From the NCBI GenBank assembly GCA_914767715.1, contig OU612073.1, forward strand, positions 5,766,001 through 5,830,000: 64,000 nt of DNA, in the 5' to 3' direction. The notes below the pieces were generated by a model, which saw nothing but the letters and a program-made list of their open reading frames with translations, was not told the origin of the DNA and did no database searches. The DNA comes from Membranipora membranacea. Its lineage: Eukaryota; Bryozoa; Gymnolaemata; Cheilostomatida; Membraniporidae. Below are positions 1 through 64,000 of the stretch, in pieces (positions within the stretch are counted from its first letter, which is position 1; the number at the start of each line of letters is the position of its first letter). Position numbers and translations under genes: made by a program.

Positions 1-3
1 TAC

Positions 4-898
4 ACCAACCAGTCCAGTGATTCAGCTTCTGGATATGCTTAGACTCAACTACCTCCTCATATTTATTCAATTTGATACCCCATTAGTCATTGTATCCCTT
101 CTCCCTCTTGCTCCAGGTCCAAATCAATGAGAAGCTCCACATTGATCATCCATTCCATCTTTTTAACGGAAGTTGTTTACATAGATATGGCCTTGACTTA
201 TCAATCAAAACAGACAGCCAATCAATCAAATCTGACAGCCATTCAGATAAAATTTCGTGAAAATTTATACGATTCGGATTCGTCCATCGTGTTTCACGAA
301 ATCGTGAGAATCCCAATTCGTACGAAATTATTCGTGAATGATTTATACGAATCGCGAGAAAACAGCCTCGTGTGGCCTCAGCTTAAAGCTGAGGCCACAC
401 AAGTGGAGGGATACAATGACTAATGGGGTATCAAATTGAATAAATACGAGGAGATAGTTGAGTCTAAAGCTGCGTTTACATTAGGCCGTCTTTTGGCCCA
501 GTCTTGAGTCTGACCGACAAATTACTAAGACGGAGGCTGAGACTGTGTGAATAACAAAAACGATTGACTGACCTTGACTGACCTTGTCTGACCGGCTTTT
601 AAGACGGTGTCTGGCAGTTCGAGCAGTGCTCGTTTTGCAGTCTCAAGACTGCCCGTCTTAACACAAATTCCTAATTTAGCGATCACAATACTGCCCTTTG
701 TTCTATCACTCACATTTATTTTCTCTGAGACTGACATCGGCTAAGCCGGTGCTATGTAAACACATGCCAGTCTCAGATTCTGGCTCAGACTTGGAGTTAA
801 AGACTGCTCAGTCTTGAGTTGGTGGCCAGCTGACGGAGACGGCCTAATGTAAACGCAGCTTTAGCATATCCAGAAGCTGAATCACTGGACTGGTTGGT
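4..898. mobile_element. Long-TIR foldback element, host of a nested MITE
   Basis: The sequence from position 4 (ACCAACCAGTCCAGTG...) for about 110 bp is repeated in inverted orientation at about 405-466 plus 864-898, ending GGACTGGTTGGT. The right arm is split by a second element (467-861). The interior (120-370) has no convincing ORF and contains several CGAAT/ATTCG motifs. Near the right arm sits a 15-bp perfect hairpin (370-384 with 386-400). It lies in an intron of the minus-strand UBE4B gene. No transposase is visible, so it is non-autonomous. The left boundary touches the window edge and its target duplication cannot be checked fully. Confidence 0.75.
467..861. mobile_element. MITE nested in the foldback element
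   Basis: The inverted ends AAGCTGCGTTTACATTAGGC and its complement bound about 395 bp, flanked on both sides by TA (465-466 and 862-863). Removing the element nearly restores the right arm of the surrounding foldback element, so this is a later insertion into it. TA duplication and long inverted ends suggest a Tc1/mariner-type non-autonomous element, but no transposase remains to prove the family. Confidence 0.75.
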
Positions 899-1220
899 AT
901 AATAAACAAGAAGAAACAGCTTCTCCTTGGTTTAATTTTTTAGTTATCACTGTAGGCCTATGGTTTAGATTGGCTGAGGGGGATTACAGTAGGATTACAC
1001 CCATAAATCATTAGTACGAATTTGGGGAATGACAATCATGTGTGGCAGGCTGATATCTTAAGTGTAGGCCCCATGTTGTTTGTTGACTTGTTCTGTTCTG
1101 TCTGCTCAATGCAAAGTACTACGAAGATGGCAGCTTAACAGTAACACCAATCATCTGAATCAATTTTTATGCACAATGATTTCACATGGATTTACTCTCA
1201 ATGAAAGCTTGGCTACTTAC

Positions 1221-4200
1221 AGCGAGTTGTGACTTCCACTTTTTGAGATACTGTTCATTTCTCATTTTCAGCGCCGGGTTTCTACTCCAGTTTTCTTTTG
1301 ATGTATTAAGTTCCTGAACAAAGACAGATGCCGAGATGACATGGAATATATCATACAAACTGCTTAAGTTGAATAAGTGAAATTAAAAAAAAACTGGCTG
1401 TTGTTGCTATCTGGAAAAAGCACATGGCAATACCAGTATTCACGGAATAACAACTTTCCGGTCATATGCCAAGCATGTAGGACGTGGGCAATACTTCCAA
1501 AAATATAAAGTATAGCTATGTATTTGCGATGAAAGATAACCCATGCGCAGTGTCCACATCAGACAATGTGGGAGCTACATAAAACTTTGTGTTAGGGCTT
1601 GAGAGATTTAATGGGTTTAGAAAATATGGTGAACATGAACATTTCAATGATTTTCTTGTGTAGGATTTTACAGAGCCATGCAAGTACTCACCTTGATTAG
1701 ATTGGTGAGCTCTCTAATAGCCCTAATTCTCCGACTGTATTTTCTAGTGTTTGGTACGATAGACAGACCAAGTGTCCTCAAATCAAAGAAGAAACATTCC
1801 GTTGGGAACTTAGGCTCTGTCCACTGCACTGTACCATCTATTTCTACAATATGTGATTTTATGTTCTTTTCAGGCAATTTCATAGTCTGCTTTCGTTTGC
1901 CATTTTTTCCGCTGCACAGCTATGAGCTAAAACTTACTGATATAACATCATGTCACAAGTTTTTATTGAGCTAACAATTATGGACCAAAATATACGGATC
2001 CATTCATTGCATCCATTTGGTATGATTGACCAGAGGAGTAGTATGGGTGTCAAATGAATGCATACATATCATAGACTTGGTAATGACAGATCAATCCTAA
2101 ATTATCAAAGGTTTTGTCATTGATTCTACTGCGGCCTGACATCGAGATTACACTATGAGGATTTGTATCTCTGATGGCTCAAGTCAATTAAACCCAAGTA
2201 TCTGAAGTTTCCACACCATTTTTTATAAACATTTACTCCTGGGTGAGACACCTGATTACGTCTGATGGTACTCAAGTTACATGTATGTATGTATATATAT
2301 ACTTTTATTGTCAGCAACAATTAAGTATGTGACTTAACTCATGCTCTATTGATCAGATATATACATGCAATAGCGTATCAGTAAGCATAATGGCAGTCGC
2401 TGTCGCCTTACCGATTTTCTTGATCCATTCCTCAGCCTCTGGATCGGTAAACTTCAGCCTCGCTGTATCATTCATTTTTAGCTTCCTGTTTGGATGGAAT
2501 GGGTAATATCCATCAATCTACAACAGACCCAGAGCATATTTTATTCATTAACAACAAGTACAAACTGTTAAGCATGGAGTTGGTCGTACAAAAACTGCAC
2601 ATTTATACTGTTAGTACTTCAAGTAAGCAAGCCACATTCCATGTACACATGAATTACTCATGATGGAAGGGCAATTGTTCCATAAAAAGTGAATGGATGA
2701 GTGAAAAATGAATCAAGTCCCAAGCAAACACCAGGATGGAGGTTTCAGTTCCAAGAGTTTGATTTTGTTCTCTTCAGAACTCAACTCACCTTATCCACAG
2801 GAATTTTGTCGATGCTCAGCTCATGTAGACAATAAAGAAGGTTTAGCATGAATCCATCGCCTGCTACTTTCTCTTCCTCAGTCTGAATCTGTGACCGTCT
2901 CGTATTGGCTTCAAGAAACCGAGCTAGTAACTCAACCATACTGTTTCGTGTCTCTTTATATTTCAGCAACGTCAGTATAACCTCGCACATCTGAAGCTGT
3001 AAATAATCCCATCAATAAGAATAAGAAGTTGTCTTCTGATTGATGTTAAGGGGATAACTCCTTGTAATAGAAGCATCCTTAGTTTTCTTTGCGCTTATTG
3101 TTGTCAAAAGTTCAATCTTTGACTCAAGTTAAGGTTGACAAATAAGTCACAACGCCCGATTCTCTAGTACCGGTCATAAGCAAACTACTAAAGAATATTG
3201 GAAAAACAACTCAGAATTGACCAAATTGGAGAATAAACTCAAAATAGCAGACAAATAGATATTTCAATTAATTAAACAAAAAATAAAAACAATGTGTACC
3301 ATACTAAACTTACTCTGGCAAGTTTGAGTTTACTCCTGAGCATGGCATTAGTATCAGTGATATACCTCATATCCTGTATTTCCGAACTAAAGTATTTATC
3401 TACCACCTCAGTCTTCAATAATACAGTCAGAGCAGAATAAGCGATACAGCCAGCTTTGATATAAACAATGGGCTGTCTATTGACATACATGTTTATGACT
3501 GTCAAACCAAGCTTTGAGTTCGTGTTCTCTGGATCGAAAAATGATCAAGAATAGACATGGCGTAACTAAAATAATATACTCCAGTCAACTTGAGTTGAAA
3601 TGAGTCAAGTCAAGTCAAGTCAAGTCAGCAGAAGTCAAGTCAGGTCCATTCAACTCAAGACCAGTCTACTCAATTCCAGTCCACTCAAGTAAAAACAAGA
3701 CAAGTCAATTTAAGTCAACTCAACTCAAGGGGGACAACATTGAAGAGGATAGAGCATCCGAGGTCATATGGATGTACTCACAGTATCTTCAGCGAAAGTA
3801 GACAGACTACAGAAAGCACCAAGATAAGACAGTGTCTGAATCTCAACTCCGGCTGCATCCTTAGTCAGCGATTCTGGATTCCAATTAGGCAAACTCACCA
3901 CCTGTAAGGTGTAAACTTGACGTTGAAATAACTAAATACACCCATCATAAATTGCACATGATGTTTGCTCCTATGTTTTTTTCTCTGGTAACATTAAGCG
4001 CCTTCATGCAATGAGTTATTTGAGAATGAGACCAAAGGGGTCAATGTCATAATATGATTCACTTAACTTTCCCATTCTGATAAATCAAGTCAACAATTTC
4101 TTACCAGGTCAGCAAAAGGCTGTTTATTAGTGGATGTATCTTTGATTTGACACAACTCCTTCAGTATATTGAGAGGCTGTAGATATTCTTCTGATACTAA

Positions 4201-7200
4201 GCTGGTCTTCAGAGAAATGGCCCTTAATCCCATCAACACAGGAGTAAATACCTACATGTACATACAAAGAGGAGTAAATACCTCCATAAAGATACCAATC
4301 TTTAAATATCGGGCATTGCTTCTTAGTATTATGCCAATCATAGAAGCACAGGCATGCGCAAAGGAGGTCAAGGTTGGTTCAAGGATGAAATCATCTGGAT
4401 TATATTGCATGGTGATTGTGATGGGTAGATTATCCATGACATTGCTTGGTAATTCCTAACATATTCCAACTAAAAAGTCAGAATTAATCGTTTCGAAAAA
4501 AACCTATGTAATGGAATGACACATATTATTTTATATGTTTCATGTAAATTGCCAGGGATTTATCATATTCATGTATACTGATCTCATTTGCGACAAAAAG
4601 CGTTGAGCAGAGTTCTTCTTCATATGTGAAAGCAGCCAGACAAAACTCTAGAGGAGTTTAAATAATTTGAAGAAATCGGTCATTGATATGCCACTTTGGT
4701 GAAGCTGAAGTTGTTGTATTTACCTCAGATAAAAGCTGTGATGATTCGCTGGAGGTAACAGAAGTGATGTCACAAAGTAGATCCCATGAGAAGTTTCTCT
4801 CTATAAGAAGTCGGGCTAAGGCTGAACATGTGCTACAAGAGAGAGAGAGTAGAGTTGTGAGCAATGAGTTATTATATACTCTATGCTGAGAGCAGACAAC
4901 TTCTGCATGATCATAATATCACGGAAACCAGAATAATGCAGCAAGCATATCTTAATATTTGGTGAAGATTCTATTCATGAAATCAGCTGTTATGATTTTT
5001 GTATACCTTGAAATCAGTCAGCTTCATGTTATAGGCACCTGTCAAAAATTCTTTTGTTTACTTAGCATTAGGACCAATCCTTTACAGTCTTTTCCCCTCT
5101 ACTGTTCCCCTCTACTGGTCAGGATGACAGGACTTGGGGTAGTCTTACCTGGATGGTGGATTATTAAGTACAGAGATGGTTCCCTGTAGCAGGAGGAGGG
5201 TGATATGGATAGTCTGAGCACGAACCTCCGCTGATACAGTATCTGGTGTAAAGTTAGTGTATTTCTACAAAAGAAAACGCAAACTATTAATAACTGGACT
5301 GTTACATTGGAAGAAAAACTTGCGATCATTCCAGTCTGGTTACTAGTCGAATATCTGTGTTATATTTAGAGTTACCCGGGAACCGAACCTCAGATCAGGT
5401 AGAATGGTACGAATTGAAAGCCTCAACTTCACAACTCAATGAAAAAGGCTAGCTGAGCAACAAACTCACCTTTCCTGACAATAGCCTAAAACTTTTCACA
5501 CAGCACAATATGTGCTGTGACCTCATAGAAATGTATAAAGCTGAAAGTGAAAGTCAGTCACAGCAACTAACTCTGTGGGCTGTGAAATTCTAAACCAATC
5601 AGATTCACTTTTTTGCAGATGATTTCTCAGAATCATCTTGTTCAAGATGAGGTAAAAATCCCCCACTCCTCTGTCTCTGACACACTCAACTGATGGTGAT
5701 TGTTTAAACTAATTAACATATAGCAGCGTTGCCCTCCTTGCTTTACCAAGCTGCCACCACACAATATTCTAAATAACAAATGAGAATAAAAAAACACATA
5801 CTTTTGAGGTGTTGTTGGTGGATTTCAATGCCCTTGTGTAACATTCCGATAAATGTAGTAAAACCTCTCTGCTATTCTCTGCTTTACTTATTTTATACAT
5901 CGTAATCTCAAATAGTAACTGATTGATCAATTCCACCATCTCCAGTTCACCTTCTACAAACATACGGGGATATAACTAAGCGGGGATGCTTATATATATA
6001 TTTATATATACAAGCTATGCTCATATACTCTAAAATCTAAATATAACTATGATATGGAGTCAGCAATGGTTAAATTGCATTCTTTATCTTGTTTAGGTAT
6101 GTTGTGTTATTTATTACTACAACTCCTGTTTTCCCACACATATGAATAAGGAACTAGCGTACAATTAATGGATTTAACACATCCCCATTATTCATTATCT
6201 ACTGACTAGGGAATTGCCATACTTGAGGCGAATTTATCATACTACCTTGACTTTGACCATACTTTATCACACATTTGATGCACAAAGTACAAAACCTAAA
6301 CTCACAATTATTATAATTAAGGCATCCTGACCAGAGGACGATCTCAGCATGGTCCTCATTCATTTATAATTGTAGATAATAACATCTATAATCCACACAG
6401 CACCCTGCTACCTGCTCAATTTTTCATAACGATGGTGTGAAATTGCAACTTGACTCACTAGGTTCAGAACTGTCAAGAATGTCTTGACACCCAGGTATAT
6501 TGATGGGTACATTTAAACTTAGATAGTGACAGAATAGGGTTTTTGGTATCATTCTAGAGTTCTCAGTCTAAATATTAGTATTCTAAATTAGAATGAGAAC
6601 TCTAAATAATAACCCTATTCTGTCACAATCACTTTAGGTAAATTTGAATGAATGAAGGGAAAAACCGTACCTTGGTTTTTACAGGATTCCATTGTCTCTG
6701 TGAGATTTGGAAGCATGATGCCACCCTTGATCATGTTGACTTTTAGTATGGATGACAATGAGTTGATGATCATTGTGTTGATCTGTAAAAGAATACAACA
6801 AAACTGGTCTAGCAAGTTTGCATTAAAGGGCAACCAAGGTTTCAAACAACTTCTCATTGATGGCCATTGATTAATAGCAGATTGCACCTTCTGCATGGGG
6901 AAAAAGACAAAATATAATTCGGATGATTATTTAGCCAGAATTCTTGTGAAACATTTCTTCTATCAGGTACTCCAACTCAGCTAAAAGAGAATACCACATA
7001 GCAGTTTCCTGTTCCTGTTATTATTTAGCCTGTGCTCTATAATTATTACAGCAAAGTCTTGGAACCTCCCCTAAACTGAGGTGTTACCCAGCTTAGAGTC
7101 AGCAACTACTTTGAGTTTTGCATCGCGTAATGCACAAAGCTGATGCTGCCTAGCACATTATTTGCTACCCATTAATGCATTGCTGCGAAACCTTGGTTGC

Positions 7201-8369
7201 CCGTTAAAAAGACGAAAGAGACTAGGTGATTTCACAGAGGTAAATATTGAATGTGAAAATGTACACAAATCTGTGTTTTAGCACTACATCAAACAACAAG
7301 TTTCTTGACACAGTTCTACAAAACGTATCACACTCATAACTAAAATCTTTCGACCAATAGCCTCAGCTCCTAGTTGTATTTCATGACAAACCTGCTCAGT
7401 ATTGAGTGTGACAGGAGGGGGCGGGGTAGATTTAGCTTTAGGACTTCCTGTAACACCACCAAGCGACTGCGCTTTGCTTTTCATTGTTGACTTGACTGGA
7501 GTCTTGCTTGGCGATGCTGCCGGAGCAGACTTTGTTGATGACTGGCTTTGTTGATTTTCATTATCAGGGTCAACATCCATGGACTGTGAGGAGCTAGCAG
7601 AGCCATCTAAAACAAGACAGCAATATGAGAGCGTGTCACAAAATACCAATAGGAATGGAACGTATACCTCTTGATTTGTCATAAGGGGTGGACAGGGGTG
7701 CGGGCGGCGTTCTAGGTCAGCTTTAGCATACTTCCCGGCCTTCTCGGTGGAGTCATGCGGTAGGGGAGGAAAACTTGAGCCGGGCAGCCTTCACACTAGC
7801 CCGTAACTGCTATCTGGTTCTCCAATGCCTTTATCAACCATATGTATTTTTCTTAGTAGACACAGTAGTATATCAATTTAGTGCAATAATAGCTGGACAA
7901 AAACCAAGTCCAATGTAGTTGGACCAAGTTTAGATTATGCTAGATTGGGCAGTTTACCGCAATGAAAGGCTCACTGCTACGAGCATTCAGCGCCTAGCAA
8001 AACCTCTGCCTATCTCATACCTGGGGTTTGCAAGCTTCCTTGACTAGATGTGCTGCCTCTTTTAGCTGCTGTTGTTTCACCGCCTCCTAACCGAGCGATT
8101 CGCTTCTTACGAATCTAGGGGAGAAACGAAACAGCATATACATTGGTTTCAATTTACAATACATCCTACTAGTTTGTTATAAACGCATTCGGTTTAGTGA
8201 TTGATGAGGGATTGAAGCTATATCATCTTCTCAGCAGGCAGTGTGAGACTAAATCGAGATGGTATCAATGCGTTGCCCAACATAAAACAGACAGATATAT
8301 TATTTGTGGGCAAGGTGCTCTAGTTGCAAACTGTGCTAAACAAACCTCTTCTGTAGTTTGCGCGTCCAT
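1221..8369 (-). CDS. UBE4B: Ubiquitin conjugation factor E4 B (Ufd2 family), 5' part
   Basis: An E4 ubiquitin ligase of the Ufd2 family extends polyubiquitin chains on pre-ubiquitylated substrates through a C-terminal U-box. The exons, in transcript order, are 8346-8369, 8021-8114, 7392-7606, 6671-6782, 5802-5953, 5149-5264, 4724-4832, 4282-4455, 4105-4176, 3782-3901, 3314-3412, 2790-2996, 2412-2517, 1692-1843 and 1221-1313, with every junction phase matching. They encode about 615 residues. The start is fixed by an in-frame TAA directly before the ATG at 8369. Recognisable UBE4B blocks are the basic N-terminus IRKKRIARLGGG, then LSYLGAFCSLSTFAED, VVDKYFS, GDGFMLNLL and EPKFPTECFF. Residues 40-110 are a Ser/Pro/Gln-rich low-complexity stretch, as in animal UBE4B. 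The core end and the U-box must lie left of position 1. Two introns begin with the uncommon donor GTTTGT. Confidence 0.93.
2134..2385. mobile_element. MITE family 1, copy 1 (in a UBE4B intron)
   Basis: The left end carries CTGACATCGAGA followed by TTTGTATCTCTGAT, and the right end reads GATCAGATATATACATGC. The ends are roughly inverted copies. The same ends and interior (CTGATGGTACTCAAG) recur near 10120-10445, 49205-49425 and 50705-50925. It is about 250 bp, without coding capacity, in the intron between UBE4B exons 2412-2517 and 1692-1843. Confidence 0.6.
3580..3730. repeat. Degenerate AAGTC/ACTCA pentamer repeat
   Basis: A run of AAGTC units starts at about 3603 and decays into variants (CAACTCAAG, CAGTCCACTC) over about 150 bp. 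It lies in a UBE4B intron and is most simply a decayed microsatellite. Confidence 0.7.
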
Positions 8370-10041
8370 TTACAACCCACTCTTTCTTTTTCACTCAAAT
8401 CTGTAATCAAAGAGATAGGAAGTGATGCACCAAACGAATTCTCGACTACAAAAAATAAAGATAACAGCTCTTGTTATAAAACCTTCTACAATCTGAGGCG
8501 AGATTTAATTTGTTAAATTAAAAGAAATATTACCACAAGCCCAATCAAGTCCACTACATCATTTTCACAAGTCTTTTTCTCTTTGGTCCATCAAGGTCCA
8601 TTGACAGGTGGACTGAAGAGACGCAAAATTGACCTGAATCTGGTCTTTCTCAAGCAGGATACACAACATTAATATTCTTCTGCTGGTAGCTACACAATCA
8701 CACATACACACATAGCACATCATAATAAAATGGTCATTGATGGAGTAAACTAAGACACAAGAGGCTCATCAACTTGTCACAGAGAGTTGAGACCAATTTG
8801 AAAAGGCTGTTTTGCTCAATCAATTTTTTACGAGCCTTCTCTGCTTATGAACATACAAATGATATTCCTTATTTTGGAACAAAACGGTGGCTAAATTCGT
8901 CATACATACATATATTATGTGATCTTCGTTCATATTCTTTCAGAGGTAATCTTAAAACTCATGGGCCACTGGGTATTTGCACGTCACATCATTCAAGGAA
9001 CCTTGCATAGCCTGCCAAATCAATCTATGTAGTCTGACATAGCTACACATGTTGGGGAAATCAGACCTTGTTATCTAACCACCTTACGGGGCGGGGAACT
9101 AATGATGACAGCTCAGGTGCCTCTCTCTTAATCAACTTGAATGGAAGTCGCAAGTGGATGGCGTGGACAAGCGATTTTTTTCTCAACAGAACTTGCAAGC
9201 TTCCCATAGGAGATGTTACTCATTACTTTAATGGCAGTGAGTGAGGTGGTAAGGGAGTATGCTTGCAGGGTCTAAAGATTGAATACCCTTCTCTATCTCT
9301 TGATCCCAATCTATTTAAATGAGCAATCTCTTCTCAACCACTTTTTGGTTGGTTCTGCGATAATCAACATTGCAGTCTGTGGACAAAACCATTTCCTAAG
9401 TTTAGGCTTTGTATGGAAATACAGTTACTTGAGTTAGTCCAATGAAATGCATGGGCAAAGCAATACACTTACACTTTACAGTGGGTTGTAATCTGACACA
9501 CCCTGTAGGTAGAGTAAAGTGAGGTGTTCTTTGCATTCAGTCTCCTTTCCACTTCCAATTAATCCTACACTAGCACTGCCTAATATTATACTCTTCTCTC
9601 ACTAGACTCTACTAGTCTACATGTATAGTTGAAATATATATTTTTTTATTTATTTACCTCAGCTCAGTCAAAGTCAAGCTCTTCATTCAAGTTCTTGGAT
9701 AGTTTTACTAAAACCAACTAAATGCTTTGTATCTATTTCTATCTACTGATATGATGATGGCTGGTTTTGCACTGACTTATGATGTTTTGCAGTAGGAGAG
9801 AGAATTGAAATAATACTATGTTTGAAAGAAAGAGAGAGAACTAAGCTTGGATAAAAGGAAAAAATTAAATCAGCAAAATTCAGTAGGAAGTCATATTGAT
9901 GAGAACAATCGAGATGTGTTGTGTTACGAAATAAATACCATCCATGTTTTTGGGAGTTGTCTAGCTTTAGGCTAAATTTAAAATAATGTATAGACAACTC
10001 TTTAGAAGTAAGAAATCCTTGATAAATTTCCAAGCATATAT
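8370..10041. other. Intergenic DNA upstream of UBE4B, no gene seen
   Basis: This would hold the UBE4B promoter and any upstream exon. I see no TATA box at the usual distance, and only short ORFs without splice-site or family support. Confidence 0.5.
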
Positions 10042-10829
10042 CAGGGCTCTCAACCACTCAGTTTTAGCCTGAGTTAGTCTGATTTTCGGCGTTTTTTTTA
10101 TGCGCTAATGTACAGATTTCCCCTCATATTCACACACTGTCATTGAGACTACATCATTTTAGTATGTGTATCTCTGATCGTTGGACTCAATTTAATGTGA
10201 CTGTTACCTGTTACTCCTTGGTGAGCACCAACACTGACATTGATACTACTCTATTAATACGTGTATCTCTGATCGATAGAGTCAATGTAGTATGATTACC
10301 TCACATATTCCCGCCTCTAATTGATGAAAATGGCATCGGGTCCTCTCACCAATTTCCTTCTGATGGTACTCATACTAAGTGAAATAATCCACTCTCTAGC
10401 AGTCAGAGATATACATGCAATAGTATATCACATCAGTGTGTCATATTCCTCTAAGTTTGGGAATTCCAGAGTATACAATCAATTGAATTCTATTGACGAT
10501 CCAGCTGCTTGTATAAGCAAAGATTATAAATACTGGTATAAGTAAGTCATTGGTATAAGTAAGTTTTGCCAATATTGCGTCGCATTGTGACACATTGACA
10601 GCTCTACAGATGAATTCCAATGGGTTTTAGGGTGGCATTTACAGTTTCCATTTAAAAGCAGCTAGATCATCAATACGAAATCAACTGTATATTCTGGAAT
10701 TCCCCAACTTTATCAAATTTGAGGGGAAATCTAAGTTATTTAGCTCATATTCTGAAATCCCTTAAGTTGCCTAAGTTGAACCAAAAAATCTGAGTTACTT
10801 GTTTTAAATCTGAGTGGTTGAGAGCCCTG
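10042..10829. mobile_element. TIR element with 'agggctctcaaccactcag' ends
   Basis: The left end AGGGCTCTCAACCACTCAG is mirrored by CTGAGTGGTTGAGAGCCCT at the right end, about 790 bp away. The same ends bound a 1.5-kb element at 45068-46615, which defines a family. A MITE of another family (10120-10445) lies inside it. Just inside the ends are repeated 'tgagtta/ctcagatt' motifs. No transposase is seen. Confidence 0.72.
10120..10445. mobile_element. MITE family 1, copy 2
   Basis: It contains two successive left-end-like segments (GTATGTGTATCTCTGATCG at about 10160 and ACGTGTATCTCTGATCG at about 10259) and one right end (CAGAGATATACATGCAATAG). This suggests a partial tandem or one copy inserted into another. 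The interior CCTTCTGATGGTACTCAT matches the copies at 2134-2385 and 50705-50925. Confidence 0.6.
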
Positions 10830-11379
10830 AAACTGACAATGTCAACCAATGTCACCGATGAAATTCATCTGAAGAGTCCTAAATTTCTTTCTAGGTATTT
10901 TCGGCTGAACCCTGTTGGAAAGGCCAACAGAGCCCCAAAACTCAAACTGTTCATGCACAGGGCGTACTGCGTCTTTGTTGAGCGACTACGCGACACAGTA
11001 AAGGCAAAACTCAGGATTTTAATCCTTCCAGGTGGGAAGCCCTGACGGAAATCAACGTTGCATCGGTTTATTGAGCAGCCATGTATGTATCTCTGAATTT
11101 TAACTAACGAAACAAAATTCATTGAAGCTACAAATGTTCAACCCAACTACATCTTTTCTGCTATGCTAATTTAATTCAACAACTTGGTGATTTTGCTGTT
11201 GCACTGACACATTTTGAAAACTCAAACTAATGGCATAGTTGCGCTAGAGAGCATATTAAACAAATCGTATACTTCAATGACAGACTGGAAACTCATCTTC
11301 TGCAGCATGTACCATATACCTTCCTGCGGGGTTAAATGTGGGGGTTAAATCGCAAGTCTGTCTCTGTCGAAGAGAAATT

Positions 11380-11545
11380 CAAGAAATTAAAGGCGCAGCC
11401 TCCATATTCGGAGCCACGCTGCTTTCAGTTATAGCAGGCAGGTCGGAGCACACCTTGGGCATCAATTGAGCCCAGTTGGTAGACTACAGCGGGATTTGAA
11501 CCCGAGACAGGCGCTCTAATAAATTGAGCCATTTCCTTCTCCTAC
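11380..11545 (-). mobile_element. tRNA-derived SINE
   Basis: On the minus strand the head reads like a tRNA gene: an A-box-like TGGCTCAATTTATTAGAG, then a B-box GGTTCAAATCCCGC about 30 bp later. A non-tRNA body of about 90 bp follows (GCTCCGACCTGCC...). It lacks a foldable acceptor stem, so it is a retroposon rather than a working tRNA. Ends are approximate. Confidence 0.65.
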
Positions 11546-11744
11546 TCCCACTAAGAGTATAATTCTGCAATTCGTTACTGTTCGTCGCCACCGCCGGCCG
11601 TCCGGAGTTGAAAATTAATAAATAATAAATAATTCATTATTATTCAGTCCATGGCTATGAAAGCTTCTCATAAATTTTTCAACGATGCCCTGATGCACAT
11701 GTTCACCCAGTTACAGTAAGGCTTGATGCACGCAATGCTGTAGG

Positions 11745-13555
11745 CACACACTTGAAACATGTGGCTGGTGCAGGAGGAGTCACTGGCTTGATGATCTCGT
11801 GTTCAGTCAAATGTCAGCACAACTAAACAGAGCTCAAAATCCGGTAGTATGTTTGACAGATAATAGCTTTGACCTTTTCACAAGAATTTTGTTGTGTGGT
11901 TGTTAGGTGGGCCATTATTATGAACGACTACAGATTTAGTTATGTAATGCGGTCATCAAAATGTGCTGCCACAAAGCAAGTTCTGGTGGCCTTGAGAGCT
12001 CATCCGCTGATAACGAAGCTGCAAAATGCAGAAAATCATTTTTCCATGATGGTGCTACGAAATCTTTTATGAGATCAAATTTTATTTTTACCTGATGCAC
12101 ATGTCCATCCAGCTACAGTAAAGCTTGATGCACGCACACACATGCACATGCACGCACATGCTCTCCAACTGTTTTATGTAATACCCCAGGGTATTTCAAC
12201 AGTGGAATACAAATAAATCTGTAACGTCAATCTATAGTAAATAAACTACATGACTACCATGTACCAATCTTATGCCATGGACATAAAAATATACACATAA
12301 ATAAAAAGATATAAATAGTATTTATATGTTTATGGATGTGGATTACAAGCAAAAAAGGTTTAGAGTTTATTGGGCCAACTGGTGGTAGCTAAAAAGAGCC
12401 GCTGATTGTTTTGAGGCATGCTTTGAATTTCGTTAAAAATTTGATGCAATTTGTAAAGTGAGAGTTGCCCCCTGTACTCCTGTACTTTACATTTACACAT
12501 TGTAAAACGGTGCAATATGTGCTAGCTCTAATTTTTGTTTCACTTACTACTAATATTAATATTAATTGTAATCACTGTCTCATTTGCTATCACTAGACCA
12601 GTGACCAGTTGAACGGACCATCTAATCTTCGTGGCTGAGTTTAGTCCTTCAGTGAAGCTGAAAAAGATCGATATTAACATCTATAAGGCGAAAAAGAGGC
12701 TGCTGAAATAAGGCTAATTTTGATGATGTCTTAGTTCATCACAGCCGCCCCACTTTTGTTTGGGGGTAGTTGGATAAAGATAGATGGCATCCAACTCCTT
12801 GACCTTATGATTATTATTATCATCATTATCCAATTTTGAATCTAGTTAGTAAGAGATGAAAATCTCCATGCAAAGAAGAGCACTAACCGAATGTGATGAG
12901 GTCTCAAGAATGCGATGAAATGTTTCACCTAATTGGGTGTAAATGATATTCCAGACCATAATAGTTACGGGAGACAAATGGCAATTACAAAAATGAGGAT
13001 GACCAAATGAAAGCATTGCTTCTGTGTTAGTGTCGTTCATGAATTGTGTGAGTGGTTGGCAAAATTGCACAATAAACGCAGTATCATAAATAAAGTTCTA
13101 TTAGACAATGTCAAGCTTTCTCCATTCAATCCTGTAAAACACCCACTAAAACCTGAGGGAAATGCGGCGCAGAATCCATCTAAAACAGCTGTTGGAGTTG
13201 AGGGGCGCTACAGGCCCTCCCAACAGGGCCCAGGTCGTGTGACAAAATTTGAGCATTTCACCTGCTATGCATATTATTTTTAACAAATATTAATGGAAGT
13301 CACTTCGATAATAAATTTATGTCATTGTGGTAAGAAAAAAACAAAATTCCTTATAACAGAGGTTAACAGGTTGCCTTTAACTACTTGTTTTTGTATATTT
13401 TCAAGCCAACCTCTATAAATAAATAAATATAACTAATATTTTACTCTTCAATTTCAATTCGGACAATTATCAATAAAGAATTATCCTTGACAATTTTATA
13501 TGATGTGGGAATATTATTTACTTAATCCTTGGACAATCCCTTCATTCCCTAGACA
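11745..13555. repeat. 1.8-kb tandem duplication, unit 1
   Basis: Sequence from 'acttgaaacatgtggctggt' to 'ttcattccctag' is repeated with few changes in unit 2 (13676-15305). The shared blocks include a 67-codon ORF (11869-12072), an 'actttacatttacacattgt' block and 'ccccacttttgtttgggggt'. Three of the five differences inside the ORF change the amino acid, so it shows no sign of protein-level constraint. The duplicated material is probably repetitive rather than a gene. Confidence 0.75.
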
Positions 13556-13589
13556 GTTGACACAAATGTCTCTAGGTATAAATACATGA

Positions 13590-13682
13590 ATACTGCACAC
13601 ACATGCACGTGCACGTGCACATGCACACACATGCACGCACATGCACGCACATGCACGCACATGCACACGCATGCACACACTT
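13590..13682. repeat. CA/TGCACG-rich microsatellite
   Basis: About 90 bp of alternating ATGCACAC/ATGCACGC/GTGCAC units sits at the junction of the two 1.8-kb duplication units. A shorter related tract is at 12130-12160. Alternating purine-pyrimidine tracts like this can favour slippage or recombination. Confidence 0.85.
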
Positions 13683-15305
13683 GAAACATGTGGCTGGTGC
13701 AGGAGGAGTCACTGGCTTGATGATCTCGTGTTCAGTCAAATGTCAGCACAACTAAACAGAGTTAAAAATCCGGTAGTATGTTTGACAGATGTAAACAGCT
13801 TTGACCTTTTCACAAGAATTTTGTTGTGTGGTTGTTAGGTGGGCCATAATTATGAACGACTACAGGTTTAGTTATGTAATGCGGTCATCAAAATGTGCTG
13901 CCACAAAGCTAGTTCTGGTGGCCTTGAGAGCTCATCCGCTGATAACGAAGCTGCAAAATGCAGAAAATAATTTTTCCATCATGGTGCTACGAAATCTTTT
14001 ATGAGATCAAATTTTATTTATACCAGAGCTCTCCAACTGTTTTATGTAATGCCCCAGGGTATTTCAACAGTGGAATACAAATAAAACTGTAACGTCATTC
14101 TATAGTAAATAAACTACATGACTACCATGTACCAATCTTATGCCGTGGACTACAAGCAAAAAAGTTTAAGAGTTTTTTGAGCCTACTGGTGGTAGCTAAA
14201 AAGAGCCGCTGATTGTTTTGAGGCATGCTTTGAATTTCGTTAAAAATTTGATGCAATTTGTAAAGTGAGAGTTGCCCCCTGTACTTTACATTTACACATT
14301 GTAAAACGGTGCGATATGTGCTAGCTCTAATTTTAATTTCACTTATTACTAATATTAATATTAATTGTAATCACTGTCTCATTTGCTATCACTAGACCAG
14401 TGACCAGTTGAACAGACCATCTAATCTTCGTGGCTGAGTTTAGTTATTCAATGAAGCTGAAAAAAATTGATTTTAACATCTATAAGGCGAAAAAGAGGCT
14501 GCTGAAATACGGCTAATTTTGATGATGTCTTAGTTCATCGCAGCCGCCCCACTTTTGTTTGGGGGTAGTTGGATAAGGATAGATGGCATCCAACTCCTTG
14601 ACCTTATGATTATTATTATCATCATTATACTCTTTTTTATTTTTGTTGATAAGAGATGAAAATCTCCATGTAAAGAAGAACACTTACAGAACGTGAAAAT
14701 GCAACAAAATGTTGCATCGCAATGAGCGTAAAATATATATTCCAAACCATAATAGTTCTAAGAGACGAATGGCAAATACAAAGATGAGGATGACCAAATG
14801 AAAGCATAGTTTCTGTGTGGAGCAAGCAGCGAAGGTGCTGCTTATGAATAATGGGTAGTGAACAAAGTGGCACCCAACGTCATGAAGAACCCAAAATAAG
14901 CGCAATTGTGAGTCAAAATAGGTAAGAGGACGCTATGTCATGCTTTCTCCCTCCAGACCTCTCACCATACACTACAAATACAAGGGACGTGTGCCTCAGC
15001 CCCCAACCAAATCAACCGTTGGAGTTGAAGGGCGCTAGAAGCCCTCCCGACAGGGCCCAGGACGCTTGAAAACATTTGAGTATTTCGCATCCTAATGCAC
15101 AGAAATTTTTACAGAAATTAATGCAAGTCACCTAGCTACCAAAATGTGTTCGTGTTAATAGAAAAACAGAATTGTTACGACGAATATTTTACATCTCAAT
15201 AAAGCTGAGAAAAAGGACAATTATCAATAAATAATTATCCTTGACCATTTTATGATGTAGGAATATTTGCTAGTCCTTGGACAATTCCTTCAATCCCTAA
15301 AAGCA
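13676..15305. repeat. 1.8-kb tandem duplication, unit 2
   Basis: This is the second copy of the sequence at 11745-13555, in the same orientation. Similarity is high in the first kilobase and decays toward the end (the 'ggacaattatcaataaa' block at 13461 and 15217). Its ORF at 13801-14004 corresponds to the 67-codon ORF of unit 1. Confidence 0.75.
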
Positions 15306-17235
15306 ACATTTTTCATGACTGCTAAATCAACTTACTATCTTTATAGGATTTTCATCATCATCAACTAAAAATAATAGTCTCCTGAAAAAACCAATTTAAA
15401 TCTGTATACACAAATTGCTGTAAAATGCAGAGGCAAGAAAATACTTTCTTCTAAATGGTTGGAATAATGAGGTGATGTTAGTTTTAGTTTCTCATTCATG
15501 CTACGTACATGAAGAAGCATTTTGTGGTGTGAGATAGGCAGTGGGACTGGTTTCAATTAGAACCGGCTGTTAGCATGGTTGTTAAAAAATGTCATCATTT
15601 ACAGGAATTTATTTAGGTTTAATTAATAACCATAGAGACAGCTATTGAGAACTTTACTTGGTTGGATGGTAGCAACTGTTTAAATTCTGTTGCTAACAAC
15701 AAATTTTATGACCACACTATAGTTGGACTATTGAATCTGTTTTTTATGCCAACCTTTTATGCCTTTGCATTTGCATAGGAGCAGTGCTCAAAATAATAAC
15801 TTCTATAATTTACTTTGCAATCTGCACATCATGGAGCATAATGCAATGCTATCAGTTAGCAACTAGCAAATGACAGTCCTCATTGAAATCAGTCCAGGGA
15901 AATCATGACTTTGCAAATAAACTGTTGTTGTCACTTGTCAGTTGTCACTATGAACAGGTCAAACATCAAATTTATGAACCTTTGACATTCATTCCTTCAT
16001 AACCATCGCATTTCTTCCTTTCAAGTCTGGCATGTAAAGTTTGTGTACTACACAGTTTGACAGTCTGAGTGTATGTGGTAACACATTTAATGCATGTATG
16101 ACAATACAGAATTTAGGAATGTGCCAGTTCTCATCATAGTAAATGTCATGACATGCGGACATTAGAATTGAATCAGACAATTTCCACCAGAAGATTTTGC
16201 TATGTTTAATGTTAACATGCACTTTTCTAGCTTAGTTTTCATTCGCATAGTCTGATGAAGTATGAATACACAAATAAAACTATCATCCAATGGTAAATAA
16301 CTTCTTTTACTTCAAGTCATTATGAGTGGGCTATGAAAAACCACGCTGGAAAACACAGAAACCACACAGCTTGTGGTTTTTGTTTAATAGGGTTGGCTGG
16401 TATGTAGTCGAAGCAAAGACTATAGATATATCTATAGTCTCTGGTCGAAGTGCTCAGACTGCTGCAATGCCAGTGAGTAGCATAACATTATCAAACAATT
16501 AATTTCAATTGAAACTGAGTGTCTGATAATGTCATGCCACTAACTCGGTTAACAATAAACAAACCATGGTGATGTTTTAATCCTGTTTCGTAGAAAAATT
16601 GAAAAAACTGTTCATTACCATGCATTTAGGGCTTTCCGATGAGTTTTCAAATGTATTTCCCTTTATAAAGCTTCCGTTTCGATTTGCAGCCTTTTGGATA
16701 TCTTTGTACCACCGAGAAGGTAGAGCAGGCTTGGCAGATCCTCTGTTTTTTAGTAATCCACACAAGAAGTGGCCTATATGACTGAACCTCAAAAGACTAA
16801 GATGTGATGTCTAAGAGTCTCTTGGGCAGTGTTGATTTTTGACATAGAAATACGGAAGTTTGCCCGTTCATTGCAAATGGGGAAGAGTTTCTGCCCATGT
16901 GTTCATGCAGGGTTTGAAAGCGAACCAAAGTATTGACTTTTCAGGAGTGCTGCCCTAGAGGGCATTCCTCAACAGGATACTTTTGAGGGCAAGTTCTGTC
17001 AACTGGTTATTGTCTGCACTACCACCGTTGAGAGGAGGTTCAGGTATTACTGTTGGGCGATTCAGGTGTATAGTGGGGATTTTCAGGCACATTGTGGGAA
17101 GATCCAGTTTTGTTATGGAGAGATTATGGGTAGACTAAGTTGTTTTGAGGAGATTCAGGTTTCATTGTCGGGCAATTCATTAAGAATGAAGAAATTGGGA
17201 TCGCTTCAACTGATGATCATGTAATGCAGATGTTT
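15306..17235. other. Intergenic DNA, no gene seen
   Basis: Only short unsupported ORFs occur here. It contains a perfect 24-bp palindrome at 16417-16440 (AGACTATAGATA and its complement) and an imperfect foldback at about 16470-16552, where 'gtagcataacattatca' is mirrored by 'tgataatgtcatgccac'. Confidence 0.55.
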
Positions 17236-17248
17236 CTTTCCAATGTTT

Positions 17249-17735
17249 TGAGTGTGCACACGATATACATTGCAGGTCAATAGACCAAATGATTACGCTT
17301 GCTCACGCAATTATTACAGAATACTTTTTTAACCTTGTCCTACGTGTAAGCCTTCGTATTTATTCGTGATCAATCTAGGTACGCACGAAGGTTATTTGTT
17401 TCTTTTCAAGGTTTTGAGTGTGCACACGATATACATTGCAGGTCAATAGACAAAATGATTACTTTTGCTCACGCAATTATTACAGAATACTTTTTTAACC
17501 TTGTCCTACGTGCACGCCTTCGTATTTATTCGTGATCAATCTAGGTACGCACGAAGGTTATTTGTTTCTTTTCAAGGTTTTGAGTGTGCACACGATATAC
17601 ATTGCAGGTCAATAGACAAAAATGATTACTTTTGCTCACGCAATTATTACAGAATACTTTTTTAACCTTGTCCTACGTGCACACCTTCGTATTTATTCGT
17701 GATCAATCTAGATACGCACGAAGGTTATTTGTTTT
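17249..17735. repeat. Three-copy 166-bp minisatellite
   Basis: The block from 'agtgtgcacacgatatacat' recurs at 17251, 17417 and 17583, an exact 166-bp period, with only a few differences between copies. Each unit contains CCTTCGT ... ACGAAGG arms about 40 bp apart and a 'cctacgtgcac' motif. The 487-bp array stands alone in intergenic DNA. Confidence 0.92.
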
Positions 17736-19212
17736 GATTTAAAATAAGAAAGGCCGTACGATAAAATCTTATTTTGAAACTCTCCTCTTCTTTGAGTATA
17801 AATTTGTTGTTGGCTATACACAATTAACGTGATTGAAATAAAGGAATTCTGACCAGCCGCACATTGAACTTTCCCAAGAGATATGGAACTCGATGAACTG
17901 TGACTTCACTAAAGTGGATAATTTTATCTACAACTAATTAATACTAATGGGGTAAGTGTTTTACTACTGCTGCCGTAATCAATTTATAAATGTAAACAAT
18001 TTTATTTATTGAACCACTTTGCGCCAAAAGAGAGCACGTACACAAACATGTGCCAAGAGGTTTTTTCATGCATTTTTATTTTTCCGCTTTTAAGTTATTT
18101 GTTCTGCCACTGCTTGCAAAACATTCATGAAGATGATTGTAGATTGACAATAAAGGTACATATAAATATATATGCTTTTATCATGAAAGTTAACGCTCTT
18201 TTCGGCAGTCAATATTGCTTTCCGAAATGTATCAAACAAATTATGGGAACAAAAAGGGGGAAAACGAAAGGAGAAAAAGGTGGAAAAAGAACTGAGAAAG
18301 ATACATGACACTATGTATGGTCATTGGGAGCCATCAATGAACTTTGTTTGTCTATTTTTCAGATGGAGATGTGGAGGAAATAGAATTTTAAAGCAGACTA
18401 GACGCAACCCATCACATATATCAAAACCCATAATAAACTTGACTTTTTAGGAATGGCATTGTCATCAATACTTGGAAAAAAATGTTGACATCGAAATTGT
18501 TTAGCCCAATTTTTTTTGTAAACAACCGGATGGCGTGACAACAGGATAATACAAGTCCAAAACTGGATTTTGTTTCATGGAAAAGGAACAGATCAATTAA
18601 AATGAAATACTCTAATTCTGTATCGGATCGGAATACTAAAAGCGCTAACAAATTCGCAGTAAGATGTCACATTACTACGTGTCACAGCAGTCTATTTTCG
18701 TTGATGGCGCTCGGTGTCACCAAATGTATAATATCAATCGGAACTAGTGATGTAGGCTAAAGACTAGCTCAAACGGATATCCTTGGGTTATTTTCCGTAG
18801 GATGTGAAATCATTCTGTGCAAGACTTGAAGTTTTTAAATCTAAAAATATATCTGTATATCGTTCGCCCACGATACGTTTACGCAAACTCCTTCCTAGTA
18901 GTACAAACTATCATCCAATGACGCAATGCACTAATTTCCCGTACTGATAAAGTACTTTTGACCGTTATCAGAATGGTGGAAGTTGTACTTTTAAGATATT
19001 ATGATATAAATTACTATATTTTAAATGCGCAGATAATGAGCTAACTTGTCTCTCAAAGCTCTGATCAGTCAAGCTAAGTTCAAATTAAACAAAATAAAAA
19101 TAAAAGATTATTCTGACAGATAATTTCTCACTGGACCAGTTGAAAATAACTTCTAAATAAATGACATGTATCAAGTTTTGTCTTGTCTACTCTGGTGTTA
19201 TTCGAACTCAGA
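17736..19212. other. Intergenic DNA, no gene seen
   Basis: AT-rich sequence with several short overlapping ORFs on both strands (for example at 18009-18311) that lack homology, splice support or repeat similarity. Confidence 0.5.
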
Positions 19213-19215
19213 ATG

Positions 19216-19290
19216 CTTTGCCTTGCCTTGCCTTGCCTTGCCTTGCCTTGCCTTGCGTTGCGTTGCGTTGCGTTGCGTTGCATTGCGTTA
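19216..19290. repeat. CCTTG/CGTTG pentanucleotide microsatellite
   Basis: Six or more CCTTG units change abruptly to five CGTTG units, then degenerate CATTG/CGTTA. The switch of one base within the array shows two successive expansion phases of related pentamers. Confidence 0.95.
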
Positions 19291-20610
19291 CGGTACATTA
19301 TAGGTATTGGCAAATCTGTTAACCAGATTTAAGGGATTTCAGTGTCAGTACCCAATGCTGTATATACATTTGGCCTAGGCTTAGGTGAGCTATCTATCCT
19401 ATGGGAGAGGAAATTGTTCAACCCTTCACACAAGTCAGCTGAGCTTGCAGTCTGGGACAGGGTTGCTAGGGTGCTTTCGAAAAAAAGCTTGGCTGATACT
19501 TGTTTTTAATTTCATAGCATGGCATTATTCAAACTATTTCCATCTCACATACAAGCGTTATGACTGTTTTTGAGATGGGAGTTACTTTTGAATATATACA
19601 GCTGTATAGTATGGTAAGTAATAAAATGTCGGCTACTGACAGACCATGAAAAAGGTAACTGTATGATTGTAATGAGTGCGTTTTCATCGTTGAGATAAGA
19701 ACTTACTCAAGTACTGCTGAAATTCTGCAATCCACAAATAAACCCTCAGTATACTATGTGAACATGACTTGTTTCGTGCCAGCTGATTCGAGCAATCATG
19801 AAATCCATAGGATCAAACAAAAATAAAGCCAGTGGTCTAAGTGGGTACTCTACTCTCTGGGTTGAAAATCGTTTTGAGTTTTTTTTGCAATTTCTAGATC
19901 AAATTATGCAGAAATATGGATCTGTAATAGTTATCTAGTAATATTTTTTCTCAACTTGTGTAATATTTGGCTGTAATATTAAGGACGTCATCGCTATTTT
20001 CTTGTCCCTGACAGTTTCTTTTATTATAAGTTGATGATAATGATGATTAATAGGCATTTGATGGTGGCAGTGGCATTTTGTGACATGTTGAAATTACCGG
20101 ATATCCTAATACAATTTTACAATTTAAAATATCTGATTGGGTGTTACTATAAATGAATATAATGTAACAAATAAATGAATGACTGATGTCCATGATTCTT
20201 TGCCAGCTAGAGCAATTATGACACCATAGATTGAGGTGCTTCGTCAAAACATTTCAAAATTGCAAGTCATATTCTCCTTTTCATAAGAATGGAAATAGAA
20301 TACATCAAGTGGAAATGCAAGTAAGTATCAAGTCATCTTCAAACTTGGCGTAGCACTTCAGTGCACACACAAAATGACTGGATAGAAAATTGCTATTCAA
20401 TATTTATTGCTGATTTTGTGAACAACATTTCATTGACAAGGACAGTTATCTACTTTTCGCGCCATGCCTCTCCGAATCGATTTGCTTACTACTCATAAAC
20501 CATCATAAATAAAGTAAATCAAATATGTTTTCATATGGCGTTGTGTCAAATTTTAATGTCCAGCCATTGGATGGCAAAACTTTGACAATATTCCAGCAAA
20601 TGATGCTGCC

Positions 20611-20618
20611 TATATAAA
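20611..20618 (+). promoter_or_regulatory. TATA box of ligand gene A
   Basis: TATATAAA lies 83 bp before the ATG, and the same motif occurs at the same place in unit B. Sequence upstream is almost identical in the two units for over 500 bp. Confidence 0.75.
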
Positions 20619-20693
20619 CCAACTCTTAGGTGACAGACAGAGTGTTATGGTAAAGAGCTTTCACACAAGTTGACTCCTTTTAAAATTTACATC

Positions 20694-23600
20694 ATGAAAG
20701 TCATACAGTCGATATTGATTCTGACTCTTGCATATATTGGAATGGTCATCAAATGTGGTAAGATTTATGATCCACTTATCGATAGTCAGACATAAAATCG
20801 TTTTATTTAAGACACCTACAACATGAATGGTTATGAAAATAATTGACTTTTATTCATGTTCAACACCTTGAACAATTGATCAGCCCACATGTTTTATTAA
20901 ATATCATAACAGCTAGCTGATCTTTACAACAATTCTAACATTCAGTCTCTGGTAATTGATCATAGTTGAGGCGTACTTTTTTCCTCTGCATAGGATTATA
21001 CAACTTTGTCTTTTAGAAGAACATCTAGATTATGTTGGAGATATTGAAACCATATTCTTTGATTCTCACTTTTCTGCAACAAAACAAGCACATCAAGGAC
21101 CAAACCATATTCTTGAAATACACAACGTTCACCTGGAGAGGTCATATAACTCAGATGTCGGATGTCAAGATTCGAATGGAGTCATTTGCTGGACAGGTGA
21201 TCAGGGGTCAAATATTTTTACCCTTTTGAAACAGATATTATATTGTTCATAAGTTATAAGTTGGTTGAAACCCCAATGTCCACCCAATTGAATCTGATAT
21301 CTTGATACATATTTGTGTAAACACAAATTTTGCAATGGAAACACGGATTACTAAATAAACCTGATTTTAAACACCTCTAGAGTAAGGCTCGTTTAAAAAG
21401 AACTGATCATTAGTGTGAATGACTTTTAGGTGTCATTGAAAACCGCTTACTAAGCAGCAAGCACATGTTGTTCGGTGCACCCGGAACTATCAAAGATATG
21501 ATCATTCAGAGCCAACACAAAGGAAACTTCTTTATATCTGTGAATCATAATGAGAAGAAAACAACTGATCGGTTGGAGTCATCTTTCCTGAGCGACACAT
21601 TCAACATGATACACACGGTGCCAAAGTAAGCCAAAATTGTAAATTTATCTTTTTTACAAGCAGAAAGAAGTTACAAATGTTTTTGATGCTTAAGCCTAGT
21701 CTGGTAAGACTTTTTATCTTTGAAATATCCTAAAGAGATAACAGAAACTTTTGTAATCGTACCCGGCCAAGACTCCTTGACAATCTTAGGCTGCCTAACA
21801 AAAGTCATATTTAGCCACCCCTTATGACTTGGAATTGACTTTGTTTATCACTCCGATCAAAATGAGTTATCCCTGAAAGTTACTTCACCTTGTTCTATAG
21901 TGGGCTGTGCGTATATTGCGCCAATGTCTTAAAGATGGTCAAGAATTGCTATGGTGATATAAAATTAGTACATTTAACCTAAATCTTTTTGAATCAGTGT
22001 AGTTGTTTTGCATGAGTGTGTAAAATAGATTCCATTACCAATTTCTTTTATTTTTTTCTCAATTGTTGTTGAATGCTGCTAATTGATTAGATGGCCTGTA
22101 AGTTTTAGAATTATTATTAGAATTAACATAAACTGGTTAACTTATATGATATTCATAAGTTTGCTTTTAATTGACACATCCTGTTTTAGCTTCATTAGTC
22201 ACACGTTAAAGTCTCTGTTCAAATTCCAATATTTGTTTCAGATCTCTTCTCAGTAGAGTGGCAGCTTCGTCACAAAGCTCAAGCTTGATCGTTTTGAAGA
22301 TGGCTCCAGCCAACACACAGAGTAGAAACCACCGATCTACCATACATATTAAACTCGTCACTGACTACTTCTTTGGGAGAAAAAACGATGCTGACATACA
22401 AGATTTTATCAACCGGTGAGTGACCTTTGGAGGATTGGGCTTTCCACCAGCAGGAGGGAGAGATGATGATTCCAACTTTTTTTAGGCATTTATTTATCAA
22501 CTACCAAAACGTAAAATGATAATGGCGGTAATGATAGAAAACATATGAGTGTTGAACAAGGGAACTCAAGAATTCTATAGATTGACTTGACTACCTTTTT
22601 GAGTACTGCAGCTAAGTTTTCAGATAACATTGGATAAACAAGCAAGTTAAAAAGATTTGGAGGATTGGCCCATCTCTGGCTACCTCTGCAAGAAACAAGC
22701 ATCAGATCATGAAGCTTTACAGTATAAAACTTGCACAATATGCTTGCTTCTGATATTATGTTTGTGACCTTTGGCAAACAGAGCTAGTGATAGCAGTTAT
22801 ACCTTGAACTAATATTCATATCCTAACAATTTTCTACTTCTATTTCCGATCACTCATTGTTGTTCTACGTTCATTTTAGTAAATAATTCAGAAATATTCT
22901 TAATTATTAGGGTCTGAAATGGTCATTTGCAAATCATGAACAGCTGAAACTAAATTGCCCGATATATTTATATACTGGAATATACTTGCAAAACATTTTG
23001 ATTTTTACGTTTGCATGGATAGTTGAGAGTCCCACCTTGGACACTAGACATTGTGCAACTGAGCGGATTCGAAAGTATTCCTAGAAGCTTGGCATGAATG
23101 ATATCATAGCTACTAAAAGTACTTGTTCATTTGCCCATTATTGTATCAGGTCCAATTCTATATATCTGCCTGCTAAAAATGACGAAAACGAAAGAACACA
23201 GGGGACATTTTCTTAACGTTTGAAATGTTGTTAAGGCATGCACATTTATAAATATTAGATGTTCTGAACGACTCCTAAAGTTTCTTTGTGACTTTCAATA
23301 ATGATGATAATACACTCCTTCTGGTCTAGGAATTCCCATGCGGTCAGTGTGAGGATTTCCCAGGTGGATTACCAATTCTGTTAGGGGACAGGGAACACTA
23401 TCATTTTTGACTCTGATAGGCATGGTAGGCATGTCAATAAGTAGAGTTGAGTTAACAACTCAGATGCAGGGAACTATGCAAAACCTACAATTAGCTTGCC
23501 AGAGATATACTGGTTAACTCATGATTAAATTGTTATACCTCGTTTTGTCTTATTTACCTTCATTACTGTGGTTGACAAAGAAAATTGGAATATATATGGA

Positions 23601-25021
23601 ACATCAAAGCCAGCAATATGACTGCCTAGCAAGATAGTGTCAGATAAAATGTGAGATTTTTATGGAAATTGACATAATGGTCGTAGAATTTTGGATGAAA
23701 CACATGTGTGAACATAACCTGTCCTGACAAGGTTGGTCTGGGGAACTAAAGTATCCTAGTGGATTGATCACCATTTTATGCAGGCGTGTACTTAATAACC
23801 AACATCATTACTTTAATGACAATCTTAGCTGGGGAAATTCGCGCTTGCTAAAATTAACACATCCCAAAAATTGATTAATATGAGTTGCATCTGGGTTTTA
23901 GTATCTAGCTGGGTTTGTTTTTTACTTGACCATGGCCTGTTTTTATTTCAGATATCATGATAGTCTGAGATATGGGGAGTCAACTGAGGAAAAGAAAGCC
24001 ATGGAGCAGCCTAGTTCAACATATATGGATATCTCCATTAACCAGCAAAAAAAGAATGACTTGGAAGGGAAAGATCCGCCAATGAGTAATAAGGAGCCCA
24101 GAAGAAAGACGAGGCACCATAATCGAAGACATAGAAGAAACCCTCCACCATCATGCAATATAATCAGCAATTATATAAAGTAAGGAATTAATCATTTTAA
24201 ATTAACTTTTCAGCCGAATCAGATTGTAAATGAACGCGATATAGCCTATACATACATCAGCATACATATTTTTGTGCATTATTGTGATAAACAACACAGA
24301 GAAGATGATTTTCAGCACTATTCTATATCTACATCCTATATATATATATACTCTTGTTTTACTCAATGGACGTAAAGTTTGAGTATTTTAGTGATATTCA
24401 AAGTGACTTGAACAAACATAAGTTGTCTAATGATTACGGAACGGAGAACAACTACAAAGTTTGATTGAGAAATACAGTTTTTTGTTGATATATTTCCAGC
24501 AAAAAAGGGAAAGTGAAACATCCAGGATGCTAGATAAACCTCTTTGTTTTGTATCCAGCTCAACAACTTGCTCATAGCAAGTATTTCTTTATCACCACTT
24601 GCACTTATGGCATCTACAATATATTAATAATATAATAATAATATAACCATTTTCATATTATAGTATGACACTTTATGCGGGGCATATGCAAGAGGATTAT
24701 CCGGGCGAAGAGATCATCTTAAATTTCAATCCCTCAGCCATTCCGTTCAACTACTGCAGCGGCTACTGCGCAAACGTGCAGATATTCTCTTCTGCAAGCT
24801 CTCCCGGCAGTTCTGGGCTTGACGGGCCCCTCAGAGATCAAACTTTTCATGATCAGTATTGGCTAGCCGTTATCAAATTCAGGGCACTGAATTTGTTACC
24901 ATCAGGCCCAGTTGCCAGCTGTATGGGTTATAATTATAGTTTTGTGCAGATTACTTCATCGACAACAGCCAGCCATCACCAAGAAATAATCTGGTATCCA
25001 ACAACATGTGCATGTGTGTAG
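20694..25021 (+). CDS. Secreted TGF-beta superfamily-like ligand, copy A
   Basis: The six exons are 20694-20757, 21017-21196, 21430-21625, 22242-22415, 23952-24179 and 24664-25021. All phases match, giving 399 residues, the usual length of TGF-beta precursors. A hydrophobic signal peptide (MKVIQSILILTLAYIGMVIK) is followed by a prodomain of about 230 residues, then a basic furin-type site RRHRR at the end of exon 5. The mature chain of about 130 residues has PSC, FNYCSGYC, VASCMGY and a C-terminal CACV. That is the Cys, CxGxC, single Cys, CxC order of the TGF-beta cystine knot. The usual Cys-Cys pair is Ser-Cys, so the interchain cysteine is missing. Spacing from the first Cys to CxGxC (39) is longer than typical. 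A glycosylation site NMT follows exon 5. The family call rests on motif order. The receptor and role are unknown. Confidence 0.85.
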
Positions 25022-25052
25022 AGAAAATTTATAACTTTATATCTTATAAAAC

Positions 25053-25058
25053 AATAAA
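25053..25058 (+). terminator. Polyadenylation signal of ligand gene A
   Basis: AATAAA is 32 bp after the TAG stop and is conserved in the second copy (32571-32576). Confidence 0.75.
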
Positions 25059-25772
25059 CAGTTTTTATGTTTAAAGTTTGTACATACTCTGAAGATAGGG
25101 TTTGATTGGGGACTGTACGGCTATTTATATATTATTATTGTATTTACACGAGTAGTGCAGGTGGATGGTTTTGACGTTGGACAAGTTATTTATTATAATC
25201 CGAATTTGCCGTAAAACTACAAATAAGGCAGAGAAAAGGTGTTGATGTGAAAAGACATTATAGTGTCGTATATCAAAATAACCTCAGGTATTGAAACAAA
25301 AGCATTGCCACGTAATCGATTAATCAAGGCAATTAAGCATTACAAACAAACGACAATCAAGGATAAATCTCAACAAGATGAGATTCAATAGTCAGTCAAG
25401 CATTGTGACAATAATCGTGATTTATATATGCTACTGTACATCAGGATACGCAAGGATTTAAGCATAATATAACAGATAGTTCCAGGCTCTATGAAAAGAA
25501 TAATAGAACATACCTTTAGTCATCTAATGCACTTGTAAGTTACGAGTAAATAGCATGGTTGTATGTAGTTAGTTTAGAAATGTGATAAACCATAGCTTAC
25601 TGCTGCCATGTTTATCATGAAAGATTCAATTTGACAATGTCACAAAATATGATTAGCATCTATCAGTTAGTGTGTCATGTGATGTCCCAAATATGGTAAC
25701 AAAAGTGGTAATGCATTCATATGTAAATTAACTAATTCAGGGGTCACCTAAAATTGCCGAAGGGGTGGAATG

Positions 25773-25885
25773 CGTGCACAGCGCACAACACAGCGCACAG
25801 CGCACAGAACAGCACAGCGCACAGCACAGCGCACAGCACAGCGCACAGCGCAGCGATAGCGCAGTGATAGCGCAGCTCCCGCAGC
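25773..25885. repeat. CAGCGCA tandem array
   Basis: About 110 bp of CAGCGCACAG/CAGCGCA units grading into GCGATAGCGCAG. It is present only in unit A of the duplication and lies inside the A-specific 750-bp segment, so it arose or was inserted after the duplication or was lost from B. Confidence 0.9.
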
Positions 25886-27621
25886 TACAATTAATGAAAT
25901 GTGATCAGCTGATTTGAGCAATAGGAAATGATCCTTTGTAATTGCACATCATTAAACACAATCACTCAATCAAAGGACAGATTGGTCAATCAGCTCCCAG
26001 ACCACAGTAAACAAACCGATGAGCCAAAAGATCTATGTCAGAATATATTTAGTGAGTGACTCAAGATTGTCTCGCGGCTTATTGGTCAGCTTTGTCTGTT
26101 AAAATTCTTTGGCATCATGATGAACGAGCGTCATACAAAGGCATGCAAAAAACCTCAACATCCGACAAAGTATCAGAGTGGATTAAAATGTATTTGTGGA
26201 TTTTACAGTAGGAAGTTACCCTTTATGGGACTGTGTGTACTGTGCAGAATTTTTTTTTAACTTTACTGGCATCAATGACATTTTCATGAAAATATTTTCT
26301 TGAATTTCTATCAACAAAGCCTGTTTTTTGTCAAATATTCACAACCAACAACAACAACAATAACAATTTATTTATGGCAGGTTATCTTTAAAGTCGTACT
26401 AAGCATGAATGTGAATTTGTTTATTTATTATATATTATTCATATTATTACTATTTTATCGGCATATACCGGAACCTTTCTACGTACCGGAGTTATGGACT
26501 CACATTTAATAAAACTCAACTTCCATGGTGATAAAATAATAATTGTATATATAAACCTTAAGTCAACAAGGATCGTTGAGCTTTGGGTTCTAAAACCTGA
26601 GAATGACTTTTTTTTGCGAAAAGGAAAAGATCAGGATGTTCATTTAGTACTAATTGAAGATATTCAAATATATATAAATAGAAACTTACAGAAAAACTGA
26701 ATTAGAAAGATATTTTTGATGTCGATAAAATAAGATAAAGAGAAAAAAATAAAACAATGTAATCAGCAATAGTGCAGAATAAGTAAACATACCAAGTTTG
26801 AGCGTTCATTGAATAACCTGACAAATGCAAAGGCCGGAGAATCAAGTCTATTCCTGTAATCACAATCCCTTATACTCAGCATAAACATTTCATTTCCAAG
26901 ATGCTTATTTTGATGTAAGATAATAGATTTTGTAGTAAATGAATATCAGTGACATCAGATGTGATCTCTATAGGATGGTATGATGTCTGTTGTCTATGGT
27001 AAGATAGGATAAGGTATGGTTCTATAAGTTGAGGAAAATGATGATTAATAGGCATTTGATGGTGGCAGTGACATCTCTGGTTGAAAGCTGTGGACATGTT
27101 GGAATTACCGGATATCCTAATACAATTTTACAATTTAAAATATCTGATTGGGTGTTACTATCAATAAATATAATGTAATAAATGAATAAATGACTGATGT
27201 CCATGATTCTTTGCCAGGTAGAGCAATTATGACACCATAGATTGAGGTGTTTCGTCAAAACATTTCAAAATTGCAGGTCATATTCTCCTTTTCATACGAA
27301 TGGAATTAGAATACATCAAGTGGAAATGCAAGTAAGTATCAAGTCATCTTCAAACTTGGCGTAGCACTTCAGTGCACACACAAAATGACTGAATAGAAAA
27401 TTGCTATTCAATATTAATCGCTGATTTTGTGAACGACATTTCATTGACAAGGACAGTTATCTTCGTTTTGCGCCATGCCTCTCCGAATCGATTTGCTTAC
27501 TACTCATAAACCATCATATATAAAGTAAATCAAATATGTTTTCATATGGCCTTGTGTCAAATTTTAATGTCCAGCCATTGGATGGCAAAACTTTGACAAT
27601 ATTCCAGCAAATGGCGTTCCC

Positions 27622-27629
27622 TATATAAA
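27622..27629 (+). promoter_or_regulatory. TATA box of ligand gene B
   Basis: TATATAAA 83 bp before the ATG, matching gene A in position and context. Confidence 0.75.
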
Positions 27630-27704
27630 CCAACTCTTAGGTGACAGACAGAGTGTAATAGTAAAGCGCGTTCACACAAGTTGACTCCTTTTAAAATTTA
27701 CATC

Positions 27705-30700
27705 ATGAAAGTCATACAGTCGATATTGATTCTGACTCTTGCATATATTGGAATGGTCATCAAATGTGGTAAGATTTATGATCCACTTATCGGATATTCA
27801 GACATAAAATCGTTTTACTTAAGACACCTACAACATGAATGGTTATGAAAATAATTGACTTTTATTCATGTTCAACACCTTGAACAATTGATCAGCCCAC
27901 ATGTTTTATTGAATATCATAACAACGAGCTGATCTTTACAACAATTCTAACATTCAGTCTCTAGTAATTGATCAGAGTTGAGGCGTACTTTTTTCCTCTG
28001 CATAGGATTATACAACTTTGTCTTTTAGAAGAACATCTAGATTATGTTGGAGATATTGAAACCATATTCTTTGATTCTCACTTTTCTGCGACAAAACAAA
28101 CACATCAAGGACCAAACCATATTCTTGAAATACACAACGTTCACCTGGAGAGGTCTTATAACTCAGATGTCGGATGTCAGGATTCTAACGGAGTCATTTG
28201 CTGGACAGGTGATCAGGGGTCAAATATGTTTACCCTTTTGAAACAGATATTATATTGTTCATAAGTTATAAGTTGGTTGAAACCCCAAAGTCCACCCAAT
28301 TGAATCGGATATCATGGTACATATTTGAATTGACACAAATTTTTCGTGAAGATCTTGATGCTCTTAAACATTGATTAGTGAAAAAAACTTGATTTTAAAC
28401 ACTTGTATAGTAAAGCTCGTTTAAAAAGAGCTGATCATCAGTTTGAATGACTTTTAGGTGTCATTGAAAACCGCTTACTAAGCAGCAAGCACATGTTGTT
28501 CGGTGCTCCCGGAACTATCAAAGATATGATCATTCAGAGCCAACACAAAGGAAACTTCTTTATATCTTTGAATCATAGTGAGAAGATAACTACTGATCGG
28601 TTGGAGTCATCTTTCCTGAGCGACACATTCAACACAATACACACGGTGCCAAAGTAAGCCAAAATTGTAAATTCATCTTTTTTTGAGCAGAAAGAAGTCT
28701 CATTTGTTTTGTCTGATAAGACTTTATATTTCTGAAAATATCTTAAAAAATAACAGAAACTTTTGTAATCATACATATATTCTATTATATAGTGGGCAGT
28801 ATATTGCACCAATTTCTTATAGATGGCCAAGAATTGCTTTCGGGATATAAAATTAATATTAACCTAAATCATTATGAATAAGGGCTTTTGTCTTGCATGA
28901 GTGTGGAAAATTGATTGCCAATCATATTAATTATCAACTTGAACCTATTGAACCAAACATACATACATTATAAAGGAAGTTACTATAAATGTTCAAAATT
29001 GTTCCATTACCAATTATTTTAAACTTTTTCTCAATTGTTGTTGAATACTGCCAATTGATCAGATGGCCTGAAGGTTTTAGAATTATTATTAGAATTAACA
29101 TAAACTGGGTAACTTATATAACATTCATAAGTTAGCATTTAATTGCCACATCCTGTTTAAGCTTCATTAGACTTATTTTGTCAAAGTCTCTGCTCAAATT
29201 CCAATATTTTTTTCAGATTTCTTCTCAGTCGAGTGGTAGCTTCGTCACAAAGCTCCAGCTCGATTGTTTTGAAGATGGCACCAGCCGACACACGGAGTAG
29301 AAATCACCGATCTGTCATACAGATTAAACTTGTCACTGACTACTTCTTTGGGAGCAACAACGACGCTGACATACAAGATTTTATCAACCGGTGAGTGACC
29401 TTTGGGAGATTGGGGCTTTTCAGATTTTATCTGAGTGTTTGATTGTTGATTATGTAATATGTATAACACTGTTTGATATAATAATTATTCTTGCCAGCAG
29501 GGAGGAAAGATATAGGATTCCACTTTTTTTAAGCTATATGTCAAATACTTAAACGTAAATGGTAATGGTGGTAATGATATCGATAACATATGGGTGTTGA
29601 ACAAGGGAACTCGAGAACTTTATAGATTGGCTTGCAGTTATGTTTTAAGATGACATTGGATAAACAAGCAAATTGAAATGAATTTGAGGATCGGCCCTTT
29701 CTGTCTATCTCTGAAAGGAACATGCATCAATTTGAGCCTCTATTCTGAGTTGTCCTCTCTCCAGTTTGGTACTTTTAACCCACGCTGCATAGGAGAAACG
29801 TGCTTAAAAGAGGGTTATCTTGAAAGCCGCTTATTATAGCATTAAAATGATTTTTGATTCAGAATCTGCGACATTTAAAGCTGATAAGGACATAGTTTGG
29901 GAAATAATTTTTGTATTCGGATAGTAAATTATATTATACCACTTTTTGCCAGTTTTGCGGACAAAGTTCATGGAATTATTCATGAATTTCGCCACTAAAA
30001 TTAAGATTTATCAGCTTTCAAGTTCGGCCAATGATTTTGAAATCCTGTCACACAGGGTTTTCAATGGTGCAGAGTCTGTTTAATAAACCTTTTTTTCCCT
30101 TACATACGCGGTTTTCACGATAACCCTCTTTTAGCAAGTTTTTCCTGTGCGGCATGGGATAAAAGTACCAAACTGGAGAGAGGACAACTCCTCAAATTAG
30201 AGCTCAGAAAACTTTTTTACTTTCTATCACTCACTGTCATTCAACGATTACTTTACAACATGATTTAGAAAAATTCTTGATTATGAGGATCTGAAATTAA
30301 TTTGCCTTAAAAAGCATTTTTTCCGGTCAATTACTACTCAGGTAGGTTTTAGTCCAGCAGTTTGTGTGTTGTAGTTATAGGCAATGAATGCGTCCCAATA
30401 ATTCTCAAGTGTACGTTCAATGAACACAAATATGAGGACAAGCAATTAAGTTTTTCATAGCAGTTCACTTTAAGCCATTTAAATAACTTTGATATACTCT
30501 TTTCTTTGAGGCATAAACAATATTTGGTACAATATATATATATATACATATGGGAATTAACTCTTGAAAAACTATTGGAAAGATTTTCTCCAAAAAATGA
30601 TATGGCTGCCAATAAAATTATAAATAAATACTTTTTTCCGTTTTTTTTTGCATTGATAGTTGAGAGTCCCACTTTATTCTCTAGAAATTGTGCAACAGTG

Positions 30701-32540
30701 CGGATGAATTGAAGATAATATTCCTAGAAGCTTGACATGAATGATATCATAGCTACTGAAAGTACTTGTTTATTTGTCTATTATATGTACCAGGTCCAAT
30801 TCTCTATATCTGCCTGCTAAAAATATACATATTAAAAACGAAAAAAAACACAGGGGACATTTTCTTAATATTTGAAATGTCGTCAAAGCACATTTATAAA
30901 TATTTGAAATGTCGTTAAGGCACATTTATAAATATTAGATGTCCTTAACGGCTGAAAGGTTCTTTGTGACTTCCAATAATGATATAAATACACTCCTTGA
31001 TCTAGGAATTCCCATGCGGTCAGTGTGAGGATTTCCCAGGTGGATTACCAATTCTGTTAGGGGACAGGGAACACTGTCATTTTTTACCCTAGAAGGCTAT
31101 GATAACTGTTGCATGAAATCAAAATGTTATCAACAGTCATTTAAATGTCAAATGTGTAGATAAGCTGTTCTATAATTATTGATTTTGTGGGTTCATAGAT
31201 GTCATGAAAAATCTTATTTGGATTGAACATCGTTAACGTAAAAGAAAATTATATTTTCCCCTCCTTTGCATAAGAAGTATTATCTTGTGAAAAAAGATGT
31301 AGTGTTGCGCATGATAGGCATGTCAATAAGTAGAGTTGAGTTAATGATTCAGATGCAGTCAGCGAATGCAGAACCTACGATTCCCTTGCCAGAGATACTC
31401 TAGATTCATGAGCATTTATTTTTTTCAGATATCATGATAGTCTGAGATTTGGGGAGTTAACTGAGGAACAAAATGCCTTGCAGCAGACTAGTTCAAGAGA
31501 AATGGAAATCTCCGTTAACCAGCAAAAAAAGAATGACTTAGAAGGGAGAGATCATCCGAGAAGTAATAAGGAGACCGGAAGAAAGATGAGGCACCATAAA
31601 CGAAGACATAGACGAAACCCTCCACCATCTTGTAACATAATTAGCAATTATATCAAGTAAGGAATTAATCTTTTATCTTTTGAAATTAACTTTTCAGCCA
31701 AATCAGAGTGGAAATGAAAGTGATATATACATACATCATCATACATATTTTTGTGCATTATTGTCATAAACAACACAGAGAAGATGTTTTTGAGCAATAT
31801 CCTATATCTACATCCTACCCATATACTCTATTTTACACATTGAAGGTAAAGTTTGAGTATTTTAGTGATATTCAAAGTGACTTGAACAAACATAAGTTGT
31901 CTACTGATTACTGAATGGAGAACAGCTACAAAGGTTGTTTGAAATATATACAGTCTTTTGTTGATAATTTTCAAGGACAAAAGGGAAAGTGGGACATCAA
32001 GGATGCTAGTTAAATTACTTTTTTGCATCTAGTTCAGCAACTCCCTCATAGCAAGTATTTCTTTATCATCACTTGCACTTATGACATCTAGGCCATTGTC
32101 ATCCCCATGAATACAAAATTGGATGCTTCAGACAAGAGACTAATAATGTAACCATATTCCTTTTTAGTCGGACACTTTATGCGGGGCATATGCAAGAGGA
32201 TTATCCGGGAGAGGAGATACTAATCTTACCAATGTCACACAATCCCTCAGCTATTCCTTTTAACTACTGCAGCGGTTACTGCGCAAACGTGCAGATATTC
32301 TCTTCGGCAAACTCTCCTGGGAATTCTGGGCTAGACGGGCCCCTCAGAGATCAAACTTCACATGATCAGTATTGGCTAGCAGTTATCAAGTTCAGGGCAC
32401 TGAATTTGTTACCATCAGGCCCAGTTGCCAGCTGTATGGGTTACAATTATACTTTCAATTCAGTGCATATTTATTCGAAGACGACAGACAGCCTTCACCA
32501 AGAAACAATTTGTTATCCAACAATATGTGCATGTGTATAG
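27705..32540 (+). CDS. Secreted TGF-beta superfamily-like ligand, copy B
   Basis: The exons are 27705-27768, 28029-28208, 28458-28653, 29217-29390, 31429-31656 and 32168-32540. The first five have exactly the lengths of copy A, and the whole encodes 404 residues. The signal peptide is identical to A. The furin site is RRHRR after a basic run. The mature chain shares PSCNII, FNYCSGYC, VASCMGY and the terminal CACV. Two changes stand out. An insertion lengthens the stretch before CxGxC (LPMSH after EEILI), and a seventh cysteine appears in TICYP a few residues before the final CxC. The N-linked site is NRT instead of NMT. The gene is intact, with no stop or splice loss, so both copies look functional. 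As in A, the interchain Cys before VASC is absent. Confidence 0.85.
29734..30211. mobile_element. Foldback element family 2, copy 1 (intron 4 of ligand B)
   Basis: The ends GAGTTGTCCTCTCTCCAGTT and AACTGGAGAGAGGACAACTC are inverted copies, each followed inward by 'ggtacttttaaccca' and 'gagggttatcttgaaa.ccgctta'. The arms are about 105 bp around a central unique stretch. A second copy is at 63272-63730. It is missing from the corresponding intron of ligand A. Confidence 0.85.
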
Positions 32541-32570
32541 AGAAAATTTATAATTTATATTTTATAAAGC

Positions 32571-32576
32571 AATAAA
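32571..32576 (+). terminator. Polyadenylation signal of ligand gene B
   Basis: AATAAA 31 bp after the stop codon, conserved in copy A. Confidence 0.75.
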
Positions 32577-33795
32577 CAGTTTTTATGTTTAAAGTTTGTA
32601 CATACTCTGAGGATAGGGTTTAATTGGGGACTGTATGGCTATTATATATCACTACTGAAATGTGATGAACTGATTTGGGCATGACGAAATGATCCTTTGT
32701 AGTGCATTTGCACATCATTAAACAGAATCACTCAATCAAAAGACAGATTGGCCAATCAGCTCCTAGACCACAAAAAATAAACCAATGAGCCAAAAGATCT
32801 ATGTCAGAATATATTTAGTGAGTGACTCAAGATTGTCTCGCAGCTTATACTTGGTCAGCTTTGTCTGTTAAAATTCTTTGGCATCATGATGACCGAGCGT
32901 CATACAAAGGCATGCAAAAAACCTCAACATCCGACAAAGTATCAGAGTGGATTAAAATGTACTTGTAGATTTTACAGTAGGAAGTTACAGGATTTGGACC
33001 CTTTATGGGACTGTGTGTACTGTGCAGAATTCTTTTTTTTTAACTTTACTGGCATCAATAACATTTTCATGAATTTCTATCAACATAGCCTGTTTTTTGC
33101 CAAATATTCACAACCAACAACAACAACAACAATAACAATTTATTTATGGCAGGTTATCTTTCCCGACACGAACAAAGTAGTACTGAGCATGAATGTGAAT
33201 TTGTTTAATTATTTTTATATAGCTCCTTACAATAATAATCATGTTATTACTATTTTATCGGCATACACCGGAACCTTTCTAAGTACTGGAGTTATGGACT
33301 CACATTTAAATAATAATTCTATATAATAAACCTTCAGTCAACAAGGATCATTGAGCTTTGTGTTCTAAAACCTGAGAATGACTTTTTTTTCGCAAAAAGG
33401 AAAAGATCTGGATGTTCATTTAGTACTAATTGAAGATATTCAAATATATATAAATAGAAACTTACAGAAAAACTGAATTAGAAAGATATTTTTGATGTCG
33501 ATAAAATAAGATAAAGAGAAAAAAATAAAACAATGTAATCAGCAATAGTGCAGAATAAGTAAACATACCAAGTTTGAGCGTTCATTGAATAACCTGACAA
33601 ATGCAAAGGCCGGAGAATCAAGTCTATTCCTGTAACCACAATCCCTTATACTATAAAGAATCCAAAAACGATTCGGTTTCATTTCCAAGATGCTTATTTT
33701 GATGTAAGATAATAGATTTTGTAGTAAATGAATATCACTGACATCAGATGTGATCTCTATAAGATGGTATGATGTCTGTTGTCTATGGTTGATCC

Positions 33796-34563
33796 CAATA
33801 CCTCAATGACAAAAGTAAAGCCCAGAAAATTTATAAATAGTTTTATACATGTCAGTATTAAGATTGTCACTCCAACACTCTCATTGTAATACTATGTCAT
33901 TGACCATATAAATGATCTAATCTTATCTAATCTAATCTAATCCAATCTAATCTAATTTAATCTAATCTAATCTGTCTTATCTTATGATACATTCCGCTAT
34001 CTAGGCTGGACCGGCTGAGGAGTTGCTAGCAGAGATTTTCTCAACTTTCCACCGGAGAAAACAAGCTCCAGACCTCACTCCCTCTGTCGTCCATTCTGTC
34101 ACAATATCTGTTATCAAGGATAAATTTACGGAACGATAAGTTTCTCAATGATCAGAGCATCTGCATAGAATGTTACATGGTGGCTTCAAATGGTTATAAA
34201 CAGTGCAATAGAATTGTCTCACCTTATTAAAAGAAGGATTACTCATCAAGGCCTATCTTAACAAATTCCTCGTATAACTAGTTATACCTTTAATATTTGA
34301 ATTTTCAATAGCGATGTTATGGGCTCGGACGGAACAAGGAGTTAACTTCTTGGACAGAATAACAAGCCAAGAATATACCAGCAAAGCAATATGATGCTGG
34401 CCATCACTAACACCAGGTCAGATTAAGGCTGTCAATCGGACACCGTAGGACATTATCCACAATTGGAAGCGTAGAATAAATCATGATTAGTCCTTCAGCG
34501 GAAGTCTGAGTTACTATTCTGATGAAAGAAGACAATGAACCGATGACTTATCAGTCTTAAAGT
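33796..34563. other. Intergenic DNA between ligand B and the Roco-caspase 3' end
   Basis: No gene is seen. The stretch holds a TCTAA pentanucleotide microsatellite at about 33915-33972. Two convergent genes end on either side. Confidence 0.6.
33915..33972. repeat. TCTAA microsatellite
   Basis: About eleven TCTAA-type units with single-base variants (TCCAA, TTTAA, TCTTA). Confidence 0.92.
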
Positions 34564-37143
34564 TTAAAAGGGATAATTACCTGTCAGCCATTGAATCCTT
34601 GAGATCACATCTCCTTCTATTTCATCCTGTGGTTGATTCTGAGTTTGATTGCTCAGATCGCTTGGGCGGAGGTACAGCTTTCGTAGACCAGTGAAAGTAC
34701 ATACACTCTTAGGCATTTGTGCTATAAAAGCTCTGTGGCGTTCTGAGGGAGGACAGGTTAGCATGATTTCCTCTGACCTCTCAGCACTGTAACGGCTCAC
34801 AGCCTCTCTGACCTGTCAAAAATATATTCCAGAGAAACCAAAATTGGCTGAAACTGAATCAATCAACCAGTCAACAGGTCAACCGGTTGGTCGGTCGGTT
34901 GGTCGGACGGTCGGTCGGTCAATCAATCAATCTATTTGTTTTCTCACTGCCAACAGAACTTTCTCTTTTTATAGCTCCCTTGGTTTATTAATATTCACTG
35001 CAGCATTTCAACAAAATTCTGAAACATTTTCTTTACGTGCTCGTCATATAATGGTTGCAAAAAATTATACTATATTTACTGCCTAAAGCAAACAAGTTTG
35101 GACACTAAACTTATTAACATATTGTTCCTTCAATATGGGTTTGGCGTTACACATGACATGTTCATTCTTTTTTGGGGATGGTGAGCGGTTAGCGCACTTG
35201 CTATTCACTGCCAGGCGATTGGTGCCGCAGGAGTTTTGGGTTTGAATCCCGTTGGGGGAGCTATCAAGGTTGATTTTTCCAGCCCCAGCACCCTCGGGTG
35301 TATACCTCTTCAGGGGCCTTTCACAGAGGTCAGAGGTGAAAGGGACAAACTGTTTACACTTACCCTCTTCATACACTTCTGGAATATTTAGCATTTGTTT
35401 TACTTACCACATTGCTCATAGTCTCCACATCATACTGGCTAGCCATTTTAGAAAATGTCAAGACCACAGCTCTTATGAAAGGTGAACCTAGAACCGGACT
35501 TCTTGGAGATGCAAAACCTACAAATCAGAGAAATCTACTCCTCATTTTTTACCGCTTTTGTCGTGCTGGTATTGGTTATGCAACAATCCAATATCAGGTC
35601 GATTTCAACACAATTCACGCAGTAATGCAAAATTAAATTGAAACTCATGACATAAAACAATACAATAGTAAGTAAAAACTGTTTTCTACATTGAATTATT
35701 TACACAAAGGTTATTTATGATCTATGTTTGTACTGGTTCTGAAGTTGAGTGATTTCTGATAGTAACCTAAAACTCACTGTCAAAACTGGACTGCATTATC
35801 AAAAGGTCTGCCACTGAGATCTTTACGTTCTGTGGGTCAAGGTCAAATTCATCCGGCTGTTGTGCCTGCTGATGATACGATTGGACAGCTGCTTGTGCTG
35901 TCGCTTCAGCTGACTGATGGCCTATTTCTGTATTATCTCTGTTGGTGGTGCTGCCTGTTGTGGGTAACAGATGTCCTGGAACACCATCAAGCATCATCTC
36001 AAGCTTCTCTACATACAAGAAATATTTGTTTCGAAAATAAGGATCTCTTCGTCTTTGTGACTGATTACAAGGATTATCAAACTAAATAAATGATTTACAA
36101 TGGAGAATAAACAATTTAAAAGGGGAACGATTTGGGGAGTCAGGCAACAGGTCACTATAAAATTATTTTCAAGCTATTCATGTCAAACTTAGTAAGCTTT
36201 TTTACTAACTTGAACATTCAAGGCCTTCATTTCTACATATGTGTTAAATATAGACTGTAATCTGCCCAGCATCCCTTACCTCCAGAGCATGCCTGAATGA
36301 TTATGAGCTTTGGTTTGCCTTTCATCGCCGGGAAATTACGAGCAGAGAGCAGGTCATATATATCAGTTAGTTTTATACGGGTGTAATCACATCCTAGTAT
36401 GCTCCCATCGTTTCCATGGCTTGTCAGAACTAGGACAAACATGCCAAAGCCCTCATGTATCGATCTGCCTGTGTACTCATCTACTAGCTGTGTTTCTTTG
36501 TGAATAGCATCAACCATATCCTAAAAAGTGTTGTCACCTGTGTTAGGTAGCTGTTATTGTATTTGTGCATTCAGTTTAAAAGAAGCAAAGGCAAGCTGTC
36601 AATCACTAATCAAAATAATAATGTAACTTGCATTCATGTAACAATTTTGGGGAAAAATACAAAACAAATACAAGATTTGTATTTTCAGATTGTCTCCCTC
36701 CACAATGACAGACACTGAATGATTGGCCAGGTTGAATTTAATGATTGTTGCACTCTTAAGTTTCTGGTAATATACAACTCACATTCAGGGATAGGAGTTG
36801 GAGAAAACTATCTTACTACTGGTACTTACTCTTCGCAATCCTGTCAAAGACAGTTCAAACTCGGATTGAAGAGATAAAACATTCCATATCTCGATGAAGC
36901 ATATACGAATTGAAGCTAAATCAGGTTACAAATTCAAACTGATTGCATTCTCCATACCTTAGCAGTGTAGTTTTTGTGCTCTCCAGCTGTGATGAAATTC
37001 AATCGGTCCAACATTTGTCTCATGTTGGTATAATCATGTTCAGATCCACGTCTCCAGTGGTCATTTCCTGTTCGCTGGTCAGTCACGAGGTACTTGTTTG
37101 ATATTATCAAAGCTCTGCCAAGAGGCTCAGTCATCTTGTATTC
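34564..37143 (-). other. Caspase module of the fusion gene
   Basis: Five exons encode a full peptidase C14A domain. The p20 begins with YKMTEPLGRALIISN, then RRGSEHD with the Arg that holds the P1 aspartate. It continues with FVLVLTSHGNDG, whose catalytic His codon is at 36416-36418, and IIIQACSG, whose catalytic Cys codon is at 36287-36289. The intersubunit linker of about 75 residues is Gln/Ala-rich and contains DEFD at 35842-35853, a plausible self-cleavage site. The p10 has VADLLIMQSS, ASPRSPVLGSPFIRA and QMPKSVCTFTGLRKLYL, matching the caspase S1-S4 strand pattern and C-terminus. The canonical pentapeptide QACRG is QACSG, and SWR is SPR, while the key Arg is kept. About 40 residues extend past the normal caspase end. 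No CARD or DED precedes it; the Roc-COR and LRR take that place. Confidence 0.87.
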
Positions 37144-40100
37144 CTACAATTAAATCAAAGTGAGATGACAGAAGTTTGATAGAAACCTCATTCAATTGTA
37201 TCAGTTTTGAAAAAATAAAGTCAAATAATTTACTCAAATGATGTAGTATAGTTGTACCCTACCCAGACTACTGGTTTTGACCTTTCATTACAAGCAATAT
37301 CCATGGTTCATGATAGAAAACCACGTTCAGTGACCCAAAGGAGATCTTGCTGAGGTTGAATAATTAGCATTGGGGCTTCAATGGTGTATGGTAATCGCCA
37401 AAAATAAAATGGATAGATATAGTGTTATGTTAGTTTTTAGCAATAAAGATAAAATCCTGTGAGGAGTTGATGTACCTTATCCAGGGCAGACGTCGGTGCA
37501 GTAACCAGGCTCTCTTGACTAGGAGACAGACTGATAACAGCAGGAAAATGCTTCATCATAGACACTATCTCTTCTACATAGTCCATCTCTGACTTGGCAG
37601 TCTCTTCTGGTACTCCGGCTCCAGGTTGTGTAACAGAAGCTGGAATGCTGGAAACTGAGATAGATCAAAGTTAAAATTTTTATTGTAGTTCGTCTTACAT
37701 CAGGAAAAATGAAAGATAAAAGGCTGTTGTGATATAGTCTTACTCTTATCAAAAAATTGGGCAGGCTTATCATGCCTTCTTTTGTAAAAAGAAATGCTGA
37801 TTATCCATGTAAGTAAATGTTGCGAATGCAAAATTGATATTGGTTTCTCCTTTGATTCAACCATCTACTCAAAACATTAACCCTATATATTACAGTTACC
37901 GGTTTGAGAACTTGCAGAGACCCCAACTGCTATTTCTTTAGGCAAACCAGACATACTCTCAGCAAGCTCTGCTACATAGAGCTTCACCTTCTTTAATTCC
38001 TCTCCATTCAGTGAGTCACCTGTTATAACAAATGAATTTCAGTTGTTATGGCCCTGTCTAGAGCAAACTCCGAGAACCTTAGCTGGTACTCAGACCTGGT
38101 CCCTAATACCAAACTGACATGCCAGACAACAGAGCTGATAGGCAACCTTATCGCAAATGAAGGACAATAAATTTATAAATCAAATACAAATTTTCCTGTC
38201 TCTACAAATGCTAAATTTTGTTCCAAAATATATTTATTCAGACCTTCTTTATAGGTAACAGTACTCACATGGGTAGCGTAGTGGCTTTAGAACTGTAAGA
38301 GGGCCTCCATTTGTTCTGTCATTGCAGCATGGGACCGGCTCTGCACCTCTGAATTCACTAATCCACTCAGATTCATTCTCTGCTGAGTCATTCTCATTAG
38401 GAATTATCATCCAGTCTGGGTCTAGATCAACATCAGGATTCGGGAGCCTCAAGAGCAAACAATGGGAGCAGAAGAACTTGCAGATAGGGCGAGCCCCCTC
38501 CCATTTTCTCAGAGAGCATCTCAATATGTGATGAATGACTTTTTTCATCAACCTCCAAGAGGCATCCAACTCCTCTACTGGGGTGTCCACTTGAACTGTG
38601 AGTTCAGAGATTTCACTGTTGTGGGTGACACGACTGATTGAGGCACCGTGATGGACCACTGCACCATTACTAGCTGCTCGGATCCTGAACTCATGGCTTG
38701 CAAAGAGATTCAAGAAAGCAACTGTCAACAGATGGTAAACATAGGGAGGCGGGGGGAGGCCTACAAAGAGAATGCCAACTCGGAGAGGAAGGAGACATTC
38801 ACTGACCATGGTTTCTTCAATGATATCTGCTGAGATCGCAGGGATGATATAGGTATCCCTTGGTGCTGCGCTTATTGGGCCACAAACCAGGTGAAAAGTC
38901 TTAAGAAGAGCTATGGCAGTTTGAACAGGGAATTCTCTATCGCTGAACGCAGTGTAGAGTAGCACCTCATCCAACACTCCAGACCTCAGGAACTTGTTGA
39001 CTAGTTCTCTGTATTTCTCCTTGGTCATCCATTTTTCTTTGAAATGAAATGGTTGGAATTCATCTATCCTTTTCTGCCAGATCTCATTACCCTTGTGATG
39101 AAATAAAGCTGATATTGCGCCTGTTACTAGATCTATCCTGTGGAAGACATAATCACAAAGCCTGTCATCCCGCTCAAACCAAAGAACCCTGCCAACATCA
39201 TGCTTGAATCGCAGTATCACCGAGTCTGTATCATCTGGGAATGCATCCAAAATAGCTTGCAGAAGAACGTAAGGCAACTGGCTATGTAGGTCAAAAAACG
39301 ACTCTATTTCATTCCATATATCAGGTATGACTTGTTCGTGGGACTTGCTATGAGACTCGAGTTGTCGTAAGAGACAATGAATGTTTTCTGTTTCAGCTAA
39401 ATCATTGCTGAAAACATGTATGTCCTCACTTTTGAAGAGTGGTCGGTCTGTGTTTGAGAAATGCTCTATCTTACAGAATCTGCTTGAGTTTCTTGAGTAT
39501 CGTGCCTCTTCCTCCACCATGGTCAAACGTAAAGATTCAGATGTAGACAGCAGCTGTTCCTTACACTCAGTGAACTCTGCTTTTGACAAGCAGTCAATAT
39601 GGGTGAGCACCAGGATAGGTGGTCCAAGTTTAGGACAAGATATGTAGAAATGGGACAAATGATTCATAATCATCAGTTTTGAAGCCTGTGCGTTCCCTGC
39701 TGACGTGCGCATATCCATGAAATCTTTCATGCTGACAACGATGACAGGAATGTAACTATTCCGAATGGTGAACTGACGAGCCAGTTGATATGCGTCATTG
39801 CCGCCGACGTCAAAGCATCTCAGTTTTGAGTTGTTGAGTGAGATGTCCTTTACCTCGAATACTTCAGTTGTGTCATCGGCCGGTGCATCCTTATCACGAT
39901 ACATCAAGATCCTTTTTTTGCTCTTTAAGCTTTCTACCAGACTTGTCTTTCCAGCCATACTGCTTCCAATAACAGCAATCGAGATGACAGGAACTATGGC
40001 CGACCTTCCAGTTTGGCATTCTATATCAGTATAGTATTTCTTGATGGCGTGGAGTCCCTGTGCACAAACTTGACTAGGTGGTTTTTCCAATGCATGACAG

Positions 40101-43100
40101 CTTAGACAATGTAACTGAGTCAGGCGGCGAAGGGTGAGTATTCCTCTACCAAGTTCCTTAATGGTAGTCGAGTCTGTGAGCACCAAGCGCTCTAGTCTTT
40201 CCATCTGAAGAATCACACTCGGCAAAGATTTGAATTTGTTCCGGCTCCCTCCAATATTTAAGTCCACCAATTTCTCAAGAGCAGCGAGTCTACAAACAGA
40301 TATAGATTTCTCACATGAATATATATCAACCATCTTTTGGATTCATGCAAATGCAGTCAAAATGGAATAAAGTAAATATGAGGTGCAAGTCACCAGGCCT
40401 CTGGACAGTGAAGAAGCATTTGAGTGTGAAGGTGTGAATAATAATTGTGATTCTTCTTTTAGTTTCTCAAGAAGAGCTCTTGGGGTTCACAAGTCTATTA
40501 GAGCAAAGATTAGGAGTTCTTTGCACTGTAAGATTTGGTAAACATTGTAAGGTATTATTTTATGTCAACAGAGAAGGTGTAAGCTATATCAGTCCTGATA
40601 CCTTTCTGGCAGATCATCCAGCTCACAGTTTTCTACATTGAGGCGCTCCAACATTGAAAGGTTACATATCACTAGCGGAAGCTTCTGTAGTGGGTTGCCA
40701 TCCAGCTTCAGCCCTTTAAGTTGCTTCAGATTTGTGATACTGAAAGAGAAAAGCGTATTATGATTTGATTAGGGCTTTGATTCTAAAGTGGATAAAAAAC
40801 CCCAAGACCTGCTTTTACCTCTTTGAATAAACCTACCCGGAGAACATGAGAACAGAAAAACTCTCTTTGTCTTGGCAATCAAACTTAAGACATGACAAAT
40901 TTATTAGGTTGGATAGAAATGAGGACTTGTCCTCCCTTTGCCAACTAAGGCAAGTGACCTTTAAACTTGACCTATTTTGCAAATATGGCACTGATAGACG
41001 ATAAGGAGGTGAACAATACTCTGGCAGTGGAAAGCATGAATTCTGCAAAAATTATATAATTCATGTTTAGATATTTCCAACGCTGGAATAAAAGTAAAAT
41101 GGGATCCTTGTGAAGTTTATTAGCTGGGGGACACTACTCTGATCTGATCCATTTCAATGATGTTATAAAGTGAAGAATCGGAATATAAAACAACATTCCA
41201 TCACTCTCATTTCTAGCTTCATGCTGCTGGGGTTAAATAATAATTTTTTGCTGTTATTCTTTGTGTTGGCTTACGAATCAAGCTTGCTTTGGATCTAGTT
41301 GAAAACCAATAAGGGATTCAAGTGCCTCCTTTTAGAGCCAGACCAGGCATCAGGTTAGGTCTCATAAATATCACCTATGGAGAGTTATTTATAGTTGTAT
41401 TTATTCCACTGATATGGAACAAATGGGTCAGAGAGCACTATATATATACCTCAGTGATTTATTCCCATGTATAATTCTATCCTGAGGTAGTAAACCAGTT
41501 GAAGAATGTTATAGTCTAGAGGTTTTACCTGTCTGGGAGTTGATGGAGGTGGCAGCAACTCAGGGTCAGTGACATCAGCGTTTGTAGTTTGCATACTTGT
41601 TCCGGTAAACCGTAAGTTGAAAAACTATTGTTCCTCAAACTGAAGCGTTCAAGATTTGTCAGCCCCTCTAAGCTAAAATGAGTTGGAATAGTCCAAGTGG
41701 AGGTTCAATTGTCATATTTTGAGACTTGCTGCGCCAACTCTGCTCGTTGCGTTGCATTTCATTGCAAGATCAGAGAACAATCGTAAAACAGGGCAAGGAG
41801 TAATATTGCCACAAAATTCAGGAAAGCATTGATACTAACACAACCAACAGTCTATGGCCTAGGATTAGTTTAACAGATCCTTATTGAGGCGCTTTGGCCA
41901 TCCCATATTCCCAATTTCAAAGCGGATCTGGATTTGAAGTTTGATGACCATATTTAGGGGGCCTACTAGCCAATGTATTGGCTCTGATTGGATGGGTGCC
42001 TACTACAGGCATGGACATTGCATAATACTCACTTGTCATAGTATTTCTTATTCTCAGGTTTATTCTGCAGTTTGCTGTAACCCAGGCCTAACTCCTTTAT
42101 CTGTGACAATCCCAGCAAAGCTGGAGGTAGCCCTGTAGAATAGTCGTTTCCCCCGGCACATAACCCTGTTAGACCTTCGAGTTCTGACAACTGGGAAAAC
42201 CCGGAGTCATGTCTGAAAAAGATTAAAATCATCGACAACAAAATAATAGTTGGCCTTTTTATAGTTTCTACAGTTAACCCTGAATAAACCATCAATTGTA
42301 AGACAAGGTTACAAGCCCCACTGTCAGTTGCTAAGTATAATTTTTGCCAACTGTGTGATAAACAACGCATCAGGTTCAGAGTATATTAATTTAGACTCCA
42401 TGAATGTGAAAGATTATGTATAAAAACACCACTTAATGTATAACAAAAAATGTTAATTCCTAATCGATGCAGCCATGAAAGTTGGTATATAGCGTTCTCA
42501 TCTTATAGTTCATGCAGTGCTGGTCAAATTAAGCAGGACACTCCATGCAAAACCGGTTTATATTCACTGTGTTTCCATGTTAATTTCGAGGTCGATCTGA
42601 GGCTAATTTCGAGGGTCTTCGAGCTATTGAAATGGCTCCGAGCTCGACCTGAGCTCCAAGGTTCAGCTAGCACATATTAGCTCACACCTTGGTCGAGCGG
42701 TTAGCAACAAAGGCTCTGACGCTCTGATGGCAGATATGGTTGATGTAATTTTTTCTCAGCTCGATCATGGAAATGGCTACATATTTTGAGATCGAGCCAA
42801 AAGGTGACTACTCAGCTCCATCTAGGCCGACCTAGAAATTAACATGGAAACACAGTGGTTGAAGTATACCACAGAGGTTTGTAAAGATTGTGTTGATAAA
42901 CGATGAAGTTTCACTACTTTGACTTACTGGCCATCATCTAGACAACGATGTATTTTCAGTATCTTGAGCTTCTTGAGTTTCTTGATGCAGGTTGGGATGC
43001 GGTAAAATCTGTTTCCTGACAAGTTCAGTGCCTCCAGATTTGTAAGGTGGACAGATAGGCTGTTACACAAAACAGAATTTTGTGCACACATTGACGACAG

Positions 43101-46100
43101 ACAGAATTAAGTACCGAAAAACACACAAAACACATACACATTCGCATAGCAGAAGGCATTGAGAGGAAAAATTTTGGGAACACGGAAATGTTTTTCATAA
43201 ACTTACAAGAGAAAGCATTATACCTTCATGTGAAGTGTGAACATAATTCAAGAAATATCTGTGGCTGCTGTATTCTTGTATGTGGAAATATTAACATGGC
43301 AAGACTTACCAGTCAGGCAGATCTTGAAGCCCACAGTAGTTCAAGTTCAAGTTGGTGAGAGATTTGAGTTTGTACAGAACTTTTGGTACACCATTTCTTA
43401 GAAATTTATCAAAAGCCTAGTTTCTTCAATTGCATTAGAACAGAACATGATGCAGAACCCAACCACAGCCAGCTCTTAATGGCGTCCTTAACGACCGCCT
43501 ACGGCCGCAATTGAAAGATACTCCGACAATTTGTGTTGTTTGCAGTTTTCCGGTTTTATTCAGACACAACATACATGATCCTAGCAGCAAGCTGCCAGGC
43601 AAAATCCAAAATGTGACTACTCCATTCAAAATGCCGCTAGCAACTCATCTTTATAAAAAATGCTACCAGCTTATAAAATTTACAAAGTAGGCTACAACTT
43701 TACATTACAGAAAGATCTTGCAGGATTTAATTAATGATGCTCATTCAAGGATGGTACATGACCTAGACATGACACTCAAAACAGGAGATTGAACTTCCTG
43801 ATTAAACATGACGATAAATAACATAAATGATGATAATAGGCAATTAGGAAGCTATCAAGTATCACAATCCATCATACATAGCAAAGCAGAGATTTAATCA
43901 AAGCACACTGCACAGCAACAATGAACAACCAACCGCCAGTGGTGGATAATGTGGCATACAGGTACAGGGTTACCTGTATGTCACACAATCGCCATCCTGA
44001 ACGCCATTAAGGGCTTGCCTTGAACTCAACCATCCCCAACAGAGCTGAACTTAGACCAACACTCAACTAATAGCAAAAATAAGAATTATGAGCTCATTCA
44101 GCACATCTCTGGATATCGAATATGTCGAATAACCTACTACCAAGAAGGTGATAGCACTGCCCCACCGCTCATCGATTATGAAGGAAAATGACATATGCCA
44201 AAAAGTGAGACAAAAACTTTCAACCCATTTTCGCTATGGATTGGAATGGGACGCCAACTTGACAACGAATTTTGGCTTACGCAACAAGAGGATTAATATA
44301 GCTATCACTGTGTCGTGGGAGTTGCCAAGGACAAAGACAAAAAAAACGGAATTCATATAGCTACCAGTGCCTTGTGGGGGTTTCCATAGAAAAAACAGGA
44401 TTGATATAGCTATCGCTGCCTTGCAGTGGTTGCTATAGAAATATGACATGCACTCCTCTGAATGCGTTGGCCATCCGCACCAACTATCAGCATGATGGCA
44501 CACTGAAGTTCTTAAATATCAGGGATTGATCAGTGTTAGAGGCATCGGATTCGGGAATCACAAGGTCCTGGGTTCGAGCCCCATATGCTACACTGTTTGT
44601 CTAGTCTATTACTACATGATTTGGCTGTTGTGAGCCATTCACCCTAGCTGACCAGGAAAGTTAAAAGCGTACCATGACAAGCAGTGGTACTTTTGTAAGG
44701 GATAATGAAGCGGAGCTCTTACTTATTTATATTTTTTAATTCATCAATCAATCCTCCCAGCCGGCAAGGTTTAGCCAGCAACCTATTGTAGAGGTTGCCA
44801 ATGGGCAGCTTTATTGTTAGCCAATATCCTCTGACATCACCTGTCTTTGATAGGTATGCCAGAGGGAGCCAGATATCCCCATTTCCCAGCAACAGATATA
44901 ATTGGTTGTAGATGCTTCTGCTTGTATACTCTATTTTCTTGCATTTGGCGGTTGCAGAAATAACTTTTCTGGACTGACAACACATAGCCAACACTCAAAT
45001 ATTAATGTATTTACCATCTATTAGTATGGCTCCAGCATGAGAACAGTTTACTCCCCATTGTTTTCGACAGGGCTCTCAACCACTCAGGTTTAGCCCGAGT
45101 TACTCAGATTTTTGGGTTCAACTCAGGCTACTCAGGGGATTTTAGAATGTAAGCTAAAAACTCAGATTTTGCTCGTTGGCAGAGATGAATAATATATAGA
45201 CAATGCTAAAAGTTGCCTTACAATAATTTATGCCATATTATTAATGAATGATCAGGTATTAGATTCTAGTTGTGATAAGCTATGTCAATAATACTGCACT
45301 GCCTATACTAATTATGCCTCTCACTGCACTCACTGTAATAATACTCTCACTGCACTGCCTATTCAAGTCATTTCTAAATCAATGATCAAACAATGATTTC
45401 TAAGCGTTATAGAATATCGACACTTTACACCCCAACTGAGATGTATAATAAAAATAACATCAAACTTTTGCGGGAGAATAATGTGTGTTTTGTTTTGGGT
45501 ATTTGATTTCATTTGTGATAAGCTATGCTCTTAATATTGAACTGCCAATGCCAGTGATTTGCGAAATAGATTATTATGTCTAAATATAGAAGTTGGAATT
45601 TTAGACATGTTAAAAAAGTGATTTTGCGTGTGAACCAGATAAATCCAGGCAATGATTTCAATAGCATCACATTACATTAATTATGCCTTTCTACCCTGGC
45701 GCCTTTAAATCAGTATTTTACAAACATCATATTTTAACATCATTGGAATTCATTTTCACCTGTGGCGACGGCCTTGGTTAGTCCATATGAATTGGTTCAT
45801 CTGGATCAAATCTAAAATTATTTACGATTTTATGTTTACAAGAAGTGCTCTAGGTTTTTATTGATTTTCTCGCTATCACAAACATGAAATGTTGCGAGAA
45901 AAGGATGCATATACTTTGTCAATAAAGGAACTTGCTACTAGAGTATGGAACTTGTATTTGAGGGCATCGCTCTAGAAAATTGTGTATGATGTGATCAAGG
46001 AGTTGTCTTTAACAATTAAATTAAAAACTTTCCTTAGTAATTTCTTGTCTATGGTACATATGCTCGTGTGCAAAACAGGCAGACAATAAATACATCAAGA

Positions 46101-47126
46101 GGGAAACTACACAACTTTTGAACATCATGAAAGCTAATGGCTTTGAACTTAGATGCAACATTTTTTTAACAACATACATTCTTTGACTTGCTTTGCCAGC
46201 TATTCTTTGCACATAATCTTCAAATCTCAGGCGTTTCACCCGACAATATTTCGGTGCCATCTCAGACGCTTCTCGGCCTATTGGCTAAGATCAAAGTGTC
46301 ATGGCCAATGGCTGATTAGTGCCTGTTTCAGTTTCTGGCAGCTTGCTGCACACTCACGATTAGGAGGTCCACCATGGCCTCACCTCTAGGATGCATTCTA
46401 GTTTACTAGGATGTATCACACTCTCAGTACGAGGACTCCGGGCAACTTGCGTCCCTCTTTAGGGGCAGCCCACCCTCTGTTTTGTTATAAACAAGGCCAT
46501 CTCAGACGTTCCCTCAGCTGTATATGTTCAGGGGGTTTTACACCTTTAAAATACCACTATGCGACATGCTAATATTAAAACTCAGGTTTCGAATCATCCC
46601 AGGTTGAGAGCCCTGCTTATCCAGAGAATAAAAAATTGAAGTGGAGCTCAGCTCCACTTCAAGAAGGGTGTTTATAACCAAGTGGAGCTGAGCTCCACTT
46701 ACTCACGGTACAAAAGTACCACTGATGACAAGCCACATTGCGATAATCTTCATTTGTGATTGTCTCTCGAAAACAAAACCAATTTATATTCGGCGGACAG
46801 GCAAACACTCACATGTTAACTATCTCTTCCAACTCTCCCTCAGAAGGTCTTTTAATCCTTAGATGTGTTATATCAGGTGCCCACAATCTGATCAGCTCCA
46901 TACAGACAGGGCTAGTCACTTTCAGATGCGTTACCTTTTTTCCTGCTGTCTCAGCAAAGAGGTTTTCTTTGGAATAATAGCCCCACCAACCGAGCATATA
47001 GGTCCAGTCCCACTGCTCATTCTGCCTGTTAGGCCTATCAGGGTGTGGGTATGGCATGTGATCATGCCTAAATGCTAATTGATATCTTAACTGAGTGAAT
47101 TCCTTTTCTGTTTGTGCTGCCATCAT
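34564..47126 (-). CDS. LRR-Roc-COR protein fused to a caspase
   Basis: In transcript order the exons are 46813-47126, 44723-44968, 43310-43396, 42928-43059, 42033-42212, 41529-41672, 40837-41042, 40602-40739, 38279-40290, 37900-38019, 37476-37654, 36958-37143, 36280-36520, 35778-36008, 35408-35517 and 34564-34812, about 1,590 residues. The N-terminus (about 105 residues) is unrecognised. Leucine-rich repeats run to about residue 580 (such as LTNLEALNLSGNRF). The Roc GTPase has the P-loop GSSMAGKTS (about 590), DVGG (about 642) and THID (about 711). COR follows, then a linker of about 110 residues. The caspase p20 has SHG and QACSG, a Gln-rich linker has DEFD, and p10 has SPRSP and LRKLYLRP. 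All phases agree from exon 8 to the stop, including the COR-to-linker junction, which argues for one protein. Junction 41529/41042 is out of phase, so an unseen exon or frame error lies there. The first two exons are the least certain. Confidence 0.82.
35175..35345 (+). mobile_element. tRNA-derived SINE in a caspase intron
   Basis: The head GATGGTGAGCGGTTAGCGCA (A-box) and GGGTTTGAATCCC (B-box) form a tRNA-like Pol III promoter, followed by a body ending near 'cagaggtcagaggtgaaagg'. It lies in the intron between caspase exons 35408-35517 and 34564-34812, antisense to the gene. Confidence 0.78.
38279..40290 (-). other. Roc-COR exon of the fusion gene
   Basis: A single 2,012-bp exon carries the last LRRs, the entire Roc GTPase and the COR domain. 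Roc signatures are GSSMAGKTS (39944-39967 region), FDVGGND and LTHID. The last is the THxD form of the guanine-specificity loop usual in Roco proteins. COR begins about VIPDIWNEIESFF and includes HSQLPYVLLQAI and a C-terminal half with WRLMKKVIHHILR. The exon ends at CCAT|GTGAGT. Reading through this donor would add only six residues before a stop, so an unspliced form would be a plain LRR-Roc-COR protein. Confidence 0.9.
42565..42857. mobile_element. MITE with 30-bp TIRs
   Basis: CACTGTGTTTCCATGTTAAT at the left end and its complement at the right end bound 293 bp. The arms agree over about 30 bp with one mismatch. It sits in an LRR intron of the Roco-caspase gene. The interior is rich in 'gagctcgacc' motifs. 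No ORF is seen. Confidence 0.88.
43397..44520. other. Intronic DNA of the Roco-caspase gene, no exon seen
   Basis: This is part of the intron between exons 44723-44968 and 43310-43396. Near-repeats 'gatatagctatc(a/g)ctg' occur at about 44295, 44350 and 44400. Short ORFs here lack support. Confidence 0.5.
44525..44710 (+). mobile_element. tRNA-like SINE
   Basis: A perfect B-box GGTTCGAGCCCC (about 44573) lies about 40 bp after a degenerate A-box (GTTAGAGGCATCGG), followed by a non-tRNA body of about 110 bp. It is intronic, antisense to the Roco-caspase gene, and ends just before the donor of exon 44723-44968. Confidence 0.55.
45068..46615. mobile_element. 1.5-kb TIR element, second copy of the 'agggctctcaacc' family
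   Basis: The left end CAGGGCTCTCAACCACTCAG is mirrored by GGTTGAGAGCCCTG at the right end. The ends match the element at 10042-10829. The interior has no intact transposase and contains the U2-headed retroposon (46256-46508). It lies in the intron between the first two exons of the Roco-caspase gene. Confidence 0.72.
46256..46508 (+). mobile_element. U2 snRNA-headed retroposon (SINE-like) with 13-bp target duplication
   Basis: The element begins CTTCTCGGCCTATTGGCTAA followed by GATCAAAGTGT, which matches the first 30-odd bases of U2 snRNA with one substitution and one insertion. After that it diverges from U2. It is flanked by identical GCCATCTCAGACG at 46256-46268 and 46496-46508. The element proper is thus about 46269-46495 (227 bp), with the 3' end TTTTGTTATAAACAAG. 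Identical long flanks imply target-primed reverse transcription of an RNA with a U2 5' end. It lacks the U2 branch-site-pairing and Sm regions, so it is not a working snRNA gene. Confidence 0.72.
46639..46701. repeat. Paired 'agtggagctcagctccact' palindromes
   Basis: Two near-perfect 20-bp palindromes about 20 bp apart are inverted copies of one another (central c versus g). They lie about 110 bp from the first coding exon of the Roco-caspase gene, just inside its intron 1. Confidence 0.8.
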
Positions 47127-47219
47127 TGATGTCGGGATGCTTGAGGTTGAGGCTGTCCTCAAAGCACCTCATGTGGTCTCCGCCAGGTGCCTGTCACTGG
47201 GCACCTGATTGTCCTTGAC

Positions 47220-47256
47220 TTGTACCAGGGAGTTGTGCACATACTCCCTGGTACAA
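47220..47256. repeat. 14-bp perfect hairpin
   Basis: The arms TTGTACCAGGGAGT (47220-47233) and ACTCCCTGGTACAA (47243-47256) are separated by 9 bp. It lies about 95 bp upstream of the proposed Roco-caspase start codon, so in its promoter or 5' UTR. Confidence 0.85.
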
Positions 47257-49204
47257 CAAGGCCGTAGTTTAGAAAAAAAATACAGGGGAGGTCAAGGTCT
47301 GAGGCGAGTGCAAGATATCACCAGGAGAGTTGATGTAAGCTGCTCGATCGACTTAAAGCATATAATCAGCAAACGGAAATACCAGAGGAGCTGATTCTGA
47401 CATGGATCATCCAATTATAGTGGTTTGAGGCCTCTGTATTTAGCTTTCTAGGGGCCTCCCTGCCTCTCTAGAACTACGCCCCTGAAGAACGAGGAAGTTT
47501 AGCTAAGCGAAAAACCAATAACTATATCATACAGTGCTAATAAATGTTATTGATGGGTGTATGCAGAGCCAAAATTCTTTGGTCCAATGCAGTGACAATT
47601 GTTAATGAACAAAAAATTCCATATTTATTTTGGCAGGAGGCATACACTCAAGTATTTAATAAAATAACATGTTTGTCAGCGATATCAACTCTATGGCGAT
47701 ATTGGTCACTTGTTCAAGATTATTCAACAAGGAGCTTACTTACTTGCTAGACTGGGTTGGGCTAACTGGGTCTATATTATACAGCGTGAAATCTATTCTG
47801 CCTGCTAACTGATACATGGACAAAGCTTGATGGAAAATATGAATTGTCAAACATTATAAGGTTGAATGGGACTTATGGTCGAGTGCGAGATGTTATGATG
47901 GGCAACCATTGACTGGCAAGTGAGAAATGTTGCTTTAGATTTTCGACCAAAAAAACCTATCTGCAGGTACTACATCATGTCATATTAACTAGCCTTCCGT
48001 GTAATTCTACAGATGTTATCCACATTGAGTGAGCCTACTGCTCTGAAATGTAAAAAGTATGAATGTGTACAGCATATGAAACTCAAGTTGAAGTGTAATC
48101 AATCCCAATCCAAAATTAAAATTTCTCTTCCCTTATGTTTTTGTTTGTGTTTTTGTCATTTATTTGTTTAGGGATCCCGTGATATGATTGGATTGGTGTG
48201 AATTTTATGGTGTAGTAAGAACAGTGAGTTAATCATAGAAGCTTGCATCTGTATGGTTTTATTATCAAGGGCATAGTCATTATCTCCTATGCACTCTAAC
48301 CAGTATATAAAAACGGGAGTTACCTTCACTTTATGTGAAACTGGATAACTCCAAAGTGGTGATGCCTAGAACGTGACTATCCTTCAATGCGTTACGGATT
48401 TACATAGGCATATAAATGACCGGTACGGACATGAATATAATTTGATGTCGAACCACAATTCAATCATGGGGTGATTTGAATACAGCTTTACAAGGTCGAC
48501 CTGTTATAACAAGCCATTTTTACTTATAGAAAACATTGCCCATAATTAAAACATTTATAAAAAATGAGATTACGATTTGGCTTTGGCATTGTGACTGTTC
48601 ACTACAATAATCTATTAATAATGCTGCTATAATTTCTTTTTGTACAGTCTTGATATTGATGTCTATAAGGTGTACTGTGGTGGACACCACAACCTTGACC
48701 TTGATCTGTTGAGTTGTTACATACTCTAAACAACTAAACCTACTCTACTCTACTGGCAAATTTTCATCAAAAATGTGAGAAAATTCTAGATCAAGATGAT
48801 CACGCCAAGGAGTTAACCTTGTACTCCTTGATCACGCTGACTTCATTTGCAGGATATTTCGTTCGACAATACAGGTGAACAATCATGTGGCTAGTTCGAC
48901 GTGATGCCAAGGTTCTACAACCCGTCAAAGCGGATTTAAAACATGTACTGTACATAAAACTTTGTAATAAAGTCATCAGACATAAAAAATGAAGGTGACT
49001 TATCAAAAGATACAAATAGGCGCGGCTCGTAACTGAAAGATGTTTTCCCTTTTGTTGGCCATAGATAGTGACTTGTAAGTGTATAAATTGATCCCAGAGG
49101 TATTTGATGTGGTTTTAGGTGTGACTTATACATGTGTGGAAAGTTGCAAATTTGAAAAAAATTGTTTTTGAAAGTACAGCAATTTCACTTATATGCCTAG
49201 TGAC

Positions 49205-49425
49205 TTTACAGCGAGGTTTTACATCGGCACTAAACTGTTAACATGTGTATCTCTGATCTGAGTCAATTTAATAGGAGTGCCTAACAGGTACCCGCCCCTA
49301 ATTAATAAAATTGAACACGGGTTGCCACACCAAATTCCTTGTGATGGTTCTCTTTCTAAATGAGTTAATTCCCTCTCTATCGATCAGAGATGTAAATACA
49401 ACAGTATATCACATGAATACGGTAT
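49205..49425. mobile_element. MITE family 1, copy 3
   Basis: Left 'tacatcggcactaaactg..acatgtgtatctctgatc' and right 'gatcagagatgtaaatacaacagtatatcac' match the ends of the copies at 2134, 10120 and 50705. The interior CCAAATTCCTTGTGATGGTT is shared. Confidence 0.7.
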
Positions 49426-49792
49426 ACATGATGTTTTACTAATGCGATTTCAGTACAGTATAGTCAGTAAACTGTGTAACAAATTTATTGCATAAATAAT
49501 ATAGCCGTGTGAGAAAGATATCAGCAGATCTCTCACAGGTTAAAGTATAAAAAAATCCTCGATAGTTTCACATTCACACAAAGCCCATCATCCATACATA
49601 AATGTAACACTAACTAAATAATAGCCGTTTGAAAAGGACTATAACACCGCAAAAAACACCATCCATCCTAATTGAGAGTGGAAATAAATGTGATAAATAT
49701 TGTGTTGGAGAAACAATCTACGTGCAGATCAGCTGTGTTTGATGCCTCTAATAAGTTATCAATATCATCTATATAAACCTGATAGCATCCTC

Positions 49793-49866
49793 AGCCTGTT
49801 TGAAAAACATTGTTGTGGGCGGGGGAGACAACCCCTAACAAAGTTTGTCAAGACCGGCTAGTGTCA
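49793..49866. repeat. Dispersed 'aacaaagtttgtcaagac' repeat
   Basis: The block CCTAACAAAGTTTGTCAAGA recurs at about 59325-59346, with a related form at 58998-59030. Each is next to a G- or C-run and 'agcctgtct'-type ends, suggesting a small palindromic element. Confidence 0.5.
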
Positions 49867-50347
49867 TCCTACAATCAAGGATTAACAGGGGAACTTCTGT
49901 TATTCCTTGCTATAATCAAAGCCTGAAAACTCTAAAATGAGCCGGAAAGATCCTAACTTTAATTCAGTAGGACTGTTTGGAGACCCTTTTGGTTATGAGA
50001 TGCGAGATATAATTTGGATGATATTTTTTCATTCCTACCCAAAGGATAAAAATATAAAGACTGACTTGATAATAATTTCCGTTCATACCATTATCATTAG
50101 GTAAAAAAATACATACTGTAATGATACTATAATGTACTAGTTTAGTCCGGCTTAGAGGAAAATGAGCGTAATAAGATATATTATTCTGAACGTGCTTACG
50201 TCAATCCCATAATGCATTTTATCGGTAAATCACGCTCAAGTTGACATAATCGTTGGGAGAAAGTTCAAGGTGAAAATGTTTTAACAGGATGACCATTAAG
50301 CATGACTCATTTTAAAAAAAAAATTAGAGTAGAAACCCCTTTTGTTT

Positions 50348-53300
50348 TTATTGGCTAGCGAAGATCTGAGCTTTGGCAGCAAAGTCAGCGCGCCTTTTCT
50401 TCTTTTCCTCGGCTTGCATTTTCTTCTCTTCCTGTTCGGCCTTTATCTCCTCTTCAAACTTGGCTCCTTTTGACTGCTCATTAATCTACAATACAGCAGA
50501 CAGTAAAGATATAAATGTAGAAACACACTGGCAGATTTCTGAGACTTCGTACCTATAGATACTAATACTATACGCCCTAAACGAATTCGCCCTTCAGTGT
50601 GATTGCGAAACAAAATAATGTTCGCCCAGTGATGGATTCGGCCTCGATTTCGCTCAGAATAATCTGCCAGTCTGTTTCTACCTTTACACCAAAACAGGTT
50701 ACTACACCAATCATGTGATATACTAATGTGTGTATATCTTTGATTGATGGAGATAGAATTAAATCACTTAGCTCAAGTACCATCAGAAGGAATTTGGTGT
50801 GATGACCCAAGGTAAATCTCATTATTTAGGGCGGGTACTTTTTAGTTGTCACTCTAAATTGACCCTAATGATCAGAGATACACATGCTAATAGTATAGTC
50901 TCGATGTCAGGGTTGCCAGTTACCCCAACTAGGTTCTTTATATTCATACATACATATGCCCCTCAACATAACCGAGGAGCAACAGCAACTTCTTGACATA
51001 ACTAACATAACTTGAGTTTTTGCGAATACGTTTCAGAATTGGTTGTGATTACTCAGAGCCACACACTGATCCAGCACGATAAGTTAGGTCAATGTATGTT
51101 TAAATTTGGTCTCAATCTCTTTATTTGTAGGTCATACAAGGTCAATGAATATATAATAAAATCTCAGCATGTGTCAAGAAAGGAAACTAGTTTTTCAATG
51201 GAAAAACACTACAATCTTAATGGAGTTATCTTCCTTTTTATGCCTGAGGGAACGATTCCCTATCTGCTGTGCCATATGCATATTTAACAGTGAGGCTTCA
51301 CCAACCTTTGCTTGGAAGAACTTGGAAGCTCCGCCCACTCCGACTTCATCGACATCTATTTCGTTGAGCTGAGTGTAAAGATCAAGCAGTCCGGAGCAGT
51401 TTTCTAATTCTCCAGCTTTGGCTTTTCTGAATATCAGCAAAAACTAAAACAGAAATGCAACAAGGTGATAACAAAAAGCGAAGCCTACTATGTATGCAAC
51501 TAGCTCTCTAAAGCGGGAAAGTAAGACAGGCTATCCTTTCACATCCATCCATCCATCCATCCATCCATCCTGAGTGCTTAGATGTTTTAAGTTGTTACTC
51601 AAACCAAAACAGCTGTGAGTTATAATTTGCCTCAAATACTTAGGGAAAAAAATCTATGTTTTGAAGGAAGCATTACATCATGAGCTTACTAAACCATGAA
51701 GGGGATTACTACATGGAACATGAAAAGTAGGGTTTTAATGGCTTAAAGTCGGTGGGGATGAAATGCCAGTAACCTTTTGACAAGTTGCTTATGAAATGCC
51801 TTGATAGTTTTATCTACCAACACAGTTGCATGGTCATTTTAAATATACCGAGTGCACACATGGAGTTCATTGCAACTTATACATATATGCGATGGTTGGA
51901 TGGGGAAGACATGATCTTTTCACACAAGACACCCTGAAGATGTGACACGGTAATGGATCCTTTGTTCACTCATTTGGAAAAAGTACCAACATTTGAACTA
52001 TGATATTATCCAGATTAAATACCTATCTGATGAAATGAGACCATAATCGGGGTGATCTACCCGATCTCTCTTTCGTCCTGGGAAGCTTATCATTACTAAA
52101 TCTAAGCTGGAGGGCTTTTGGACAGGGGGGGAGCCAAGGTTTCGGCACAAACTAGTTAGTTACGTTGATAGTGGTTCTATGCTGACTTTTAGGGTAGGTG
52201 CAGTTTTCAGTATCTAATCAGACTGTTCTGAGGGAAGTGAGGCCTTAGAATTCCTTAAAGGTGAAGCATAATTTTGTAATAGAACTGTGAAGTATACTGA
52301 TGCGCTAATAGTGTGATGTGACGAAGCGTATATAGCTACTCAAATTAAAAAGTTGAGCTCCACATGATTATGAATAGAACTCAGCTTAGATCTAGCATGA
52401 TTCAATCTTCCTGCATTTGGAGTTTGAGCCGCCGCCGGCTCACCAGTAGAATGGGAATGGTTGGTTTGCGGGCACATCAGATCAATACTTATTGAGTGAT
52501 GGTGACTGAGTGTATGTTTATAGCTACTCCAATTCATTGAGCACCACATGATTATGAATAGAGCTCAGCTGATCACAGCGAAGTTCCATGATTCTCCACT
52601 CAGCAGACTAATGACTCAACTTTCCTCAGGATTATGATTAATTAATCTTGTGCTGCTTTTCTTATGATAAATTACTTAATGAAAGCCAGAGGTTTCACTT
52701 TAGTTAAGAACTTAATCTGGTTACTAATTAAGCTTTAACATCCAGCGAACTGCCTGTCAATATGAGGTTAACAGGCCTAGGCAGGTTTTCTAACTCCGGA
52801 AACCTGCAAAATCTAAAGTTGATGTCGTTTGATGCCTTCAGTGAGAGATTTACAGTTGATTTGGTTTGACACTTTTGGTGGGAGGCTGTGTCTTAACAGT
52901 ACAGTTGTATGGTCTTCAATGGCAGAGTTTTTTTGCAACCTAAACTGTATCTGCTGGTTTTTTATCAAAATCAGACAGCTTCGACTAAAAGTTTACATGT
53001 AGGCCTATGACCCTATGCGTGTTAGCTGTCAGTTTTATAGAACTTCAGTCAGAGACTATTGAATATCTATGGTCTTTACTTTGGTTACTGATGCTGTATA
53101 GCTGACAGCGTGTCAGAGCTATATGACCCTTGTGTTTACATATTTCATCCAGAGACCTCACACAAACAAATATACAAAACGACAAATGCCTTATCACTTT
53201 TTTATCTCATCAATCCTAATTGTATATTGTGAAATGAGATAGTGTTACAATCATTCTCTATTTTGTGCCTGATAAGGTTTCTCCAAAGCTAAGGCCAAAC

Positions 53301-56300
53301 AGATAAAAATGACAATGCCAAAAGTCAAATTACCCCATTCTGATTCATGGAGACATGACTTGGACAAACAGCTATGACTAAAGCTATGGTCTCTCTGTGT
53401 GATATGAAAGTCATGTTTGATCTCATTTTGTGTGATCTATGACCCTTTGAACAGTCATTGACACGAGCAAGTCAAATTTTGAATCCCCACAATAACATCA
53501 TTATTTACACCAAAGCCATATATGGTGTGGAATTATTCTGGTGCAAACATCTGGTTACTATGAGTAGCTATAGATTGAGATGATGGTGAACGTCAATAGG
53601 GACAATAATTCTCCCTGAAGTGATGTCCCATGACTTTATTTGTAAGTTTTGTGGTGATTATGATTTGAATTCCACTGAAACATTAGCAGGGGACAGTAAG
53701 CTTGTCCAGGTGCCAACAAACTGCATAACTTTAAACTTAGATTTATTGATGCGTTGCTCTTGGCACAGAGAGCTTCCTCCTTCATCCTGAATGGCTTCCA
53801 GTTTCAGGGAACGAGGAATCTCCCTCGATCCAATGTTTTAACCCTGACGCCACCCGCCCCCCTCCTCTCATGGAAGGTACATAAATCCAAGCTGAGCTGT
53901 AGGCATTGACACCTGGTGAGGGGAGCATTTTGGAGGTGGTGTCACAAAATTAAATTGTATTTCAAGACCAAATTTAAATTATTTATTGCTGTGGTATTGC
54001 ACAAAGCCAATTAAAAAGTTAGCCATCAAGTCATTCAACAATAGAAAAATATCAATAGGCCTACACCAATTTTTGGCTACACTGACAGATGGTAGCAGTT
54101 GGTTGATATGACAATTGATAATATAGAATATTTTTGTTGAACTTTATCTAGGAAGTGAATTTACATAACAGTAGTAAATTATTTCTCAATAAAACCCACT
54201 AGCTGGCAGTGACACCATCCAGTCAGGCTCAAGGGAAACCCTTTACGGAGGCTCGCTACCACAAAATATACCCTACATCTCATTTTTCAAACAGGAAAGC
54301 ATATTCCCTTGTTGCTTGGATTACAATCCAACAAAACAGATTGGTCAGAAATATTCATAGCGGCTTTTGGATCACCATCTGGGTTTCCCACTACTTGTGA
54401 TTTACATACAATTGTACAGGGTAAGGTAAACATTTACATTGTAAAGCGCTCTGATATAAGATAAGAATTTTCCCATCTTACGTTTCTTCATTACTATCAA
54501 CAATGTGCGATCCCATGTAACAGGTGCCTGGAATTCCTGGGACGCTGTTGACCCTAAGTTTGATCGAATGTCAACAAATGTAACCTGCTGTGTTGTCATG
54601 TAAATCGCCATTTGTATGAACAAATTTACAACTTGCCATTGAAGGAAATTTGGTGACTAGTAAGTCTTCAATTTTAATACCACAGGTCGTAAATGGTAAA
54701 GCAATTTTAAAACCAAATTTTTCACTTTCTAATGAGTTGTGAGTTATTGACCAAGCAAAGGTCATTAATACCATTGACTTTAAACTACAAACTTCATAAA
54801 ATTTGTGTTATTGCCAAGTCGTTGCTCCTGTTTTTGAAATAAAATCGACAATTGCTAAAATTACACAACATGCCTGGATTGAGTGCTAAAACAGCTACTA
54901 TATTCCCTTCAAATCATGTGTAGTATGATCGTTTGATTAATCAAAACCGAGCCCTGCAGCCCTGGGCATCTCGAATAGCTGGAATATTTTTGGTCACAAA
55001 TCATGCAAGTAAGCAGCCCTAGATCCATAAAACAAGTCACCGAGTCTAAGTTACAGGGCAAATTAGTACAGCAAACTCTGAGCTTACTGCATATTATGAC
55101 ATGAAATAAACCTGAGTGTGATTCTCACTAGATTAAAGTTCACATCATTACGCTTGTGAAAAGTGCACCCAAACATGTGCTATACCTTTTTGTTTCTAGA
55201 GTCAGGTCCATAGAAGGGTTTTTGATGGCTACCAACACATATTTATTCTCATGATGTATTAGATAGGGTAGTTCGTGTAGCAGTCCTATTCTCAGATTGT
55301 TGGGTAATTTTTCTTGCAAGGGATTGAGGATTACACGGTCAGGAAACCTGTTGTTCACTGAATGATAGATTGTGTACGCAGACAGAGTGGGTTGGCATTC
55401 GAAAATATCAAAATAATTCTGATTTTGATTGATGGCATGCATTGGTGTGTGAAGTTTTACTTCATGGGAGGAGAAAAGTTATGGAGCACCTTGTCTGGCT
55501 AGTCAAACTCAATTGACACATGACACACAGTGCAGTCATAGTAGCCACATCTATGTGACAATAGATTACAGGTTGACAAAAGATGACTTCTCATGTTTCT
55601 TTAGGCTCAATTTAGAAGGTTTATCCATTGAAAACATTAGATAACCTATATTTATACAGCCTTAACACAATACGCAAGATGTATTGTCATGAAACCTTGA
55701 TATTTACTACTGATAAGTTTGCTACTGTCGCTAAATTTCACACACAAGGGATGTTTGAAGAATGTTACACAATTATTGTTACCGACCATGTGGGCCTAGT
55801 CTCTGTCCTATGTCATGCTGGGTAGCTTCCCTCTTGTGTGTCTTATCTGATATGCTTCTAGCATGCCCTTACATAAATTATATATCGGTTAAGTTTAAGA
55901 CACTATTGCAATGGTTCATCGTTTGCAAAAATGGCAAAATGTTGTGCTGAAATTTGTGGTTAAATGCATTGTTCAGACTTCATGTTGGACATTGGTCGCC
56001 GGTAAATGGTAGCGGCATGACCATCATGGAATTTATCAATGGTTGAAAAGATTCTGGAAATGGTAGGTTCCATTAAAGCAAAAATATGAAGGTACAAGCG
56101 TATAATTTTATCAAAAGATTTAGGAATTTAATTCATCGATTCAAGTAACAGGAAGGTCGATGAAGATTGTGCTTTTACAATCTTACTGTTCAGTGCAATA
56201 AACTCTGGATCAATAAATTCCTATTAAAATCACCTGCTTACACTATTATGTATTTGCTCAGCGAGCTATTGCTGACCTAAGATTTTCGGTAGCCTTTTAG

Positions 56301-58367
56301 TAGTTTCCACTATTGTTAATCAAGTTGCGCATTGTATGTTTATGAAGTCCGATACAGTGTTTATATAACTAGATGAACTTCCTTTTTGTACAACACAGAT
56401 TTCAGCTTGTTTTCGGGTTATTTTTGCTTTACTCAATAACAACTGAAGGACCACAAAAACATCTTGTGTGACATCCTGTTAAGGATTTACCCAAAATAGA
56501 TACTGATGTGTCCCCAAATAGATACTCTGTTGTGTTGTCTGTCTCAATTCTGATGTTCTGGTAAGATGGCCTTGGTCTGACTATGAAAATACCCCTCCCA
56601 TCTTAACTTTGATTTGGAGAAAACAGAGTTGTTTCGGAGAGGGTGTCAGAACAATGGTAGTTTATTGTCAAAAGCTGTATGATAGCACTTGACAGTATAC
56701 AATCTAGCACACATCAAAGCCCTCCTGCTTTCGTTGAGCACCACTTATTCCACCCAAGGAGTTAGAGACTCTTTGGACCACCCAATAAGCACAATTCTCT
56801 TACTCAGACCACCCAGTAAGCACACTTGTCTTACCTCTCTAAAACTAATTTTGTTGTCGTTATCTTCGTCCACCTCTCGAATCATGGCTTTGAGAGCTAA
56901 ATGAGTTTGAGGTGATCCAAGCTTCTCCATCATAACTTTGAGCTCTTCAAAATCTATATATTTGTCCCGACTTGTATCATACCTACAAAATTAAAAACAC
57001 AAATCGTTGCATGCGCCATCCCTTGATGTCACTACTATTGCGACAATAGTTTGGTTCTGCTTCCAGATCTACACAAATGCGTCAACATTACAAGCACTTC
57101 ATCACAGAGTAAGGATATATCCTTACTCTGTGACTTCATGTTGTGAAACCCGACCATGAACTTAAGTCAGCGACTTTGTGAACCAGACTACTCAATTAGC
57201 GATATGCCGTGTAATATCGTGTCTAGCTCAAGGAGAGTAATCACATAGTAATCTAATGTTGTGAATTAAGAATGACTCTCATGTAGCGAAGGCATTGTTT
57301 AAGCAATGGCTTAGTTCATTGGTTTAAGCTCTGCATCGAATTATTAGCAATCATCGATAAAATGCCAATTAGCAGGAGGGTACTGAGTACAAGCTAAAGC
57401 ATGATTCAGATTTCATTCGAACATTCTGAGTCACAGTCGGACTAAGGCGATTCCCATCATGCTATGCCTCCTGGAAATCTTGAGATAGGATCATTGAATT
57501 CATATTATAATTGATTGTAAACTGGTATTACAACTAAGGACATATCATTGCAGTTATCGATGGTTGATCGTAAACTGGTATTATAACTTAGAACATGTTG
57601 TCTAGCCGGTAGCCATGCCTTAGACTTTGCGTGTCAAGTGCCCTGTGGTCAGTTAGCATAGCCGACTACACATTGTACCCTCACCCATATGGCAATCACT
57701 TACAATGTTATGTAAACGTTTCCACTTAATCATTCGAAAACAATAATGTACAATGGTAAATCCAAATATGTATTCTGTAATTATTAGGTACTCGAAGAAA
57801 GGGAAATTAATGACAGGTCTAACAGGGTAGCTATCAATAGGTCACTGCTTAGGGTGTAAAAGCGCTGTATATTTATTGTAACATTTTTTTAAACCTGTCA
57901 AATGAGGCAAGCAGATCTGGCCATACGTTGCTAGTGCGTACATACAAATTTTTAACCAAGATAAGCTCAAAAACAGCCACTGCGGTTTCTTGACTTACTC
58001 ACAATCAGGTTTGATGATGTTTCTTGAATAACACAACATAATAATCACAAATTACTATACACCCGGACTCCATGAACATGTAAATTACAGATATGCACAA
58101 CCTAAGACAGAACTGCGCTGTAGTACAACAAGGGATAAAACCAATGGATAAAACATGGAAATACGGCCAAGATTTGTCAACTTACTCTTTGAATTTTTTC
58201 TCGTATCCTTGAATTTCCTTCCTTGAGAACTCGGGAAACTCAGTATATGGGTTGAACACTTTCATAGATGGCTGTATTTTCGGTACCTCACCATCGCCCT
58301 CGTCAACGCTAGATTCATTTATCAGATTTCTCCTGTTCAATTTTGCTGCTAATTCATCGGTAGCCAT
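50348..58367 (-). CDS. EFHD2: EF-hand domain protein of the EFHD/swiprosin family
   Basis: A calcium-binding, actin-associated adaptor. The exons are 58186-58367, 56835-56982, 51306-51443 and 50348-50485, with all phases matching, giving 201 residues. The N-terminus MATDELAAKLNRRNL and the block VFNPYTEFPEFSRKEI are hallmarks of EFHD1/EFHD2. The first EF-hand loop is YDTSRDKYIDFEEL and the second VDEDNDNKISFREF, both with full calcium ligands. Then come LLIFRKAKAGEL and KFFQAK, and a C-terminal coiled coil rich in Glu/Lys (FEEEIKAEQEEKK). It is shorter than human EFHD2 (about 240) because the N-terminal low-complexity part is reduced. Intron 2 is 5.4 kb and carries repeats. The stop codon overlaps an AATAAA. 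The donor of exon 3 is GTTGGT. EFHD1 and EFHD2 cannot be told apart in an invertebrate, so the symbol means the family. Confidence 0.93.
50705..50925. mobile_element. MITE family 1, copy 4 (EFHD intron)
   Basis: It is inverted relative to the other copies: 'gtgatatactaatgtgtgtatatct' on the left and 'gatcagagatacacatgctaat..tctcgatgtcaggg' on the right. The interior CCATCAGAAGGAATTTGGTG is the complement of the block seen at 10365 and 49340. Confidence 0.7.
51542..51570. repeat. CATC tetranucleotide microsatellite
   Basis: Seven perfect CATC units, 99 bp upstream (in transcript sense) of EFHD exon 3. Confidence 0.95.
51571..56834. other. Interior of EFHD intron 2, no nested gene seen
   Basis: It contains a direct repeat of about 60 bp ('atagctact..cacatgattatgaatag..ctcag') at 52329-52388 and 52510-52570. 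The short ORFs between 54209 and 55950 on both strands have neither splice signals in register nor family resemblance. Confidence 0.5.
57102..57133. repeat. 32-bp perfect palindrome
   Basis: TCACAGAGTAAGGATA followed directly by its reverse complement, no spacer. It lies in EFHD intron 1, about 120 bp upstream (in transcript sense) of exon 2. The flanks 'cttca' and 'cttcatg' are not part of it. Confidence 0.95.
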
Positions 58368-59078
58368 TTTGTCAGTTTAATTTTATGTCTTTCCTATAGA
58401 TGAAGGTTGTATAGTCAAATCTGTTTTACTCCTTCCTGGTCCGTAGTACTGATGTTTGCAGCAGAGAGATAGGGAGGTGTTATGTAAATAGCGTGCAGAG
58501 CTCAAGTGCTTGCTGGCAATATTGTGCTTTGAATGCACAACATGTGCTTGTGTTTATAAATTAACTTCCTCTTCTAATATAGCCAATGAGATTGAAGCTT
58601 GTCAAGTATCATTAAGAACCAGTACAGTATTATACCTAGAGCAACACAACTCCCAGCTTACCAAGAAAAATACTGCTTCATAATTCTCCACGGTCAAATA
58701 CAAGGGGAGAGCATGTCTTTAACTCCTTGGGGAGAGTTAATTGATACATGCATCTTTCTCCATTTGTATCAAAACAAGTGATGCCTTATACTCAACTAAT
58801 TAGCAACTCTAGCTTCAAGACAAACATCCATCTTGTAGCAAACAAGGTAAACACATCAACTCATTGCAAGTCGTTGATTACCTGGATGACATAGCTATGA
58901 TATTAATGATTATGTAACAACGTAAGAATATTACTTCATGCATGTTTCCCCAGGACAGCGGGGGTGGGGGGAGGGGCAAGAGTATGGTAGCCTGTCTCAA
59001 CAAGCATGTTAAGACAGGCTAGAGTCATAGAGGCTCAGACCTACGTTTCCCAGTTTCTGATCACGGTAACTGTAAATT

Positions 59079-59620
59079 GCTGAACAGGCTGAACAGACTG
59101 AACAGCTGAACAGAATTTCTCAGACTACTATTTGATTGATTCTTTACATGATTGGCTTATTTTGCATAAGCGTGGACAATTCCTTATATTCTGGTCATTA
59201 ATTTGTTTATTCTAAGTTTGCATTCGCCTTGGTTTCTTTCCATTTTTCGGCATTACACCAGTGAATGGATGGAAAGTAGCTTGTCTTGGCAAGCTTCGTT
59301 GGGGTTGAACCCACACCCCCCCCCCTATAACAAAGTTTGTCAAGACAGACTGGATGGAAGGTTGAGCTAGATAATGCTTCTGGTTTCCTGAGCACCATCT
59401 GATTTTGTCAGAATAGGCAAATTGTTTGCTTTATTTGCTTGCCCTAAATTGGTTATATTAGGTGCCAACAGGAACTTTGGTGACTTTTGTGACTCATAAA
59501 ATAATTTGGCTAGGTCTAGGAGTGCGTTTGAGAAGTGATAGTCAGCCAGAGTAATAAAACAAACAATAATTTTAGTCTGAAAAATTCTGTTCAGCTGTTC
59601 AGTCCGTTCAGCCTGTTCCA
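59079..59620. mobile_element. TIR element with CTGAACAG-repeat ends
   Basis: The left arm (59079-59126: CTGAACAGGCTGAACAGACT, then GAACAGCTGAACAGAATTT) is mirrored by the right arm (59575-59620) with about two mismatches over 46 bp. The ends are themselves built from CTGAACAG units. A 'ttgtcaagacag' repeat with a 10-C run (59268-59352) lies inside. No ORF of a transposase is seen. Confidence 0.78.
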
Positions 59621-60114
59621 GATATTCAATATTGCACTAGTGTCAAGTGGTTTCTGTCTGGAAAGTTGATAATGGATTCAAGCTGCTAGCAGTCTGGTCA
59701 CTGCACTTGGTTGAAGGTTCATATCATAACAAAAGTTTGTTGCTCCCAACATGACATGACATTAACATGACATGAAGTAACAACATCCAAGCATGCATCA
59801 TAACTCATACATCTATTTATAATCCATTACATAACCTGCCATAATCAATTCACAGTTATGATAGCCCAGCCTTGGACGTACCAGCTGACCAGAAAATCAG
59901 CCGTGTGCAAAAAGAAATCCAATTCTCCATATCCTTGTCACTCGGCTAGTTTTTTCGTTTTGTGGGTTAATGCAAAAAAAGTAGCCCGTGACAAGGCTAA
60001 TGTCTTGATTTTTGAGACATTTATATTATTGAAATAAGAGCCTGACCAACTTTGCGCTGTCAACAACATATTGAAATTTGCAAACACACAGAGGATACAG
60101 TTTTGCCACTATGA

Positions 60115-60137
60115 AGCAGCAGCAGCAGCAGCAGCAG
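60115..60137. repeat. AGC trinucleotide microsatellite
   Basis: Seven AGC units in intergenic DNA, not in a supported coding frame. Confidence 0.9.
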
Positions 60138-61120
60138 TGACCCAATGTAATTTCTCACCATTGAGAAGGAAAAACAATATTCATCAGATAGAGGGTTAAA
60201 GAATAATGTGAAGAGGCCTAATGATTGCTGGCTACGTACTGGATAGTCTACAACCACTGCTACAGAAGTAGAAGTGATCGTCCGGACAATGATCTAATAT
60301 ATGTTATTAATGCAGTTTTACAGTTTACATAAAATCTGGCTCTACTAGGGATATTATGAAGGACGTCCAGTTTGTGATTTTGATGCAGAACTAAAAGCGC
60401 GTGTTTTGCTTTGATTCTACATCAATAAGACAATTCCCATCAGTTTATCTTTTACACACAATGTCCTCATTCATGTTGCATTGGAGTTAGAGTTCAAAGG
60501 GAAAAGACATTTCTGTCCTGATGAAAGTCTGATTTGACTGGTGCTAACTTTAGTACGTTGACAGATTTTCACTATCAAAAGAAAGTTTGGGGAGGGGGAA
60601 AGTATATCAAATACTGCTCAGCTATATTTGAAACACGGACATATTATTTATTGTAACATTAAATACTCCCAAAAATGGAGCCTAAATAAGTATCATTTTC
60701 ATTTTGGCTGAGAATTCAAAACATAGAACTGGCTTTAAATCTACATAAAAGAAGCAGATGTCATGTCATTATTCATTTGTAAGACCCAAACATTTTTTTT
60801 ACATTATTCATAATTTTTTCAAAGTTTTAATTTCTTTGGCAAAAGTCAGAATTCTCTGTTATAGAAGGATACAACCTTTCACCAAGTCTGAATATATTAC
60901 TAACACAATGTAGCATCAGATAAATACTACACTTACAATTATAAAAATAGCCTCAGAGAAGAGGAAGACAGTTGAGATAGCTACCGTAAGTCCAAATCAA
61001 ATTCACTAACCTCAAGTCAAAATAATGTTTCTAGAATTCCTATATAAATCCAGCCTTGAACAAGATTAAACAGACATCAGATCCAAAACTTGACGGATAA
61101 AAACACAAGGGGGACGGGGT

Positions 61121-62159
61121 CTAAAATCCGCCGCCACCACCGGTGACACCCATCACATACTGCTTATAGGATTTGTTCATCTGTTCTAGGAAGATGAATG
61201 TTAGCACAGTGTGTGGTCCTAGTCGTGCATAGTATGGAGTGAATCCTTTCCATAAACTGAAAAAGCCTTCTGATCGAATCGTCTTAGTCAACACATCCTG
61301 CAGAATGAACAAGAGCATAGTTAGTCAGATGGGAAAAAATATGGGGGGGGGGGGGAGTGTGGGGAAGGGCGTGGCAGGAAAGCCCTAAAGCTCCTTTATA
61401 CAAGTATATGACCGCTTATGATCAGTCATTTCTCACATGAAGCATGACAATGTGATCTATAAATCCTGAACATGAAATATTCGCAGTCATATTTTCAACT
61501 GAACAACATGATGATTGCTCACTGAGTAAGTTATAAGATTCTCTACCTGATTTAAAAATCATATATCTTCTGTTGAAAAAATAGGATCTGGGAGAATTCC
61601 ATTCTCCCTGATTACACAGAGTTTAGGTCATTATGTCCTAAACTCCCTGGTTGGATTTTATCAAAAGTATGAGATTATTGCCGAGCTGTCCCCTCATTGT
61701 TCTTAAGGTTCAATGATGAGGCAACCCTGAATTAGCTGAACATATCCTAAGCTTCCTGATAACAAGATATCGAACCAGGGAGTTAGGGGAAAAACTCCCT
61801 GATGGAACGAGACATTAATTCTATTTTGATGGGTATACAGAGTCATGTGCTTTGAGAACCCAATACCTCTTACTTACTATTGACATATTTTTGGCGGTAA
61901 GTTTCACATGGAAAATGAAGTAAGAATGATTCATTGTCTACTTTAGTCAAAGACTAGCTGACATCACATGTGGTTGTGTCATTTTTATCCAAACAAAAAA
62001 AACTTACGATTGCTCCGCGGTATTCGGGTTTGCCGTCGATAATCTTCATATTCTGTATCCTAGTTTTAGCGATGTCTACAGGCATTGAAGCTGTGGTAGT
62101 AACTAAACCACTGATCATACTGGCACAGAAGTGTAGGAATATTCCCTCATTGAAGTATC
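61121..62159 (-). CDS. SLC25A11: Mitochondrial 2-oxoglutarate/malate carrier-like protein, 3' end only
   Basis: An inner-membrane SLC25 carrier that would exchange 2-oxoglutarate for malate in the malate-aspartate shuttle. Two exons are in the window, 62008-62159 and 61121-61297, joined in phase 0 and encoding the last 109 or so residues. They hold the end of repeat 2 and all of repeat 3. The third carrier signature is MPVDIAKTRI (P-x-D-x-x-K-x-R), followed by IQNMKIIDGKPEY. The second half motif is EGFFSLWKGF, with TPYYARLGPHTVLTFIFLEQ before the C-terminus. The match to SLC25A11 is residue-for-residue over long stretches. The tail ends in an unusual Gly run (TGGGGGF) absent from the vertebrate protein. 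The N-terminal exons must lie right of 64000, and none is recognisable between 62160 and 64000. Confidence 0.93.
61590..61815. repeat. Palindrome-rich element in a carrier intron
   Basis: It contains three short hairpins: 'gggagaatt/attctccc', 'agtttagg/cctaaact' and 'cagggagtt/aactccctg'. The outer ones are roughly mirror images, which resembles a degraded foldback element. Confidence 0.5.
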
Positions 62160-62183
62160 CTGTAACATACAGAACAAATACTA

Positions 62184-62226
62184 TAATATATATTATTATA
62201 TTATATATATATATATATATATTATA
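62184..62226. repeat. AT-rich microsatellite
   Basis: A TA/ATT run ending in at least nine AT units, 25 bp upstream of carrier exon 62008-62159 in transcript sense, between branch region and donor side of the intron. Confidence 0.9.
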
Positions 62227-63271
62227 AATAAAAGAACACAATCACATCTCGGTCTCTTTTTTACAGTGTGTACACCTTGTTTCTCTTTGTGATAATCAGA
62301 TGCTTTGAGGAAGTTTTTATTGATGTTGGAAGTTGAAGAATTAGTTGTCAAACATAAGCCAAATTTGCTAAAATATACCAGTTACATTGCCTCTGTCGGG
62401 AGGGTACGGGTTATTGGTTGAAAATTAAATACTAGGCTCAGTGATTACGGAGGAAGATGTGAGGACAAACATACGGAAGTCAGGTTGAGCTGAATAACGT
62501 CAAACATCTTAAGAAGTCACAACATTTTGTATTGATGAATTCCAGTAAAAACGCAACATACTTTGAGCCAAGTAAAAACTTTGACTTATGATAGGCATTT
62601 GTTCAGTCTAATCTTTTTAAAACATAAAAATAAATTATAATTAAGTCTATATTATGGGGCCATTCTGCATCACCTAGGAGAGACATGGAAATTTCTGAAC
62701 CCCCACTGTCTAGACAGTTTATATAACAGTCTGTTGTACACAATAGGAAGTGTACAGGCTATTTTTAAACCAATAACAAAAATAGGAGCAAAAGAGGAAC
62801 TCCATCACCTTATCCATCTATATATAATGCAAGTTGTTGATACAACAGAATTGAATGAATGAAATCTCAATGCTTTCGTTTTATATCTCACCATATTTGG
62901 GAAAACTAGCTATGGCCGGCAGTGATTCTAAGACAGAGCTCACTGAGCAATCTCAAATCACTATTGACAAATCTATTATGGTACCATTTTACAGACAAGA
63001 AAACAGTACCCAGATAATTGTGGACATCTAGTCATTGCAGACTCAGGTAGAAATATCCTGATACTTGAGACATATTCAAAGAGGGGCTTTCAGATACTGA
63101 CCCCAGTCAGTCAGACAGTGATAATAATGAGGTAACACTTCAGTACATATAATCAAGGAGTTGCTGTTGTTGCTCCTTGATATAATACTAGTGTTATCGA
63201 CCCTTCATTTAGGATATTAATAACGCAGATTACAGAATTATTGCTTAGACTAACATGCGAATATCTACTAG
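62227..63271. other. Intronic or intergenic DNA of the carrier gene, no exon seen
   Basis: Expected to be intron of the SLC25A11-like gene. There is a small hairpin at about 63150-63175 ('atcaaggag' / 'ctccttgat'). Confidence 0.5.
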
Positions 63272-63730
63272 TATAGACAGTTTTCTGAGCTCTTATTTAT
63301 GCCTCAATTCGGAGTTGTCCTCTCTCCAGTTTGGTACTTTTAACCCACGCCGCATAGGAAAAACCTGCTGAAAGAGGGTTATCTTGAAAACCGCTTAAGT
63401 TAGGATAAAATCATTGGAGGCTTGGATGTTGATATATCATAATTTTAGTGACCAAGCTCAGGAAAAATTCTGCCAAATTGTCCGCAAAACAGGCAGAAAA
63501 TGCTATAATTGACTATCCAAATACTAAAATTATTTTCCAAGCTATTACCATATGAGTTTTCAATGCTGCAGATTCTGAATCAAAAATAATTTTTATCCTA
63601 TTATAAGCGGTTATCAAGATAACCCTCTTTTCAGCACGTTTTTCCTATGTGGCCTAGGTTAAAAGTACCAAACTGGAGAGAGGACAACTCCGAAAGGAGG
63701 CCTAAATCAGAGCTCAGAAAACTGTCTATA
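63272..63730. mobile_element. Foldback element family 2, copy 2
   Basis: The arms of about 120 bp run from TATAGACAGTTTTCTGAGCT inward through GAGTTGTCCTCTCTCCAGTT to 'gttatcttga.aaccgctta', and are mirrored at the right end. The core matches copy 1 at 29734-30211. The arms here are longer and include the 'gacagttttctgagctc' ends. Confidence 0.87.
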
Positions 63731-64000
63731 GTAGTAAAAAATCGGGAGAAATAAAATAAAAATAAACAGGATCTGTTGGTGGGAGAATGTGGTTCCCCCT
63801 TGGGCCAATTGCTTTGAGATACTGTTCTCCACTTGTCAAATTTATTGAAATTCAGCAGATTCCTGATCATTGCAAAGAGCTGGCTAGTGAATCTCTAGTA
63901 CATTAGTTCAGCTCAGAAGGTGATCTGAGGAAGGGGTGTTTGCAAAAACACAGAATGGTATTTAACATGTCTGTCAAATTAACTTTAATCTTACATCTGC

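Follow-up and report, generated by a model that had tools for sequence, protein, structure and literature searches.

Gene Model and Exon Structure

On the minus strand of the window, the complete stretch of 64,000 nucleotides of Membranipora membranacea DNA analysed here, a 16-exon gene model extends from position 47126 to 34001 with GT-AG introns. Its exons read in one frame through 1509 amino acids, and the joined protein comprises, in order, leucine-rich repeats (LRRs), a Roc GTPase domain, a COR-like region, a linker of about 100 amino acids and a caspase. The initial annotation had placed Roco and caspase exons on one strand with matching splice phases, and the joined frame bears this out; the exons within its interval were also retained, but the gene does not end at 34564, since the last exon lies at 34107-34001.

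Exon 1 (46813-47126), encoding an N-terminal region without a Pfam domain, begins at an ATG at 47126 that is a guess at the start Met, and it is separated from exon 2 by a 3.4-kb intron in which an exon may have been missed. Exons 2 to 7 (40602-43396; individually 43396-43310, 43059-42928, 42212-42033, 41672-41529, 40944-40837 and 40739-40602) encode LRRs, with phase-2 introns throughout, and LRR_14 matches the joined protein at E 8.4e-24; exon 6 is a weak point of the model, its 5' end having been picked to preserve the frame. Exon 8 (38269-40289) carries the last LRRs, the Roc GTPase and the COR-like region, and terminates at a phase-1 donor, T/GTGAGT.

The COR exon and the linker are separated by an intron of 249 bp (38268-38020, donor GT at 38268), containing a TAA stop codon (38251-38249) and an AATAAA motif from 38238. 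These values replace an earlier COR exon end at 38279, a gap of 259 bp and a read-through TAG, while the two linker exons had been placed correctly. The first of these, L1 (37900-38019), has phase 1 at both boundaries, is kept in paralogs and has no start Met in front; the second, L2 (37476-37654), is entered in phase 1, left in phase 0, and carries a conserved motif around VEEIVSMM. On a codon measure L1 scored 0.27 bits per codon, a value matched by two of 307 stop-free intron segments, and L2 0.21 bits per codon (two of 79), with exons 6 and 16 falling slightly below zero.

The caspase p20 subunit is encoded by two exons, one at 36958-37143, with EYKMTEPLGRALIISN and R1151, and one at 36280-36520, with the catalytic His 1238 (TSHG) and Cys 1281 (QACSG). 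They are followed by an exon for the p20/p10 interdomain linker and the start of p10 (35778-36008), with conserved Asp 1291 and Asp 1341, by the p10 exon (35408-35517), with SPRSPVLGSPFI and R1366, and by exon 15 (34581-34812), which completes the caspase part. Exon 16 (34001-34107) encodes the C-terminus and a TAG stop, and its codon score is weak. An Rfam search of the window yielded no match.

Domain Content of the Predicted Protein

Roco proteins are recognised by a Roc GTPase domain with a P-loop and a THxD motif, and both motifs occur in exon 8, as GSSMAGKTS and THID, together with DVGG. The Pfam Roc model scored 27.3 bits on this exon (cut-off 27) and 25.1 bits in the joined protein, and it matched all 16 family members tested (E up to 0.01). 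The COR-A model scored 19.7 bits in the window and 29.2 bits in the relative P0005, both below the Pfam cut-off of 35.3, and at E up to 0.01 it matched 7 of the 16 members; in the COR comparison the second stretch of 3dpu gave only 7.0 bits. An AlphaFold prediction for the Roc-COR exon, made with four sequences, had a mean pLDDT of 42.1, too low for use.

Two features of the caspase family, a domain score over the cut-off and the key residues, were found: Peptidase_C14 matched the joined protein with 96.5 bits (E 2.5e-27; curated cut-off 21.4), and His1238, Cys1281, R1151, Q1279 and R1366 are all present, the last three of which we take to be the Arg/Gln/Arg of the Asp pocket. The catalytic His and Cys are kept in 23 of 23 Roco-linked loci, and Asp 1291 and Asp 1341 are invariant across the four aligned relatives. 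The domain is very probably an active Asp-specific caspase. Pfam detected no death fold, NACHT or NB-ARC domain in the joined protein, nor in the linker. The linker evolved under purifying constraint in 17 of the 22 pairs compared. Five pairs of near-identical copies lacked any synonymous change, three of them differing by one or two amino acids, and dN/dS of the linker against the closest paralog was high (0.54 and 0.65).

The Gene Family and the Conserved Junction

Roc-COR loci number at least 66 in the genome, whereas the initial annotation concerned a single locus. That the source is an animal is indicated by 47 matches to wnt exons. Among the matches listed, a caspase match lies no more than 6 kb downstream at 45 of the 66, including the window, and all 45 are on the same strand, with none on the opposite strand and none upstream. 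Five of the 21 unpaired loci were fetched and caspase exons were present in four, with a doubtful one in the fifth. The Roc-COR and caspase halves co-diverge (r 0.77; 0.65 for non-redundant loci). The family shows large tandem expansion, variable LRR content and disabled copies, the Roc-COR frame being broken in L011, L021 and L026.

All 25 paralogs examined have an identical phase-1 donor (T/GT, same codon) at the end of the Roc-COR exon; they are 27-46% identical to the window and include many near-copies (20 loci collapse to 14). The same donor is visible in the read-through tails of the relatives P0005-P0007. Recurrence of the junction in all 25 leads us to reject a one-off fusion or a modelling accident, and the window gene is, by its sequence, a member of a large expanded family. 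L1, the conserved exon that follows, begins at a phase-1 acceptor in each of 23 loci, and 19 of these lack an upstream in-frame Met; given this acceptor and the constant donor, L1 would be coding from its first base. The AATAAA at 38238 was considered as a gene end and rejected, because about 0.26 such motifs are expected by chance per 249 bp (1.05/kb in introns) and because it is absent, like the window's TAA, from the closest paralog. Comparison among the loci of this genome thus lends strong support to the proposal of a single gene, and we consider it almost certain that LRR, Roc, COR, linker and caspase are encoded together in the window. Gene structure, junction, domains, catalytic residues and family size can all be read directly from the DNA.

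Comparison with Known Systems

NLR inflammasomes and the CED-4 and Apaf-1 apoptosomes employ a repeat- or LRR-bearing NTP switch to gather caspases, and they consist of a STAND ATPase, a separate caspase and death-fold adaptors. The window gene, in contrast, encodes a Roc GTPase and a caspase in one chain, without a death fold detectable by Pfam, and it thus lacks the combination of a NACHT or NB-ARC STAND ATPase with a death-fold domain that characterises NLR or inflammasome sensors. An NLR-inflammasome-like logic for the chain, as initially suggested, is plausible. Initiator caspases, with CED-3 as the best solved relative by sequence, share the caspase domain and the catalytic His and Cys, but carry a CARD or DED prodomain where the window protein has LRR-Roc-COR.

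No animal Roco-caspase was described among the matches listed in the literature searched, which lay mostly outside subscription journals, in agreement with the initial annotation that none was known; the architecture itself has, however, been described in bacteria. There, according to the available text of Kaur et al. 2021 (PMC8195603), caspase is among at least 24 C-terminal effectors of LRR-AP-GTPase(Roc)-COR proteins, which occur in multiple copies per genome, with 11 in one bacterium. An N-terminal LRR region, Roc, COR (a weak match here) and a C-terminal effector are common to both, whereas the window family is animal, intron-rich and present in dozens of copies with one caspase type and a conserved two-exon linker. 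The animal Rocos LRRK1/LRRK2, DAPK1 and the TIR- or death-domain-linked ones of Aplysia share a Roc domain that has the P-loop and the THxD motif and precedes a COR-like region, and LRRK also shares the LRRs; the available texts give them kinase, death or TIR domains and mention no caspase (PMC6337361, PMC9334734). The ROCO genes of brown algae (Teng et al. 2024, PMC11378527) likewise encode LRR-ROC-COR with one LRR per exon and phase-2 introns, and their group 3 carries a C-terminal peptidase domain, IPR009003, the word "caspase" being absent from the main text of that paper.

Residues 500-1509 were run as a protein query, and none of the 6149 candidates matched at E up to 0.001; relatives were confirmed neither in the viral nor in the prokaryote contigs searched, the prokaryote scan yielding no close relative.

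Proposed Mode of Action and Alternatives

The explanation that we favour, and regard as probable, is a dimer-activated LRR-Roc-COR-linker-caspase receptor of about 1509 amino acids belonging to an expanded family; that it serves as a proximity-activated immune or danger receptor seems slightly more likely than not. For its sensing, switching, activation and outcome we infer the following scheme. The LRRs would serve either to bind a ligand or to keep the protein switched off, and an event at the LRRs would alter the nucleotide state of Roc and shift Roc-COR between monomer and dimer. In the dimer, two C-terminal caspase domains would be brought together and activated by induced proximity, without a CARD or DED adaptor. 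The active enzyme would be stabilised by cutting at the Asp residues conserved between p20 and p10, and the outcome would be death of the cell or a different immune response that depends on proteolysis.

A less likely, though tenable, possibility is that one gene yields two products, the full-length receptor being modulated by caspase-only or Roco-only forms arising from an internal promoter or intronic polyadenylation. Three caspase relatives resembling spliced transcripts stop short of COR and P0002 continues into the intron before L2, and caspase-only forms may therefore exist; moreover, P0001 starts with the Met of the p20 exon, which several relatives keep, P0001-P0003 differ in their 5' ends, and an AATAAA lies in the COR intron. 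The short relatives may, however, be assembly fragments (contigs of 1.3-1.9 kb), and the AATAAA is open to the objections given above. We consider it unlikely that the same protein is a non-immune signalling protease acting in development, in self-recognition between individuals or in tissue turnover. Caspases do have non-lethal roles as well, and the sequence names neither ligand nor output, but the large expansion in tandem, the presence of disabled copies and the varying LRR content resemble recognition families, a pattern that allorecognition would fit too. Two adjacent, co-inherited genes, one for LRR-Roc-COR and one for a caspase starting at the p20 Met or in L1, kept adjacent by tandem duplication, would accommodate the start of P0001, the extension of P0002 and the AATAAA closely 3' of the read-through stop in the window, but are very improbable in view of the constant phase-1 donor, the phase-1 acceptor mostly without its own Met, and the loss of that stop and AATAAA in the closest paralog.

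Returning to the single-chain receptor, the dozens of related genes suggest a large set of built-in sensor-plus-executioner receptors. Sensors, adaptors and caspases are separate in the well-studied animal pathways of death and inflammation; if the reading is true, recognition would be coupled directly to a caspase inside one molecule, and dozens of direct sensor-switch-caspase fusions would render the adaptor step dispensable, paralleling the bacterial LRR-Roc-COR-caspase proteins. A simple protease readout could then also probe the effect of Roc-COR nucleotide cycling on an attached effector, with a bearing on LRRK2-type proteins. We give an even chance to a broader proposal, that the lineage has evolved numerous adaptor-free inflammasomes, each a single chain, in which one phase-1 caspase cassette was joined to different sensors, cytosolic LRR-Roc-COR in dozens of genes and a transmembrane NHL-propeller receptor in at least one (L025), with LRR arrays diversified by repeat turnover.

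Atypical Copies

In two caspase exons the open frame is long (672 and 710 amino acids, respectively); both were discarded as candidates, COR and caspase never occurring in one frame. A candidate intronless copy at C1:30534687, with an open frame of 1634 amino acids, was also rejected: its LRR-Roc-COR exon ends in PC and is followed by CKSDKL and a stop. Similarity to a caspase 3' of this copy is weak (E 0.003); SHG and QAC motifs can be made out there by eye, but the exon piece tested gave no match to PF00656.

Gene Model and Domain Content

On the minus strand, 16 exons at 47126-34001 join into a single frame of 1509 codons plus a stop, with all introns GT-AG and those following exons 1-7 in phase 2. 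LRRs are spread over exons 2-7 and extend into the beginning of exon 8 (40289-38269), which also holds Roc and then a COR-like region and closes with a phase-1 donor. Next come the linker exons L1 (38019-37900) and L2 (37654-37476), and downstream of L2 six exons encode the caspase and the C-terminus. The initial annotation had proposed one gene at 34564..47126 with phases matching across the COR-linker join. In the window the matching phases are borne out, with the linker exons also coding-like, and the exons and single frame stand, while the last exon (exon 16, 34107-34001) falls outside that interval. The model is weakest at exons 6 and 16, whose codon scores are slightly negative; for exon 6, moreover, the 5' boundary was picked so that the frame is kept.

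GTPase motifs, protease motifs and domain order are seen in the window sequence. Of the domains originally named, LRRs (LRR_14, E 8.4e-24) and caspase (Peptidase_C14, E 2.5e-27) were recovered by Pfam on the joined protein, while Roc reached 25.1 bits (27.3 on exon 8 alone; cut-off 27) and COR-A fell below the cut-off. The linker (L1 and L2) matched no Pfam family. CED-3 is the nearest solved structure to the caspase part, followed by caspases 1 and 3. The catalytic His and Cys are retained at all 23 Roco-linked loci, and Asp 1291 and 1341, which flank the p20/p10 linker, are invariant in all four aligned relatives.

Two exon-like frames of the next gene upstream (~51450-50345, minus strand) resemble by eye the C-terminus of an EF-hand (EFHD-like) protein, and two similar open frames on the plus strand (24647-25021 and 32085-32540) have common motifs such as PFNYCSGYCANVQIFSS; neither pair matched Pfam.

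Pairing of Roc-COR and Caspase in the Host Genome

The 339-Mb host genome, in 18 contigs and recognisable as animal from its wnt genes, is a better test of one gene versus two than the window alone. Exon 8 as query yielded at least 67 matches in at least 66 loci (248 candidates, 66 scored), and a six-frame Pfam search, with 140 of 515 candidates scored, at least 145 for the caspase. Among the matches listed, a caspase lies within 6 kb downstream at 45 of the 66 Roc-COR loci, the window included, always on the same strand (45 same, 0 opposite) and at a median gap of 1367 bases; none of the 66 has one within 6 kb upstream. Five of the 21 unpaired loci were fetched (L034-L038). Several caspase exons occur at L035, L037 and L038 and the first p20 exon at L036, while L034 has a doubtful caspase exon (tblastn E 0.003; the tested piece lacked a PF00656 match). 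This gives a caspase at 49 of 66 loci with one doubtful, the other 16 being unpaired loci outside the five fetched. At L034 (G000:C1:30531500-30538500, 7000-3065, minus strand) a long in-frame array of near-identical ~23-aa LRRs precedes the Roc-COR exon, as if expanded through recent repeat turnover.

Conversely, among 20 caspase places taken with 9-kb stretches, mostly for an exon pattern like the window's, 17 have a same-strand Roc-COR exon upstream. With eight short loci, two of them repeats, and five more, the count is 25 of 31 distinct places; the six others are L025, L027 and L028 (~6 kb of upstream sequence at the latter two) and L001, L002 and L007 (flanks of just 1.5 kb). Distances in Roc-COR correlate with those in p20, both across 20 loci (r 0.77; none of 2000 permutations as high) and in a non-redundant set of 14 (r 0.65; 4 of 2000), the comparison leaving out L011, L021, L026 and L031-L038. 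At L011, L021 and L026 a stop or frameshift breaks the Roc-COR frame; these copies have probably been disabled, as is typical of families that evolve by birth and death.

The COR-Linker Junction

The COR exon stops at one shared codon (P-C, T|GT in phase 1) in all 25 paralogs examined, with donors GTGAGT (11), GTAAGT (8), GTTAGT (4), GTATGT (1) and GTGAGC (1), and read-through tails beyond it vary in length and sequence. Three relatives from other contigs (P0005-P0007) have the same COR end which, judged from the residues, we infer to be a donor. L1 is a conserved exon that opens at a phase-1 acceptor in all 23 loci (the window and 22 others), and in 19 no in-frame Met lies between it and the preceding stop; L1 should therefore be joined by splicing to coding sequence upstream. 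L2 and then the p20 exon follow in most loci (the L2 anchor was not set for L003, L017, L018, L024 and L029), and at L016 and L030 one open frame holds both linker exons. Many of the junction loci are near-copies, 20 reducing to 14 at 10% distance. In 17 of 22 linker comparisons pS exceeds pN, the other five being near-identical copies without synonymous change.

The closest paralog among the matches listed, L035, is 76% identical to the window in Roc-COR. Its L1 agrees with the window's in length, phases and donor, and the COR-L1 introns align over only their first 23 bp, the window's intronic stop and AATAAA being absent from L035. With dN/dS values of 0.28 for the COR tail, 0.54 for L1, 0.65 for L2 and 0.22 and 0.13 for the p20 exons, the linker is fast-evolving yet in frame.

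Three caspase relatives (P0001-P0003) read like spliced transcripts of the same or a near species. P0003 matches L022 at 92-99% over four exons with introns missing, P0002 matches L004 at 75-100% by piece, with L2 joined to p20, and runs into the intron ahead of L2, and P0001 is closest to L037 (77-90%). None of the three crosses the COR-L1 junction, and caspase-only forms are possible. A Met at the p20 start (37134-37132, fourth codon of exon 37143-36958) is kept in several relatives ('M[ST]E..GRAL') and may be an internal start of such a form.

Comparison with Known Systems

Caspases are described among the effectors of bacterial LRR-AP-GTPase-COR proteins (PMC8195603). The animal Rocos described in PMC6337361 and PMC9334734 carry kinase, death or TIR domains, in contrast to the caspase here. 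Literature searches, covering the best matches where listings were long, gave no animal Roco-caspase. LRRs would place the receptor under ligand control, Roc-COR dimerisation would act as a switch, and proximity would activate the caspase, with cell death or an inflammation-like response as the predicted output. Dimerisation through COR has been described both in Roco proteins of bacteria and in LRRK2 (PMC6337361). In outline such a mechanism would resemble an NLR inflammasome, but Pfam found neither NACHT nor a death fold in the joined protein or linker, so the protein is not one.

The Caspase on Another Candidate Sensor

At L025 (G000:C2:34581266-34590266, 3009-8048, plus strand) the same caspase as in the window family is preceded by an exon for an NHL propeller (22.2 bits for Pfam NHL against a cut-off of 20), by another in which a hydrophobic, TM-like stretch is visible by eye, and by an L2-like linker; the four exons are phase-consistent, GT-AG, and encode 461 aa with no stop. 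This would be the caspase cassette on another, probably transmembrane sensor, and cassette shuffling is a lead. The pairing is a single instance: among at least 124 NHL loci related to this exon, only L025 lies within 10 kb of a caspase (among the 145 listed). Many of these NHL loci cluster on contig 8, and they form a further large, receptor-like expansion.
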